DNA from: Lineus longissimus
Lineage: Eukaryota; Nemertea; Pilidiophora; Heteronemertea; Lineidae
Length of the DNA: 64,000 bases
NCBI RefSeq assembly: GCF_910592395.1
Contig: NC_088321.1
Coordinates: 5,768,001 to 5,832,000 of the forward strand
Direction of reading: 5' to 3'
Shown here piece after piece: positions 1 through 64,000 of this stretch. Position 1 is the stretch's first letter; every line of letters starts with the position of its first letter. The notes under the pieces were generated by a model. The model was not told where the DNA came from, did not search any database, and worked only from the letters and a program-made list of their open reading frames with translations. The position numbers and the translations under genes were made by a program.

Positions 1-160
1 ACGCCGTCTTCTATTAAGGACAACCTCTCTATTAAGGACACTAGTTTTGGTCCCAAATTGGTTGTTTCCATTGAATTTGACCTCTCTAATCAGGACACCT
101 CTTTATTAAGGACAGCTCTTGTCAGTCCCATGGGTGTCCTCAATAGGGTGGTTCTACTGT
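1..160. mobile_element. TA-flanked MITE (CAGTRGAACCTC family), truncated by window edge
   Basis: This is the 3' part of a family seen at least ten times here. The core reads as repeats of CTCTCTATTAAGGACA, a middle block (GGTCCCAAATTGGTTG) and an end GGTTCTACTG. Complete copies elsewhere are about 145-220 bp, begin CAGTAGAACC or CAGTGGAACC, end GGTTCTACTG and are flanked by TA. That is the form expected of a Tc1/mariner-type MITE. Confidence 0.75.
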
Positions 161-167
161 AACTTAC

Positions 168-271
168 CCTCCATTTGCATACTCCATTTCAATCATCAGG
201 ACGCCGTCTTCTTCAAAACTATCGTAATAACTGATGATGTTCGGATGGTCTAAGACGGCAAGAACTTTCAC
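168..271 (-). CDS. Exon 7: NEK-like kinase subdomains IV-V (last exon in window)
   Basis: 104 nt, residues 448-481 plus 2 nt, acceptor CTTTTCAG, donor GTAAGT. It encodes VKVLAVLDHPNIISYYDSFE and then GVLMIEMEYANGG. This is the strand 3-4 region and hinge of a kinase; HPNIISYYDSF and MIEMEYANGG align with NEK8 (HPNVIEYYENF, MIAMEYAPGG). The following exon must lie beyond the left edge, beginning in phase 2. Confidence 0.92.
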
Positions 272-338
272 CTGAAAAGACGAGATCGTGTCAAAAATCA
301 GACGACTTGCCTGAAGTATCTGAAAATACATGTAAGTA

Positions 339-615
339 CAGTAGAACCTCCCTTAGCGGACACCTCTCTATAAAGGACACCCTCTCTATTATATCAGAAA
401 TTGCACACCTTGCCTAAAGTACAGTAGAACTTCGCTATTGAGGACACCCTCGGGACTGACAAGTGCTGTCCTTTTTAGAGAGGTGTCCTGATTAGAGAGG
501 TCAAATTGAATGCTTGGTCAAATTGAATGCTTACAACCAATTCTCGACCAAAAGTAGTGTCCTATAAGAGAGGTTGTCCTTAATAGAGAGGTGTCTGCTA
601 AGCGAGGTTCCACTG
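339..615. mobile_element. Two MITE copies of the CAGTRGAACCTC family (partial 339-396; complete 422-615)
   Basis: The first starts CAGTAGAACCTCCC and is cut short. The second runs from CAGTAGAACTTC to GGTTCCACTG with TA on both sides (420-421 and 616-617). Both lie in the intron after kinase exon 7's acceptor, close to the exon. Internal 15-mers such as GTCCTTAATAGAGAG recur in both orientations, so the element can fold on itself. Confidence 0.7.
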
Positions 616-885
616 TATGTGAAAATAAGTAACAAAATGGTTAAAATGAAATAAGCACAAATTTGACATTTTTCAATATTTGGCTGAAAATGGGTCTTTT
701 TCACACTTTGTCCAATTCTCACAAAGTAAGTAAAATATTGAGGTGAGAGCCAAGCGTAAACTAGGACTCTATCAGATCTATCATAAACAATATTGGGCAA
801 TGTTTTCATGCAAGTAGGAGGAAACCTACGCTATTGAAGAGAGTCACCCTCTCTGTTTCTGAGTGTACCCGTACAGAATGGGAAT

Positions 886-955
886 TGAACCTGGGACGTC
901 AGAGGTGACAGGCGCTGTTGATTCCACTGCGCCACTCTGACGGCCGCAGCAAAGT
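886..955 (-). mobile_element. tRNA-derived SINE head
   Basis: On the minus strand GAGTGGCGCAGTGGAATC looks like an A box and GGTTCAATTCCCA like a B box, about 40 bp apart. There is no full tRNA cloverleaf and the stretch is intronic, so a SINE head is more likely than a functional tRNA gene. Confidence 0.55.
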
Positions 956-1300
956 GAGTAGTTTTAGATATTTTTGACTTAAAGGTGTACGCCGTTCGTA
1001 ATTACTGGGGGTCTAAGAAAATAGAAATGCAGTGATACACAATGCCGGAGTGAGTTATTATGCATGCAAATTTGTTGAAACTTGGTATTTATAGTACTTG
1101 TATATCTGTCTACACAACGGCAATGCAGACATTTTCAATAAGCCCACATTGACGCAACTGGAAATTTTCAAATTCATATTCACATTTCACTTTTTTTACG
1201 AACCTAGGCCTTTAATATTAACATTTTGTTCAACATGTTCAATTGCACAATTTTCCGCATGAAATCTCCAGCGCCATTTTTTTCATGAAATAGACAGAAG
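956..1300. repeat. Dispersed repeat, related copy at 11240-11900
   Basis: The segments around 985-1010 (CGTAATTACT) and 1060-1130 (AAATTTGTTGAAACTTGGTA, CACAACGGCAATG) recur at 11250-11280 and 11800-11870 in the same order. In the second copy the two halves are about 450 bp further apart, implying an insertion there or a deletion here. No ORF or TIR is evident. Confidence 0.5.
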
Positions 1301-1346
1301 ACAACAACGCCGGGGATATCACTGTACATTTCTTTACGACTCTCAC

Positions 1347-1462
1347 CTCGTTAAGAGCAAGTTGTCTCTCTGCTGCATTCAAGTCGTGCATGTTGATTTC
1401 TTTGAGTATGACCAGGGAGTCGTCGTCACGTTTCCGGTAGAGGACGGCCGCACCATATGCCC
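1347..1462 (-). CDS. Exon 6: NEK-like kinase subdomains I-III
   Basis: 116 nt, residues 409-447, acceptor TTTCTTCTAG, donor GTGAGA. It encodes GAYGAAVLYRKRDDD, SLVILKEINMHDL and NAAERQLALNE. The glycine loop, the ATP-binding lysine (LKEIN, about residue 429) and the helix-C glutamate (ALNE, about 447) are all intact. The spacing and the ER(Q)xALNE helix are typical of the NEK family, closest by eye to NEK8/NEK9. Confidence 0.92.
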
Positions 1463-1599
1463 CTAGAAGAAATTAACAATTAATAATAACTAAACGTATT
1501 TATAGTGCCAAAATCTACCTGAAGTGATCAATGACACTTTACAATTACTTACTTACTTACTTTTTTGTACAATAAGTTAATAGAATAAGTCTAATGCCT

Positions 1600-2165
1600 G
1601 TAGCGATGAAAGAGGAAGGTTTTGAAGGGAAGCTATGGGAATGATTCCCCATTCGACCAACAGTTACATGAAAGAGGAAGGTTTTAAAGGGAAGCTATGC
1701 GAATGATTCCCCATTCGACCAACAGTTACATGAAAGAGGAAGGTTTTAAAGGGAAGCTATGGAAGGTTTTAAAGGGAAGCTATGGGAATGATTCCCCATT
1801 CGACCAACAGTTACATGAAAGAGGAAGGTTTTAAAGGGAAGCTATGGAAGGTTTTAAAGGGAAGCTATGGGAATGATTCCCCATTCGACCAACAGTTACA
1901 TGAAAGAGGAAGGTTTTAAAGGGAAGCTATGGAAGGTTTTAAAGGGAAGATATGGGAATGATTCCCCATTCGACCAACAGTTACATGAAAGAGGAAGGTT
2001 TTAAAGGGAAGCTATGGGAATGATTCCCTATTCGACCAACAGTTACATGAAAGAGGAAGGTTTTAAAGGGAAGCTATGGGAATGATTCCCCATTCGACCA
2101 ACAGTTACATGAAAGAGGAAGGTTTTAAAGGGAAGCTATGGGAATGATTCCCCATTCGGCCAACA
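1600..2165. repeat. 62-bp minisatellite, about 8 units, with a 26-bp internal duplication in some units
   Basis: The unit contains GAGGAAGGTTTTAAAGGGAA followed by GCTATGGGAATGATTCCCCA and TTCGACCAACAGTTACATG. Three units have the 26-bp piece GGAAGGTTTTAAAGGGAAGC duplicated, giving 88-bp units. It lies in kinase intron 5. An inverted single piece (ATTCCCATAGCTTCCCTTTA) is present at 2783-2803. Confidence 0.9.
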
Positions 2166-2394
2166 GCTACAACCTTAACATCTACGTAAACTGCGTATTC
2201 TTAAAAACAACTGTGGCTCTTGGTTTTATAAATAAACAAACATTAATGAGTGAAATGGATGATCTTAATTGCTTATTTTTGAATCAAGTATGCCGCCATC
2301 TTGGTGGATTTTAATCTGCTCTCTCCTCCAAACCGAGAGCCAATGACGTCATTGATGCAGCCATTGTGACAATCAGCTGTTCGAACAATGGCGA

Positions 2395-2610
2395 ATGCTT
2401 GGAATGACAGATGACAGTTCTTCGATTTCTTCGGGTTCTTCGTCGACGTCCGGTGATGAATCCTTCGATTACAACCGTGCATCAGCAGAAGAACGAGCAG
2501 GTCTAGTTCCCTATGCGTTTGAGCCAAGGTACCGGGGTAGAAAAAGGTCTGGAAACTTAGTGGAAACGAGTAGTACTCGCCTTGATGAAAAAACCCCACT
2601 GCATCCATGA
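2395..2610 (+). CDS. Possible nested small ORF (71 aa) with acidic Ser-rich start and PYxFEP motif
   Basis: An ATG-to-stop frame encodes MLGMTDDSSSISSGSSSTSG and then GLVPYAFEPRYRGRKRSGN. The Ser/Asp-rich lead followed by a PYxFEP motif is reminiscent of invertebrate gene families with a P2X7-C-like domain, often intronless or nested. That is recollection, not a search. It sits on the strand opposite the host kinase gene, inside intron 5, between two perfect CRE-type palindromes (TGACGTCA at 2343-2350 and 2608-2615). Only this fragment is open; no downstream Cys-rich domain follows. Confidence 0.25.
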   Translation: MLGMTDDSSSISSGSSSTSGDESFDYNRASAEERAGLVPYAFEPRYRGRKRSGNLVETSSTRLDEKTPLHP

Positions 2611-2764
2611 CGTCATTCGCCCGGGAGATTTGAACAAACATGGCAACCCCCGCAAACTGCTTATTAAATGCAATTTTCTGCACTATCTAGGAATATTCAT
2701 CACATCCTTGGTGTAGAGTATTTGTTTGTCATGTAACTTGGTATGTATTTGTTAAAAAAATATT

Positions 2765-3060
2765 ATTTTGCTGCATCAATTTATTCCCATAGCTTCCCTT
2801 TAAGGCTGTTCTTGAAGACCGGGATGCTGTCATTTTCCCGTATAGGACGCGGGAGGCCATTCCAAAGTTTTGGAGCAGTGCAAGAAAAAGCCCGGCTCCA
2901 AAATTAACCGACCTGCTTCTTGGTCGCGACAGCAGTAGGCCACTTGCAGAACGAAGTTGCCGCCTCGGCTGATAAAAAAAAAATCAATGAAGGAGCTAAA
3001 ATAATCAGGGCCAGAGTTGTTGAGACACTCGAAAACAAGCAAAAGCACCTTAACCCTTTA
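2765..3060. repeat. Old LINE-like or dispersed repeat remnant
   Basis: The text around 2840-2960 (GGGAGGCCATTCCAAAGTTT, then CAAGAAAAAGCCCGGCTCC) resembles a retroelement-derived repeat common in marine invertebrate genomes. I cannot assign the family. There is no intact frame. Confidence 0.3.
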
Positions 3061-3479
3061 ACTGCCGAATATATTTTTCATAATTTTCAAACTTTCCAAT
3101 GACCTGTTTTGAAAAGACTGCAGCTTGAAACGGAGAAGAGTTCCATTCCTCGAAACCGCCATCGACACGATCACCTGCACGCCATCTATCAGTAGGTGGG
3201 AAAACTGCGTAGTTTTTGTTGAGGCAGGTGTTAAGAATTTCCTAACAAGGCCGATGTTTTTATTACTAATTAATGAGGGTCTGTCGGATGAGACAAAAAG
3301 TTGTACCTGAGTGTCTTAGCCAGGACAAGTAAAAGATCCCACATACATGTAGGTGGACAGTAGCATACAGTAGTCTAGTCGAGCTAGCTCATTTTGGACC
3401 TTAACCGGAAACAAATTGCAACAGAAATTATTCCACTGGCACTGCCATTCATTCAGGGAATGAATAATTATTAAAAGAG

Positions 3480-3780
3480 TTATGTCGCAATGTGGCAGAA
3501 TGTATGGTGATCGCACTGATGACCGCAATGTGGCAGAATGTATGGTGATCACACTGATGACGACCTAGGTCGCAATGTGGCAGAATGTATAGTGATCGCA
3601 CTCATGACGACCTAGGTTGCGATGTGGCAGAATGTATGGTGATCGCACTGATGACGACCTAGGTTGCGATGTGGCAGAATGTTTGGTGATCGCACTGATG
3701 ATGATCTCGGTCGCAATGTGGCAGAATGTATGGTGGTCGCACTGATGATGACCTAGGTCACAATGTGGTTGAAAGTATGG
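3480..3780. repeat. 47-bp minisatellite, about 6 units
   Basis: The unit begins GCAATGTGGCAGAATGTATG and ends GATGACGACCTAGGTC; unit starts are at about 3525, 3572, 3619, 3667 and 3714. It lies in kinase intron 5, about 200 bp from exon 5. The flanking 3060-3480 shows no other recognisable feature. Confidence 0.85.
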
Positions 3781-3978
3781 TAAGTCAAGTAATGGGTAAT
3801 TGAAAGCCATGGCTTCCAAAACTCAAAGATGCTTGATTGAACTCGGGGAGCTAGAATCTTCACAAATACACACCCAACAAATGATATTGCAACTCTGTGA
3901 CCAATTAATATACTTTCAGTTTTGAAGTATCCAGTTGTGCAGTGAGTGACCGGCGTATTAAGAGCCTGATTTACCCAC

Positions 3979-4082
3979 CTTTCCCAACGGTTCTGATCTT
4001 CTCAAAGCCGGCCATTGACTGCTGGTAATGTCCGCTCCATCCACGGAGACACTCAAGACGGAAGTAGAGCTCCCCAACCGTA
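3979..4082 (-). CDS. Exon 5: junction of caspase-fold domain and NEK-like kinase
   Basis: 104 nt, residues 374-408 plus 1 nt, acceptor TTTTTTCCAG, donor GTGGGT. It encodes STVGELYFRLECLRGW, then SMAGFEKIRTVGK. The second half is the start of a protein kinase (compare YERIRVVGRG in NEK8), and the first half closes the preceding domain. One exon therefore spans both domains, which makes an annotation-type fusion of two genes unlikely. Confidence 0.88.
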
Positions 4083-4132
4083 CTGGAAAAAAGTCCATAA
4101 GATTTAGTTCCGTGGATTTTTAGAATTACACC

Positions 4133-4357
4133 AAGCAGGTTGTCCGTAATAGAGAGGTGTCCACTAAGAGAGGTTCTACTGCAGTAGAATCTCTCTATTA
4201 AGGACACCCTAAGGACTGACAAGTGCTGATCTTAATAGAGAGGTGTCCTGGTTAGAGAGGTCAAATTGAATGGCAACAACCAATTTGGGACCAAAACTAG
4301 TGTCCTTAATAGAGAGGTTGTCCTTAATAGAGAGGTATCACTAAGGGAGGTTCTACT
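4133..4357. mobile_element. MITE of the CAGTRGAACCTC family: a fragment fused to a full copy
   Basis: A tail fragment ending GAGGTTCTACTG shares its last bases with the start of a second copy, CAGTAGAATCTC (4182-4357). They meet as CTACTGCAGTAG. This head-to-tail abutment suggests insertion of one copy at the end of another, or unequal exchange. It sits 50 bp upstream of kinase exon 5, within intron 4. Confidence 0.65.
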
Positions 4358-4388
4358 ATATGCTTAAATTTACCATTCATGTTCTCAC

Positions 4389-4453
4389 CTTTTTGAGGAC
4401 GGGTCTTTGACCAGCTCTGCTCCGACAATGTCTCGAGACAAACCAACCGACAC
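4389..4453 (-). CDS. Exon 4: linker exon after the Ala-Cys motif
   Basis: 65 nt, residues 353-373 (VSVGLSRDIVGAELVKDPSSK) plus 2 nt, acceptor CTTCCTCAG, donor GTGAGA. The text LLG-VSVGLSRDIVG across the exon 3/4 junction fits the end of a DUF4347-like domain, where a strand and a Ser-(Asp)-x-x-Gly turn follow the cysteine helix. The exon is short, but its phases (0 in, 2 out) fit both neighbours exactly. Confidence 0.8.
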
Positions 4454-5414
4454 CTGAGGAAGAAAAGTCGACAATGAAGACCTGAAAAACCCGACATTTT
4501 TTTCAGACATTACGTTATTCAGCCCCTGACCTCGCAGTTAATAATAGAATTCAGGGGTCATACTAAACAGCGTCCACCAGGTTTAAAAGCATATGTGACC
4601 CGTTCCAGCAAAACCAGTCGCTCTGAGCTTGGCAGGTTGAAACAGACTGTTTGTTCATCTCACGATTGTCTGCCTTTTGTGAAATCTGACGCCATCAATT
4701 TCTTCTATTATCTCCTGGTGTCATCTAGGCTCATCTTATGTGCGACATGCGACTAGTTTTGCTAGAACAGGTCACATATTTAAAGCCATCAAGATAAAAT
4801 CTAATATTCATTAACGAAATGAGCAGGACATTTTCCACATTTTCTGATCATTTCATGACATTTGTGTGCTGGATTAACGAGTTGTTGTCTAAAATGTACC
4901 AGCGTTCACTGGTCACCCAGTCGGTGGCCTTGTTGGATTTGACTTGGAGGAAATGATAGGGCTTCCCTATACTACAGGGGCTTTGTGATTTTAGACAACA
5001 TCTCCCTTATTCTACACCCAAATGTCATGAAATTGTCAGGAAATGTGTTCTATGGTGTACTTATTCCATTTATGGCTTCTAAATTTTATTTTGATGATTT
5101 GATACCCGACTTTAAACCTGGTGGACGCTGTTTAGGATGACCGGAATTCAGGCCTAGCCCAATACATGGTCTATTGTCTTTAAACAAAGTCCGTTTGGAC
5201 CTTGGCCTAAATTCCCATTGTTCTACTGACTTATCAAAGGGTTTAAAGGACAAATCATGATCACATGGACCCCCAAGAAACAGCTTTCATGGAGGTTGAT
5301 ACGCTTAAACACGAAAATGCAAATAAAGGTATATGGGGACCCTCACCCCCTTATTTGGGGGTAGGGGATGTTCATTGCCCCGTTTACAGTAGTGAACTTC
5401 AAGTAATTGAAACA
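4454..5414. other. Intron 3 left part: no recognised gene; inverted segment around 4560-5140
   Basis: AGCGTCCACCAGGTTTAAA (4569) has its reverse complement TTTAAACCTGGTGGACGCT at 5112. This marks an inverted-repeat element of about 560 bp with long imperfect arms, including TCAAGATAAAATCTAATATT against its mirror near 5080-5100. No coding frame is convincing in it. Confidence 0.45.
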
Positions 5415-5943
5415 CAATGGAACATCTCTAAGCGGACACCTCTGTAATTAGGACACCCTCTCTAAGACACTGATTTTGGTCCCAAATTGGTCATTTTCAC
5501 TCAATTTCACCTCTGTGATCAGGTCACCTCTCTATACTTCCTCAGTCATCTTCGTCCCTAGTGCTGGGGCATAAGGCCTTCACCTCACTATAAAGCACAT
5601 CGACTCTCAGTCCCAAGGGTGTCCTTAACCTCTTGAATCCCGGTGACCGACCAGTCGCTCATTTTGAAATAACGTTTTTTCCAAACGACCGACAGGTCGG
5701 TCTCAGTTATATTTTATGCCCTTGAGCTGGGACGCTAGCTTATTGCTTGTTTCAGCGTGTTTGATGTACAGTAGGGTCAGTTAGAGCATGCCTGGGTAGA
5801 TGGCGCCTCGGTATCGGACTTTGGCGGTTGTATGCGGGCGCTATACATCGTGAAAGTCAGACCCAATTTCGCAACCACGTGACCACCCTGGGACCCCGGG
5901 ATTTTCAAGTTCTTGGATTCAAGAGGTTAATAGAGCGGTTCTT
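5415..5943. mobile_element. MITE of the CAGTRGAACCTC family split by a nested TTAA element
   Basis: The left part (5415-5628) ends GTGTCCTTAA and the right part resumes after 5930 as TAGAGCGGTTCTT. The expected continuous text in intact copies is GTCCTTAATAGAGAGGTTC. The interruption is the 298-bp element at 5629-5926. A second insertion-like block with a CTTCGTCCCTAGTGCTGGGG segment lies near 5540-5585. Confidence 0.7.
5629..5926. mobile_element. piggyBac-type MITE with TTAA target duplication
   Basis: The element starts CCTCTTGAATCC and ends with its exact reverse complement GGATTCAAGAGG (12-bp terminal inverted repeat). TTAA lies on both sides (5625-5628 and 5927-5930). The host text reads straight through once the element is removed. 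TTAA duplication with short CC-starting ends is diagnostic of piggyBac-type transposition. It is 298 bp long with no ORF of note. Confidence 0.8.
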
Positions 5944-5965
5944 AAGTACCTGCATGGTTACTTAC

Positions 5966-6145
5966 CCCCAGCAGAGCCTCCAGCTCCTTGACGATGCCCT
6001 GTCCGCCATCTTGTCCCTGAGCGGCGTTACATGCCAAGAAGTCGAGGCGGAGGTTCGCTGCCTCCTTATTGCCATGGAGACTGAAGAGTTTGGAGAAGAA
6101 GCCACGAATACCTGCGTGGTCAAGGACGGTATCTTTATTGAGTGG
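5966..6145 (-). CDS. Exon 3: second half of the caspase-fold domain (Ala-Cys motif)
   Basis: 180 nt, residues 293-352, phase 0 at both ends, bounded by ATTTACAG and GGTAAGTAA. It encodes PLNKDTVLDHAGIRGFFSKL, later LRLDFLACNAAQG and GIVKELEALLG. LDFLACN (Cys about 331) is a hydrophobic strand ending in Ala-Cys, the usual place of the clan CD nucleophile. The ACNxAxGxxG stretch also matches the DUF4347 pattern. Both motif residues being intact argues against simple decay, but activity is not shown. Intron 2, upstream of this exon, contains a 131-bp tandem array of about 18 units. Confidence 0.9.
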
Positions 6146-6185
6146 CTGTAAATTTAGAGATTCAAAATTGTACATGGAAGACGGA

Positions 6186-8510
6186 AGTGTAGAACTTTTT
6201 TTAGCCGCATCATTTTCAATGTTGTCAGGCCAAGCTGGCTACCCAGTGGACTGGTTATCACTGGCGGTGGTAGCCAATGAACCAGTTCATTGTTAAGGTC
6301 ACGTCAGTGCAGGGTTGTTGCTGAACCTTTTTTAGCCACATCATTTTCAATGTTGTCAGGCCAAGCTGGCTACCCAGTGGACTGGTTATCACTGGCGGTG
6401 GTAGCCTCTGAGCCAGTTCACTTTTAAGGTTAGGTCAGTGCAGGGTCGTTACAGAACCTTTTTTAGCCGCATCATTTTCAATGTTGTCAGACCAAGCTGG
6501 CTACCGAGTGGACTAGTTATCACTGGCGGTGGTAGCCACTGAACCAGTTCACCGTTAAGGTCAGGTCAGTGCAGGGTTGTTGCTGAACCTTTTTTAGCCA
6601 CATCATTTTCAATGTTGTCAGACCAAGCTGGCTACCGAGTGGACTGGTTATCACTGGCGATGGTAGCCACTGAACCAGTTTACCGTTAAGGTCAGGTCAG
6701 TGCAGGGTCGTTGCTGAACCTTTTTTAGCCACATCCTTTTCAATGTTGTCAGACCAAGCTGGCTACCCAGTGGACTGGTTATCACTGGCGATGGTAGCCT
6801 CTGAACCAGTTCACTGGTAAGGTCAGGTCAGTGCAGGGTCGTTGCTGAACCTTTTTTAGCCACATCATTTTCAATGTTGTCAGACCAAGCTGGCTACCCA
6901 GTGGACTGGTTATCACTGGCGGTGGTAGCCACTGAGCCAGTTCATTGTTAAGGTCAGGTCAGTGCAGGGTCATTGCTGAACCTTTTTTAGCCACATCATT
7001 TTCAATGTTGTCAGGCCTAGCTGGCTACCCAGTGGACTGGTAATCACTGGCGGTGGTAGCCACTGAGCCAGTTCATTGTTAAGGTCAGGTCAGTGCAGGG
7101 TCATTGCTGAACCTTTTTTAGCCACATCATTTTCAATGTTGTCAGGCCTAGCTGGCTACCCAGTGGACTGGTAATCACTGGCGATGGTAGCCACTGAGCC
7201 AGTTCATTGTTAAGGTCAGGTCAGTGCAGGGTCATTGCTGAACCTTTTTTAGCCACATCATTTTCACTGTTGTCAGACCAAGCTGGCTACCCAGTGGACT
7301 GGTTATCACTGGCGATGGTAGTCTCTGAACCAATTCAATGTTAAGGTCAGGTCAGTGCAGGGTTGTTGCTGAACCTTTTTTAGCCACAACATTTTCAATG
7401 TTGTCAGACCAAGCTGGCTACCCAGTGGACTGGTTATCACTGGCGGTGGTAGCCTCTGAACCAGTTCATTGTTAAGGTCAGGTCAGTGCAGAGTCGTTGC
7501 CGAACCTTTTTTAGCCACATCATTTTCAATGTTGTCAGACCAAGCTGGCTACCCAGTGGACTGGTTATCACTGGCGATGGTAGCCTCTGAACCAGTTCAC
7601 TGTTAAGGTCAGGTCAGTGCAGGGTCGTTGCTGAACCTTTTTTAGCCACATCATTTTCAATGTTGTCAGACCAAGCTGGCTACCCAGTGGACTGGTTATC
7701 ACTGGCGGTGGTAGCCACTGAGCCAGTTCATTGTTAAGGTCAGGTCAGTGCAGGGTCATTGCTGAACCTTTTTTAGCCACATCATTTTCAATGTTGTCAG
7801 GCCTAGCTGGCTACCCAGTGGACTGGTAATCACTGGCGGTGGTAGCCACTGAGCCAGTTCATTGTTAAGGTCAGGTCAGTGCAGGGTCATTGCTGAACCT
7901 TTTTTAGCCACATCATTTTCAATGTTGTCAGACCAAGCTGGCTACCCAGTGGACTGGTTATCACTGGCGATGGTAGTCTCTGAACCAGTTCAATGTTAAG
8001 GTCAGGTCAGTGCAGGGTTGTTGCTGAACCTTTTTTAGCCACATCATTTTCAATGTTGTCAGACCAAGCTGGCTACCCAGTGGACTGGTTATCACTGGCG
8101 GTGGTAGCCTCTGAACCAGTTCATTGTTAAGGTCAGGTCAGTGCAGAGTCGTCGCTGAACCTTTTTTAGCCACATCATTTTCAATGTTGTCAGACCAAGC
8201 TGGCTACCCAGTGGACTGGTTATCACTGGCAGTGGTAGCCTCTGAACCAGTTCACTGGTAAGGTCAGGTCAGTGCAGGGTCGTTGCTGAACCTTTTTTAG
8301 CCACATCATTTTCAATGTTGTCAGACCAAGCTGGCTACCCAGTGGACTGGTTATCACTGGCGGTGGTAGCCACTGAGCCAGTTCATTGTTAAGGTCAGGT
8401 CAGTGCAGGGTCATTGCTGAACCTTTTTTAGCTGCATCATTTTCAATGTTGTCAGACCAAGCTGGCTACCCAGTGGACTGGTTATCACTGGCAGGGTCTT
8501 TGCTGAAGGT
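6186..8510. repeat. 131-bp tandem array, about 18 units
   Basis: Each unit contains ACTGGCGGTGGTAGCC, GGTCAGGTCAGTGCAGGG, CCTTTTTTAGCCACATCATT and GCTGGCTACCCAGTGGACTG. Spacing of the ACTGGCGGTGG block is 131 bp. Units fall into sub-types (for example GGCCTAGCTGG against GACCAAGCTGG) that alternate in blocks, a sign of higher-order duplication. The array fills most of kinase intron 2 and starts only about 40 bp from exon 3's acceptor. Confidence 0.95.
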
Positions 8511-8613
8511 TTCTGATGTCAAAATATTGCCCAAAAGAAACGCGCTACCTTTTGGAATTGACAATATGCATTAGTTAGCCCTAAAGGAGGAATCAGCGGC
8601 TGAAATGGACTTA

Positions 8614-8651
8614 CAGTAGAACCTCTCTATTAAGGACACCCTCGAGACTTC
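8614..8651. mobile_element. MITE fragment (CAGTRGAACCTC family)
   Basis: CAGTAGAACCTCTCTATTAA followed by GGACACCCTCGAGACTT is the first 38 bp of the family; the rest is missing. Confidence 0.6.
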
Positions 8652-8810
8652 AGGGAGACGCAGGAGCTAAAGGGTTAAAAAACAAAAAGAGAAATTTTAT
8701 GGGTTTTTGCCACAGGCCGCTAACCCCAGCGCGGTTGTCTGACCCCTGGTTCAGCCTGGTGCCTCATGACCTGCTCATAGTAAGTAGCAGGAAAGTCCCG
8801 AATGACCTAC

Positions 8811-8911
8811 CTTTTCCTCTTTCCCACACAACTGTATCACGCCCACCGGGCCATGGAGAACTAAGGCAACACTGTGAAACTTCTTATTGAGCAGGAATTG
8901 GCCTATTAAAC
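8811..8911 (-). CDS. Exon 2: first half of the caspase-fold domain (His-Gly motif)
   Basis: 101 nt, residues 259-292, between a CTCTTTCAG acceptor and a GTAGGT donor. It encodes SLIGQFLLNKKF, then HSVALVLHGPVGVIQLCGKE. The hydrophobic strand followed by His-Gly (His about 278) is the pattern of clan CD cysteine peptidases and of DUF4347 (HGxxGxxxL). It joins exon 1 in phase 1 and exon 3 in phase 0 without breaking the frame, which is strong support despite the exon's small size. Confidence 0.85.
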
Positions 8912-9146
8912 CTGAAAGAGAAGAGAGCTGAGGTTAACATGTGTTTTGAATACTTTGTACATTTTGGGGATTCTTTTTCCTGCTGTTTTGTATGACGTCA
9001 TTTCCTTTGATACATCATCATGTCGCCGTCTTTGTGGTTATCTCCGTTACGTATTTTGGTTGGGTTAACGCCATTTTTAGAATCATTCGCAGACGTCAGT
9101 CCTGTTTTCCTTTATAACATGAAAATCGCACTCTTAGGTATGATTA

Positions 9147-9291
9147 CAGTAGAACCTCTCTATTAAGAACACCCTTGGGACTGCAAAGTACTGTCCTTAA
9201 TAAAGAGGTGTCCTGATTAGAGAGGTCAAATTGAATGGAAACAACCAATTTGGGACCAAAACTAGTGTCCTTAATAGAGAGGTGTCCACTG
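9147..9291. mobile_element. Complete short MITE, TA-flanked (CAGTRGAACCTC family)
   Basis: It starts CAGTAGAACC, ends GGTGTCCACTG, and TA lies directly outside both ends (9145-9146, 9292-9293). At 145 bp it lacks one of the internal GTCCTTAATAGAGAG blocks of longer copies. Confidence 0.75.
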
Positions 9292-9888
9292 TACTTTCCT
9301 TTCAATTTCTCTTTGATTTGTTGGTAATGTTCATCTGCAATACCATATTTATTTCATTGCCTCATGTCTGTATATTTGTTTTTGCAGAACGTGTTTTTAT
9401 CATAATAAATCAAGAATGTTTACTCTTTCACTGCCAATAACGTTTTAAAACGTTACTGAAAATATGTCACTAAATTGCCAATAACGTTTCAGAACGTTAT
9501 CTCAGTGTTTCCATCTACTCATCAAAAAGTAAACCAAACTATTGATTCTATGTTGATTTAAACCTCCCGCCATGTCTTCGGAAGTGTTCTCGGAAGGATT
9601 CAGTTCAATCTCGTCCCCAGGAAGTGGGTATTTCGAGTCAGGTGAATTGGTGAAGATAGACCAATTTAGCCCCCTCCCCCCCAAATCCTCGTCCTTCTGA
9701 CTCTCAATAAGTCCTTCTGAGACTGTTATCTCGAGGCGATGGAGTGGAACCATCTCGAGTCCTTCTGACACCTTATAGTGGTGCGCTATTCTCAACCATC
9801 ATTACCCTTCCTTTTCATGCTATTGCTAATTCCAACCATGACACTTCCCTCTCATAGTCATACATGCTAGAGCTATCTCTAACCATGA
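9292..9888. other. Kinase intron 1, no assigned gene; AACGTT palindromes and a short possible ORF
   Basis: AACGTTTTAAAACGTT is a perfect 16-bp palindrome near 9442, repeated in weaker form near 9485 after the same TGCCAATAACGTT lead. From about 9571 a plus-strand ATG in good context opens 42 codons (MSSEVFSEGFSSISSPGSGY...). It looks like an acidic Ser-rich N-terminus but matches nothing I can name, and a stop follows soon. I would not call it a gene. Confidence 0.3.
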
Positions 9889-9967
9889 CGATGTCTCGAA
9901 CTTATATTGCAAAAACGTCACTTGAGGCAGTAGGGCATTCTGTAGAGACATAATGTTCTTGATTTTA
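9889..9967. repeat. Displaced copy of the kinase exon 1 donor region (about 80 bp)
   Basis: This stretch matches 10201-10279 almost base for base (TGTCTCGAACTTATATTGCA, GTCACTTGAGGCAGTAGGGC). On the minus strand the real exon 1 ends TTTCGA|GTAAGAT and the copy reads TTTGAA|GTAAAAT. A MITE (9978-10153) lies between the two copies. Confidence 0.85.
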
Positions 9968-9977
9968 CTTCAAATTA

Positions 9978-10153
9978 CAGTAGAACCTCCCTTAGCGGAC
10001 ACCTCCCTATTAAGGACAACCTCTCTATTAAGGACACTAGTTTTGGTCCCAAATTGGTTGTTTCCATTCAATTTGACCTCTCTAATCAGGACACTTCTAT
10101 TAAGGACAGCACTTGTCAGTCCCGAGGGTGTCCTTAGTAGTGAGGTTCTACTG
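9978..10153. mobile_element. MITE of the CAGTRGAACCTC family next to kinase exon 1
   Basis: It starts CAGTAGAACCTCCCTTAGCG and ends GGTTCTACTG. TA precedes it (9976-9977); TC follows instead of TA, so one flank has changed. It lies between the duplicated donor copies and probably took part in, or followed, their duplication. Confidence 0.75.
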
Positions 10154-10278
10154 TCATGAGTTTTTGGTGCCTAACCTACCTATCAAACCATCAAAAGTCG
10201 ATGTCTCGAACTTATATTGCAAAAACGTCACTTGAGGCAGTAGGGCATTCTGTAGGGACATAATGTTCTTTATCTTAC

Positions 10279-11053
10279 TCGAAACCACCAGTAACCGCGG
10301 TGGAAAATCGGCGCGGCTTCCCTGACGATCGTACTTCAGCGACCGCGATCGCGATAACACAACCTCGGCATGCTCATTATCATAAATGCCCTGATCGCTA
10401 TGCTGTCCGTTGGAATCGCTGCGCTGACGACGCGGGCTCACAAACACCGCCCCGCCATCAGAATAACTCCTCGTGTGTTCCTTGACTAACTTTTCTTTCT
10501 GATTTCTCGCCGCAGTCTGTCCGCTTACAGGACGCTCTTTGCCAATATTTTCCGAGTCCGGCTCAGACTTATTTTTCCTGTGTTCCGTATTCGTCTGATT
10601 ATTGCCACCCTTACGATCCGCGCTGTTCTGCTGTTCAATCTCTCCCTGCGCGGATATATTCGTGCGTCGGTCCGCCTCCGCTTCCCGACCGAGTCTCTCG
10701 CGTTCCTGAGTCGTTTCGTCGCGAGCATTGTCCACATCCTGATCACCACTCGTGCAGTCACCCGCCCCATTCCTTGGCACCTCCTCCTCAGGATTCCTCC
10801 GAGTCCGACCTTTCTTCTCACCACTACCGACTGAATCCACCGCTTTCTCGCACTTTGAAATCGGCTCACTCCCCGCCTCCTTTGATTTCACCCGCTCCGT
10901 TTTCCCTCGATTTTCCGAATACCCACTTTCACCATCTTTGACGTTAACTCTGGAACCACTGGAATGCCCATGTCTTCGCTTCTTCTCTTTTGATCTATTC
11001 TGGGATTGCTCTGGTGGTCCAGGCCCACCTGTAACATCCCTGGAGTCTGCCAT
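10279..11053 (-). CDS. Exon 1: disordered N-terminus of the caspase-fold/NEK-like protein
   Basis: Encodes residues 1-258, beginning MADSRDVTGG. I chose the ATG at 11053 because its context is AACATGG. The open frame runs about 19 codons further upstream but only to a GTG, so the true transcript start is unknown. The sequence is rich in Arg, Lys, Glu, Ser, Asn and Gly, with no membrane segment or recognisable fold, which suggests a disordered or nuclear/cytoskeletal tail. The last residues (RLLVVS) already look like the first strand of the following caspase-fold domain. The exon ends in phase 1 at a GTAAGA donor; the A left over joins GT of exon 2 to make Ser. An 80-bp copy of the donor region lies at 9889-9967. 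Confidence 0.85.
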
Positions 11054-12000
11054 GTTGATGACAACGGCGTTCCAGGACTTGGCTTTTGCTTTGTTTGTTA
11101 AGGACGGCACAAGTGTCAGGTCATCACAGTTGCATGCTCACGTCAGCAGTGTCCTAGAGATTCTGAAGGAACAATCATATTCAATTAGCCTACAATTATG
11201 TACAATCAATCATGTTAATCACATCGCCATCAACTATAATTTTAAAAGGTTACGCCACTCGTAATTACTCGTGGTCCAGTTAAATAGAAATTCACTAATC
11301 ACACAATGCTGTGGTGCAGTTATTGCCAGAGCCCTCTATTAAAAACTGTGTACATTACGTGTACATTGTTTGTTCATAAGTTTTGGTAAAAAAAGTACAC
11401 CTTGGACCAATCAATCTGCACAAAATTTTATATGTGTCAAGAAGAACCCTTTGCTATAGTATAATAAAGTTTCAAAACAATCCAATACCGATTGCCTGCG
11501 AAAAAATGATTTCCGTACACCATATCCATCAAAACGTCACTGACGCATTGATATGGCGCTGTCAAAATACAAGTTTTAACCTGACCAGTGAGACCACATT
11601 TTCTTAAATATATTATCAAAAAGCATATTTCTGTGATGGCCTGACGCTGTAGATTAAGAATCAACCACAGATTGAGAATTAATTCCACTTTGGTCCATCC
11701 CAGCCATGTGTTTACCACAACTTGACATTTTAATAAGCTCTATGTAACTGTGCACACTTCCGTTTGTGGATGAATACACGTCTCTGCCCTAGTATTATGA
11801 GTACAAATTTGTTTAAACTTGGTATTCATAATATCTGTATATCAGTCTTCACAACGGCAATGTCGAAATTTATATTTAGTACGTATTTCCGGAATTAGAC
11901 ATTTTAAAATTTTAACCTGTAAGCAGCGTAGTTTTTTATTTGTTAACCGCGTCATATCGTGTAATTGATTAGATTACACATCCTCATCTAACAGCCGCTT
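11054..12000. promoter_or_regulatory. Upstream region of the kinase gene; dispersed repeat copy, no clear core promoter
   Basis: This is the 5' flank of the minus-strand kinase gene. No TATA box or initiator stands out. From about 11240 to 11900 lies the second copy of the repeat seen at 956-1300, interrupted at about 11340-11790. The region's role as promoter follows only from position. Confidence 0.3.
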
Positions 12001-12018
12001 CCTCTTGCATGCTGTAGC

Positions 12019-12115
12019 CATGATTCAGCTCAAAACCCATGATTCAGCTCAAAAGCTCAAAAACCATGATTCAGCTCAAAAGCTCAAAAACCATGATTCA
12101 GCTCAAAAACTGGTG
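12019..12115. repeat. Short tandem repeat of about 27 bp, 3-4 units
   Basis: The unit is CCATGATTCAGCTCAAAAGC followed by TCAAAAA. The first unit is shorter. Confidence 0.85.
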
Positions 12116-12374
12116 CCAGTAGTGTTCTGAAACCAAACTACACTGCGCTGACGTTCTAAGGGGATTCCCCATCGAATTTCTGAGTGTTGCTTGGGCTTAG
12201 GTGAATCAAAAACATAGGACGCCATATAACGTCTTACGCAATGCACCTTCTTTAGGCCAAGACGTCATATGGTGTCTTAATTACGCAGTTAACAGGTTAA
12301 ATTTAATTACAAATTCAGAATTTTTAACAACCGGCGTAGCCTAGCTAGGCCTTAATTTCAGTCGATTAAAAAAT

Positions 12375-12565
12375 AAAACAGGGATAGGCCCGGAGCAACT
12401 GCAGAATAGCCGGGACACTCTGTGCTAAATGATAGGAATGGTGTACATAATGTACAGAGGATCAGAGTGTAGGCCTACATCGTCATAATGTACTGTCAGA
12501 GCTACTGTCCCGGCTATCGCTATTCTGTAGTTAGGCCATAGGCCCCGATAGGCCTACATTCACTT
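12375..12565. mobile_element. Imperfect inverted-repeat element (foldback MITE)
   Basis: GCAGAATAGCCGGGACAC (about 12400) is answered by GTCCCGGCTATCGCTATTCTG (about 12505), and GGGATAGGCCCGGAGC by GGCCCCGATAGGCC. The arms are about 45 bp around a 90-bp centre. Confidence 0.55.
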
Positions 12566-12727
12566 ATTGACTAATTGAGACATCTAGGCTTCGACATTTT
12601 TTCAAACTTAATCAATAACTCTGTGTGATTGGGAGTTTGACATGATGACTGGTGTGTGATTTAACTGTAAATGAATGCGAAATGACTTTTTTGTAACTTT
12701 TTTTGTTTTTCTTTGAATGCCATCTCA

Positions 12728-13153
12728 ATACTTGACTTGCCAAACTCAGAAATGCAGCGCCACTCGCGGACAAAGATAGAACAACTCGACATTTTTTTCA
12801 CCGGTTTTCGCTGCGCATGCTTACCAGCCGTCATCTTTCGCGGCGACGGACGAGAAAAACAACTGTTCTACACGCAGTGAAAGCAAATTCACACAGGTAA
12901 ACTGGTTATAACTGTGGTACGTCTGTTTCTTAACACGTAATAGTTATCAGATTGCTAAATTATCTTAAATCATGAGCCTTAAAGAACTTTTTGAACTCTC
13001 AAAAACTTACACAAAACAAGTTCAGATTGCCGCCATTATTAGTTTCCGGATGGCTGGTACGCATGCGCAGCGAAAACCGGTGAAAAAAATGTCGAGTTGT
13101 TCTATCTTTGTCCGCGAGTGGCGCTGCATTTCTGAGTTTGGCAAGTCAAGTAT
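12728..13153. mobile_element. TIR element with about 110-bp arms, TA-flanked; carries NRF1-like sites
   Basis: The left arm from CTTGACTTGCCAAACTCAG and its reverse complement ending at 13153 agree over about 110 bp, with TA just outside (12729-12730, 13152-13153). The arms contain GCGCATGC / GCATGCGC, the core of an NRF1 site, plus GCAGCGCCACTCGCGG. The TA target and foldback form suggest a Tc1/mariner-type MITE. It lies in the divergent interval between the two genes. Confidence 0.75.
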
Positions 13154-13822
13154 TTTCCTTAGATACGCCCAAAACATTTAATTTCTGGCGAAATCTTTTG
13201 ATGAAAAAACATATACTCTTTCTCTTCATATGGTTATTCTCCAAAATTTCGTTCTCTAGAAGGTAAAATATTACAAAAGAAACCGAAAAATTTGTACCTG
13301 TCAAAGTTTGGCTTCCATCTTGTTTTTTAGTTCATAAAAAAATTCTGGGAGGCGCTCGCAGTGAAAGCCGACAGATGGTGCACAAGTGCATCCGGTTTTT
13401 TCGGAGTTTGGATTTGTTTATAAAATTTCCTCCGCACTTCCGCTAGTTTTGTCGTTATTATTGGTCAGATTCTACTGAAAATTGTTTAATTGTATTCATA
13501 AAGGTATAAAGGTATACACTACTAATGACTTATGCCGAATATACAGTGAGTACTTAGTTAACTGGTGCTGGTCTAAAATTTTCTAAGTCCATAATAGGTC
13601 ATTATAATATGCATTTTAGGCCCAGATGGGTTGTGCAGGGCCTACATTCCTTTTGAGAAGCATGAATGGGCTAATAATGACAACTTGAGCCTACTGCACA
13701 TGTCGGCATTGATACCTATTGACTATGATCACTTTCATCAAGTACTCAGAAAGTTTTAATAGCTTGAAATCCGACATGCAGAAAGTCCATCCAAGACACA
13801 CCATCACTGGCCAGTGCTTTTC
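13154..13822. other. Intergenic, no feature recognised
   Basis: AT-rich unique sequence. I see no exon, tRNA or clear repeat. Confidence 0.4.
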
Positions 13823-14562
13823 GGTCTACCTAATGCGCGTCCGGAACAATTTGTGCGTCCGGAGCGCGTCCGGAAGAGAAAGTGCGCGTCCGGAACAATT
13901 TCCTATGTAAATATGAACCTAATGTTGCATTAGATGGCTTAAATAGCATTTTAATTCCATGTAGAGAAAATAAAATTGGAAAAAATCTCCTTGGTGACTT
14001 TGTATTTTACAATTTTCAGCGGGGTGATTTGGGTGTTACACAGCCATCAAATCCCAGTTTACTGACGTTTCTCCTCAACAAATTGTTGTTGCAGTTGCAG
14101 AATTTCGATAGTAGCCGTGTTGTAATGGATTAGACTGGTATCTGGTGTCTCAGCACATGGAATGAATTTTGTTGACCCCCTTCCCCCGCCCCCTCGATCC
14201 CCTCCCCTCCCCCCTAAAAGCGCAAATTGGCTTCACAATAATTGCTATTGCCCCTTATCCCACGGCACGCAAAGACAAACTCATACCGACTTAGACGACC
14301 ACAACAGGAGAAGGCGCGTAAGGAAGTTAGGATATGAGTATGGCATTAGTAATTAACCACCTCGCTGAAAATTGTAAAATACAAGTCACCAAAAAGATTT
14401 TTTTCAATTTTATTTTCTCTACATGGAATTAAAATGCTATTTAAGCCATCGAATGCAACAATAGGTTCATATTTACATAGGAAATTGTTCCGGACGCGCA
14501 CTTTCTCTTCCGGACGCGCTCCGGACGCGCAAACAGAGTTCTGGACGCACATTAGGTGGACC
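13823..14562. mobile_element. TIR element of about 740 bp with about 210-bp arms
   Basis: The left arm (GCGCGTCCGGAACAATTT, then TATGTAAATATGAACCTA and ATTTTAATTCCATGTAGAGA) is mirrored at 14350-14562. GCGTCCGGA blocks are repeated within each arm tip. The centre has no transposase ORF, so it is non-autonomous. The target duplication is not clear. Confidence 0.75.
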
Positions 14563-14885
14563 CGTGCTTTTCATGGAAAATGAATGTCGTTACAAGCTTT
14601 TTACAGGGTAAACCCTAAAAAAAGTGGCATTTGAATCAGGGAGGGGATGTGAGATTTTTGCCCAAAAGTTTAACTTGGGGGGTAAAGTAACTAACACTTA
14701 CATAACCGATGCCATTAACAACATTTACTTATTCACTACTTTGCACTACAACTGTTTTACAATTCCAAGTTGTCGTCAAAATTTAAGTTATCATCATCAT
14801 TATCGGAGTCTGACAATTCGTTTTCACCAAGCAACAAATCATCTGCAACATCATCACGATAATGACCATCTGGTTGATGATCAAT
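14563..14885. other. Intergenic, no gene recognised
   Basis: The only notable stretch is TCATCATCATTATCGG at about 14790, a short microsatellite. The 88-codon frame here has no family signature. Confidence 0.4.
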
Positions 14886-15265
14886 ATTAATTGTCAACAA
14901 AATCCAACTATTTTCACCCGAGAGATGTCAAACAATTTTGGCCTAAAACTTGATGATATAAGGCCTAATTGTCAACAAAATCCAACTATTTTCACGTGAG
15001 AGAGGTTCAACTATTTTGGCCTAAAACTTGATGATATTAACTGTCAACAAAATCCAACTATTTTCACCTGAGAGAGGTCAAACTATTTTGGCCTAAAACT
15101 TGATGATCAATATTAATTGTCAACAAAATCCAACTATTTTCACCTGAGAGAGGTCAAACTTTTTTGGCCTAAAACTTGATGATCAATATTAATTGTCAAC
15201 AAAATCCACCTATTTTCACCTGAGACTGAGAGGTCAAACTATTTTGGCCTTAAACTTGATGATAT
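14886..15265. repeat. Minisatellite of about 76 bp, 5 units
   Basis: The unit holds TTGTCAACAAAATCCAACTA, TTTTCACCTGAGAGAGGTCA and TTTTGGCCTAAAACTTGATG. Unit starts are at about 14890, 14969, 15045, 15117 and 15195. Confidence 0.9.
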
Positions 15266-15979
15266 TAAGCTTTGCATTCTTAATCTTATATTGTTTCAGC
15301 ACTTTTTAATTTGCATCAAATTACAATATTCGGCCATTATATTGACGTTTTCGACCCTGTTTACATTGTCTTAGGAAAAGTATAGGCTTGACTAGTTTGG
15401 GGTGAGTCTCCACTCGCTTTTCAGAGAAAAGTGAGTCCCAAAGGTGAATTGTTATGACAGGAGGTGAATCCGCTCCTGGTGATTTCCATGAGACAGGTGA
15501 ATCTATGACTGGTTCCCAACCTCAGGGATTTGCTGGACTGGCGAGTTAACGTCGAGTGCCTGAGGAGGGGGGTCCGGGCATAAACTTGATAGCTGCATTA
15601 AAACAATGAAATGTCAAATGAAGCCGGCGGCTATTTCTTGCACCGGTACGTCAGTACTAGATAAACTGTAAAACACATGGTAAACTTACACTGCCTGTGA
15701 TTCACAGACAGTGTAAGTTTGAAAAATAATAAATAATAAATTTCTGCCATTTTGAAAAGCACTTTTCACAGAAATTTATTTGCGCAAACCGTTTATTGAG
15801 TCTTTGGCATGGGAACTGGTATTGAAACATCTCAGTTGTAATCTGTTGTTTTTGATATGTCATCCGATCTGAAGCGTATTCAGATCTCGATAATAATTTT
15901 GGGCAAGTTGGGGTTCCTGGCCACAACTGTCAACCCAATGTTCGTCTTATCTTTTGATTTCACCACATTCTTTTTCTAG
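15266..15979. promoter_or_regulatory. 5' flank / 5'-UTR intron of GTF2E2 with a strong hairpin
   Basis: The ATG of GTF2E2 directly follows CATTCTTTTTCTAG, a good acceptor. A non-coding first exon and the promoter must therefore lie upstream in this region or further left; I could not place them. At 15680-15719 AAACTTACACTG...CAGTGTAAGTTT with an inner CTGTGA/TCACAG forms a stem of about 18 bp with one mismatch. Confidence 0.35.
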
Positions 15980-16121
15980 ATGGATCCAGCATTGCTGAAG
16001 GAGAGAGAAGCTTTCAAAAAGAGGGCGCTAGCACAACCATCAGTCGAAAAGAGAAAGGCCCAGAAAAGAACTGAAAATGATCGCAGCACGAAGAAGGCAC
16101 GGCCAGCGCCAAAACCTAAAG
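15980..16121 (+). CDS. GTF2E2: GTF2E2 exon 1: N-terminal basic region
   Basis: 142 nt, residues 1-47 plus 1 nt, beginning MDPALLKEREAFKKRALAQP. The human start is MDPSLLRERELFKKRAL. The rest is Lys/Arg/Ser-rich, shorter than the human Ser-rich linker. The ATG lies directly behind a TTTTTCTAG acceptor, so the 5' UTR is spliced. The donor is AAG|GTAAGC, phase 1. This donor is copied 165 bp downstream (16286). Confidence 0.95.
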
Positions 16122-16452
16122 GTAAGCACCCTACCCTTGACAGCCTCATACTTACTTAGGGCTCTTCGTCCCTATTGGCACATAAGGCCACAACACAACC
16201 TCCAGCCTTTTCAGTCTCTTGCTGCCCGTTGTGCCTCGTCCCATGTCAGCCCCATCAGTTTCAGCTCCTTTGACATAGTCCTCCTGGTAAGCACCTACCC
16301 TTGACAGCCTCATACTTACTTGAGGCTCTTCGTCCCTCGTGGCACATAAGGCCACAAGACAACCTCCAGCCTTTTCAGTCTCTTGCTGCCCGTTGTGCCT
16401 CGTCCCAGGTCAGCCCCATCAGTTTCAGCTCCACTGACATAGTCCTACTCCA
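16121..16452 (+). repeat. 165-bp tandem duplication that includes the exon 1 donor
   Basis: Copy A (16121-16285) starts with the real donor GGTAAGCACCCTACCCTTGA. Copy B (16286-16452) starts GGTAAGCACCTACCCTTGA and then follows copy A with few differences through CATCAGTTTCAGCTCC. The left breakpoint falls at the exon/intron junction. Copy B therefore carries a usable-looking donor without an exon. Confidence 0.92.
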
Positions 16453-16689
16453 TTTGACTTTGGGCCAGCCTCGTTTGTTCTTTCCCTGGGGGGCTCAAAT
16501 GCAGGGCAGTCTTTGGTATGCTGCTTGGATTCATCCAGAGGACATGTCTAAGCCATCAAAGTCTGCAGCATCCGATTACGTCGGCAACGTTAGAACTCTA
16601 GATCTGCGTCAGCTGACGGATCGGAGAGCTTCATTAGAGATTATCCTTGGCCAGAACACTTGGCAGATCCATCGCAGACACCTGTTTGA

Positions 16690-17175
16690 AAGCCTCATAG
16701 CCTAGTGGTTGATAAAAGTACTGCGGGTTACCACGAAATTCGGCCCAGATTCGGAACCCAGGATTTGTGTTCTCGATGAACCGTTGTAGATTTAAGGAAC
16801 TAATATTCCTGACTCTTCACAGTCATTCGAATAAGACTTGACAAAACACCCGAGTGAGAATATTTCGTTATCATAATGGATAATGTAGCCTTTATCATTT
16901 GATATTTCATTTGATATGTTTTAGAATAGAAATTGATACCTCACTGTCGGTATTGATTGTTTCACAAAAACCGCTCGGATGGAGCTTAAATATTGGCTAT
17001 GGTTTTGGTCTACATTTTAGCTCCACCCTCGCGGTTTCGGTGAGACAACCAATACCTCCAGTTCAGTATCAATTCCTTGAAGCCAAAGCTCCTAGTATCT
17101 GGTATTTACGCCAGGGCAAGTAAAAGTCCCCACCAAGTGAGAAACATGAGTAGCTGGCGTGGACTTCCCTCCTTT
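16690..17175 (+). mobile_element. tRNA-derived SINE interrupted by a foldback element
   Basis: The head (GCCTCATAGCCTAGTGGTTG) and body (GGAACCCAGGATTTGTGTTC) match the SINE at 17645-17900. The tail (GCCAGGGCAAGTAAAAGTCC, CACCAAGTGAGAAACATGAG) resumes after about 17080. The interruption includes the inverted-repeat element 16930-17079. Confidence 0.65.
16930..17079. mobile_element. Foldback MITE, about 150 bp
   Basis: ATTGATACCTCACTGTCGGT and TTTCACAAAAACCGCTCGGA are mirrored by ACTGGAGGTATTGGTTGTCT on the other strand of 17025-17079. The arms are about 55 bp and the centre about 40 bp. It sits inside the SINE. Confidence 0.65.
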
Positions 17176-17451
17176 GGCCAAAAGACCGAGGGCATAATGG
17201 TCAGTATGATGGCCGCGTCCAAGTGTTAACCAGTTCAACCAGAACATCAAGATTCAAACAGACTCGAAGGCTGTGAAAGAATTTTGAAGGCCAAGTTTGC
17301 ATGAAAGTTTAAGCCTAATGATTTTCATAGCTTTGCTCGTTGGCCGAAAACAGAAAAGTTTTTGAGTGGCTGTTTTAGTTTTGGTCTAATTGCAGCTAAA
17401 AATGTTTATGAGTTGAGCCTTTCAGTGAGTTTACTGTTTTATTCATTTCAG

Positions 17452-17531
17452 CCGATTTTAACTACAAGGCAATGCAAGGAAGTTCACAGTTTAAGTTTGG
17501 AATATTGGCAAAAATAGTTAAATATATGAAG
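17452..17531 (+). CDS. GTF2E2: GTF2E2 exon 2: start of the first winged-helix region
   Basis: 80 nt, residues 48-74 (ADFNYKAMQGSSQFKFGILA, then KIVKYMK). The human counterpart is [25 protein letters not shown]. Acceptor ATTCATTTCAG, donor AAG|GTAAGA; it enters in phase 1 and leaves in phase 0. I find no copy of either splice site nearby. Confidence 0.96.
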
Positions 17532-18895
17532 GTAAGATAAGAATACTAATCACTTGGTTTCGTTGACTGTTTTTTCCACCAGGACAAAAGTACCGAAAAG
17601 TGTTTTGCCGCTTAAGTAAAATAATCAAGTATGTGCAAATTTGAATAAAGGAGCCTTATAGCTGAGTGGTGAACTCCGACTACCACTCAAAAGGCCCCGG
17701 TCGATCCCGGCGAGAACCCAGGAGTGTATTTCTGGATGAACCGGTGTGGCTTTCAAGGAACGAAAATTACCGGCTCTCCACAGTCCTTTGAATGAGATGT
17801 AAAACCGAGGTTCCTTGAATCTGGTGTCTATGCCAGGGCAGGTTACAGACTCCACCAAGTGAGAAACATGAGTAGCTTGCGTGGACTCTACAGGGCTGCC
17901 TAACCTTACACATTTGGGGGAAATCTCACACACAGGCCTGTTTACACTTAGTTAGGGCCATTTTACACTTTGACTCCAGAAAATGTCTTTAAAATTGTGC
18001 CGAAATCATCAGAAGACCCAACAATGACATTTCCCTTGCTGATTTACACTTTTTCACCGAGGGTTTTAGTTTTACACATTGCTGGACGAAGGCAGTTGTG
18101 ACACTCCCTCCGGCCGAAGTCTGGAGTCACTAGGCCTTGCCGAAGTCGTAGTCACTAGACCAATAAACCCAACTGGCACCTAACCATACTGGCACGCATA
18201 AACGCTTATCCTGCCTTGGAGGAGGAATACTCCGTGGAGAAAATCACCTCCAAGTGCAGAGCAAACGCCCTGGAAGGGGAAGGATAGAAGAAGGGATATT
18301 GGATTCCATCAAATTGGATATTGTGATGCGATTTTGGGCTGCACTCACCCTGTTTCTGCCCCTCTCATGTTCGAATTTGCTCACAATGAAAAAGAAATCC
18401 CCATCTGATAGGCTCATATAGGCCAATAGAACTTCAGGTGACTTCTTCAATCATAAAATTAACTCGATTTTTGAAGAATATCTCATTTTCCTCTCCATCG
18501 GAAAATAGAAGTTGTCCTTTAAAGAAATCAATCAGCAGCAGCTAGGTAGGTTAGAAAAAGCTACACAAAGTCCTTAATAGGTGTCCCTCCAATCTCATCG
18601 TACATCAAAACTATTCACGCTTGTGCGAGGAATGTTATAGTGCTGTGTCAAACATTACCAGAATTATCGGAATTCAGGAATACCAGACGACTTGGAACCT
18701 GACTTGGCACTCAATGCCGGGAATTCAGGATTTTGAATCAGCAGAGTTTGCCCTGATGACGCCAGCGTCGACACTGATGAAACATAGGCCTACCCGATAT
18801 GAGTTGTTTTTCTCAGTGATTCATTCCTAACTTATTGAAACGTTCCTAGAGATTGCATTGTCAAACTCGTGTATCGTCCGCTTTTAATATTTCAG
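17532..18895 (+). other. GTF2E2 intron 2: a SINE (17645-17900), otherwise unassigned
   Basis: A plus-strand tRNA-derived SINE starts GAGCCTTATAGCTGAGTGGT with B-box-like GGTCGATCCC and ends near TGCGTGGACTCTAC. The rest (17900-18895) has no clear repeat or exon. One TIR-like pair may lie at 18090-18200 (GAAGTCTGGAGTCACTAG / CGAAGTCGTAGTCACTAG), which is actually a direct repeat. Confidence 0.5.
17645..17900 (+). mobile_element. tRNA-derived SINE, near complete
   Basis: It has a tRNA-like head (TAGCTGAGTGGTGAACTC; GGTCGATCCCGGCGAGAACC) and a body shared with the interrupted copy at 16690-17175 (GAACCGGTGTGGCTTTCAAG, CCACCAAGTGAGAAACATGA). An inner MITE present in the other copy is absent here, so this is a natural empty site. 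Confidence 0.65.
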
Positions 18896-19003
18896 CAACG
18901 GCATCAACAGGGAGACACTTATCCATTATCAATTGATGACATTCTTGACGAAACAAATCAACTTGATGTCGGAGCACGGCATAAACAATGGCTATCGACC
19001 GAG
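18896..19003 (+). CDS. GTF2E2: GTF2E2 exon 3: winged-helix region, donor copied into a tandem array
   Basis: 108 nt, residues 75-110, phase 0 at both ends. It encodes [20 protein letters not shown], then [16 protein letters not shown] (human: [20 protein letters not shown] ... QKQWLMTE). Acceptor TAATATTTCAG, donor GAG|GTAGGT. The last 16 nt plus donor are unit 1 of the array that follows. Confidence 0.97.
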
Positions 19004-20911
19004 GTAGGTTGTTTCCTCCCACTGTTCACCCTCCTCCAAACTCACTTTATCCCTGGTACCATCAGGGCAAGACCAATATACTGATATTTGATGAAATATG
19101 GCTATTGACCGAGGTAGGTTGTTTCCTCCCACTGTTCACCCTCCTCCAAACTCACTTTATCCCCGGTACCATCAGGGCAAGACCAATATACTGATATTTG
19201 ATGAAATATGGCTATGGACCGAGGTAGGTCGTTTCCTCCCACTGTTCACCCTCCTCCAAACTCACTTTATCCCCGGTACCATCAGGGCAAGACCAATATA
19301 CTGATATTTGATGAAATATGGCTATCGACCGAGGTAGGTTGTTTCCTCCCACTGTTCACCCTCCTCCAAACTCACTTTATCCCTGGTACCATCAGGGCAA
19401 GACCAATATACTGATATTTGATAAAATATGGCTATCGACCGAGGTAGGTTGTTTCCTCCCACTGTTCACCCTCCTCCAAACTCACTTTATCGGAGCACAT
19501 CAGGGGGGCGGACGCGCTGCTTGCTTTTAAACGACTCCTAAAATCCTGGCTGTTCGAGGAAGCATTTCTTGGTGGGGAGGTAGCGCCTTGAGCAGGTTTA
19601 CCTGGAGTTTGGCGCTCTATAAGACATTGTTGATTGTTGATTGATTTATCCCTGGTACCATCAGGACAAGACCAATATACTGATATTTGATGAAATATGG
19701 CTATCGACCGAGGTAAGTTTCCTCCCACTGTTCACCCTCCTCCAAACTCACTTTATCCCTGGTACCATCAGGGCAAGACCAATATACTGATATTTGATGA
19801 AATATGGCTATCGACCGAGGTAAGTTTCCTCCCACTGTTCACCCTCCTCCAAACTCACTTTATCCCTGGTACCATCAGGACAAGACCAATATACTGATAT
19901 TTGATGAAATATGGCTATCGACCGAGGTAAGTTTCCTCCCACTGTTCACCCTCCTCCAAACTCACTTTATCCCTGGTACCATCAGGACAAGACCAATATA
20001 CTGATATTTGATGAAATATGGCTATGGACCGAGGTAGGTTGTTTCCTCCCACTGTTCACCCTCCTCCAAACTCACTTTATCCCTGGTACCATCAGGGCAA
20101 GACCATTATACTGATATTTGATGAAATATGGCTATGGACCGAGGTAGGTTGTTTCCTCCCACTGTTCAACCTCCTCCAAACTCACTTTATCCCTGGTACC
20201 ATCAGGGCAAGACCATTATACTGATATTTGATGAAATATGGCTATGGACCGAGGTAGGTTGTTTCCTCCCACTGTTCACCCTCCTCCAAACTCACTTTAT
20301 CCCTGGTACCATCAGGGTAAGACCATTATACTGATATTTGATGAAATATGGCTATCGACCGAGGTAGGTTTCCTCCCACTCTTCACCCTCCTCCAAACTC
20401 ACTTTATCCCTGGTACCATCAGGGTAAGACCAATATACTGATATTTGATGAAATATGGCTATCAACCGAGGTAGGTTATTTCCTCCCACTGTTCACCCTC
20501 CTCAAAACTCACTTTATCCCTGGTACCATCAGGGCAAGACCATTATACTGATATTTGATGAAATATGGCTATCGACCGAGGTAGGTTTCCTCCCACTCTT
20601 CACCCTCCTCCAAACTCACTTTATCCCTGGTACCATCAGGGTAAGACCAATATACTGATATTTGATGAAATATGGCTATCAACCGAGGTAGGTTATTTCC
20701 TCCCACTGTTCACCCTCCTCAAAACTCACTTTATCTCCGGTACCATCAGGACAAGACCAATATACTGATATTTGATGAAATATGGCTATTGACCGAGGTA
20801 GGTTGTTTCCTCCCACTGTTCACCCTCCTCCAAACTCACTTTATCCCTGGTACCATCAGGGCAAGACCAATATACTGATATTTGATGAAATTCTTGTTGA
20901 GACCAACCAAT
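18988..20911 (+). repeat. 107/110-bp tandem array carrying 15 copies of the exon 3 donor
   Basis: Units start with ATGGCTATCGACCGAG followed by GTAGGT or GTAAGT. Starts are at 18988 (real exon end), 19098, 19208, 19318, 19428, 19697, 19804, 19911, 20018, 20128, 20238, 20348, 20455, 20565, 20672 and 20782. Each unit also has a pyrimidine-rich stretch (TTCACCCTCCTCCAAACTCA) leading to CCATCAG, an acceptor-like site. The final partial unit reads into sequence encoding FDEILVETNQ, resembling exon 3. Three units (donors after 19712, 19819 and 19926) have GTAAGT, a better consensus than the genuine site. Confidence 0.97.
19491..19644 (+). mobile_element. 5'-truncated LINE tail inserted into the array
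   Basis: The array text CTCACTTTAT is interrupted and resumes as TTTATCCC, so TTTAT is duplicated on both sides (19486-19490, 19645-19649). The insert encodes the end of a reverse-transcriptase-type protein in one frame (DALLAFKRLLKSWLFEEAFL, then GGEVAP and stop at 19589). It ends in a TTGATTG repeat tail. This fits a CR1/L2/RTE-type LINE with a short-repeat 3' end. Confidence 0.75.
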
Positions 20912-21116
20912 GTAAGGTCACCCTCACCCTGCACACCACCCCTCCCTTGGGTCATCTTCTGCATCTCATGAGGATACGGGCCATCCATTGAGTATGTACG
21001 TACTGAGCGGGGAGACGGTTTAGGAATTTTGGGGAAAATGCGTACAGCTGTAAATTTTGTCCAAATTGTGTGTACAAGGGGAGGGGTCTCAAAATCCCAA
21101 GTTTGATGCGTACATA

Positions 21117-21276
21117 CAGTGGAACCTCCCTTAGCGGACACCTCTCTATTAAGGACACTAGTTTTGGTCCCAATTTGGTAGTTTCTATTCAATTTGACCT
21201 CTCTGATCAGGACACCTCTCTATTAAGGCCAGCACTTGCCAGTCCCGAAGGTGTCCTTAATAGAGAGGTTCTACTG
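21117..21276. mobile_element. Complete MITE, TA-flanked (CAGTRGAACCTC family), intron 3
   Basis: It starts CAGTGGAACCTCCCTTAGCG and ends GGTTCTACTG, with TA at 21115-21116 and 21277-21278. 160 bp. Confidence 0.8.
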
Positions 21277-21896
21277 TACTTAATGGATGGCCCCATACTG
21301 GTATCAAGAGCCTTTCGAATCCAGCACCCAAAATATGATTCTGGGCCAGATGACCATCCATGAGCATGAATGTAGTATAGGACTGAAAAGCCTGTAAGAC
21401 CTGGGTACAAGGTATTTTTAAAGTGGTCTGCATCCGCAAACTGTGCGTGATATAACGCTGAAAATGCGGGATATTGATGATAGATACATGATCTGATAGA
21501 TGTTAAAGCGAAATGTTTATATCAATACTGGTTTGGCAGTAATTCTTCAAAACACCACGAAAACGATATTTCCTCTCAATCAACTAGACTTTGATGTTTT
21601 CACCCCAAATCTTGGTTCAGTACTCAGACTGACATTGTCTTCCATGTCATCAAGAAAATTTTCAAAAAATGTTGATATTTTGAGAACATGTCCAAGTTGT
21701 CATTTTGCAATATTTGGAAGAATAAATGGTTAATTAGCGTTGATATCGATATCTCACTTAGCATCAATCAGATTATGTATCTATCATCATTACGTTCCAA
21801 AATTTTCAGCAACATAATGGAAGAGTTTTGGCTCCACTTACCACTGTGCATGCGCATGGTGAATCTCTTTTCACCAGGAAAAAACTGAAGCTATTA
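21277..21896 (+). other. Intron 3, unassigned
   Basis: Short open frames only. GTGCATGCGCATGG near 21845 is an isolated NRF1-like core. No exon signature. Confidence 0.4.
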
Positions 21897-22116
21897 CAGT
21901 GGAACCTCCCTTAGCGGACACCTCTCTATTAAAGATAACCTCTCTATTAAGGATAACCTCTCTATTAAGGACAACCTCTCTATTAGTATTAAGGACACTA
22001 GTTTTGGTCCCAAATTGGTTGTTTCCATTCAAATTGACCTCTCTAATCAGGACACCTCTCTATTAAGGACATCACTTGTCAGTCCCGTTGGTGTCCTTAA
22101 TAGAGAGGTTCTACTG
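21897..22116. mobile_element. Complete MITE (CAGTRGAACCTC family), source of part of the exon 4 duplication
   Basis: It starts CAGTGGAACCTCCC and ends GGTTCTACTG, TA-flanked, with an extra run of CTCTATTAAGGATAACCT blocks (220 bp). Its right half (from CAGGACACCTCTC) is part of the 188-bp unit repeated up to exon 4. Confidence 0.8.
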
Positions 22117-22612
22117 TACATCGGTGTCGTGAAAAGGTCAGATAGGGACCTGGAATGTAAAGTGCCACCTCGTTTGCTGATCAAAATATGAACCTCTCGA
22201 ATGTCTCGTAACCCTTGTAGGCCCTCGTCAACAATCAGGACACCTCTCTATTTAGGACATCACTTGTCAGTCCCGTTGGTGTCCTTAATAGAGAGGTTCT
22301 ACTGTACTTCGTAGTCTTGAAAAAGTCAGACAGGGACCTGGAATAGAAAGTGCCACCTTGTTTGCTTATCAAAATCTGAACCTCTCTAATGTCTCGTAAC
22401 CCTTGTAGGCCCTCGTCAACAATCAGGATACCTCTCTATTAAGGACATCACTTGTCAGTTCCGTTAGTGTCCTTAATAGAGAGGTTCTACTGTACTTCGA
22501 AGTCTTGATAAAGTCAGACAGGGACCTGGAATATAAAGTGCCACCTTGTTTGCTGATCAAAATCTGAACCTCTCTAATGTCTCATAACCCTTGTAGGCCC
22601 TCGTCAACAATC
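22033..22612 (+). repeat. 188-bp tandem triplication containing the exon 4 acceptor and first exon bases
   Basis: CCCTTGTAG|GCCCTCGTCAACAATC occurs three times: AG at 22219-22220, 22407-22408 and 22595-22596. Only the third continues into exon 4; the first two pass after AACAATC into the MITE text AGGACACC or AGGATACC. The shared AATC at the breakpoint (TCTAATCAGG in the MITE, AACAATCCC in the exon) suggests a microhomology-mediated tandem duplication. Both upstream acceptors keep an intact AG and pyrimidine tract. Confidence 0.95.
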
Positions 22613-22782
22613 CCAAGATCAACGTCGTGGATGACAATAAGTTTGTCTTCCGCCCGAAGTATAACATCCGAGACCGGAGGGGGTTAATGCGATTGCTGGA
22701 GCGAAATGACCTGAAAGGATTGGGCGGTGTTTTGATGGACGACGTCGAAGAGGCTGTGCCGAAATGTGGGCGAGTTATTCAG
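22597..22782 (+). CDS. GTF2E2: GTF2E2 exon 4: winged-helix core
   Basis: 186 nt, residues 111-172, phase 0 both ends. It encodes [40 protein letters not shown] and GLGGVLMDDVEEAVPKCGRV. The human protein reads [25 protein letters not shown] and GLGGILLEDIEEALP. Donor CAG|GTAGGC. This is the most conserved exon of the gene. Confidence 0.98.
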
Positions 22783-22816
22783 GTAGGCGCCGAGCTGACA
22801 CGAGTGTCCTCTTTAA

Positions 22817-22947
22817 CGCTATAACACCTAGAGCCAGCGCAAGGGCTTATTCCCCTTGGCCCCGACTTTATTTTACCTGGAAATCATGTTTTTTTCTCCA
22901 GTGAGATCGACGGCGGTTGTCACCGGGCGCCTCCAGGTGTTATAGGG
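22817..22947. mobile_element. Small piggyBac-type MITE, TTAA duplication
   Basis: It starts CGCTATAACACCTAGAG and ends CTCCAGGTGTTATAGGG (17-bp terminal inverted repeat with two mismatches). TTAA lies at 22813-22816 and 22948-22951. 131 bp, in intron 4, 35 bp past the exon 4 donor. It is a different family from the 5629-5926 element. Confidence 0.8.
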
Positions 22948-23285
22948 TTAAGAAACTCTCTAACAAGTTTATGCTGCAATAGACACCAACCTAGCATCTT
23001 CCATTGATGTCCATTGCAATATTACAAATTCAGTTTTTTTTTGCAAACTTCTCTACAGGCTCATGCTGCACCCGAATGCCACCAACCTTAATTCGAATGC
23101 TCTATTAAATCACGGAGTTCAAGCATACCGTGCTATACACCCAAGTGAAGATTCCATTGATCATGTTCTCAGTTATTCAGAGTACTTCATAACACTCGGG
23201 TATGTTTTTGTATCGCTATACACCAACAAGTTAAAATGTATGTTTGTTCATCCTGAATATGAAGGAGGCAATAATTGGTGGAGCC

Positions 23286-26270
23286 CCTGAAATAAGGCCC
23301 AGGTTTGATCCCCTTCTCAAGGAACAGTGTGGTCAACACTGCTTCCTACCCTGCAATAAGGCCCGGGTTTGATCCCCTTCTCAAGGAACTGTGTGGTCAA
23401 CACTGCTTCCTACCCTGCAATAAGGCCCGGGTTTGATCCTCTTCTCAAGGAACTGTGTGGTCAACACTGCTTCCTACCCTGCAATAAGGCCCGGGTTTGA
23501 TCCCCTTCTCAAGGAAAAGTGTGGTCAACACGGCTTCCTACCCTGCAATAAGGCCCGGGTTTGATCCCCTTCTCAAGGAACTGTGTGGTCAACACTGCTT
23601 CCTACCCTGCAATAAGGCCCGGGTTTGATCCCCTTCTCAAGGAACTGTGTGGTCAACACTGCTTCCTACCCTGCAATAAGGCCCGGGTTTGATCCCCTTC
23701 TCAAGGAACAGTGTGGTCAACACGGCTTCCTACCCTGCAATAAGGCCCGGGTTTGATCCCCTTCTCAAGGAACTGTGTGGTCAACACTGTTTCCTACCCT
23801 GCAATAAGGCCCGGGTTTGATCCCCTTCTCAAGGAACTGTGTGGTCAACACGGCTTCCTACCCTGCAATAAGGCCCGGGTTTGATCCCCTTATCAAGGAA
23901 CTGTGTGGTCAACACTGCTTCCTACCCTGCAATAAGGCCCGGGTTTGATCCCCTTCTCAAGGAACAGTGTGGTCAACACTGCTTCCTACTCCGCAATAAG
24001 GCCCTGGTTTGATCCCCTTCTCAAGGAACTGTGTGGTCAACACTGCTTCCTACCCTGCAATAAGGCCCAGGTTTGATCCCCTTCTCAAGGAACTGTGTGG
24101 TCAACACTGCTTCCTACTCCGCAATAAGGCCCTGGTTTGATCCCCTTCTCAAGGAACTGTGTGGTCAACACTGCTTCCTACCCTGGAATAAGGCCCGGGT
24201 TTGATCCCCTTCTCAAGGAACTGTGTGGTCAACACTGCTTCCTACCCTGCAATAGATCCGGGTTTGATCCCCTTCTCAAGGAACTGTGTGGTCAACACTG
24301 CTTCCTACCCTGCAATAAGGCCCGGGTTTGATCCCCTTCTCAAGGAACTGTGTGGTCAACACTGCTTACTACCCTGCAATAGATCCGGGTTTGATCCCCT
24401 TCTGAAGGAACTTTGTGGTCAACACTGCTTCCTACCCTGCTATAAGGCCCGGGTTTGATCCCCATCTCAAGAAACTGTGTGGTCAACACTGCTTCCTACC
24501 CTGCAATAAGGCCCGGGTTTGATCCCCTTCTCAAGGAACTGTGTGGTCAACACTGCTTCCTACCCCGCAATAAGGCCCGGGTTTGATCCCCTTCTCAAGG
24601 AACTGTGTGGTCAACACTGCTTCCTACCCCGCAATAAGGCCTGGGTTTAATCCCCTTCTCAAGGAACTGTGTGGTCAACACTGCTTCCTACCCCGCAATA
24701 AGGCCCGGGTTTGATCCCCTTCTCAAGGAACTGTGTGGTCAACACTGCTTCCTACCCCGCAATAAGGCCCGGGTTTGATCCCCTTCTCAAGGAACTGTGT
24801 GGTCAACACTGCTTCCTACCCTGCAATAAGGCCCGGGTTTGATCCCCTTCTCAAGGAACTGTGTGGTCAACACTGCTTACTACCCTGCAATAGATCCGGG
24901 TTTGATCCCCTTCTTAAGGAACTGTGTGGTCAACACTGCTTCGTACCCTGCTATAAGGCCCGGGTTTGATCCCCATCTCAAGAAACTGTGTGGTCAACAC
25001 TGCTTCCTACCCTGCAATAAGGCCCGGGTTTGATCCCCTTCTCAAGGAACTGTGTGGTCAACACTGCTTCCTACCCTGCAATAAGGCCCGGGTTTGATCC
25101 CCATCTCAAGAAACTGTGTGGTCAACACTGCTTCCTACCCTGCAATAAGGCCCGGGTTTGATCCCCTTCTGAAGGAACTGTGTGGTCAACACTGCTTCCT
25201 ACCCTGCTATAAGGCCCGGGTTTGATCCCCATCTCAAGAAACTGTGTGGTCAACACTGCTTCCTACCCTCCAATAAGGCCTGGGTTTGATCCCCTTCTCA
25301 AGGAACTGTGTGGTCAACACTGCTTCCTACTCTGCAATAAGGCCCGGGTTTGATCCCCTTCTCAAGGAACTTTGTGGTCAACACTGCTTCCTACCCTGCA
25401 ATAAGGCCTGGGTTTGATCCCCTTCTCAAGGAACTGTGTGGTCAACACTGCTTCCTACCCCGCAATAAGGCCTGGGTTTGATCCCCTTCTCAAGGAACTG
25501 TGTGGTCAACACTGCTTCCTACCCCGCAATAAGGCCTGGGTTTGATCCCCTTCTCAAGGAACTGTGTGGTCAACACTGCTTCCTACCCCGCAATAAGGCC
25601 CGGGTTTGATCCCCTTCTCAAGGAACTGTGTGGTCAACACTGCTTCCTACCCCGCAATAAGGCCCGGGTTTGATCCCCTTCTCAAGGAACTGTGTGGTCA
25701 ACACTGCTTCCTACCCTGCAATAAGGCCCGGGTTTGATCCCCTTCTCAAGGAACTGTGTGGTCAACACTGCTTCCTACCCTGCAATAAGGTCCGGGTTTG
25801 ATCCCCTTCTCAAGGAACTGTGTGGTCAACACTGCTTCCTACCCTGCAATAAGGCCCGGGTTTGATCCCCTTCTCAAGGAACTGTGTTGTCAACACTGCT
25901 TCCTACTCTGCAATAAGGCCCGGGTTTGATCCCCTTCTCAAGGAACTTTGTGGTCAACACTGCTTCCTACCCTGCAATAAGGCCCGGGTTTGATCCCCTT
26001 CTCAAGGAACTGTGTGGTCAACACTGCTTCCTACCCTGCAATAAGGCCCGGGTTTGATCCCCTTCTCAAGAAACTGTGTGGTCAACACTGCTTTCTACCC
26101 TGCAATAAGGCCCGGGTTTGATCCCCTTCTCAAGGAACTGTGTGGTCAACACTGCTTCCTACCCTGCAATAAGGCCCGGGTTTGATCCCCTTCTCAAGGA
26201 ACGGTGTGGTCAACACTGCTTCCTACCCCGCAATAAGGCCTGGGTTTCATCCCCTTCTCAAGGAACTGTG
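23286..26270 (+). repeat. 64-bp minisatellite, about 46 units
   Basis: The unit is CAATAAGGCCCGGGTTTGAT, CCCCTTCTCAAGGAACTGTG, TGGTCAACACTGCTTCCTAC plus CCTG. Nearly all units are 64 bp, and variants such as CAATAGATCCGGG and CTATAAGGCCC recur in blocks that show larger duplications. This fills most of GTF2E2 intron 4. The unit does not resemble a splice site or exon of the gene. Confidence 0.97.
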
Positions 26271-26559
26271 ACCGATGGGACTGGTCATGTGTGGCCGTGG
26301 TGGGGTAAAGGAAGGAAGAACTGCAAATATAGTGGTTTGAAATGTATGATAGCAGCTCTTGGCATAAGGTATAAATGGACTGGCATTGAGCGATAGGGGT
26401 CAAGCCCTGAGAAGGCCTTGAATTACGTAAGTTGGAATAAAGGAGAGAATGAGAAGAACTAGATTGTGCTGCCATCTAACTTTATGCAGCACAACTACAA
26501 TGCAAATAATTTAGAGGGATACTAGAAGATTCTCCAACAGAACTAACATTCCTGGCTCA
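26271..26559 (+). other. Intron 4 between arrays, no feature recognised
   Basis: Unique sequence of about 290 bp. Confidence 0.4.
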
Positions 26560-26887
26560 GCACACTTTGGTCCTAAATTGGTTGTTTCCATTCAATTTGA
26601 CCTCTAATCTGAAGAACTCTCTATTAAGGACACTAGCTTTGGTCCCAAATTGGTTGTTTCCATTCCATTTGACCTCTCTAATCTGAAGAACTCTCTATTA
26701 AGGACACTAGCTTTGGTCCCAAATTGGTTGTTTCCATTCAATTTGACCTCTCTAATCAGGACACCTCTCTATCAAGGACACTAGCTTTGGTGCCAAATTG
26801 GGAGTTTCCATTCAATTTGACCTCTCTAATCTTGACACTTCTCTACTTGTCAGTCCTGAGGGTGTCCTTAATAGAGAGGTTCTACTT
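26560..26887. mobile_element. Rearranged MITE (CAGTRGAACCTC family) with internal triplication
   Basis: The block TTTGGTCCCAAATTGGTTGT + TCAATTTGACCTC + CTCTATTAAGGACACTAG occurs about four times before the normal end GAGGTTCTAC. The starting CAGTRGAACC is missing. Confidence 0.65.
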
Positions 26888-26937
26888 TGGATTGTCTAAA
26901 CTTCACTTGATCTTGCGCTTCGATAAATCTGTCTGAA

Positions 26938-27355
26938 TTCTGTTCAGTCTTACTTTCTACCACAATTTCTCATGAATTGAAAGCCTGTTCAATCTTACTT
27001 TCTACCACAATTACTCATGAATTGAAAGCCTGTTCAATCTTACTTTCTACCACAATTTGTCATAATATTACTTTCTACCACAATTTCTCATGAATTGAAA
27101 GCCTGTTCAATCTTACTTTCTACCCCAATTGCTCATGAATTGAAAGCCTGTTCAATCTTACTTTTTTCCACAATTACTCATGAATTGAAAGCCTGTTCAA
27201 TCTTACTTTCTACCACAATTTGTCATGAATTGAAAGCCTGTTCAGTCTTACTTTCTATCACAATTTCTAATGAATTGAAAGCCTGTTCAGTCTTACTTTC
27301 TATCACAATTTCTCATGAATTGAAAGCCTGTTCAATCTTACTTTCTACAGCAATT
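26938..27355 (+). repeat. 45-bp minisatellite running into the exon 5 acceptor
   Basis: The unit is TGTTCAATCTTACTTTCTAC, CACAATTTCTCATGAATTGA, AAGCC; starts are at 26941, 26986, 27031, 27104, 27149, 27194, 27239, 27284 and 27329. The last unit contains the real acceptor CTTACTTTCTACAG|CAATTG, while all other units read CTTTCTACCACAATT or CTTTCTATCACAATT and lack the AG. The array therefore repeats the acceptor region, but only the exon-adjacent copy is a working site. Confidence 0.93.
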
Positions 27356-27447
27356 GGGCAGCCAAATCACCAAAATCATGCGACCCGCCGATAAAAAAGA
27401 AATCCTCTTCTACAACGATAAGAGCTTTGACTTCACAGTTGACGAGG
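27351..27447 (+). CDS. GTF2E2: GTF2E2 exon 5
   Basis: 97 nt, residues 173-204 plus 1 nt: QLGSQITKIMRPADKKEILF, then YNDKSFDFTVDE. Human reads [31 protein letters not shown]. Donor GAGG|GTAAGG, phase 1. The acceptor lies at the end of the 45-bp array. Confidence 0.96.
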
Positions 27448-27561
27448 GTAAGGACACTCTAATTGCTCAGTGGTTCTCATTTGCATAGGAAAGCTTTGGG
27501 TTTTCAAAGTACTATGAGTCTGATATCAAGTACAGTTTGTTTGCTTGTTTTTTCCAACTAC

Positions 27562-28700
27562 AGTAGAGGTTGTCATCTAGTTTCGTTTCTCAACCACCAA
27601 AGCTATGAGCTTGAAACTTGGTACATATAACCCCCTATATCATATAACCTCTGGTGCTGAATTTCAGCCTGATCTGATTCTTGACTTTGCCACCAGGGGG
27701 CCAAAACAGAAAAAGTAAGAAGTGCAATAGCCTGCTTATTAGCAAATTGTTTTTGATGAAATTTTTATGGCAGGGACCCCTAGCAAGGTTACCTCAGATG
27801 TTGCACAATTTTTTGGATTTGACCTACTTTTTAAGGTCGCAGAGGTCAAATGGCGTAAATTTGTCGTTTGAGTGTAACTATGGCACGTTTCTCAACCGCA
27901 ACAGTAATGAACTTGAAACTTTGAACAAATGACCCCCTAGGTCAGTTGACCTTTTACACTGAATTTTGGTTCGGTCTGATTATTGACTTGGCCACCAGGG
28001 GGCCCAAACTCAAAACTCAAAAAGTGTGATTTCTCGCTTATTACTGATTTGTTTTTGATAAAAGTTTCATGGTAGGTACTCCGAGCAAGGATACATCACA
28101 TATCTTACGGGTTTTTGATTTGACCCACCTTTCAAGTTCACAGAGGTCAAAGTTGAAAACTTTACCGTTCTTGGTACGTTTTGTCGTTGTTCAATGTAAA
28201 GAGTTTTAATTTTGTGTAATGATGCATCTAAGAAGCCACTATTTGTATGCCAAGTTTCAGCCAGATCGGAACTCAAATATGGCCGAAATTGCATGTTTTG
28301 TGGGTTTTTCCTCGTATTGTGGCAATCCAAAGGTCGTGAGTTCAAACCCCGGTCAAGGACAGCCAAAAATATTTTTATTTTTCATCTTTTCCTTTTTTCT
28401 TTTCTGAGTTCTATCTTACATTTTCTTCATTTTTTGATTTATTTGGTGCCATAGATTTAATCAGGCGGCCATCTTGGAAATCGTTTTTTGCCGATTGCTG
28501 TAGTGTAACGAGTGATGAAATTGTTATGGTCAGGTGGATGTGTCTACATCACATATCACCCTGGTTTGCATATGACCTACCTGTCGGGGTCACTGAGGTC
28601 AAAGTTAAAAATATATTCACCATTGTCATACTGTAGCACTTTCTGTAACTGTCTACTAAAAATACTTACGGTGAGCACAATGGCCCCTGGCCGTTTCATT
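27562..28700 (+). repeat. Copy of the about 300-bp-periodic dispersed repeat (CTCF-like motif family), intron 5
   Basis: It contains the periodic blocks CGTTTCTCAACC, GAACTTGAAACTT, CCACCAGGGGGC (27690 and 27992), TGATTTGACCCACC and AGAGGTCAAA. Its end reads GGTGAGCACAATGGCCCCTG. The usual start GCTCACC and CGT tract are missing. A tRNA-like stretch (GGTCGTGAGTTCAAACCCCG, about 28331) near its 3' part may be a nested SINE head. Confidence 0.75.
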
Positions 28701-28805
28701 TGAGAAGTTTTACTTGTGGCACTATAAAATACAATGAAGACAACAGTGTAGGCCTTTCACTACAAGACTACAATGCCCTTTCAAAATGTTCTGCTTTTTA
28801 TTCAG

Positions 28806-28921
28806 AATTTATAAAATTATGGCGAGGCGTGTCCGTAGATGGGGTAGATGAAAATAAGATAGATGAGTACCTGGACCAGCGGGGAATCACTACCATGCAA
28901 GACGTCGGAGCAAAAACTGCA
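28806..28921 (+). CDS. GTF2E2: GTF2E2 exon 6
   Basis: 116 nt, residues 205-243: [20 protein letters not shown], then [19 protein letters not shown]. Human reads [32 protein letters not shown]. Acceptor TTTTTATTCAG, donor GCA|GTAAGT, phase 1 in and 0 out. A second, weaker copy of the donor region starts at 29031. Confidence 0.97.
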
Positions 28922-29130
28922 GTAAGTTCCAATGGGTGGTGCATAACTGATGGAACAGCCCTGATGTATTGTTATGTAATGGTATGTGTATGCCGCAAGG
29001 CTGTTCCAAGGTATGAACTGCATCCTGTGGCAAAGGTTGCGGTAGCTTCAATGGGTGGTGTATAACTGATGGAACAGCCCTAATGTATTGTTATGTAATG
29101 ATGTGTATGCCGCAAGGCTGTTCCGAGAAA
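28911..29130 (+). repeat. Tandem duplication (about 120 bp) including the exon 6 donor
   Basis: The first copy begins in the exon (CTGCAGTAAGTTCCAATGGG) and the second begins at 29031 (TTGCGGTAGCTTCAATGGG). Both continue ATAACTGATGGAACAGCCCT and TATGCCGCAAGGCTGTTCC. The second copy's donor has decayed from GTAAGT to GTAGCT. Confidence 0.92.
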
Positions 29131-29174
29131 TTTGTGTCACCCACAGTCATTGATGAAAATGTACACCCACACTC

Positions 29175-29465
29175 ACTGCTCACTCTCGCAACTTGACAGT
29201 TCTATTTTGTAGTTGATCTCACTGGTTTCTATGCGCTGTGGGAGGTAGTTAGCCTTTCCACAGCCGGCCAGTGGGAGGGGCTGCCTCCTATTGATCCACA
29301 GCCAAAGCTGGTGTTATGGTCAGAGTGTCCGTCACTGCTCACTGTTCTATTTTGTAGGTGATGTCACTGGTTTCTATGCGCTGTGGGAGGTAGTAAGCCT
29401 TTCCACAGCCGGCCAGTGGGAGGGGCTGCCTCCTATAGATCCACCGCCAAAGCTGGTGTTATGAT
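29175..29465 (+). repeat. Direct duplication of about 150 bp, intron 6
   Basis: TTTCTATGCGCTGTGGGAGG, CCTTTCCACAGCCGGCCAGT and CCAAAGCTGGTGTTATG occur twice, with the first copy starting near 29180 and the second near 29335. Confidence 0.9.
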
Positions 29466-29544
29466 TTGAGTGTCCTTCTCTCGTGCTCGCTACCATCACT
29501 TAGTTGGAGAGCACAGTCTAACCAGGTGGTGTCCGTCCGCAAAA

Positions 29545-29660
29545 ATCATTATAAGAGATCAGCTTCAGTACGATACTACCAGTGGCGGCACATGGTGGCT
29601 GACAGAGGTATTATCCTCCTGGCCAGGTGATTACCAGGCCCAAGTCGTCTCTTTAACACA
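29545..29660 (+). repeat. Dispersed repeat with a second copy at 30245-30360
   Basis: ATACTACCAGTGG, then CTGGCCAGGTGATTACCAGG here and CTGGCCAGGTAATTTCCAGG there. The two copies flank the last GTF2E2 exon. They are divergent (about 75% by eye), so dispersed copies rather than a recent duplication. Confidence 0.6.
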
Positions 29661-29697
29661 CCCCTTCCATTACTGATAATGTCTTCCTCTGTTTCAG

Positions 29698-29808
29698 GCT
29701 CCAGTACAGAAACGAAAACGAAAAGGTGGCAATCGAAAAAAGACATTCAAATCACACAACGACCATTTAGGAAACTTGTTAGAAGACTATTCAAACGTGG
29801 ACAAGTGA
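29698..29808 (+). CDS. GTF2E2: GTF2E2 exon 7: basic C-terminal tail and stop
   Basis: 111 nt, residues 244-279 and stop: APVQKRKRKGGNRKKTFKSH, then NDHLGNLLEDYSNVDK. The human end is [24 protein letters not shown] and LKDYSDITSSK. Acceptor CTCTGTTTCAG. The basic stretch followed by an amphipathic helix is typical of TFIIE beta, where it contributes to nucleic-acid binding. Confidence 0.97.
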   Translation, partial: APVQKRKRKGGNRKKTFKSHNDHLGNLLEDYSNVDK

Positions 29809-30870
29809 GACAGTTATCAATTTTGTAACGACTTGTGTGATTGGCTGAAGTTATTCAGAAATGAGTTAGGTCGGGTCTGATTGGTTGGAATTCTGCTGAA
29901 GAGTTTTATGGAGAAAAGTGTCTGGCGTGACTATATGCGTTGCCAAAAAGGTGGAAATCGTTATGACTGTCCGGTTGCATGCATCACTTAATTGCCATCG
30001 ATGTTCAAAGTTAAATGGAGAACACGGTCGCTGACAAACCATGTCCTTAAACATGTTAATGGGACAACTTGGGCATGAGATATGTTGGTTTTTTCATTAC
30101 AAAAATGGCTTCCAGCAGGAGCGTGATTTCTCCAAACAGGATAATTGAAAAGTCATTGAACTGCAATAACAAATGCACAAGAACGGGGTGTAAATTTAGG
30201 CCTGCCTGAAATTCGCAAGCCATGCCCAGAACTGCCTTCCAACACAGGTGAAAATCGTTATCAGAGAACGGCATCAGTGTAATACTACCAGTGGTGACGC
30301 ATGGTGTCAAGCTGGCACATTTTCCTACTGGCCAGGTAATTTCCAGGTTGTCCCTTTAATAAGATTGAGCTCGGGGCACGGCCGCTCTTAATTGGTTCCT
30401 AATTTTCATTTGCTCTGAAACGGTATTTGGCACTAAATTTCTAGGAAGCCACGCCCCCCACAAACCTCAACCAATGAAATCGCATAAAAACAACAACAAA
30501 CCTGAACACGTTGGGGTATCGCGGCTGACTTTTGTTAAGACGTAGCGTAAACTACATTCTCTGTTCGCAATAGTATTTAACCTGGTTGACCAAATTTGTA
30601 AAGTCATTCATTGAAAAAGTACCAATTGTACGAAATGTCTGAATAGACTGGAATCGTTGCATTTGTTTATTTAAACCCACACTGAAACGGTATTTGGGCA
30701 ATTTGTTTTGTAGGAGGAAACCAGTGCACCCGGAGGGAACGAAAATAAAACGTGTTGAATTAGACTGAGTGTTGCGCAAACCTGCCTCAGTAAAAGTTTG
30801 AAAGATACTTAGTTAAAAAGATGTGGATGGGGATGTTTTTAGAAATGAATCAAATAAAACGTTTTTTTGT
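29809..30870 (+). terminator. Likely GTF2E2 3' UTR with two poly(A) signals
   Basis: AATAAA occurs at 30744-30749 and 30853-30858. The second is followed by a T/GT-rich tract (TTTTTTTGTTC, TGTTTTCTGTTGGTTGG), the usual downstream element. The exact 3' end is unknown, and a shorter UTR using another signal is possible. Confidence 0.45.
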
Positions 30871-31210
30871 TCGAAGTCTGTTTTCTGTTGGTTGGTTTTC
30901 TGTCTGGTTTCTATTTTGTTGAAAGTCTTGTTGGCGTTCATCATTGCTTTATTGGTAACCCTTTCACTGCCGGCTGCCTAGTATTCTCCTCCAGGGAGTA
31001 TTTTCCTCAAAGGCAGGGTGAGCATCTTTCTTCGAGAAAATTCTACTTTGTCAGGTGTTTGCATTTGGAGGTGTGGTCCTCCAGGGACAGCTCGGAATAC
31101 AACTCTCCTTTAGCAGGGGACTTTAAGGCCTTCTTCTCCAGGGAGTATTCTCCTCCAACCCAGGATAAGTATTTTTACATGCCACTACGGTTTGGTGCCA
31201 GTTTGGTTTA
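30871..31210. other. Unassigned; short tandem-like blocks
   Basis: CTCCAGGGAGTATTTTCCTC (about 30990) recurs as CTCCAGGGAGTATTCTCCTC at about 31137, and CTCCAGGGACAGCTC lies between. This is a degenerate repeat of unknown type. Confidence 0.4.
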
Positions 31211-31214
31211 TTGA

Positions 31215-31420
31215 AATGAATGTTTCTCACTTGGTGGAGTCTTATGCTGGCTCTGGCAAAGGTAAAAGGTAGACAGAGCCTTGGTTCCATTTGAACGACG
31301 AGGGTTGAGTGTCTCGCTCAAGGACACAAAGACATAACTGCGGTGATCCGTTAGAGAGTCAAACCCATGGTTTCCTGATTGTGAGCCATTTGGATTAACC
31401 ACTTTGCCACTGATCTTCTG
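31215..31420 (-). mobile_element. tRNA-derived SINE, minus strand
   Basis: On the minus strand it starts AGTGGCAAAGTGGTTAATCC (A-box-like), with GGGTTTGACTCTC (B-box-like) and the body TTTGTGTCCTTGAGCGAGAC. The same body (TTTGTGTCCATGAGCAAGGC) occurs in the SINE at 60735-60990. Confidence 0.6.
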
Positions 31421-31622
31421 ATATCAAAGAGAATATTGACTTTAGTGGTTTGTCATGTGAGTGCAGTAGGGGAGGGTTGGGGACACCGGAGGGGAGATCA
31501 GAGGTTCGAGCATTGGGATCGTATTCAGGAGCTTATGGGTTCAACTCTTGAGATGATCAATGCTTTTTTCCACTCCCAACTTTAAGCTGTCCCCTACCGC
31601 GCCATCCCCAGTATCCCCTCTA

Positions 31623-31658
31623 ATTATGGTCACCAGACTCACAGTCTGGTGACCATAT
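31623..31658. other. Near-perfect palindrome (hairpin)
   Basis: ATGGTCACCAGACT, a 3-nt CAC spacer, then AGTCTGGTGACCAT give a 14-bp perfect stem. It could form a cruciform or be a short foldback insertion scar. Confidence 0.7.
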
Positions 31659-33040
31659 TGATATCACTCATGTTCTGGTTTCTTTCTTTCTGTTCACATT
31701 TTACAAACAGTATTGCGAGTGTTCTCCAAAACAGCTAAATAAACCAAATCTATCACCCCTATACCACCAAACACAATCCCATCTAGTGTACGTCGCAAAA
31801 GACTTTTCGGATCATTTCGATGACTTTGAAGCGTTTTTATGCTCCGATTTTCTGATTTGTTTGAAAATCTCCTTAGCGAATCTGGTGACGTCACGTAACA
31901 CGAGTTCGATTCGATGACATCACTTGATCCCGAGTTCAATCCAAGTGTTGGCATTCTCATATAAAACAGTTAACTCGGATAACTCGGCTTACTCGGTTCA
32001 CGCATGCGCATTAGAAGCCACGGGCAGACCATTGATAGATTGGTTCCCGATCGACTCACTAGGGCGTATGAGATTCCCTGTAGACCTAGTAGTCTTTATA
32101 TCAATGTGTTTGGTCGCCTGACGCTTGTAACGAGAAGTGTTTTTGGGTGCATTTCTATAGTAACTCGCACAACGTAGTGAGTGTAATGGTTACGTATGTA
32201 TAAAGTGTAAACAAATTTCATATATCCATCATGTCCATCGAATCTGAAAAAATTTGTGCAGACCCATGACAATTCTGGTTCCGGTACAGTTTGTCGCATT
32301 CCATACGGGCCGCGCTTGCCGATCCTGCTTTCACGACGCACCGCAACCCCAGTTACCATGATTCCCATTGTTTCCTTCCTCGTGACGCAATTATTTCATG
32401 ACGTCATGACGAGCCATTGACCATTCACGCAAGTAGATTTATTCACACCGGCGCCACTGAAGTGCGGGTGTGGGACATCATGTATTTCAAAATCGTCTGC
32501 TAGGACATACAGGACAACGTCGGCGGAGACAGTTGTGACATTTCATTGCAGACAAAGAAAACGTCCTCTTCTTCTCGATTTACGTAACTTCAAAAAAGTC
32601 AGTTTTATCACTACTAAATCCAGATCCAGTCACGTGATTTCTAGTAACTGCCAAACTCGACCCAGTGCCAGAACTGTGAAGTAATGATGTAGGTCACGTG
32701 GTCAGAGTGCAGGAGTTCCCGTACCGCCTGGCTATCCGATTTAGCATCTACCGTTCCGGAACGACATCAGCGCCTCCAGTGTCAAGATAATGAATTTGCC
32801 ATTCTTGATTTTGGCGCCAAACGAATAAAAAAAACGCGTTAAAACAATTAAGAATAATATCAGCTACAAAAATTCGTTATTAACTAACTGCTGAAGAAAC
32901 ATACACAAATATCTAGGCTAGCAGGTGGAAAATTCAATTATTATTTCACCACAAAGAGCTGCTTCTGTCCGCAGATATGAGACAGCTACCGGGGCGGGGA
33001 CTATTTCTTATGGGGCCTTGTTCAGCGTCTCCAAGGAATT
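31659..33040. other. Unassigned, with several promoter-like motifs
   Basis: CRE palindromes TGACGTCA occur at 31886-31893 and 32399-32406, an NRF1-like CGCATGCGCA near 32002, and E-boxes GTCACGTGAT (about 32631) and GTCACGTGGT (about 32694). The density of GC-rich transcription-factor motifs looks like a regulatory region, but I see no exon beside it. Confidence 0.25.
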
Positions 33041-33215
33041 CTATTTTTAGAGTCCAATGGGGGGGGGGGTTGGGGGGGCCTTCCCCCCAATGTACTGACT
33101 AAAACCTGTCACTTTCAGAGAACGGGGTTGGGGCTTTGGGGGTCTCATCCCCCAATGTACTGGCTAAATATGTCAGAAGGACGGGGGTTTGGGGGGCTCC
33201 CCCATGTCAAACAGT
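33041..33215. repeat. G-rich repeated block (possible G-quadruplex)
   Basis: GTCCAATGGGGGGGGGGGTT and two further G-rich blocks alternate with CCCCCAATGTACTG-type text (CCCCCCAATGTACTGACTAA at about 33083; CCCCCAATGTACTGGCTAAA at about 33150). It is a short tandem repeat of about 65-70 bp with long G runs. Confidence 0.6.
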
Positions 33216-33756
33216 TGTGGGAGTTGACTAGAGCTTGCTCTTTACATATTATAGGCCTAGTACATGCCCACCAATGCAGATTGAAGTCGGACCTCTCGGC
33301 TCTGGCTGTTGGGGCGCAGGACCCCGCCGCGAAGACCGATCAGCCGGTTGCGGCTGACGGGGAAAAGGTCACATAATTTAGGAGGAGAGACGATAACGAC
33401 GAGGATGGATTTCTCTAATTTCTACTTTTTTTCGGACTTTTAAATCTGGCATTTTGGCAGATCGTTGTGGATAGGGAGGAGGCTAGTATTGGATGAGCGG
33501 AAAGAGTGGATATCGTATATTCTGGAGATATTGACGTCGGGTAGAGACATCGTTTTGTAGGGAGCATAAACGGACGTTTTTGTGCAGTGTTTGCCGTCAC
33601 TATTTTCTCCCGCCGTGGCTCATGAAGGGAGGCCTCCCGCCCGCGATTATTCAGATCGTTCTATTCCAATACGACAATCAAGATGTACAGACCGGGGGAG
33701 CTGGCTGTACGTACCCATAAGTCTTTGCGGTAGTCTCGCGCGTACCGGATATAACC

Positions 33757-34834
33757 TAATATGTAAAGTCAAGAACTTAGTGAGCCCCCCTTTAGGTCGG
33801 GGGAGCTCCCCCGAACCCCCCTACGAGCATATGTTAAGTGCAAGCTCTAACAACTACAGCTGTTACGATGGGGGGGGGGGACACCCCCCAAACCCCCCTC
33901 CGTCGACATAGGTTTTTACCAGTGCGTTGGGGGGAAGCTCCCCCCAAACCCCCCCGGTGGACAGTCAACTAGCCCTTCTGTGTCATACTGCTGGAGGGGG
34001 GGGTGCGATGGGACCATCCATATAGTTCCTTCCGACACATTTTTGTTTTGGTAATGTAATACATTGTGATTGACCTTATTCACGGGAATCGGGTGTTTCC
34101 AGTGATATACGACACAAATGGGTTGTCCTCATGCATTCACTTTCGAAACGCATTTTAAAATAGATGTTACGTCCTGTTAATGGGGCACGTCATCATCGCG
34201 TACATTTGGGAAAAACTCCCTAACGAGACCGGAGCAGACGGCTGAAAGTAGTTTAATTATTGGCCGCTAGGGTACAGAATGTACGTCGCTCACCCGAATT
34301 TTTCACGCAACTATAGCTAAATAGAGCTAGTTCTAGTTTGTGATTCAATTTGATACTTCAGATTTGGGCAGTAGACCAATATAACTTAGTCGTCAGTTTG
34401 GTTTTAAGCTGGAAAAACGTATTTGTTTTTCTTAAAGTGCCTTTTTTGGACGGGTGTGTGCGATTGTTTTGTTTTTATGTCACGTGACCTCGATCATGTC
34501 GACACAAAATTGAAATAAACCACCCTTTTCTGTCATTATTTAGGACGGATATTTCTCTGATAAAAATATTAATATAATTGGCCAATTTCTTAGGCATATG
34601 ATGTAGCGAATTCCCATGAAGATTTAAATTAATTTAAATTAATTTCAAGCAATGGGATAGCAACCACCACCGGAAGATCGCGGAGAAATCGGTAAACTCA
34701 ACGGAGTTAATTCAGAAAAATACCAAAAAAAATTGTTTGTAGGATATACAATCTCTCTTTATTTCTCATCATTCATTTACATTATCTACTCCCGCACACA
34801 CGTGTATCTTAAGAGCCCCTCCTAAAGGGGGGCT
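33757..34834. repeat. Internal unit 1 of the composite element (uninterrupted)
   Basis: 1078 bp starting TAATATGTAAAGTCAAGAAC and ending CCTAAAGGGGGGCTTA. Its tips form a short inverted repeat (AGCCCCCCTTTAGG against CCTAAAGGGGGGCT). It is nearly identical to unit 2 apart from the insertion there, so the duplication is recent. It serves as the empty site for the insert at 35568. Confidence 0.92.
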
Positions 34835-35567
34835 TAATATGTAAAGTCAAGAACTTAGTGAGCCCCCCTTTAGGTCGGGGGAGCTCCCCCGAACCCCCCT
34901 ACGAGCATATGTTAAGTGCAAGCTCTAACAACTACAGCTGTTACAATGGGGGGACACCCCCCAAACCCCCCTCCGTCGACATAGGTTTTTACCTGTGCGT
35001 TGGGGGGAAGCTCCCCCCAAACCCCCCCCCCCCGGTGGACAGTCAACTAGCCCTTCTGTGTCATACTGCTGGAGGGGGGGTGCGATGGATGGGACCACTC
35101 ATGATATAGTTCCTTCCGACACATTTTTGTTTTGGTAATGTAATACATTGTGATTGACCTTATTCACGGGAATCGGGCGTTTCCAGTGATATACGACACA
35201 AATGGGTTGTCCTCATGCATTCCCTTTCGAAACGCATTTTAAAATAGATGTTACGTCATGTTATTGTTAATGGGACACGTCATCATCGCGTACATTTGGG
35301 AAAAACTCCCTAACGAGACCGGAGCAGACGGCTGAAAGCAGTTTAATTATTGGCCGCTAGGGTACAGAATGTACATCGCTCACCCGAATTTTTCACGCAA
35401 CTATAGCTAAATAGAGCTAGTTCTAGTTTGTGATTCAATTTGATACTTCAGATTTGGGCAGTAGACCAATATAACTTAGTCGTCAGTGTGGTTTTAAGCT
35501 GGAAAAACGTACTTGTTTTTCTTAAAGTGCCTTTTTTGGACGGGTGTGTGCGATTGTTTTGTTTTTA

Positions 35568-35617
35568 GCTCACCTCTTAGCAGAGGTGAGCTTATCCCAT
35601 ACCGTGGCGTCCGTCGT

Positions 35618-35685
<68 letters not shown>

Positions 35686-36730
35686 CGTCGTCCGTCGTCC
35701 GTTAGCAGGGCACGTTTCGTAACTGTTAGAGCTATTGAGTTGAAACTTGGTAGACATGTACCCTTATGTAATGACACCTTGGAGACCAAGTTTCGGTCCG
35801 ATTCGTTTCATGGTTTGGCCACCAGGGGGCCAAATGTTAAAAGTGAAAATATGTAATATCTCCCTTAATAGTAGTCGGGAAATTTTGAAAAAAATATGGT
35901 AGGTACTTCTAGCAAAGGTGCATCATATATCCTCCGGGTTTTTGATTTGACCTCCTTTTCAAGGTCACAGAGGTCAAATGGTGTAAATTGGCCGTTAGGA
36001 TGTAACGATGGCACGTTTCTAAACTGCAATGACTATTGATACCAAATTTGGTACACATTTACCCCTTAGTCAGGTGATCTCAGGGACCAAAGTTTGGTCC
36101 AATATGATTCACCACTTGACCACCAGGGGGCAAAATCCAAAAACCTTAAAAATGTGATTATTCCTTAACTTCTTGCCCGATTGCCACCAATTTGATATCA
36201 TGGGTACATCTAACCACCATACAGTATATGTCACACAGGTTTTTAATTTGACCTTCTTGTCAAGGTCACAGCGGTCAAATGGCGTAAATTCGCTGTCAGG
36301 CCGTAACTATGGCACGTTTCTTAACTGCAATGACTATTGATCACAAATTAAGTACACATGTACCCCTTGGTCAGGTGATCTCAGGTACCGAAGTTTGGTG
36401 CGATCTGATTTGCCGTTTGGCCTCCAGGGAGGGGGCCAAATCCTAAATTCTTCAAAATGCCATTATTCCTAGTAATGACTTGCCCGATTGGCACCAATTT
36501 TATATCATAGGTACATCTAATTCTAACAACCATTCAATGTGTCACCCGGGTCTTCTTTGATTTGACCTACTTTTCAAGGTCACAGAGGTCGAATGTACTG
36601 TAAATTGGCCATTTTGGGGAAATTGTAATTGCTTGGACCTACATCAAACCTAACACTACATGACACAATACCATGCTCTTTATCCATCTTTCCTCCACAT
36701 GAGGTGAGCACAATGGCCCTGGCCATTTCA
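35568..36730 (+). mobile_element. Complete copy of the 300-bp-periodic repeat (CTCF-like family), 3-bp TTA duplication
   Basis: Comparison with unit 1 (34471-34480, GTTTTTATGT) gives exact borders. The insert starts GCTCACCTCTTAGCAGAGGT and ends GGTGAGCACAATGGCCCTGG + CCATTTCA. TTA is present on both sides (35565-35567, 36731-36733). It begins with a GCTCACC...GGTGAGC hairpin, then a long CGT tract, then about 3.5 repeats of a 300-bp unit. There is no long ORF. TTA target duplication would fit PIF/Harbinger-type integration, but the ends are not inverted repeats. Confidence 0.85.
35608..35705. repeat. CGT trinucleotide microsatellite
   Basis: About 30 units of CGT with interspersed CCGT. It is part of the standard start of this repeat family (also at 62790-62858). 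The poly-Asp and poly-Ser frames it creates are not genes. Confidence 0.95.
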
Positions 36731-37098
36731 TTATGTCACGTGACCTCGATCATGTCTACACAAAATTGAAATAAACCACCCTTTTCTGTCATTATTTAGG
36801 ACGGATATTTCTCTGATAAAAATGTTAATATAATTGGCCAATTTCTTAGGCATATGATGTAGCGAATTCCCATGAAGATTTAAATTAATTTAAATTAATT
36901 TCAACCAATGGGATAGCAACCACCACCGGAAGATCGCGGAGAAATCGGTAAACTCAACGGAGTTAATTCAGAAAAATACCAAAAAAAATTGTTTGTAGGA
37001 TATACAATCAATAGTTACTCTTTATTTCTCATCATTCATTTACATTATCTACTCCCGCACACACGTGTATCTTAAGAGCCCCTCCTAAAGGGGGGCTT

Positions 37099-37420
37099 AT
37101 CAAGCTTTTCTCCTTCAGAGAAATACTGCGTTGCGCTCAACTGCCAATTATGCATTAGTCTGGTGGACACGAGGTTGGCCTTAAACTTGCTTGAAATCGA
37201 AAATTTGGACAACACACGTGTACTACAGCGCAAACGGCAGCATTCTGACATATAGAAACATGTGGTCTGATTCTATTTTTACTTGTCATTTAGTGATCAC
37301 GCGTCCAACCTCGTATGCAGGGTAATGTGGCTTTCTCATTGATCGAACGTTAATTTTGTTCACAGCCTTATAAGGCACTTGAGCGCAACGCAGTATTTCT
37401 CTGAAGGAGAAAAGCTTGAT
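37099..37420. mobile_element. MITE with perfect 42-bp terminal inverted repeats
   Basis: It starts ATCAAGCTTTTCTCCTTCAG and ends with the exact complement over 42 bp (CTGAAGGAGAAAAGCTTGAT). 322 bp, no ORF. The perfect arms point to recent mobility. It sits directly between unit 2 and the right arm of the composite structure. Confidence 0.85.
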
Positions 37421-37504
37421 GGGTTATATCCGGTACGCGCGAGACTACCGCAAAGACTTATGGGTACGTACAGCCAGCTCCCCCGGTCTGTACATCTTGA
37501 TTGT

Positions 37505-40288
37505 AGTATACGGAGAACGTGAGTAACATTTTATTCAATGATTTATTTGGATTCGGATAGGCCGATGAGATCTTTGTGAACTTTGTTCGTGTACATATGT
37601 TGTCGTATTCGGAATCGTGTATATTCGTATTATTCTAAACCACGTGAATGTGAATGGATTCTGGAAGGATATATTCAATCGTATTGTAAATGTGGAGCTC
37701 GCCAAGCCAGGATCGACAGTAAATGGACTCATAGAGAATTAAAGAAACCAGGCTGTGGTAAGTTTGTGACATTTTAGTACTTTATAGATACAGTCCTCAC
37801 ATCGCCTTATTGTATGGGAGGTCAATTATAGCTGCGCCCAAAAAACTTGCCGCTGGCTGCATTGGGTACGGGGTGAGTTTTGATCAATCAATCATGCTTT
37901 CTGCCAGCTGTGGGCTAATACCGGAAGATGTTGGCTAGAACACCGACCATCCGGCGAAGTAATTATAAAAATGAAAAAAGTGAAGGAACCTTTTTTGCCT
38001 GGGTGAGAAAACTTCGTAAAAATTATATACTTTCGATTGTCGGATGATCTATTTCCGGACATTGTAATTTCTCCGCTCTCGTCATAACCCCCTCCTCCTG
38101 CACGCAAGTCCAGCCCTTCTGATGACCAGACAAAAAATGCCATGAACTTCAGTGACCTGGGTGACCGTTTTTTAGCTGTTCGCAAATTGCGTTGTACTGG
38201 GGCACGTCATCGTGGGGGGGGGGTTCGGGAAGAAGTTTTGATGCACTTCAGCCGACAAGAACGATCAGGGAAATAGAAACATACAAGTACCAGTCGTAGC
38301 GATCACATCAGATCGCCGTTATACTCATGTGATCCATCCGTACTGTAAACCCCTTAATTTACACAGGGTTTTTTTTCGCAGAATTTGCAAACAGCCTGTA
38401 TTCGCGAAAATAAAAATCGCGAAAAAAGTTTTAGATTCGAAAAACTGATCGAAATTTCAAAATCAACAAAAAAATAAAAGTCGTGGATATTTGCTTCAGC
38501 AATTTTGGCTGATAAGAAGCACGAACATTTGTCTGTTGACAGTGTGCTGGTTGCTGCAACTCTCTCACGCAAATGACTCACTACAACACTGAAATGCGAA
38601 TAATATACTTTATTCTTTTTTTCTATTTATGATTTACCACCACCTTCGTATTCTACTTTTTGTTATAGATATGCACCACCGACATTGTAGCATTCATTCA
38701 ATATAATACCATGTTCTAAATATAATAATATGCAGCAAACGACCTATTTCGTCCAATCAAAAGCGTGTACAGAGAATCACCGTATGTGTCATTTTGCTTC
38801 TTTGTGATATTTTCAACTGCTACTTTTTTACAATTGATTGCCGCGGCCAATATGGCATGTTTCACTTTATTTTACACCACCAGCATACAACAATCGTTGA
38901 GGTGATATAAAGATTACTTCCTTCATTATTACTTGCGAGTAAAAATCACAAGTAGGCCTACTGATGTTCTTACATTGTTTGGCGCTTCATAATATACAAT
39001 GTAGCTCTTTTCTGGAAGCACGGGAGGAACAGTGGATGAAGCTGCAGCCAGCTTACAGCGTCATCGCTCTGTTGCGCTCAGCAGAGTAAAAAATACATTG
39101 TCCATTTTGGCCACGGCATTCTACACTAAAAGGAGTAGACAGTATTGGGATGACAGTCTGAATAATCTCACCATTTGGGCAACCAAGGAGTGAAGGACAG
39201 AAATTCTATACCAAGCCAGCCAATTTGATAGAGCAAGGTGGCCTTCTGGCTATATACGAGGACGGTTCAATAAGTTTTAACAATGGGGCATTCATTTCAA
39301 AAGGGGTTATCACAGACTTTGGAAAAAATATTTGCTCCAATGATGCAACTCTCTTAAGCGCATCTAAAATTATCCCCATACTCCTACAATAACTGGAACT
39401 GCAGCTTATTTAGCAGAGGTTGGGTGCAGCCTTTGAATTCTGAAAATCGAAAAGTTTGAAAAACCCTCATAAAATATATTAAAATATATTCCGTTTTTTT
39501 TCAAAAGCCAATATTTGCACCAGTGAGTAGAAACAAGCATTTATAAAATGTGTAAATATCGGTCACGTGGGCTAACCAGATGTACCATTGTTATTCAATA
39601 TAAATAATATTGATGACACGTTTGCAATGTCGTGAATTCTGGTCGAATTTTTCAAATACGTCAATCATCAGTCTTTAATTACATTTGATCAGCCTCAATC
39701 ATGCTGGTCGAATGCGTGTTAAGCATTAAGTAAAAGCATCCAGATTCACTTTATAGTTGTAACAAGTGGCTTTTGATTCCCAGTTATTTTTAATATCTAA
39801 TGTTTCATTTAAGTGTTAAATTTGGTGAAATTCTGCTAAAAAAACTCGGTCACAAACAGGTAGTTTATACAAGCCCCCTTGTATGAATTGTGCTAGGGAC
39901 GAAGAGCCATGAGTAGAAAGTGCTCTGGTATGTTGATTAGTAATGCCTAAAGGAAAATATGGTGGTGACTTTTATACTGAAAATTTTCATAACAAGTTTG
40001 TCAAAAATGCACCACCTGTTTTTAGTCAGAATTCAATTGCCACTCAAGGGTCAACACATAGCGATAAAACATCAACATTTATGTGAAAGTGGCCACAATT
40101 TGCAGCGATTTCAGCATGATGCAGGCCCTGGTTTCGCCTCGGCGGCAAAAAGTTATATCAAGTTTTTTAAAAACTTCTTGATCCGCCCTCGTAATACATT
40201 GAATAATACCTTGGTCCATGTGACATACAAGTAGAGAAGAAAATGTCCGTATTACAAAAGTTGATGATTGTAGTTATACCTAAAAAAA
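37505..40288. other. Unassigned region with one odd Cys-rich ORF end
   Basis: At about 37640-37757 a plus frame reads PRECEWILEGYIQSYCKCGA and KWTHRELKKPGCG, followed directly by a GTAAGT donor. No acceptor or start that keeps the frame is visible, so this stays unassigned. The region 38345-38470 has AT-rich TCGCGA-containing mirror blocks (CGCGAAAATAAAAATCGCGA). The rest shows nothing recognisable. Confidence 0.3.
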
Positions 40289-41741
40289 TGAAACGGCCAG
40301 GGGCCATTGTGCTCACCGTATAGATATTTGGTGCTTTGGAATTCATCCAGGTTAAGAATGATTGTACATGTTTAGTATACAAGTCAAACCAAAGTCAGTA
40401 TGACGTGATGTATCGTTGCTTGGAGTAAGTACCATGAGAATATCATCAAAAACAAGTCACTAATAAACGAGATATTGCACTTTTTACCTATTTTAGTTTT
40501 TGCCTCCTGGTGGCCAAGTTGAGTACCAGATCAGATTCGAAATTCGATGTCCGAGGTTACATGACGTAGGGAGTCATGTGTACCAAATTTCAAGTTCATA
40601 GCTTTAGTGGTTAAGAAACGTGCCATAGTTACAATCAAACGACCAATTTACGCCATTTGACTTCTGTGACCTTGAAAAGCAGGTCAGATTAAAAACTCAT
40701 ATGATATGCGATGTATGCTTACTAGGAGAACCTACCATAAAAATGTTATTGAAAACGAATCACTAATAAGCGAGATATCACACTTTCTAGGTTTTCACTT
40801 TTGGCCCCCTGGTGGCCAAGTCAAGAATCAGACCAGACTGAAATTCAGGGTCAGAGGTCAGCTGACCGAGGGGGTACTTTGTACAAAGCCTCAAGTTCAT
40901 GGCCTTTTGGGTTAACAAACGTTCCACAGTTACGCTCAAATGGCCAATTTACACGATTTGACCTCTGTGACCTTGACAAGTACGTCAAATCAAAAACCCG
41001 TATCATATGTGATGCATCCTTGCTAAGAGTATCTACCATAAAATTTTTACCAAAAACTAATCAGTAATAAGCGAGATATGGCACTATCCAAATTTTTGGT
41101 TTTGGCCCCCTGGTGGCCAAGTTAAGAATCAGACCGGACCGAAAATCAGTGTCACAGGTCATCTGACCTAGGAGGTCATGTGTACCAAGTTTAAAGTTCA
41201 TAGCTTTAGTGGTTAAGAAACGTGCCATATTTACACACAAACGGCCAATTCACACCATTTGACCTCTGTGACTGTGACCTTGAAAAGTACGCCACATCGA
41301 CATGATTTTTTGTCAACATGTAGAGCTACGTAACAGGTGTCTACATACCAAATTTAAAGACTATAGGACAAATAAAGACAACGCGTGCCACTATCGGTTA
41401 AATTTTAGAGTTTGACCTCTGTGACCTTGAAAAGTAGGTCAAATCAAAAACCCGTATGATATGTGATGTATCCTTGCTAGTGGTACCCACCATGCAAATT
41501 TTAGCAAAAACAAATAAGTAATAAACGATTTATCGCACTTTTTAAGTTTTTGGTTTTAGCCCCCTGGTGGCCAGGTGAAGAATCAGACCGGACCAAAATT
41601 CGCTGCCAGAGGTCATGTGACCTAGGTCATAATGTGTACAAAGTTTCAAGTTCATAGCACAAGCGGTTAAGAAACGTGCCACACAGGATACGGACGACGG
41701 GCACAGGGCTATCGTATAGACTCCCCTGACGGTGAGCCAAA
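40289..41741 (-). repeat. Copy of the 300-bp-periodic repeat (CTCF-like family), minus strand
   Basis: The end block TGAAACGGCCAGGGGCCATT + GTGCTCACC and the start block GGTGAGC (about 41735) are present in reverse orientation. Motifs GCCCCCTGGTGG occur at 40804, 41105 and 41559, with one mismatch at 40502. TGACCTCTGTGACCT occurs at 40959 and 41413. Period about 300 bp, at least four units. Confidence 0.85.
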
Positions 41742-42140
41742 AAGGGCTGTGCGGGTGGTCACTTGCCAGAATTCGTCTACCAACTAATCCGTGTTTTACC
41801 AAGACCGTTTACTGACAGATTGACAATTAGACAATCAGTAGCGAAAGCAATTCTGACAAGAGAATCCTCACACTGCCGCTGAGATAATTTATTGCCAAAA
41901 GGCGGCATCATTTACTGGTCAAATACACCAAAAATCTCCAGCCCATGTCAACTTCATCCACAAAAGTTAGTTAATTTGATTTGATTTGATTCAATTTAAT
42001 TTCATATTAATTATGAGCAACGATACAGACATATTGTATCGGTAACTATTGCAGCCACGCTTTGGCAATAACGTCCTCATTGCTTTTACGCACTCAACGT
42101 CTATAAGGTTACATTTAGCAGAAATTGATTTATATATCCA
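41742..42140. other. Unassigned spacer
   Basis: About 400 bp without recognisable features. Confidence 0.4.
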
Positions 42141-44212
42141 TTGAAAAAGTACATGCTTCTCTCTAGAGCACGAGAAATCATTCTCACAATCCCTATATAA
42201 CAATATTACACGCTTCTAAAGAGTAAACAATTCACACATTGGCCCAATATGTATCAAAATACGTGACGCAGTATACAGCGAAATTAACATAATGTCACAA
42301 GTATCTTGTTTAGCAGGATGCAATTGGAAATACAAGTACGTAACTGATTAGCATCAATTCTTTTCCCATCAAATTGTCAAATGTTGGTGAGATCTTTGCA
42401 CTACCATCTTGCTGTGAACTACAACAGAGATTTATGAAAATAACTTTTAACTCAAAATCGCCTTTCCTGGTCAATGTGTTGTTATGCTGTCCTGTGTCAT
42501 GTATTTGTTACATGTTCTAGAGTACAAAAAGACATACTGTCCACATAGTTCAAGCATAAAAATCCTAAGATTCTAGAATATAATTAACACAATGGCCCAT
42601 ATGCATTGAATTGTACTCATCGTAGAATTCCATTTTCCACCAATAGTCTTATGGTTTGCGGACTTTTGCTTCTGGTTCAGAGCAACATTTCATTAAAGTG
42701 TTCCTTTTGTGAAACGTTCCTCTAAACACAAGAAGATTTTAAAATCAAACCGTATAAATTCTTATAAAAAGTTTCTAGAGGAAAGAAGGATATGTTACCG
42801 ACATCTGAATAGTCTTATGAGTGAGGTTTCGCTATCCCGTTACACCGAAAACGGTCCTCGTTCCCGTTCTCATTATCGGAAATATCAAAAACGGTTTCGT
42901 ATTCCCCGTATAGAAATGGATGCAGGCATTCACAACCAAGATTTCAGCCTGTTTTATCATCAGCCCTCTTGGTTTACAAACCAACCTTTCTGGATGTTAT
43001 TCTGAATCACGGTTCGGCAACCGTGTACCAAGGCCTGGTGGACAAAATCCGGTTACAAGATCCAACCTTTGTGTTGTTTCTCGCCAGTTTCTCGCGTAAA
43101 AGAATGTATACCGCACGAATTTCTGGATGTTATTCTGAATCACGGTTCGGTAACCGGGTACCAAGGCCTGGTGGACAAAATCCGGTTACAAGATCCAACC
43201 TTTGTGTTGCTTCTCGCCAGTTTATCGTGTAAAAGAATGTATACCGCACAAATTTCTGGATGTTATTCTGAATCACGTTTCGGCAACTGGGTACCAAGGC
43301 CTGGTGGACAAAATCCGGTTTTGAGATCGAGAAAACCAGCTCAGAAATTGATGAAGTTATTCGCATCAGTCGATCAATCTCGGTTGATCGGTTCATGGAA
43401 CGAGATAGCAAAAACTCACTATACTGTTGACTTCAGAGGAACGTTTTACAAGTGATCTTATCTGTGTAAAACTTTGCTCTCCGCTAGAATAAGCCGCGCC
43501 GAACAATGTATAGGTGCAAGCTTCGAGAGCACAGAAATGGAATACCATTCATACAACGGCCCTAATGCATCAAGATAATAATAAGTTTCTCTAGAGTACA
43601 AATAGAAATACAATTCACACAATGCAAGCAAAACATTACGTTTCTATGATACAATACGCATCAGAATATGTGACGCAGCCAGTAAAACATTGCATGTCGA
43701 TTACCAGGTGAATTTTTGGATACAAATGCACTTGAAAATGGGAACTGCATTACTCAGCATGAATTATTCTCCCATAAAATTATCAATTTTCAAACAAAGA
43801 CGTCTTCACGTGACACTGAATCTCACGAAATGGAGTTTTCAAAAATAAACTACAACTCAACTTGTTTTCTATTCACTTTGACTCGTTTTACTGTCTGGGT
43901 CACAAGTTTGTCGAGTTCAAAAATAAAGCATACACTGATTAAGCCTAAATATCAAGCTTCACAAGCATATATAAGAAATACATCTCTCCCATTGTCCATT
44001 CTGTATGCCTAACATATCAAGCTTCACAAGCATATATAAGAAATACATCTCTCCCATTGTCCATTCTGTATGCCTAAAATATCAAGCTTCACAAGCATAT
44101 ATAAGAAATACATCTCGACCGTTGTCCATTCCACATGCCTAACATATCAAGCTTCACAAGCATATATAAGAAATACATCTCTCCCATTGTCCATTCTGTA
44201 TGCCTTAAACAT
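42141..44212. repeat. 2-kb tandem duplication, unit A
   Basis: It starts AAAAAGTACATGCTTCTCTC and corresponds closely to unit B (44213-46390). It contains a 128-bp sub-repeat (TTTCTGGATGTTATTCTGAA, CCAAGGCCTGGTGGACAAAA) in about three copies, where B has about one. It ends in a 65-bp minisatellite (43940-44212). Short frames (for example VSLSRYTENGPRSRSHYRKY) are open in both units, but the differences between units are largely non-synonymous, so I do not call a gene. Confidence 0.9.
43940..44212. repeat. 65-bp minisatellite, 4 units
   Basis: The unit contains ATATCAAGCTTCACAAGCAT, ATATAAGAAATACATCTCTC and CCATTGTCCATTCTGTATGC. It is related to the 70-bp array at 45815-46390, which sits at the matching place in unit B. 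Confidence 0.9.
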
Positions 44213-45814
44213 CAAAAAGTACATGCTTCTCTCTAGAGCACGAGAAATCATTCTCACAATCCCTATTTGTATAACAATATTACACGCTTCTAAAGAGTAT
44301 ACAATTAACACAGTGGCCCAATATGTATCAAAATACGTGACGCAGTATACAGCGAAATTAACATTATGTCACAAGTATCTTGTTTAGCAGGATGCAATTG
44401 GAAATACATTTACGTAACTGATTAGCATCAATTCGTTTCCCATCAAACTGTCAAATGTTGAGCTGGTGAGATCTTTGCACTACCATCTTGCTCGTGAACT
44501 ACAACGGAGATTTATGAAAATAACTTTTAACTCAAAATCGCCTTTCCTGGTCAATGTGTTGTTATGCTGTCCTGCGTCATGTATTAGTTACATGTTCTAG
44601 AGTACAAAAAGACATACTGTCCACATAGTTCAAGCATAAAAATCCTAAGATTCTAGAATATAATTAACACAATGGCCCATATGCATTGAATTGTACTCAT
44701 CGTAGAATTCCATTTTCCACCAATAGTCTTATGGTTTGCGGACTTTTGCTTCTGGTTCAAAGCAACATTTCATTAAAGTGTTCCTTTTGTGAAACGTTCC
44801 TCTAAACATAAGAAGATTTTAAAATCAAACCGTATAAACACTTATATAAAAAGTTTCTAGAGGAAAGAAGGATATGTTACCGACATCTGAATAGTCTTAT
44901 GAGTGAGGTTTCGCTATCCCGTTACACCGAAAACAGTCCTCGTTCCCGTTCTCATTATCGGAAATATCAAAAACGGTTTCCTATTCCCCGTATAGAAATG
45001 CATGCAGGCATTCACAACCAAGATTTCGGCCTGTTTTATCATCAGCCCTCTTGGTTAACAAACCAACCTTTGTGTTGTTTCTCGCCAGTTTATCGCGTAA
45101 AAGAATGTATACCGCACAAATTTCTGGATGCTATTCTGAATCACGGTTCGGCAACTGGGTACCAAGGCCTGGTTGACAAAATCCGGTTTTGAGATCAAGA
45201 AAACCAGCTCAGAAATTGATGAAGTCATTCGCATCAGTCGCTCAATCTCGGTCGATCGGTTCTTGGAATGGGATAGCAAAAACTCACTATTACTGTTGAC
45301 TTCAGAGGAACGTTTTACAAGTGATCTTATCTGTGTAAAACTTTGCTCTCCGCTAGAATAAGCCGCGCCGAACAATGTATAGGTGCAAGCTTCGAGAGCA
45401 CAGAAATGGAATACCATTCATACAACGGCCCTAATGCATCAAGATAATAATAAGTTTCTCTAGAGTACAAATAGAAATACAATTCACACAATGCAAGCAA
45501 AACATTACGTTTCTATGATACAATACGCATCAGAATATGTGACGCAGCCAGTAAAACATTGCATGTCGATTACCAGGTGAATTTTTGGATACAAATGCAC
45601 TTGAAAATGGGAACTGCATTACTCAGCATGAATTATTCTCCCCAAAAATTATCAATTTTCAAGCAAAGACGTCTTCACGTCACTCTGAATCTCACGAAAT
45701 GGAGTTTTCAAAAAGAAACTGCAACCAAAAATTTGTTTTCTATTCGCTTTGACTCGTTTTACTGTCTGGGTCACAAGTTTGTCGAGTTCAAAAATAAAGC
45801 ACGCACTGATTAGG
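44213..45814. repeat. 2-kb tandem duplication, unit B
   Basis: Same order of sequence as unit A with a few percent difference. It lacks two of the 128-bp sub-repeats. Confidence 0.9.
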
Positions 45815-46390
45815 CCTAAAATATCAAGCTTCACGAGCGTATAAGAAATACAGTTCTATCATTGTTAATACCGTATGCCTAAAACATCAAGCTTGACGAC
45901 CATTCACGATCATAAGAAATACAGTTCTATCATTGTTAATACCGTATGCCTAAAATATCAAGCTTGACGCCCATTCACGATCATAAGAAATACAGTTCTA
46001 TCATTGTTAATACCGTATGCCTAAAATATCAAGCTTGACGACTATTCACGATCATAAGAAATACAGTTCTATCATTGTTGATACCGTATGCCTAAAATAT
46101 CAAGCTTAACGTCAATTCACGATCATAAGAAATACAGTTCTATCATTGTTAATACCGTATGCCTAAAATATCAAGCTTGACGACTATTCACGATCATAAG
46201 AAATACAGTTCTATCATTGTTGATACCGTATGCCTAAAATATCAAGCTTAGCGTCCATTCACGATCATAAGAAATACAGTTCTATCATTGTTAATACCGT
46301 ATGCCTAAAACATCAAGCTTGACGTCCATTCACGATCATAAGAAATACAGTTCTCTCGTGGCCCATACCTTCATGACCTTGTGCCTTAAA
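45815..46390. repeat. 70-bp minisatellite, about 8 units
   Basis: The unit contains AAATATCAAGCTTGACG, CATTCACGATCATAAGAAAT and ACAGTTCTATCATTGTTAAT + ACCGTATGCCT. Decayed units continue to about 46550. Confidence 0.92.
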
Positions 46391-48108
46391 CATCAAGCCT
46401 CTCGAGCATACATATAAGAAATACAGTTCCGTCATTGTCTATACTAATATCTAAAATATCAGGCTTATATAAGATATACAGTTTGCTCATTGCTAATACC
46501 GTATGCCTAAAGTACAACATGCTTCTAGAGTATATGAAATATGATGCAGTACAATACATACAACACTGCTGATACAATATGAATGGGTTAGGGCAGGTTT
46601 CAACTATCTGTTTCGTGTGGTGCAGCAGTCAATGCACACTCCTCACCCGACACTTGGTTAACATCTAAACATGATTTTGTTTGTTAGGATTCGACATTAT
46701 AATGACCCAGGATAACATACTGTTCGCAACAAAATCCTCTGTTCTCTAATCCCGCGATGGCAGGGTTCGTTGCTAGATTACCCATGTGAATCACTACCAC
46801 CAGTGCGCGACGTCAATATTGATAACTTAAACAATTCGGAGGGACCAATAGTAATCATGCTGAAATATACAGCGATATGATACTCATTTTTTCGTTTGCG
46901 AAGCAATGCTAAAATCGGACCTTGAAATGTCTCTGGCAGAGTCGGGCAATATTTTGGAGGGTCATTTCACAACATTTCGTTGGTCGCCAGAACATCGAAA
47001 TGCCATAGATACGATCGACAGAAATCGAAACACGTATAGTTTCAATCGGTCTGCGTTATCGACGATTTGATGCCTAGAAATAGTCGGTAGAAATGTTCTC
47101 GAGGAATCGACGTCAATTCTAAAATTTCGGCGTCAATTTGACGTTGATCTGGCGCTGATTCCTGACCTGGGATGGAACATAGAAGCTCGCAATGACCACT
47201 GCACCACGGAAACAACCATTTTGCCAAAGTTCGTAAAATGGAACAATTCTTTGGCTTCAATAAAACAAACACAGTTGAAAATACGCATAGTGTAATCTTG
47301 AAAAACTTGGAAACATTTAACATGTCGTTATCATTTTGGGATATTGAGTTACCGCTGGAATAGGCTGCACAAAACTCATGAAAACCATCACATCACCCTA
47401 TCTGATGTTTTCAACTTTAAAATACACTACGAACTTTATTTAAAAGGAAGTCCTTGTGACTTGTACACAAAAATAATTTCGAGGAAAAATATCTTTAAAA
47501 TCGTAGCCCTTTCTCCCTTTTCTCCACATTCTCCAGTCGCCTACACTTGCCAGAGCACGTCTCATAATGTTTAATAGTATTACACTGGAGTATGAATAGA
47601 AATTCAATATAACATAAGTTTCTTGGATACAAAAAGAAATCAAATTCAGCTTTGACAAATAATGATACTGTAGCTGTACAATATGGCCTGGCTCTTTATT
47701 TTTGCGAATTCGGATGTAATCTCGTTTAATTAGTGAAACTAAAAATTGCAAACATTTATTTTTATCGAAAAAACTGAAAGAAAATCGTCTCCTCTTCTGC
47801 CAAAAAGTCCCCGAAAAACAAGTTCTTAGTTTTTCATTTCGTGGATCGCAAAAATATAGAGGCAAGCACATGTACAGGTTTACAATCTGCGTTAAAACCT
47901 GAGACCCAGTGCGTCTATATGCTACAGTTATTACATTACAATTCGCCTCTTTCTGATCTGCGCGCACCTCTCGAGGCGGAGCTCTCTTGTGGGGAAACTA
48001 GCCGACTTATATAGCGTTTGATGTATCCGAATTATGAGCCCTAATCTTGTATCATCCATTAGCATGTTTGAAACATATTATGGAACAAATTACCTTCTTT
48101 GTTTGTCT
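46391..48108. other. Unassigned
   Basis: A 175-codon minus frame at 47440-47967 lacks any domain pattern and shows no splice support. AT-rich foldback blocks containing TTTTTGCGAATTCGG lie near 47700. No gene called. Confidence 0.35.
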
Positions 48109-48560
48109 CGTTATGCACTGTCGGCAGAAGATATACCTGTATTTCCACTGTCGGCAGAAGAGATACCTGTATTTCCACTGTCGGCTGAAGAGATACCTGT
48201 ATTTCCACTGTCGGCTGAAGCGATACCTGTATTTCCACTGTCGGCTGAAGAGATACCTGCAATTCCACTGTCGGCAGCAGTTATCAGTACTTCCACTGTC
48301 GGCTAAAGAGATGCTTGCATTTTAACTGTCGGCTAAAGAAAGACCAGCATTTCCACTGTCGGCTGAAGAGATAACTTAAGTTTCACTGTCGGCTTATAGA
48401 GGAACCAGCTTTTCCGCTGGCGACTGAAGAGATACCTTCATTTCCACTGTAGGCTGAAGGGGTACCTGTTTTTTCACTGGCGGCTGACGAGGTACCTGCT
48501 TTTCCACTGTCGGCCTAAGAGAGACGGACATTTCCACTGTCGTCTGAAGTGATACCAGCG
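48109..48560. repeat. 30-bp minisatellite, about 15 units
   Basis: The unit is CACTGTCGGCTGAAGAGATA + CCTGTATTTC. The first seven units are well kept and later ones decay. The unit length is a multiple of 3, so it opens frames on both strands (such as PLSAEEIPVF), but start, flanks and decay argue against coding. Confidence 0.95.
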
Positions 48561-49009
48561 ACTGAAACGCAAAGCAAGTAAACATCACACCAGTTTGTAT
48601 TGTCTATGGTTTTAAAGAATCTATACTATAATGCGCGTTGTGGCCGCTAAAAAGGAGGCGATTTTTGTTTCAAAATTGGGCCTCGGAAATGCGTCGAATT
48701 CTTGCAACTTTTGGCTTCGTAGGTGTGGATCATAAGTAAGAGTGTCACTGAGGGTGTCATACGTCGAATATCTTCGTGGTTTTAGAATAAACAAGCCTAT
48801 CGGCGTCTGATTCACAATGTGGTTTGTGAGGAGTGTCATAGTCGTCAACAGTGTAGCTTACGTATTTCGAAGACCAGTGGAATTGGCGGCGTCAAATTAT
48901 TAGTGAAATTTATAATTTACAAATTACAAATTACAAATCGTTTATTGAAACCGTGTAAAAAGTTACATTTTACATAAGATGAAAGTACAATGACCATAAG
49001 CATGATGAA
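48561..49009. other. Unassigned; ACAAATT repeat
   Basis: TTTACAAATTACAAATTACA near 48915 is a short tandem repeat, possibly the 3' tail of a decayed LINE. No gene. Confidence 0.35.
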
Positions 49010-49640
49010 CTAAATAACTGGTGTGACATTGTTGTGGATTTGGTGGTGTGCAGCTGGAGGAGTGGACAATGTCACAACCAGGGTTCCTACATTATATACA
49101 GTGGAACCTCCGTTAGTAGACACCTCTCTATTAAAGACAACCTTTCCAATAAGGACACTAGTTTTGGTTCCAAATTGGTTGTTTCCATTCAATTTTGACT
49201 TCTCTAATCAGTCTTTGGGTGTTCCGAATGCTTGACACATTTCGAACATGTTTTGGTTGGAAACAACCCTACAGTCTTACACTTATGGCTGAATGAATGA
49301 CAGTGCATTTTCGTGAAAGCTCCGTGACGAAATGCTGCGACACTATTCGTCACCAACATGTTTGATGGGTGGTGCCATCTGCACAAAGGACGATGAATTA
49401 AATAACTGATGTGACATTGTCGCTGCATTTGCAGGTGTCCACATCGAGGAGTAGATGATGTCACTACATGTACCAGGGTTTGTACTTTCAAATACAGTGG
49501 ACCTACTTTTTGTGGACACCTTTCTATTGAGGACAACCTCTTTAATAAGGACAGTAGTTTTTGGTTCCAAATTGGTTGTTTCCATTCAACTCGACTTCTC
49601 AGTTTAGGACACCTCTCTGTTAAAACAGCACTTTTCAGTC
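49010..49640. repeat. Direct duplication of about 390 bp, each copy with a diverged MITE
   Basis: AATAACTGGTGTGACATTGT / AATAACTGATGTGACATTGT mark the copy starts (about 49014, 49400). Each copy runs into a CAGTGGAACC / CAGTGGACC MITE (49099-49209 and 49496-49640) of the family described at 1-160. Divergence between copies is high (20% or more by eye). Confidence 0.75.
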
Positions 49641-50480
49641 CCTGGGGCATTTCTGGAAATTTCATGCTATAGAGCAATTGGTTCAGCTAAGTGACAAGAA
49701 CAGTACTATAAGACGGTTTTAAAAAGTTGAAAATTATTTATTTAAATGACATATGAATGGTTCAGCAGTAATTGGCAGTGTGCATTATGTAATGAAATAT
49801 GATTTACATAATATAACATTTTTGTGACAAATAGTACAGATGATGGATAAATCGATACAGTGGATAGCTGTTAGAATATGCAATACATGCAATAGCATTT
49901 GTTTTTATTGAGATTTTGCGAGAACCAAGTGGTATTTTGACAAGATAATAGAAAGCAAATAACACTACAAGAACATGACTTCAATACATTGACATTGTAG
50001 TACTTGGTATACTAAAAATATTCAAAGATGGGTATCTTGAGTTAAAGTACAAGATGTATGAATGAAGGAGGCACTCTGGTAAAAAATGGTGTCGCTAATG
50101 AAAGATTAGAACAGTCCGTCTCAACCTGCCAAGCTCAGAGCGACATGCGCCTGGTTTTGCTGTGACGGGTCACATATACAAAGTTTACATAAAACAAGAT
50201 TTGTATGTTTATTTAGGAGGAGTACAAAAGTTGTATATAAAATGCCGACTTCATTATGATTTATAGGACACAAAATTTGACATGACAGCATTTTATAAAA
50301 TATGAATAATCTATAATGAGAATAGTTTTGTAGCACCAATGATTTGAAAATACTGAATTTATTTATTGCATGAATAGAACACAAAAAACACGATGATTAC
50401 ATGATTGTCACATGCGTGAAATATATTGTCATGGATGGGCATTGGGAACAAAAAGAATTGCTGTTATCCGCTGCATTGGT
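49641..50480. other. Unassigned
   Basis: AT-rich. A short segment at 50115-50175 (AACCTGCCAAGCTCAGAGCG) is the reverse complement of 4615-4640 (CGCTCTGAGCTTGGCAGGTT), so it belongs to a dispersed repeat. Confidence 0.4.
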
Positions 50481-50489
50481 AGCGATTGC

Positions 50490-50920
50490 TTTAGCTGATT
50501 TTCAGAAACTGACAGGAATGAGAATGTTGATATAGTGTTGAAAAAATATTTTTATAACATACATTGCATTCAAATAACACTAAGAAGTAGACGAGTACTA
50601 ATTTCGCACACTTGAAAATATTTGGACATTGACTGTCACTGGTAGTGGTAGTAGAGTAATTACATGCCATCAGCAGCACTAATTCAGACAGTTTTCGCTG
50701 TGCTTCAGTAACTGACTGGAATGACTAAGTTTGATTGTGCTGAAATGATACATAATAACGTACATTGCATAAACAAAATGATTACAAGATTTGTACTGTC
50801 TTGAAATATATGGACAGGGACAGTCACTGGAAGTTTGACATGCCATCAGTTGCACTGCTCCCGACAGTTTTCACTGTGCTTCAGTAACTGACTGGAATGA
50901 CTAAGTTTGATTGTTCTGTA
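50490..50920. repeat. Degenerate tandem repeat of about 187 bp, 2-3 copies
   Basis: CTTCAGTAACTGACTGGAAT + GACTAAGTTTGATTGT occurs at about 50703 and 50878, and an older copy (TTTCAGAAACTGACAGGAAT) at about 50500. The same order holds for ACATGCCATCAG and GACAGTTTTC. Confidence 0.8.
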
Positions 50921-51773
50921 TTTGCCTCCATTTGGATTTTGTGAACAAAAGTTACTAACCTTGTGTAATTGAAGTGTCGAATTCGCCTTGGTCGAAATGA
51001 TAATACAGTAAATAAATCTATCGAATGTTGCTGAAAAGAAAACACTTACTACGTTAGAAGCCATGTACATGATAACACCACCACCACCATTATCAATATC
51101 ATCACAAGTCAACTGGGGAATATGTGTGATATTTGTTCAAAACTTGCGTATATGGTATTTGCAGGTCTATTGTATTGTAACATATTTTTCACTTTCAAAA
51201 TTAACTTTTTTACTAGAAATTATGAATCAATACTAACCGTAAGAAGCGTATGAAATTACAGAAGGCCTTCGTCGAAAAATGTAATGTACTTGTACTCATT
51301 CGTGTCATTAAACCTGAAAGCAGCACAGCATAACAGTGAAATTACCGTGACATCAATGGATGTCAAACTAACGTAGTGACGTAAATTTGAATTCGAAGTG
51401 CACAAATTCACAATTAAGGTTTCGAACACATTGAGAACTGAAAAACTTCATACAAATGCTTTCACACCAATGATATGATTGTGGCGCTCCTGATGAGGTA
51501 TCGCCCTCTGCTAAGCAGCTTTGGTCGTAACTAGGGTAAATGTTTTTTTCAATTGATATGAGCGATGCAATACCTTAGTTTCCACCAGCGCCACGTAGCA
51601 GTCAATGAAGTTGTGCTGGTACTCCATTAACGTCATGCTTCAAATTTGAAGAAATTAATATTACCTTCATCAAGTACGTAATAATATTACACCAGGCCTT
51701 TGTCGAAAATGTAGATCTCGAAGTCTAACTGTAATGAAAGAAAACATCAATGTGACAATATGGTCTACTATGT
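50921..51773. other. Unassigned
   Basis: CACCACCACCACCATTATCA near 51078 is a microsatellite. No exon signature seen. Confidence 0.35.
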
Positions 51774-51989
51774 ATGAGGGGGAGAACGGGTATTTTCGGG
51801 ACACTGGGATGGGCCGAAAATAACTGTCGGGATTCGGGATAGACACCCTTATTTTAGCGGGATTCGAGACAAGCCGTGTTTTGCGTCACGATTCGGCTAA
51901 AATTGCGTATTGGGAAACGGGATAAGCCTTTTTTCCTAACGGGACGTCGAGACAGTTACCCCCCCCCCCTTCCCCGTTCCCACCCTCAT
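51774..51989. mobile_element. TIR element of about 216 bp rich in GGGAT/ATCCC
   Basis: The end sequences ATGAGGGGGAGAACGGG and CCCCGTTCCCACCCTCAT are inverted repeats of about 17 bp with mismatches. The interior repeats CGGGATTCGGGATAG and CGGGATTCGAGACAAG. Confidence 0.55.
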
Positions 51990-54725
51990 GACATGTAGCA
52001 TTGTTTGTAGGCCTATTGTTACTCACAATCTATTTTTTTGTAATTGATACTGGTAGTATCAATGTGAAATATGCCACACGTTGGGAGCATGCAAGGCCTA
52101 GTACAATACACCATCATCACAATCAAATATTTCAATAATACACTGTCAACGAGAATGAATGTTCAACCATCAATCACGTGCATTGTAGTAGTGTACATCC
52201 CCCATCCCATGACGGCTTGCGCCCCGCTGACACGACGAGCACATGGCTGAGCCAATCCATCGCCTATACACTACTTTACAAAAATCGACACCTACTGAAA
52301 CTTTCACTAATTATTCTCGGAAATGTACTTTATCGTTACATCAATAAATGCACATTCGAATTTCAAAACTACCACTTATTTTTGCCGTGAAACTGACCTG
52401 AGTTATCGAAACACCGTCACTGCGAAAAGAGGAAGAAGCAGGTCCGCATTTATCGAAATATTGCTAAATATAATTGTCAAAATGTCGACCAAATTACCAA
52501 TTAAATTACAATAAACTTATCAAATGTTCACTCATGCCTTTGGGTGAAAAAATACTGATTTTTCAATCATTCTCAATTTTACAAATCACCAATCACAAAA
52601 AGAAATAATGATGCAATTACCCAAAATAGATGAGATTTGACCACTGGTATAATTCCGCCATCTTGGATATCGGCATCGTCACCACCACTTCAAATTCTAA
52701 AGTCTTATTCAGGCCTAATATGTGTCACCTGCTGTGGTAAAATGGCTTGTTTTATCAATAAATAACAAAATATGATCTTTGTAAATAAAATCGGAGATCT
52801 TCTGGTGTGTTTTTATGTGAATTTATTACGAACTATCAATGCAGCGCAGGGCAGCCATCGTGTTCTCATGCGTAGTGGCGATGCGATAGCCATCCGCGGC
52901 ACTGCTTTTCAAGATGGTGGCAATTGCCCAGTGCTAGAGGCGTTGTAAGGAAAATTGAGAGTAGGCCCCTAATGAATGAACTCTCAACGATATCGATATA
53001 TTTTCGTAATTCCAGCACGACTGTTCACCAATGAACGTCCACCGACAATCCCGCTTAACGAATATTAATATCAATTCATATCATGTATCTTAAAACGCTT
53101 TTATTTCATTTTAAAAAGAGTTATCGAGTGAACGATGACCTCCTACCGTACCCTCGAAATAAACAGCCAAAATGACCACAAAAACACCTTTTTAGAAAAA
53201 AACAGCGATTTTTACGAAATAAATGTCATCAGAGACGAAACTAGACACTAATTTAGCTAGGTATGCACAGTAATAGTACCTGAAGTGATCGATTTCAAGG
53301 AGAAAATACACTGAAAACAACTTTTCAGGAACAGAAATAAGATCACATTGTGAATAATAACAACTTTTCAGAGAGCACGTCGACTGGAGAGCTCCGCTCA
53401 TTCTCAAAAGCATACACAAACTTCACGCATATTCTCCCTGCCACATCAGTATTAGCTTCCAGCACGTATGTAGTGCTGTACAACCTGGTCCATGGTGCAG
53501 GGTATTAGCAGGGAGATTAATGATTAGCCTATTCTATTTTAGTTCTATTCGAGAAACACTGACCGGAGTGATAAGGCAAATTCTGCAGGGTGGCCTACCG
53601 GAACATGCAGTCAGGGTATCAATAAACAGTTATGCCAGGATGGACAAAATATGTACAGTGGCCAGCGCTTGCTCTTTGTTTTATTCTTTACTGACTGATG
53701 TTGTCAGTTTGAATTGCGTTCTGCATCTCTCCATGCACCTGGCTTTGGTCCGACAGTGGCATTGGGTACGGGAGTGGGTAGGTGATATGCCTAATATGTG
53801 AGGGCCTTATTTGGAACAGGACCTGCTGTCACTGGTCTCAATGCATTGTGCAAAATAGCGTACTCCAATCAATCTATTGGGGGTTGCATGTAGATAGCAG
53901 CAATAAGTCCCTAAATGCAGTTAATTTCGTGTTTAACCTTAAATAAAACTTCAGTAACGTTAGAAATTTAATGTAGCTCAATCATCGTGCCCATTTAACT
54001 AATGTATATTACATTTCAACTTTGCCCGCTCCATTGGTATATGCTAGTGGTTTTAAAGAATGGAGAAGCACGATTCACTCATAAATACTTAACAAAATCA
54101 AGAGGATAACCCGTATAATGGAATTAGATATTAATTTGATAACGAAATAATTTCCAATTTGGGGACGGAGATTTCAGCGTGAATGTTGTAATGTTGAGGC
54201 AACTGTGTAAAGGATGCTGAAAGTCTACATTTGATGGACAATTGAAAAGAAAATACTTTAATATTTGTTAACAATGGCTTCAGGGCCACGTCAAAACAGA
54301 GTATACAGAGTCAGCAGCCGATATCGGTAACATAATAAATATGGGAAATCCCCACCATCTCAGGGCAGTTATATTTAAAGGTTACCACCCTTCGTCAGTG
54401 CTGCAAAATCCGCGTCGAGTGCGAAATATACAACGTTTACCTAAGTATGGTGAAATATGAAGGCTATCCATAGTGGCCTACTGGACTTTGCGCAAAGAAA
54501 GCAACCAACGTAACGGTCCCTAGGTATTGTTATTTTCCTTAGACAATACACATCCTGGTCATCCTAGGGTCGTGGTTACATGGGAAGTTATCATTGCAAA
54601 AGAAGGCCAAACACAAGCTTGAGTCAAGCAGCACACATAAGTCGAGCACATACAAGCCATGACACAGAACACATTAGGTTTTATAAAATGGATTGGCAGT
54701 CGAATTAGCGAAGGCATACATTTTT
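51990..54725. other. Unassigned, no convincing gene
   Basis: Short frames at 52178-52514 and 53520-53801 have no domain pattern. GCCAGCGCTTGCTCTTTG and nearby text at 53660 suggest nothing specific. I see no clear repeat. Confidence 0.35.
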
Positions 54726-55110
54726 AGTTGCAGGTGATTCACTGCCAGTTAAAGGGCCTAATATTTTGTCACATTAGGTACAGTTTGGAATATGAATTTA
54801 GCCAAGTTCATGGGGATGGATAGGTGACGCCGGCATCTAACCGAGCATATATTTGCCTTGGCCATAGAGGGCGCTACCAATGCAAATCACTGGCAGTTAA
54901 AGGGACTAGCCTTTGACATAACTAGCCTTTGACATAAGGGTAGTTTGGAATTTCAATTTCGCCTGGTTTATGGGGATCGATAGGAGGCGCCAGCATCTAA
55001 CTAAGCATACATTTGCCGCTATGATAATGAATAGAGGGGCTAAAGTGCAAATCACTGGGACTATTATCTTGCGACATGGGGATGGATAGGTGGCGCCAGC
55101 GAGGCAGATG
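54726..55110. repeat. Degenerate direct repeat of about 175 bp
   Basis: TTCATGGGGATGGATAGGTG + ACGCCGGCATCTAAC (about 54808) recurs as TTTATGGGGATCGATAGGAG + GCGCCAGCATCTAAC (about 54968) and partly as CATGGGGATGGATAGGTGGC (about 55074). CAAATCACTGG follows in the first two. Confidence 0.75.
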
Positions 55111-56853
55111 GACCACACCAAAGAGGACATCTCAAGATAAACCATGACCGAAGCACTACACTGTCCACTGGAGGTATTCTGTGGCCGTGTTAGCCCCTGG
55201 TTTAATTCACTAGGAACAGAACCTGAAGCGGTCAAATATAATGGTCGCTCCCCTATTGCGCTTGTTGCGTTGCGTTGCTTTCTTTGCGCAAAGTCCAGTA
55301 AGCCTTTCATCAAATGCAAAATGGCCAAGCGTGAGATGTTATGTCTGGTACTCTCATCAGTGAGTGAAAGTCGATTCATTAGCGACAGTGAACATGTCCA
55401 GGCTTGGAGATTTGGGAATTCACGACAATACAGTCAGTGCAGACCATTTATTTACTCAAGAAAAATCTAATTTAGAAAATGTAAAAACAGCACATAACAG
55501 CTTATCTGAAAGAAGGAAAGGAAAGAATTCGAATTATGTCAAGAAGTTATATTTAGCGTATTTTATTAAAATAGGTATAATTAGCGTATCAAAATACGCA
55601 AAATAGAACTTCTTGACATGATTATTCTGGTTCTTTTCTCCTTTTCCACTGTTTCGATCGGCGTCGCCTAGCGGTCTCGGGTATCCAAAACGACTCATTT
55701 TAAGCTTTGGAGAACTTTTGTTTTGTAAAATTTGGATGAAATTCGAAGCAACCTAACGTGTATGCTATGTTGTATGTGTAAAGTGTGTAGTAAATATCTA
55801 ACTGTCACTGGCTCATCTATTGTGAATCTCAATTCAATGAGTTACTATAGAGTACAAAATGAAATATAATGATTCATTAGCCCAGCGCATGATCCATACA
55901 AAACCTCCAGAAAGCTCTCCACTGGTCGCAGTGGTTGATAGGGTGAGGGACGAGGGCGGTCCACTGCGTCCAGACTGTAAGTATATTATGCTCGGGTTGC
56001 TCAGGAATAACAAAAACAAGAAGAATTCACACCAAGGAGTCCAAAATATACCACGGGATAGAATAATTCCGAACACTTACAACTCATTGACCGATTTAAA
56101 GGGAAAAGGTACCAGCCAATATGCATCGTAGTCAGGCGGGGGGGGGGGGCAAGAGGCATGTATAGGCCAAAGGAGACAAGGGGGTAATAGATAGTGTCCA
56201 AGCGTAGGTGTAAAAAGTAGTATGATGATTATGACTTATAGTGCGACATGAAACCAAGGTAACGGTTCAGTTAAATTGTTGCATCAACTTTTGTTCAGTA
56301 ATTCTCTTTTGTGTAGTGTCAGTATTATAAAGTGATCCCTTCAGAACAGAGACTTTCATGTCATCAAGAGAAGGCCCAGGTTTATTTGAATGTCCACCGA
56401 TAGGAAGAAGTGTTTTTGCGCCTGATGGATTGTGCATGAGCACAATGACCAAATGGGGGTTTAGGCCAAATGGAGTGGGACTGAGGCCTGTTTGATCGGT
56501 CTGAGCCCTATATGCAATATGTGGGGGATCTGGAATGCACAGATGGCTATATTGTACAAAAATATTTTTTTTGAATATATCCACCATCAAGAGAAAAGGT
56601 AAAAAAATCTGAAAATATTGCATGCCGACCACCAGTTATTGCTTTGTATTTGTAATTCACGTCATTCCCGCCAGTGCCCACAGCTGTTCGGATATATTCT
56701 GTGGTCACTTCCGTTCGGTACTTGTGGTCAATTGCAACCAGGGCAATGGGCCTATCTATGATTGACCGACCATGATAGCCAAAAACGGCATTGAAATAAA
56801 TTTTTTAAAAGAGCACACCTGCGCGACGAAATGAATTTAATCTGCATGTAAGT
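55111..56853. other. Unassigned, with a small foldback at 55537-55619
   Basis: ATGTCAAGAAGTTATATTTA...AATAGAACTTCTTGACAT forms a hairpin element of about 83 bp with internal GCGTATTTT / AAAATACGC. CTTTGCGCAAAGTCCAGTA (55282) is the reverse complement of a piece at 54480, another dispersed repeat. A 108-codon frame at 55144-55470 has no family signature. Confidence 0.4.
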
Positions 56854-57936
56854 CAGGGGTTGAGAGCATGGAACCGAACATCCCGCGAAAACGAGAGGCA
56901 TTTTCATTCATAGCGAGGCATTTTCTGTCGTCCACTAACGGAAACAAAAGAAATTTGAAGTTTATCCCCTTCGACAAGAAAAGATGGCTAATTTAACCTC
57001 CCTCTCCTGCCTATTGTCCCCTTAAACCCAGGGGGAGTCCAGTCCAGCGATATAGATAATAAGAAATCCATTGGCAACACAGGCGCAGAGAGCAGATGGT
57101 TTTACCAATGAATTTGTTGATTCATCTATTCATGAAATTAAAGAGATCTTTTCGGACAGTTTCTAAAGTTATGATGACAAAACTGTTCTAAAAAAGTAGT
57201 AGAATTCTGCTAATAGCCCCCGAAAATGATAAGAATAGACATGGATGAAGTTTGAAACCAGAGCATTAAGGAGCCTATTAACTAAAAGGCTGGTGTTTTT
57301 TTTGGGGGGGGGGCCGTCACATTACATTCGATTTATCTAAAAATGAAAATAGAGCACGGCCAGGATAAACTCGAACCCATGACTTTGGAACCTTTCGACA
57401 TCGGGTGAAAGAATCACTGTTGGCAGTGTGACCGCCTAGGCAAACGAGTAACTAAGTCAGAAAGGAATCACAGGTCGTCATTAAGCAGCATTAAATTACT
57501 TATTTTCGCTGTTCGTCACACTTGAATACCCTCGACATAAATTTTTGAGACCGAAAATTGAAATTCCCGATGTCCAGGATGTATATACGTAACATAATTG
57601 GCATTATCATATAGCTCAATAAGAAATGCTCTGCTTGATGGAGCCAGTTCTGCGAATAACGTTCTCTAAGACGACTATATGAAGCACAATTGCGCAGCAA
57701 AAAACCTTATCAAAATGATTTTCGTCCGCCAATACTTGGATGTTGAATCCGCGGATTCCGGGATGTTTCGTCCCATTCTGGGATGTGCGATCCCATTCCT
57801 CGAGCTCTTTGCTGTTCGAAGGGGATAAAACTTCAAATTTATTTTCTTTCCGTTAGCAGACGACAGAAAAATGCCTCGCTTTGACTGAATAAGCCTCGTT
57901 TTTCGCGGAATGTTCGGTCCTAACCCCCAACCCCTG
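56854..57936. mobile_element. TIR element of 1.08 kb with arms of about 130 bp
   Basis: The left arm starts CAGGGGTTGAGAG and contains CATTTTCTGTCGTCCACTAA + CGGAAACAAAAGAAATTTGA; the right arm is its inverse ending CCCCCAACCCCTG. No transposase ORF is visible. The interior (57300-57460) has a C-rich/G-rich spot and a tRNA-like block. Target duplication not clear. Confidence 0.7.
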
Positions 57937-58061
57937 TAAATGGCGTTAATTAAGCATTATTTCAGAGGACTGCCACTTATCAGAAGAGCTTGCAGTATGT
58001 GAACCCTTAACTTAAAGTTGTACCCCAGATCATAGGCATTGTAAAGTTCGTTCCAGGCGCA

Positions 58062-58735
58062 GGTTTGACGTCCGCTTCACACGTGTATTTTTGGGTGTGT
58101 ACACTCAAGGGACAAAAGGGACAAATCGACTGCTTTGCGCCGTTATGACCCTGTTTTTTTCCAAAATTGAAAATTACATTAAATCTCATGGCAGTAAGCT
58201 TATGTGCCAGAAAAAAATTCCCTCCGAGTATAAGGGGCGCGAACTTGGCGAAGTACAAGTACAACCACTGCAGGAAGAGGTAATCAGCTGGATTCCACTT
58301 CTTTTTCGTTAAACTAAGCTCTCACTTAATCCATCAGATGCCAGTGCCAAGTGTGACACACAAGGCATCACCCCCAGATGCATGCTGAGACCAAACTACT
58401 GCAACCAGATACACAAACCTTCCAATTTGTATCGAGGCAGAGTCCTAAGAGAGCTTTCTTATTAGTTTCGATACCAGTAGGCTGCTTCACATTTGATACC
58501 ATCTAGATTCAGCAAATGGTCAAAAATCAGGCAAAAATATTCAAGTGTTTTGCAAAGTTTGCGCCCAATATACTCCGAGGGAAAGATTCCCAGGCACATA
58601 TAAGCTATTATAGACAATTAATGTACTTTTAAATTTTAGAAAAAAAAATCCAGGGTCAAAACGGCGCAAAGCGGTCTATTCGTCCGCTGAATGGATAACA
58701 CCCAAAAATGTATGTGTAAAGTGGGACGTCAAACC
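58062..58735. mobile_element. TIR element of 674 bp with arms of about 180 bp
   Basis: GGTTTGACGTCCGCTTCACA (left) is mirrored by TGTAAAGTGGGACGTCAAACC-type text (right). Inner matches include CCTCCGAGTATAAGGGGCGC against GCGCCCAATATACTCCGAGG. The arms have diverged, so this is an older copy. Confidence 0.7.
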
Positions 58736-59004
58736 AGGACCTGGTGTGATCAACAGGGAATCTGAGACGAAATCAGGGAAACTGAGACGATTTAGAACTC
58801 AGTGAATGAACTCGCGCCGTTTTTTTTCGCCGTCGCGGCCCGCGGCGCGGTTCTGGTGTGAACGACCTGCCCAGAGAAAGAGGTTGCTTGTTCGAGGATT
58901 TCACATAATATTTATTTATGATGATGTCATAGAAATAGGCTGCAGACTGAGCCCCAGTCCTCTTTTTTCTATCCATCCTCTCATTCCTCTTCCGATTATT
59001 TCAA
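58736..59004. other. Unassigned GC-rich spot
   Basis: CGCCGTCGCGGCCCGCGGCG near 58829 is strongly GC-rich compared with its surroundings. It could be part of a promoter for the ORF at 59005, or a repeat fragment. Confidence 0.3.
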
Positions 59005-59096
59005 CATGGCCGCGTTGTCAGTGGATGTACCAATATTTCGCTATCTGGAGAATTGCCGGCAACCAAAAGATTATCACTTGTATGGAAAGTTGGGCT
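59005..59096 (+). CDS. Possible 5' exon, unknown protein
   Basis: ATTTCAACATGGCCGCG is a strong start context. It opens MAALSVDVPIFRYLENCRQP + KDYHLYGKLG before a stop at 59094-59096. A GTATGG donor-like site after HL would let a transcript leave before the stop. I recognise no family, and without a partner exon this may be chance. Confidence 0.2.
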
Positions 59097-59351
59097 AGTG
59101 TCTTATAAGAATGTAATCGGCAAGGTTTGTGCATCATCGAAAGTCATCTGACCTAATTTTACACCATGGGCCAATAGTGACTGCGACTGATTTTTCAAGT
59201 GGGGGGGGGATAATATTACTTCAATTGTTACAAAATATTGCACGCATACTGGTTCAGGAAAAATCAATCTCTGCCTCTCTACAAAACATTATCCTTCCTC
59301 CACTCAAAATACTTCAGCACACCATGATAGAACCGCAGCAGTGATCCCTGC

Positions 59352-59685
59352 TTATACCCGTTTTAGAGTTTTCCTGACTTCAGTCGCTTTGTCTATGTCA
59401 TTCGGATTGTACTTGTAACTCTTACCGTGTGAGACGACCGAATAAGTTTCAACATGAGAGTGTAACTTACGCAACTTATCTTCGAGAAGGTCATCGGCAG
59501 ATGGTCGATCTTTAGGGACCAAAATGAAGGTCTTCTTGAGGAAATCTTTCACATCACCAGGAACATTTTCAGCAACGGGAGGAGCCTCACCATTTCCAAT
59601 CCTAAACGTCAGATTTCGTGCATTTCTAGACTCACTCCATGGACGAGTTCCCTTGGCCATTTCCAACACAACACAGCCAACGCTC
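59352..59685 (-). CDS. Terminal exon of a STE/MAP3K-like kinase (C-lobe)
   Basis: 334 nt behind a CTATCCACAG acceptor. The first base completes a Trp codon if the previous exon ends TG, as in kinases with SDxWSVGCVxLEM. It encodes SVGCVVLEMAKGTRPWSE, later FRIGNGEAPP, VKDFLKKTFILVPKDRPSA and DDLLEDKLRKL, then a short tail and TAA. GCVVLEM (subdomain IX), the tryptophan after RP, and the KDRPSA arginine (subdomain XI) are kept. An internal CACG|GTAAGA donor could end the exon earlier. No upstream kinase exons are seen up to 64000, so the gene continues off the right edge with a long intron, or this is an isolated remnant. Confidence 0.8.
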
Positions 59686-60512
59686 CTGTGGATAGGATAC
59701 ACACTTGATTCAGCATCGGGTGAATTATAACACCATACATAAAATTTAAAAGGCGATCATGTTGCTGCCGTGTGGCTATGGCAGAGTTTTGTCTATGAGG
59801 AAGATCAGTGGCGTAGTGGTTAGAGCACCGGGCTCATAATCAGGAGATCGTGGGTCAACCTTGTTTACCCGAGGTCATTTCGTGCTCCTATACATGCTTC
59901 CCAAAATTGGTGGCTTGCATTGGAACTAACTTTTTCCCCCTTGTCCGTCATTAAAGGCATTCAAGTGTGTTGGTCAACCATGTCTATCTCCTTTGTCCCT
60001 CCACCATAAGGCCTAGTTTCCCCTTATGACATCACTATTTCGGACACTCAGCGCCCCATTTCTGGAAAGGTGTATAGTCACTTGCACTGCACCTGGTATC
60101 ATGTTGAGTTAAAACATATTTGATTGGTCAAAGAATAACGTTTGACATGCAAATAAGATGTAAATAATGATTTGACACTTGGCATATTCATGGCATATTG
60201 AATCGTTGAAAAGGGCAACTTATCAGTCTACATAACCATTTACCCTAATGCGATCACAAATCATATGACGGCATAATAGAACTTCATGGGCACGGATAAT
60301 ATGAGCTAATGCTGATATAAAAAATCAATTTCCTCTACAAAAAAATTGCGTCATTTAGTCGGGCCATGCGGGAACTCCAAGCAAAAAGTACCGAAGAAGG
60401 TGCACGTGTCACAAATGCCAAATCGGGCGAGCACTGTGAAAATATTATTTCGAAATCCCTTTTGATCATTTATTTTCATATCTAAGTATAAGGCTTCTTT
60501 ATCTGTATTCAC
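59686..60512. other. Unassigned; tRNA-like SINE head at about 59808-59865
   Basis: GATCAGTGGCGTAGTGGTTA + GAGCACC and GATCGTGGGTCAACC are A-box and B-box-like. The full SINE body is not evident. The rest is unassigned. Confidence 0.45.
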
Positions 60513-60709
60513 CTTGAGATAATTGCTCAATTTTACAATTATTTGGCCGGCTGCAAACAGTTTTAGTCATGATGAAACAGTGCTGACAGGTAGGGCCCGA
60601 ATAGATCAGATCAGAGGTTAGACATGCTACGTCACCCACAGATTCTGGCGATAACGCGACATGTGTCGTATAGGTGTTTCCAGGGAATACGGTGAAACCC
60701 TTTTGAATG
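60513..60709 (-). CDS. Possible exon, Cys-containing extracellular-type protein
   Basis: 197 nt between TTGATTAG and a CAAG|GTGAAT donor, open in the frame IQKGFTVFPGNTYTTHVALS, SPESVGDVACLTSDLIYSG, CQHCFIMTKTVCSRP. The Cys spacing (C..C..C after a SPESV helix) is vaguely PAN/apple-like. The pyrimidine tract of the acceptor is weak. I give it low weight. Confidence 0.25.
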
Positions 60710-60719
60710 CTAATCAATT

Positions 60720-60990
60720 AGACCCCAGATGTAGAGGTTGGTCGTGGGGTCGATTCTCGGAAGGGTCACCGCTGTTTCGTCTTTGTGTCCATGAGCAAGG
60801 CATTTTAACCTACTTGCTTCTCGCCACCCTAGAGTAAATGGGTACCTAGCTTGCAGAGATGGCAAACTATGAATGTTAGTCCTGAGCGCTGTAAAGCTGC
60901 AGCTCGGACCTGTGATACTCCAACAGAGTAGAGCTTGAATCATGAATGTGAACCAGCGGACAGTCATGACAGTGCCCACATGTATAACCA
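60720..60990 (+). mobile_element. tRNA-derived SINE, 5'-truncated
   Basis: GTGGGGTCGATTCTCGGAAG (B-box region) is followed by the body TTTGTGTCCATGAGCAAGGC and GAGTAAATGGGTACCTAGCT. This body type is common in marine invertebrate SINEs and matches the minus-strand SINE at 31215-31420. Confidence 0.65.
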
Positions 60991-61007
60991 TAGCGGGGCT
61001 TGTGGTA

Positions 61008-61160
61008 TTAGCTCACCTCTCTGAGAGGTGAGCTAAGAATAGCAAAATTTCGTTTGAACAAGGGGGTGGGTGAGCTTTTGCTATGGCGAAGTGTCTGTTG
61101 TCGGGGCACATTTCGTAAACACTGGGACTCTATTAACTTGAACATTGGTAAATTTATCAA
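61008..61160 (+). repeat. Fragment of the 300-bp-periodic repeat (start region)
   Basis: TTAGCTCACCTCTCTGAGAG + GTGAGCTAA is the hairpin start of the family, and CGGGGCACATTTCGTAAAC matches its first unit. The CGT tract and later units are missing. Confidence 0.65.
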
Positions 61161-61365
61161 TTAACCCTTTTGCAGAGGGAATTGTCCTATAATCTTTACA
61201 TTCATCATGATCTTGACAGCCGTGTTTTGTCTATTGAAAACCATAACTGTATACTGGAAATTTGATATACCTATTTCTAAGGCCTATGCAATGCCTACAT
61301 AACAAATAAAGTTAAAGTTATGAATAGAAAAAGAGAGAATTCAAATAATATTCCAAAAAAACATT

Positions 61366-61500
61366 GTGTACCTTTTTTACTTATTTATGCCATTTTGTGT
61401 ACCTTTTTTCCCAGTACCTTTTTTCCGGTACCTTTACTTCCGGTACTTTTATTTCCTGTACTTTTATTTCCCGGTACTTTTTTCAGTACCTTTATTACCT
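61366..61500. repeat. GGTAC-containing short tandem repeat
   Basis: Degenerate 16-17-bp units of the type TACTTTTATTTCCCGG (for example TTCCGGTACCTTTACTTCCG). Borders are approximate. Confidence 0.8.
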
Positions 61501-61524
61501 AGATTCAGTCAACAGACACCCCAT

Positions 61525-61525
<1 letters not shown>

Positions 61526-61561
<36 letters not shown>
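61526..61561. repeat. Poly-C tract of more than 30 bases followed by CA repeat
   Basis: An uninterrupted C run, then CACACACACA. The frames with poly-Pro or poly-Gly across it are artefacts. Confidence 0.95.
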
Positions 61562-61659
61562 ACACACACACCCATACTCAGAACAAACAAACGCCCATCC
61601 CTTCCCGCTACCTTCTGGATACCAGGATATTGGTATAAAATCTGTGGAACGGGCTGGAG

Positions 61660-61920
61660 CAAACAGAATGGTTGCCAGCAAGACTTGGCATGTGAGGTAG
61701 CTCAACTCTCAAAGCAAACCCACTGGAGAATGCCAGCAAGACTTGGCATGGGAGGTAGCCAAATCCTCAAATTTCTAGTCTAAGGGACAATAATGCTAGC
61801 AAAGCTCAGTATGAGAGGTGGCCGGCCATATCCTCTTGGGAAAGCTCCTTTGCAGAATGCTAGAACAACTTAGCATGAAGGTAGTCTAACCCTTCCCTGG
61901 CAATGCATCAGTGGCTATCT
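61660..61920. repeat. Degenerate repeat of about 70 bp, 3-4 copies
   Basis: GAATGGTTGCCAGCAAGACT + TGGCATGTGAGGTAGC, GAATGCCAGCAAGACTTGGC + ATGGGAGGTAGCC, AATGCTAGCAAAGCTCAGTA + TGAGAGGTGGCC and AATGCTAGAACAACTTAGCA + TGAAGGTAGTC show one ancestral unit. Confidence 0.75.
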
Positions 61921-62450
61921 GATGGCGGCTCTTGTAACTATAGGCCTCACGAGTCAGCCTGTTGGGCCAATACTGTTTTGCACTTTGTTTGCGAGTGTGC
62001 TTCAATTCAGAAAGGATAAATTATGTGGTGATTATGTGGGAGATATCAGTGAGCGTAAGTGTTTTGCTTTGAATTATGATGCTGTAGAAATGTGTAAGTA
62101 CTGTAAATAGTTATGAGCTCAGTCTATCATTAAAACTTATTAATTAGATATGAAGTCTTAGCCCTCTGTTTCTTAGTTCCTTGGTCCATTAGAATAAGAT
62201 TGGTGTCAGATCAGTGGTGACATCGTACTTGACGAACTAGTTAATTTCGTCAATATTTGGATGCCCAGGGTTGTGACATTTATTGTCTTTGTTTCTTTAA
62301 TGGTGAAGCTTTACCGCTCGACCCGGTTTTACGCTACAGTAGAAATAAGCGTAATTGGTAGCCTAAATTAGGCGTAGGGCTACAAAACCTCATCCACTTA
62401 TTCATAGAGCTACATCAATACAAACATATCAACAGAAGTGTTGCTATCAT

Positions 62451-62735
62451 CTAGAAATAACAATGAGCAAACCCACATCGAGTACCATAGAAAAGGAAAT
62501 GTTCGCTGTTGAATCTGCCTGGGCTTTCAATTTTTTTTCTGTCGTCTTCTAAGCGCTTTGGTAACCATAGTGACAGGTCCTTACTGACACTGTCCGAATC
62601 CCCACACCCACGGTGGTCAACGTACACGATTAATTCAGTGCGAAGCAATGATCTATCACTTTTCCCGAGCAGACGAAAATTTGGTACAAACTCTGCACAA
62701 TCCACTCCGTTTCGCGCCTTAGAAACTACCGTCAT
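62451..62735 (-). CDS. Possible small ORF (94 aa), unknown
   Basis: ATG at 62735 (CTCACAATGACG) to TAG at 62451: MTVVSKARNGVDCAEFVPNF, RLLGKSDRSLLRTELIVYVD, HRGCGDSDSVSKDLSLWLPK and a Cys-containing end. The composition looks protein-like, and a GTCA|GTAAGG donor-like site lies inside. It abuts the repeat at 62757. No family recognised. Confidence 0.22.
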   Translation of the reverse strand: MTVVSKARNGVDCAEFVPNFRLLGKSDRSLLRTELIVYVDHRGCGDSDSVSKDLSLWLPKRLEDDRKKIESPGRFNSEHFLFYGTRCGFAHCYF

Positions 62736-62756
62736 TGTGAGATAAGTCCATTTTTG

Positions 62757-62810
62757 GCTCACCGTAGGGGAGTCTATACAATACCGCAGTGTCCGTCGTC
62801 CGTCGTCGTC

Positions 62811-62850
<40 letters not shown>

Positions 62851-64000
62851 GTCCGTCGTATCCTAGTTCAAAAACAGTGGCACGTTTCTTAACCGCTAGG
62901 CCTATGAACTTAAAACTTTGTACACATGACCCCCTAGGTCAGATGACCCGTGACACTAAATTTCTCTCCGATCTGATTCTCTACTTGGCCACCAGGGGGC
63001 CAAATGTGGATATCTAAAAAGTGTGATATCTCGCTTATTAGTGACTTGTTTTCGATGAAACTTTTGTTGTAGGTACTCATAGCAAATATACATCTTATAT
63101 CATACGGGTTTTTAATTTGACCTACTTTTCAAGGTCACAGAGGTCATATGGCGTAAATTGGCCGTTAGAGTGTAAACTATGGCACGTTTCTTAACCACTA
63201 AAGCTATGAACTTGAAACTTGGTACATATAACCCCCTATATCACATAGCCTCTGGTGCTGAATTTCAGTTTGATCTGATTCTCAACTTTGCCACCAGGGG
63301 GCCAAAAGTGGAAATCTAAAAAGTGTGATATCTCGCTTATAAGTGACTTGTTTTCGATAAAATTTTATGGTAGGTACCCTTAGGAAGAATACATCACATA
63401 TCTTACGGGTTTTTAATTTGATCTACTTTTCAAGGTCGCAGAGGTCAAATGGCGTAAATTGGCCGTTAGAGTGTAAACTATGGCACGTTTCTTAACCAGT
63501 AAAGCTATGAACTTGAAACTTGGTGCATATAACCCCCTACATCAGATAACCTCTGATGCCAAATTTTGGCTCGATCTGATTCTTTATTTGGCCACCAGGG
63601 GGCCATAATGGAAAAAGTAAGAAGTGCAATATCTTGCTTATTTTTAGTGATTCGTTTTCAATAACACATTTTTATGGTAGGTTCTCCTAGCAAGGATACA
63701 TCACATATCATACGAGTTTTTGATCTGACCTGCTTTTCAAGGTCACAGAGGTCAAATGGCGTAAATTTGTCGTTTGATTGTAACTATGGCACGTTTCTTA
63801 ACCACTAAAGCTTTGAACTTGAAATTTGATACACATGACTCCCTACGTCATGTAACCTCGGACACCGAATTTCGATCTGATCTGGTACTCAACTCGGCCA
63901 CCAGGAGGCCAAAACTAAAATAGGTAAAAAGTGCAATATCTCGTTTATTATTGACTTGTTTTTGATGATATTCTTATGGTACTTACTCCAAGCAACGATA
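62757..64000 (+). repeat. Copy of the 300-bp-periodic repeat (CTCF-like family), runs off the right edge
   Basis: It starts GCTCACCGTAGGGGAGTC, then the CGT tract (62790-62858), then units beginning GGCACGTTTCTTAACC at about 62880, 63181, 63482 and 63787 (period about 302). CCACCAGGGGGC occurs at 62989, 63291 and 63592, with one mismatch at 63898. AGGTCACAGAGGTCA occurs at 63132 and 63740. Confidence 0.9.

Follow-up and report, generated by a model that had tools for sequence, protein, structure and literature searches.

Minisatellite-like tandem duplications of exon-intron boundaries, termed 'mirages', have been described in the lancelet genes for Adh3, the globins BflGb6 and BflGb9, troponin C and PGBD5. 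They are reported to occur at both donors and acceptors, to have units of 10-160 bp and to keep the AG/GT signals in many copies, and regular splicing is reportedly undisturbed. The papers drawn on in this text are PMC3087553, PMC3902484, PMC8593623 and PMC4974935, with the original Adh work represented by papers that cite it. No array named a mirage outside the lancelets was found among the matches listed in open-licence papers. A second relevant system is intron gain by tandem duplication, for which the Rogers model, as presented for potato RdRp in the portion of PMC4974935 used here, holds that a border-crossing duplication supplies spare splice signals. The arrays described below are a known kind of repeat in another animal group and not a new mechanism, since boundary minisatellites have already been described in lancelets.

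Gene structure and repeat content

The window, that is, the whole stretch of 64,000 nucleotides that was analysed, contains the gene GTF2E2, encoding TFIIE-beta, as recognized from a gene model and a protein match. Its coding span (15980-29808; this and all features below lie on the + strand) comprises seven coding exons (15980-16121, 17452-17531, 18896-19003, 22597-22782, 27351-27447, 28806-28921 and 29698-29808) with 279 codons and a stop, and all six introns have GT-AG ends. Of the 279 residues of the predicted product, 277 agree with a database protein of the nemertean Lineus longissimus (P0001), which shows the plain splice pattern of GTF2E2 without any insertion. Tandem arrays make up 54 % of the gene and 27 % of the window. 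Two of them, a 64 bp minisatellite in intron 4 (23285-26270) and a 145 bp duplication in intron 6 (29196-29481), are clear of exons and provide comparison cases within the same gene.

Arrays at exons 1, 4, 5 and 6

When the sequence is compared with itself, an array edge is found within 15 nt of five of the 12 GTF2E2 coding splice sites, at distances of 0 nt (exon 1 donor), 15 nt (exon 3 donor; 22 nt under a wider merging of arrays), 15 nt (exon 4 acceptor), 5 nt (exon 5 acceptor) and 11 nt (exon 6 donor), and every one of these edges lies in the exon or exactly at its border. The exon 1 donor array (16121-16449) consists of two copies of about 164 bp that are 93.9 % identical; its left edge is the last exon base, and the second copy, starting at 16286, provides one extra donor at 16287. 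At the exon 4 acceptor a 188 bp unit is present in three copies (22045-22612). It takes in the terminal part of a dispersed repeat as well as the acceptor and 16 nt at the start of exon 4, giving two extra intact acceptors. The exon 6 donor duplication (28910-29127) has a spacing of 120 bp and 88 % identity, includes 12 exonic nt and contains one extra, weaker donor at 29042; a further reach into the exon is unsupported, with 732 of 1,000 shuffles scoring as well. Copies differ from each other by about 6 % in the exon 1 and exon 4 arrays and by 12 % at exon 6, compared with 0-8 % between the units at exon 3, and only two copies are present at exons 1 and 6.

The exon 5 array (26940-27356) has a 45 bp unit that reaches the first 6 nt of the exon, and its nine other copies have CTACCAC, CTATCAC, CTACCCC or TTTCCAC in place of the exon's CTACAG; with the AG missing, no acceptor has been copied there. 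The sequence-only reading of this DNA had counted five of the 12 splice sites as tandemly copied, which agrees with what is seen at exons 1, 3, 4 and 6 and is not so at exon 5.

The exon 3 array and an exon 3 relic

The exon 3 donor array (18988-20891) is built of mixed 107 and 110 bp units with a higher-order period of 217 bp; the units are 91.6-100 % identical to each other and one is interrupted at about 19492-19644. Its left edge lies inside the exon and takes in 16 exonic nt. Besides the genuine donor there are 15 extra donors of the form GAGGTA[AG]GT, three of which agree with U1 at 8 of 9 positions, against 7 for the genuine donor. In every unit a further stretch of about 44 nt is homologous to the 5' part of exon 3, and beyond the last unit the similarity continues into a diverged copy of the exon. 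This relic, at the far end of the array (20849-20919), aligns without gaps to 18900-18970 with 46 of 71 positions identical, and its score of 54.5 was reached by none of 2,056 overlapping segments taken from elsewhere in the window (best 38.5) and by none of 2,000 shuffles. In a profile search of all six frames only the seven true exons rank above it, with an E-value (0.21) for the relic that is not significant alone. Diverged copies of the other six exons are not prominent in the GTF2E2 introns, the best sense scores being 27.5-35.5 and those of the antisense control up to 36.5; a control with six of the seven exons of the neighbouring NEK-like gene, leaving out its long first exon, gave a best score of 37.5.

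A same-strand, diverged second copy of exon 3 is therefore present in the adjacent intron, as in tandem exon duplication, but it departs from that pattern in that only 71 of 108 nt are recognizable and its own acceptor and donor are not retained at the homologous places. Since the units run on into the relic, the first breakpoint here was not at the exon border, and the array, to judge from these alignments, grew later, within an older duplication that took in most of exon 3. A 110 bp duplication would have covered the final 16 nt of exon 3, crossed a short gap and reached into the exon 3 copy, and would then have been multiplied. One breakpoint per case had originally been placed within a few to about 20 bases of the exon border; the five present edges, at 0-15 nt, bear this out, and the first exon 3 breakpoint does not.

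The mismatches between the relic and exon 3 fall 9, 4 and 12 times at codon positions one, two and three, a distribution that fits coding constraint; we have set it aside as evidence on the relic, since the silent changes of exon 3 itself would give the same pattern. The relic encodes E at a residue where exon 3 of the window encodes D, and among 120 proteins (P0001 included) this residue is E in 111, D in 7 and unread in 2. This single residue would fit a duplication older than the E/D change.

Fourteen of the 15 exon 3 units contain a stop-free stretch with AG before it and GT after it, in the phase of exon 3, and in each of the 14 it measures 48 nt, even though the length of the intronic part differs by 3 nt between units. 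The signals that flank this frame, CATCAG and GAGGTA, are away from the exon's own homologous ends. The constant length, phase and flanking signals are what would be expected of cassette mini-exons of 48 nt (16 residues) that lengthen TFIIE beta in frame by multiples of 16 residues, but we think this very improbable. The repeated peptide gave no match at E-values up to 10 among 2,731 candidate proteins, in a database clustered at 90 % that might hide a one-insertion isoform; it is absent from the L. longissimus protein; and an insertion after residue 110 would break the match to the TFIIE-beta core domain (63-134). Nor is the exon-like part less variable, with 6 of 48 variable columns against 8 of 62 in the intronic part (Fisher P 1.0), so that column variability gives no sign of selection on the mini-exons. 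Selection retaining working splice sites, proposed in the sequence-only reading as one cause of the arrays, gained no direct support.

Array edges and chance

In contrast to GTF2E2, the NEK-like gene has array edges near none of its 13 splice sites. When the arrays were shuffled within GTF2E2, preserving their number and length, 0.68 sites were expected within 22 nt of an edge, with P(>=5)=0.00025 and P(>=4)=0.0021, and barring placements over a whole exon gave P(>=5)=0.0006 and P(>=4)=0.011; for the two genes together the values at 22 nt were P(>=5)=0.0051, P(>=4)=0.027 and P(>=3)=0.12. These P values are post hoc and carry no correction for the choice of GTF2E2 on account of the pattern itself. 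They also shift with the distance allowed: for 5, 15, 30 and 50 nt they are 0.015, 0.0002, 0.0012 and 0.013 for GTF2E2 alone, and 0.039, 0.0019, 0.021 and 0.013 for both genes. The array sets were partly set by hand. That for GTF2E2 had nine arrays, with the exon 4 array cut to 22045-22612 and the exon 3 edge at 18981, and that for two genes comprised ten GTF2E2 arrays and five NEK-like ones, the two exon 3 pieces being merged into one that starts at 18988 and 21925-22045 being treated as separate.

The sequence-only reading expected random intronic duplications to include a boundary only rarely, and within GTF2E2 five sites are found against 0.68. When the NEK-like gene is included and only the three cases other than exons 3 and 5 are counted, the two-gene P is 0.12 with a cut-off of 22 nt and 0.055 with one of 15 nt. 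We would give rather less than an even chance to the view that the clustering is mere coincidence, noticed because it was sought, in a gene of which more than half is tandem repeat. The high repeat content and the result for three cases favour coincidence, but shuffles that preserve array number and length still yield P values of 0.0001-0.005 for all five at 22 nt. This view is compatible with the explanation that we prefer below, and the likelihoods of the two overlap.

Junctions and origin of the arrays

The array junctions are of mixed kinds. There is 4 nt of microhomology (AATC) at exon 4 and about 19 nt of filler at exon 6, no clear microhomology or filler was seen at exons 1 and 3, and no motif common to the junctions was found. 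Across the 26 arrays of the window, dropping one that runs off its end, donor- or acceptor-like motifs away from real sites lie near an array edge in 0 of 6, 1 of 6 and 1 of 23 cases, small numbers to be set against 4.6 % of background positions. Of 345 occurrences of bare AGGT, 27 (7.8 %) are close to an edge, above that background, but this word is contained in the dispersed repeats that take part in some arrays.

These observations bear on a mutational process focused on exon-intron junctions, whether through transcription- or splicing-linked breaks, R-loops or nucleosome edges, that would make splice-site duplications in this lineage. The excess of sites over expectation, the position of all five edges in the exon or at its border and the like reports from several lancelet genes speak for such a process. 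It nevertheless seems unlikely to us, given the untouched sites of the NEK-like gene, the weakening of two of the five cases (exons 3 and 5) on inspection, the differing kinds of junction and the unremarkable, if few, splice-like motifs off real sites; this cause, also suggested in the sequence-only reading, gained no direct support. Equally doubtful, or slightly more so, is the broader proposition that a transcription- or splicing-linked process directs breakpoints to splice junctions and that mirages are a recurrent class of mutation in animals.

We consider it likely that the GTF2E2 arrays are mirages that arose by ordinary tandem duplication and minisatellite turnover and are tolerated as the authentic site stays beside its exon. 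Short segments straddling the borders would have been duplicated by slippage, or by joining that made use of microhomology or filler; copy numbers would afterwards have changed through unequal exchange. Since the outer flanks of a tandem duplication should be left untouched, the authentic site would keep adjoining its exon, splicing would continue with that copy and the arrays would be close to neutral. Ordinary duplication is suggested by edges at five of 12 borders, with units of 45-188 bp at donors and acceptors, near the lancelet range; by the relic, the mixed units and 217 bp period at exon 3, the AATC microhomology and the exon 6 filler; and by the plain L. longissimus protein and the equal variability of exon-like and intronic parts. 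Against it, five sites exceed random placement (P 0.00025, post hoc, at 22 nt), and plain chance does not explain well why every edge is exonic or at the border. The three extra exon 3 donors with the better U1 match also count against it, as do the relic's profile hit, not significant by itself, and the fact that continued splicing at the authentic site is something we infer.

That the duplications arose in assembly is very doubtful, more so even than the use of mini-exons. Tandem arrays do present difficulties for assembly, and the lancelet papers, in the parts drawn on, mention one draft mis-assembled at a mirage and two sources that differ in copy number at another, but the array copies here bear their own differences, and the published assembly, if it is the source of the window, is described in the portion used as having 79-fold PacBio long reads with HiFi libraries.

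Comparison with known systems and implications

Like lancelet mirages, the GTF2E2 units span exon borders (12-16 exonic nt at the exon 3 donor, exon 4 acceptor and exon 6 donor, 6 nt at exon 5, and from the last exon base at exon 1), occur at both site types (donors of exons 1, 3 and 6; acceptors of exons 4 and 5, the latter without AG) and, at exon 3, show minisatellite-like turnover. They differ in having a nemertean host, in affecting five borders of one gene, in including a 188 bp unit and in being known from genomic sequence; moreover, one array has grown inside the relic of an exon duplication and one lacks the AG. The duplications also resemble those of the intron gain model in crossing borders and giving spare splice signals, but these lie inside existing introns and no new intron was identified.

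A chromosome-scale nemertean assembly makes a junction bias testable across the whole genome. If breakpoints were indeed directed to junctions, mirages would be a source of extra splice sites, of mini-exons and, in time, of new introns. Mirages could plausibly furnish material for intron gain, for shifts of exon borders and for mini-exons. Their occurrence in a protostome phylum suggests that, rather than being a lancelet peculiarity, they may be a by-product common to genomes rich in tandem repeats.

The GTF2E2 gene and its product

The GTF2E2 gene, which encodes TFIIE beta, lies on the + strand (coding span 15980..29808) and has seven coding exons and six introns, all of them GT-AG. Its 279-residue product matches the Pfam TFIIE_beta family, and the closest database protein, also from the nemertean Lineus longissimus, is identical at 277 of the 279 residues; both differences (182, M for T; 190, I for V) fall in exon 5 (27351-27447), the remaining exons agreeing fully. 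The published L. longissimus assembly is described as derived from PacBio long reads (79-fold).

Tandem arrays at splice junctions

Self-comparison at offsets of up to 700 bases revealed nine local arrays (tandem duplications) inside GTF2E2. In five of them an outer edge falls at a splice junction: the exon 1 donor (0 nt from the junction), exon 3 donor (15 nt), exon 4 acceptor (15 nt), exon 5 acceptor (5 nt) and exon 6 donor (11 nt). Every one of these edges is exonic or exactly at the border. The other four arrays, among them an intron 4 array of 46.7 copies of a 64-bp unit, are clear of exons, and for the remaining seven coding splice sites the closest array edge is 91 to 1,082 nt away. A 145-bp duplication in intron 6 (29196-29481) carries the acceptor-like TTCTATTTTGTAG in both copies (29200, 29345), clear of any exon. 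Tandem repeats of ~301 bp are present at 27584-28151, 35709-36595, 40407-41298 and 62872-64000, with adjacent copies 74-82% alike.

When arrays of fixed length were shuffled inside the gene and splice sites no more than 22 nt from an edge were counted, the mean was 0.68 sites (P(≥5)=0.00025, P(≥4)=0.0021); without placements covering a whole exon the probabilities were 0.0006 and 0.011, respectively. As a local control we used the minus-strand kinase gene (168-11054), none of whose 13 splice sites has an array edge within 22 nt (closest 32, 46 and 55 nt). Pooling of the two genes at 22 nt gives P(≥5)=0.0051, P(≥4)=0.027 and P(≥3)=0.12, and the observed total in both has P values of 0.039, 0.0019, 0.021 and 0.013 at 5, 15, 30 and 50 nt, respectively. 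These values overstate the case, because GTF2E2 was chosen for showing the pattern. Mutation focused on exon-intron junctions, as the sequence-only reading proposed, is the most interesting explanation of the junction edges, but it draws on this single hand-picked gene and we consider it unlikely. Elsewhere in the window donor-like and acceptor-like motifs do not stand out near array edges (0/6, 1/6 and 1/23, versus 4.6% of background positions); bare AGGT is near an array edge at 27 of 345 places, higher than background, but this word also occurs in dispersed repeats.

The control gene, which we take to be NEK-like from its kinase motifs, has seven 5′ exons in continuous frame and a long N-terminal part ahead of the kinase domain. 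A 131-bp minisatellite (6191-8494; 17.6 copies) has an edge 46 nt from the acceptor of the control gene's third exon. The intergenic stretch holds two long inverted repeats: at 13850-14533 the arms are 151 nt long (96% complementary), and at 12727-13154 they are 106 nt long (98% complementary).

The exon 5 and exon 3 arrays

The unit of the exon 5 array repeats the pyrimidine tract together with the opening bases of the exon, but AG is absent from all nine other copies; the acceptor was therefore not copied, contrary to the earlier claim. The 107/110-bp unit of the exon 3 array (18988..20891) is made up of the final 16 nt of exon 3 with its donor, followed after a short gap by ~44 nt that show homology to the exon's 5′ part. 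Past the last unit the similarity to exon 3 continues ungapped, for 71 nt in total (18900-18970 versus 20849-20919; 46/71 identical). No segment among 2,056 overlapping ones taken from both strands of the rest of the window (best 38.5), and no sequence among 2,000 dinucleotide shuffles, reached the score of this exon 3 relic, 54.5. With a homologue-derived profile the relic stretch ranks first below the seven true exons, with an E-value of 0.21 by itself; a comparable relic was found for none of the six other GTF2E2 exons. Since the similarity runs on into this exon 3 copy, the array is a later growth within an older exon duplication, and the array's initial breakpoint was away from the border. 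The proposal that five of the twelve splice sites are copied in tandem thus stands as to array edges at five junctions, but not for the exon 5 acceptor; at exon 3 the array edge does lie 15 nt from the donor, but the first breakpoint was elsewhere. After the fifth donor an exon 3 unit is split by ~150 bp of unrelated sequence (19492-19644), which ends in TTGTTGATTGTTGATTGA and is possibly a short interspersed element.

In 14 of the 15 exon 3 units CATCAG is followed by a 48-nt stretch without stops in the exon 3 phase and then by GAGGTA[AG]GT, and inclusion of this stretch would add a 16-residue peptide or close variants of it. Against the U1 consensus, three of the extra donors match at 8/9 positions versus 7/9 for the genuine donor. 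Variability is equal in the exon-like and intronic parts (6/48 and 8/62 variable columns), and none of 2,731 candidate proteins matches the repeated peptide at E-values up to 10, although database clustering could mask an isoform with a single insertion. Together these two observations make it unlikely that the units are used as mini-exons.

Origin of the arrays

The GTF2E2 arrays at splice junctions are mirages, the name given in lancelets to minisatellite-like tandem repeats straddling exon-intron borders; they are many in one nemertean gene, and their kind is already known. Examples of 60 and 108 bp are described from lancelet PGBD5 in PMC3902484, which also names troponin C and Adh as further lancelet cases; a potato gene is described as having gained an intron via duplication across an intron-exon border (PMC4974935). 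No report of nemertean or lophotrochozoan mirages was recognized from titles and abstract openings among the open-licence matches listed.

At the exon 4 array junction AATC is common to exon 4 and a dispersed repeat, the exon 6 copy junction has ~19 nt of filler, and clear microhomology is absent at the exon 1 and exon 3 copy junctions. Since these junctions are unlike in kind, they fit ordinary tandem duplication and repair rather than a single site-specific enzyme. The exon 4 array unit includes a piece of a dispersed element whose ends resemble ACAGTAGAACCTC and GAGGTTCTACTGTA; with ≤2 mismatches allowed, these ends occur 9 and 10 times on the + strand, for example at 338, 4181, 9977, 21116 and 21896, and at 21265, 22105 and 26876, respectively.

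Tandem duplication would keep both outer flanks intact, so that the authentic junction would remain next to its exon and the added copies would land in the intron. Duplications across exon boundaries would thus be nearly silent, and may in consequence be open to minisatellite turnover.
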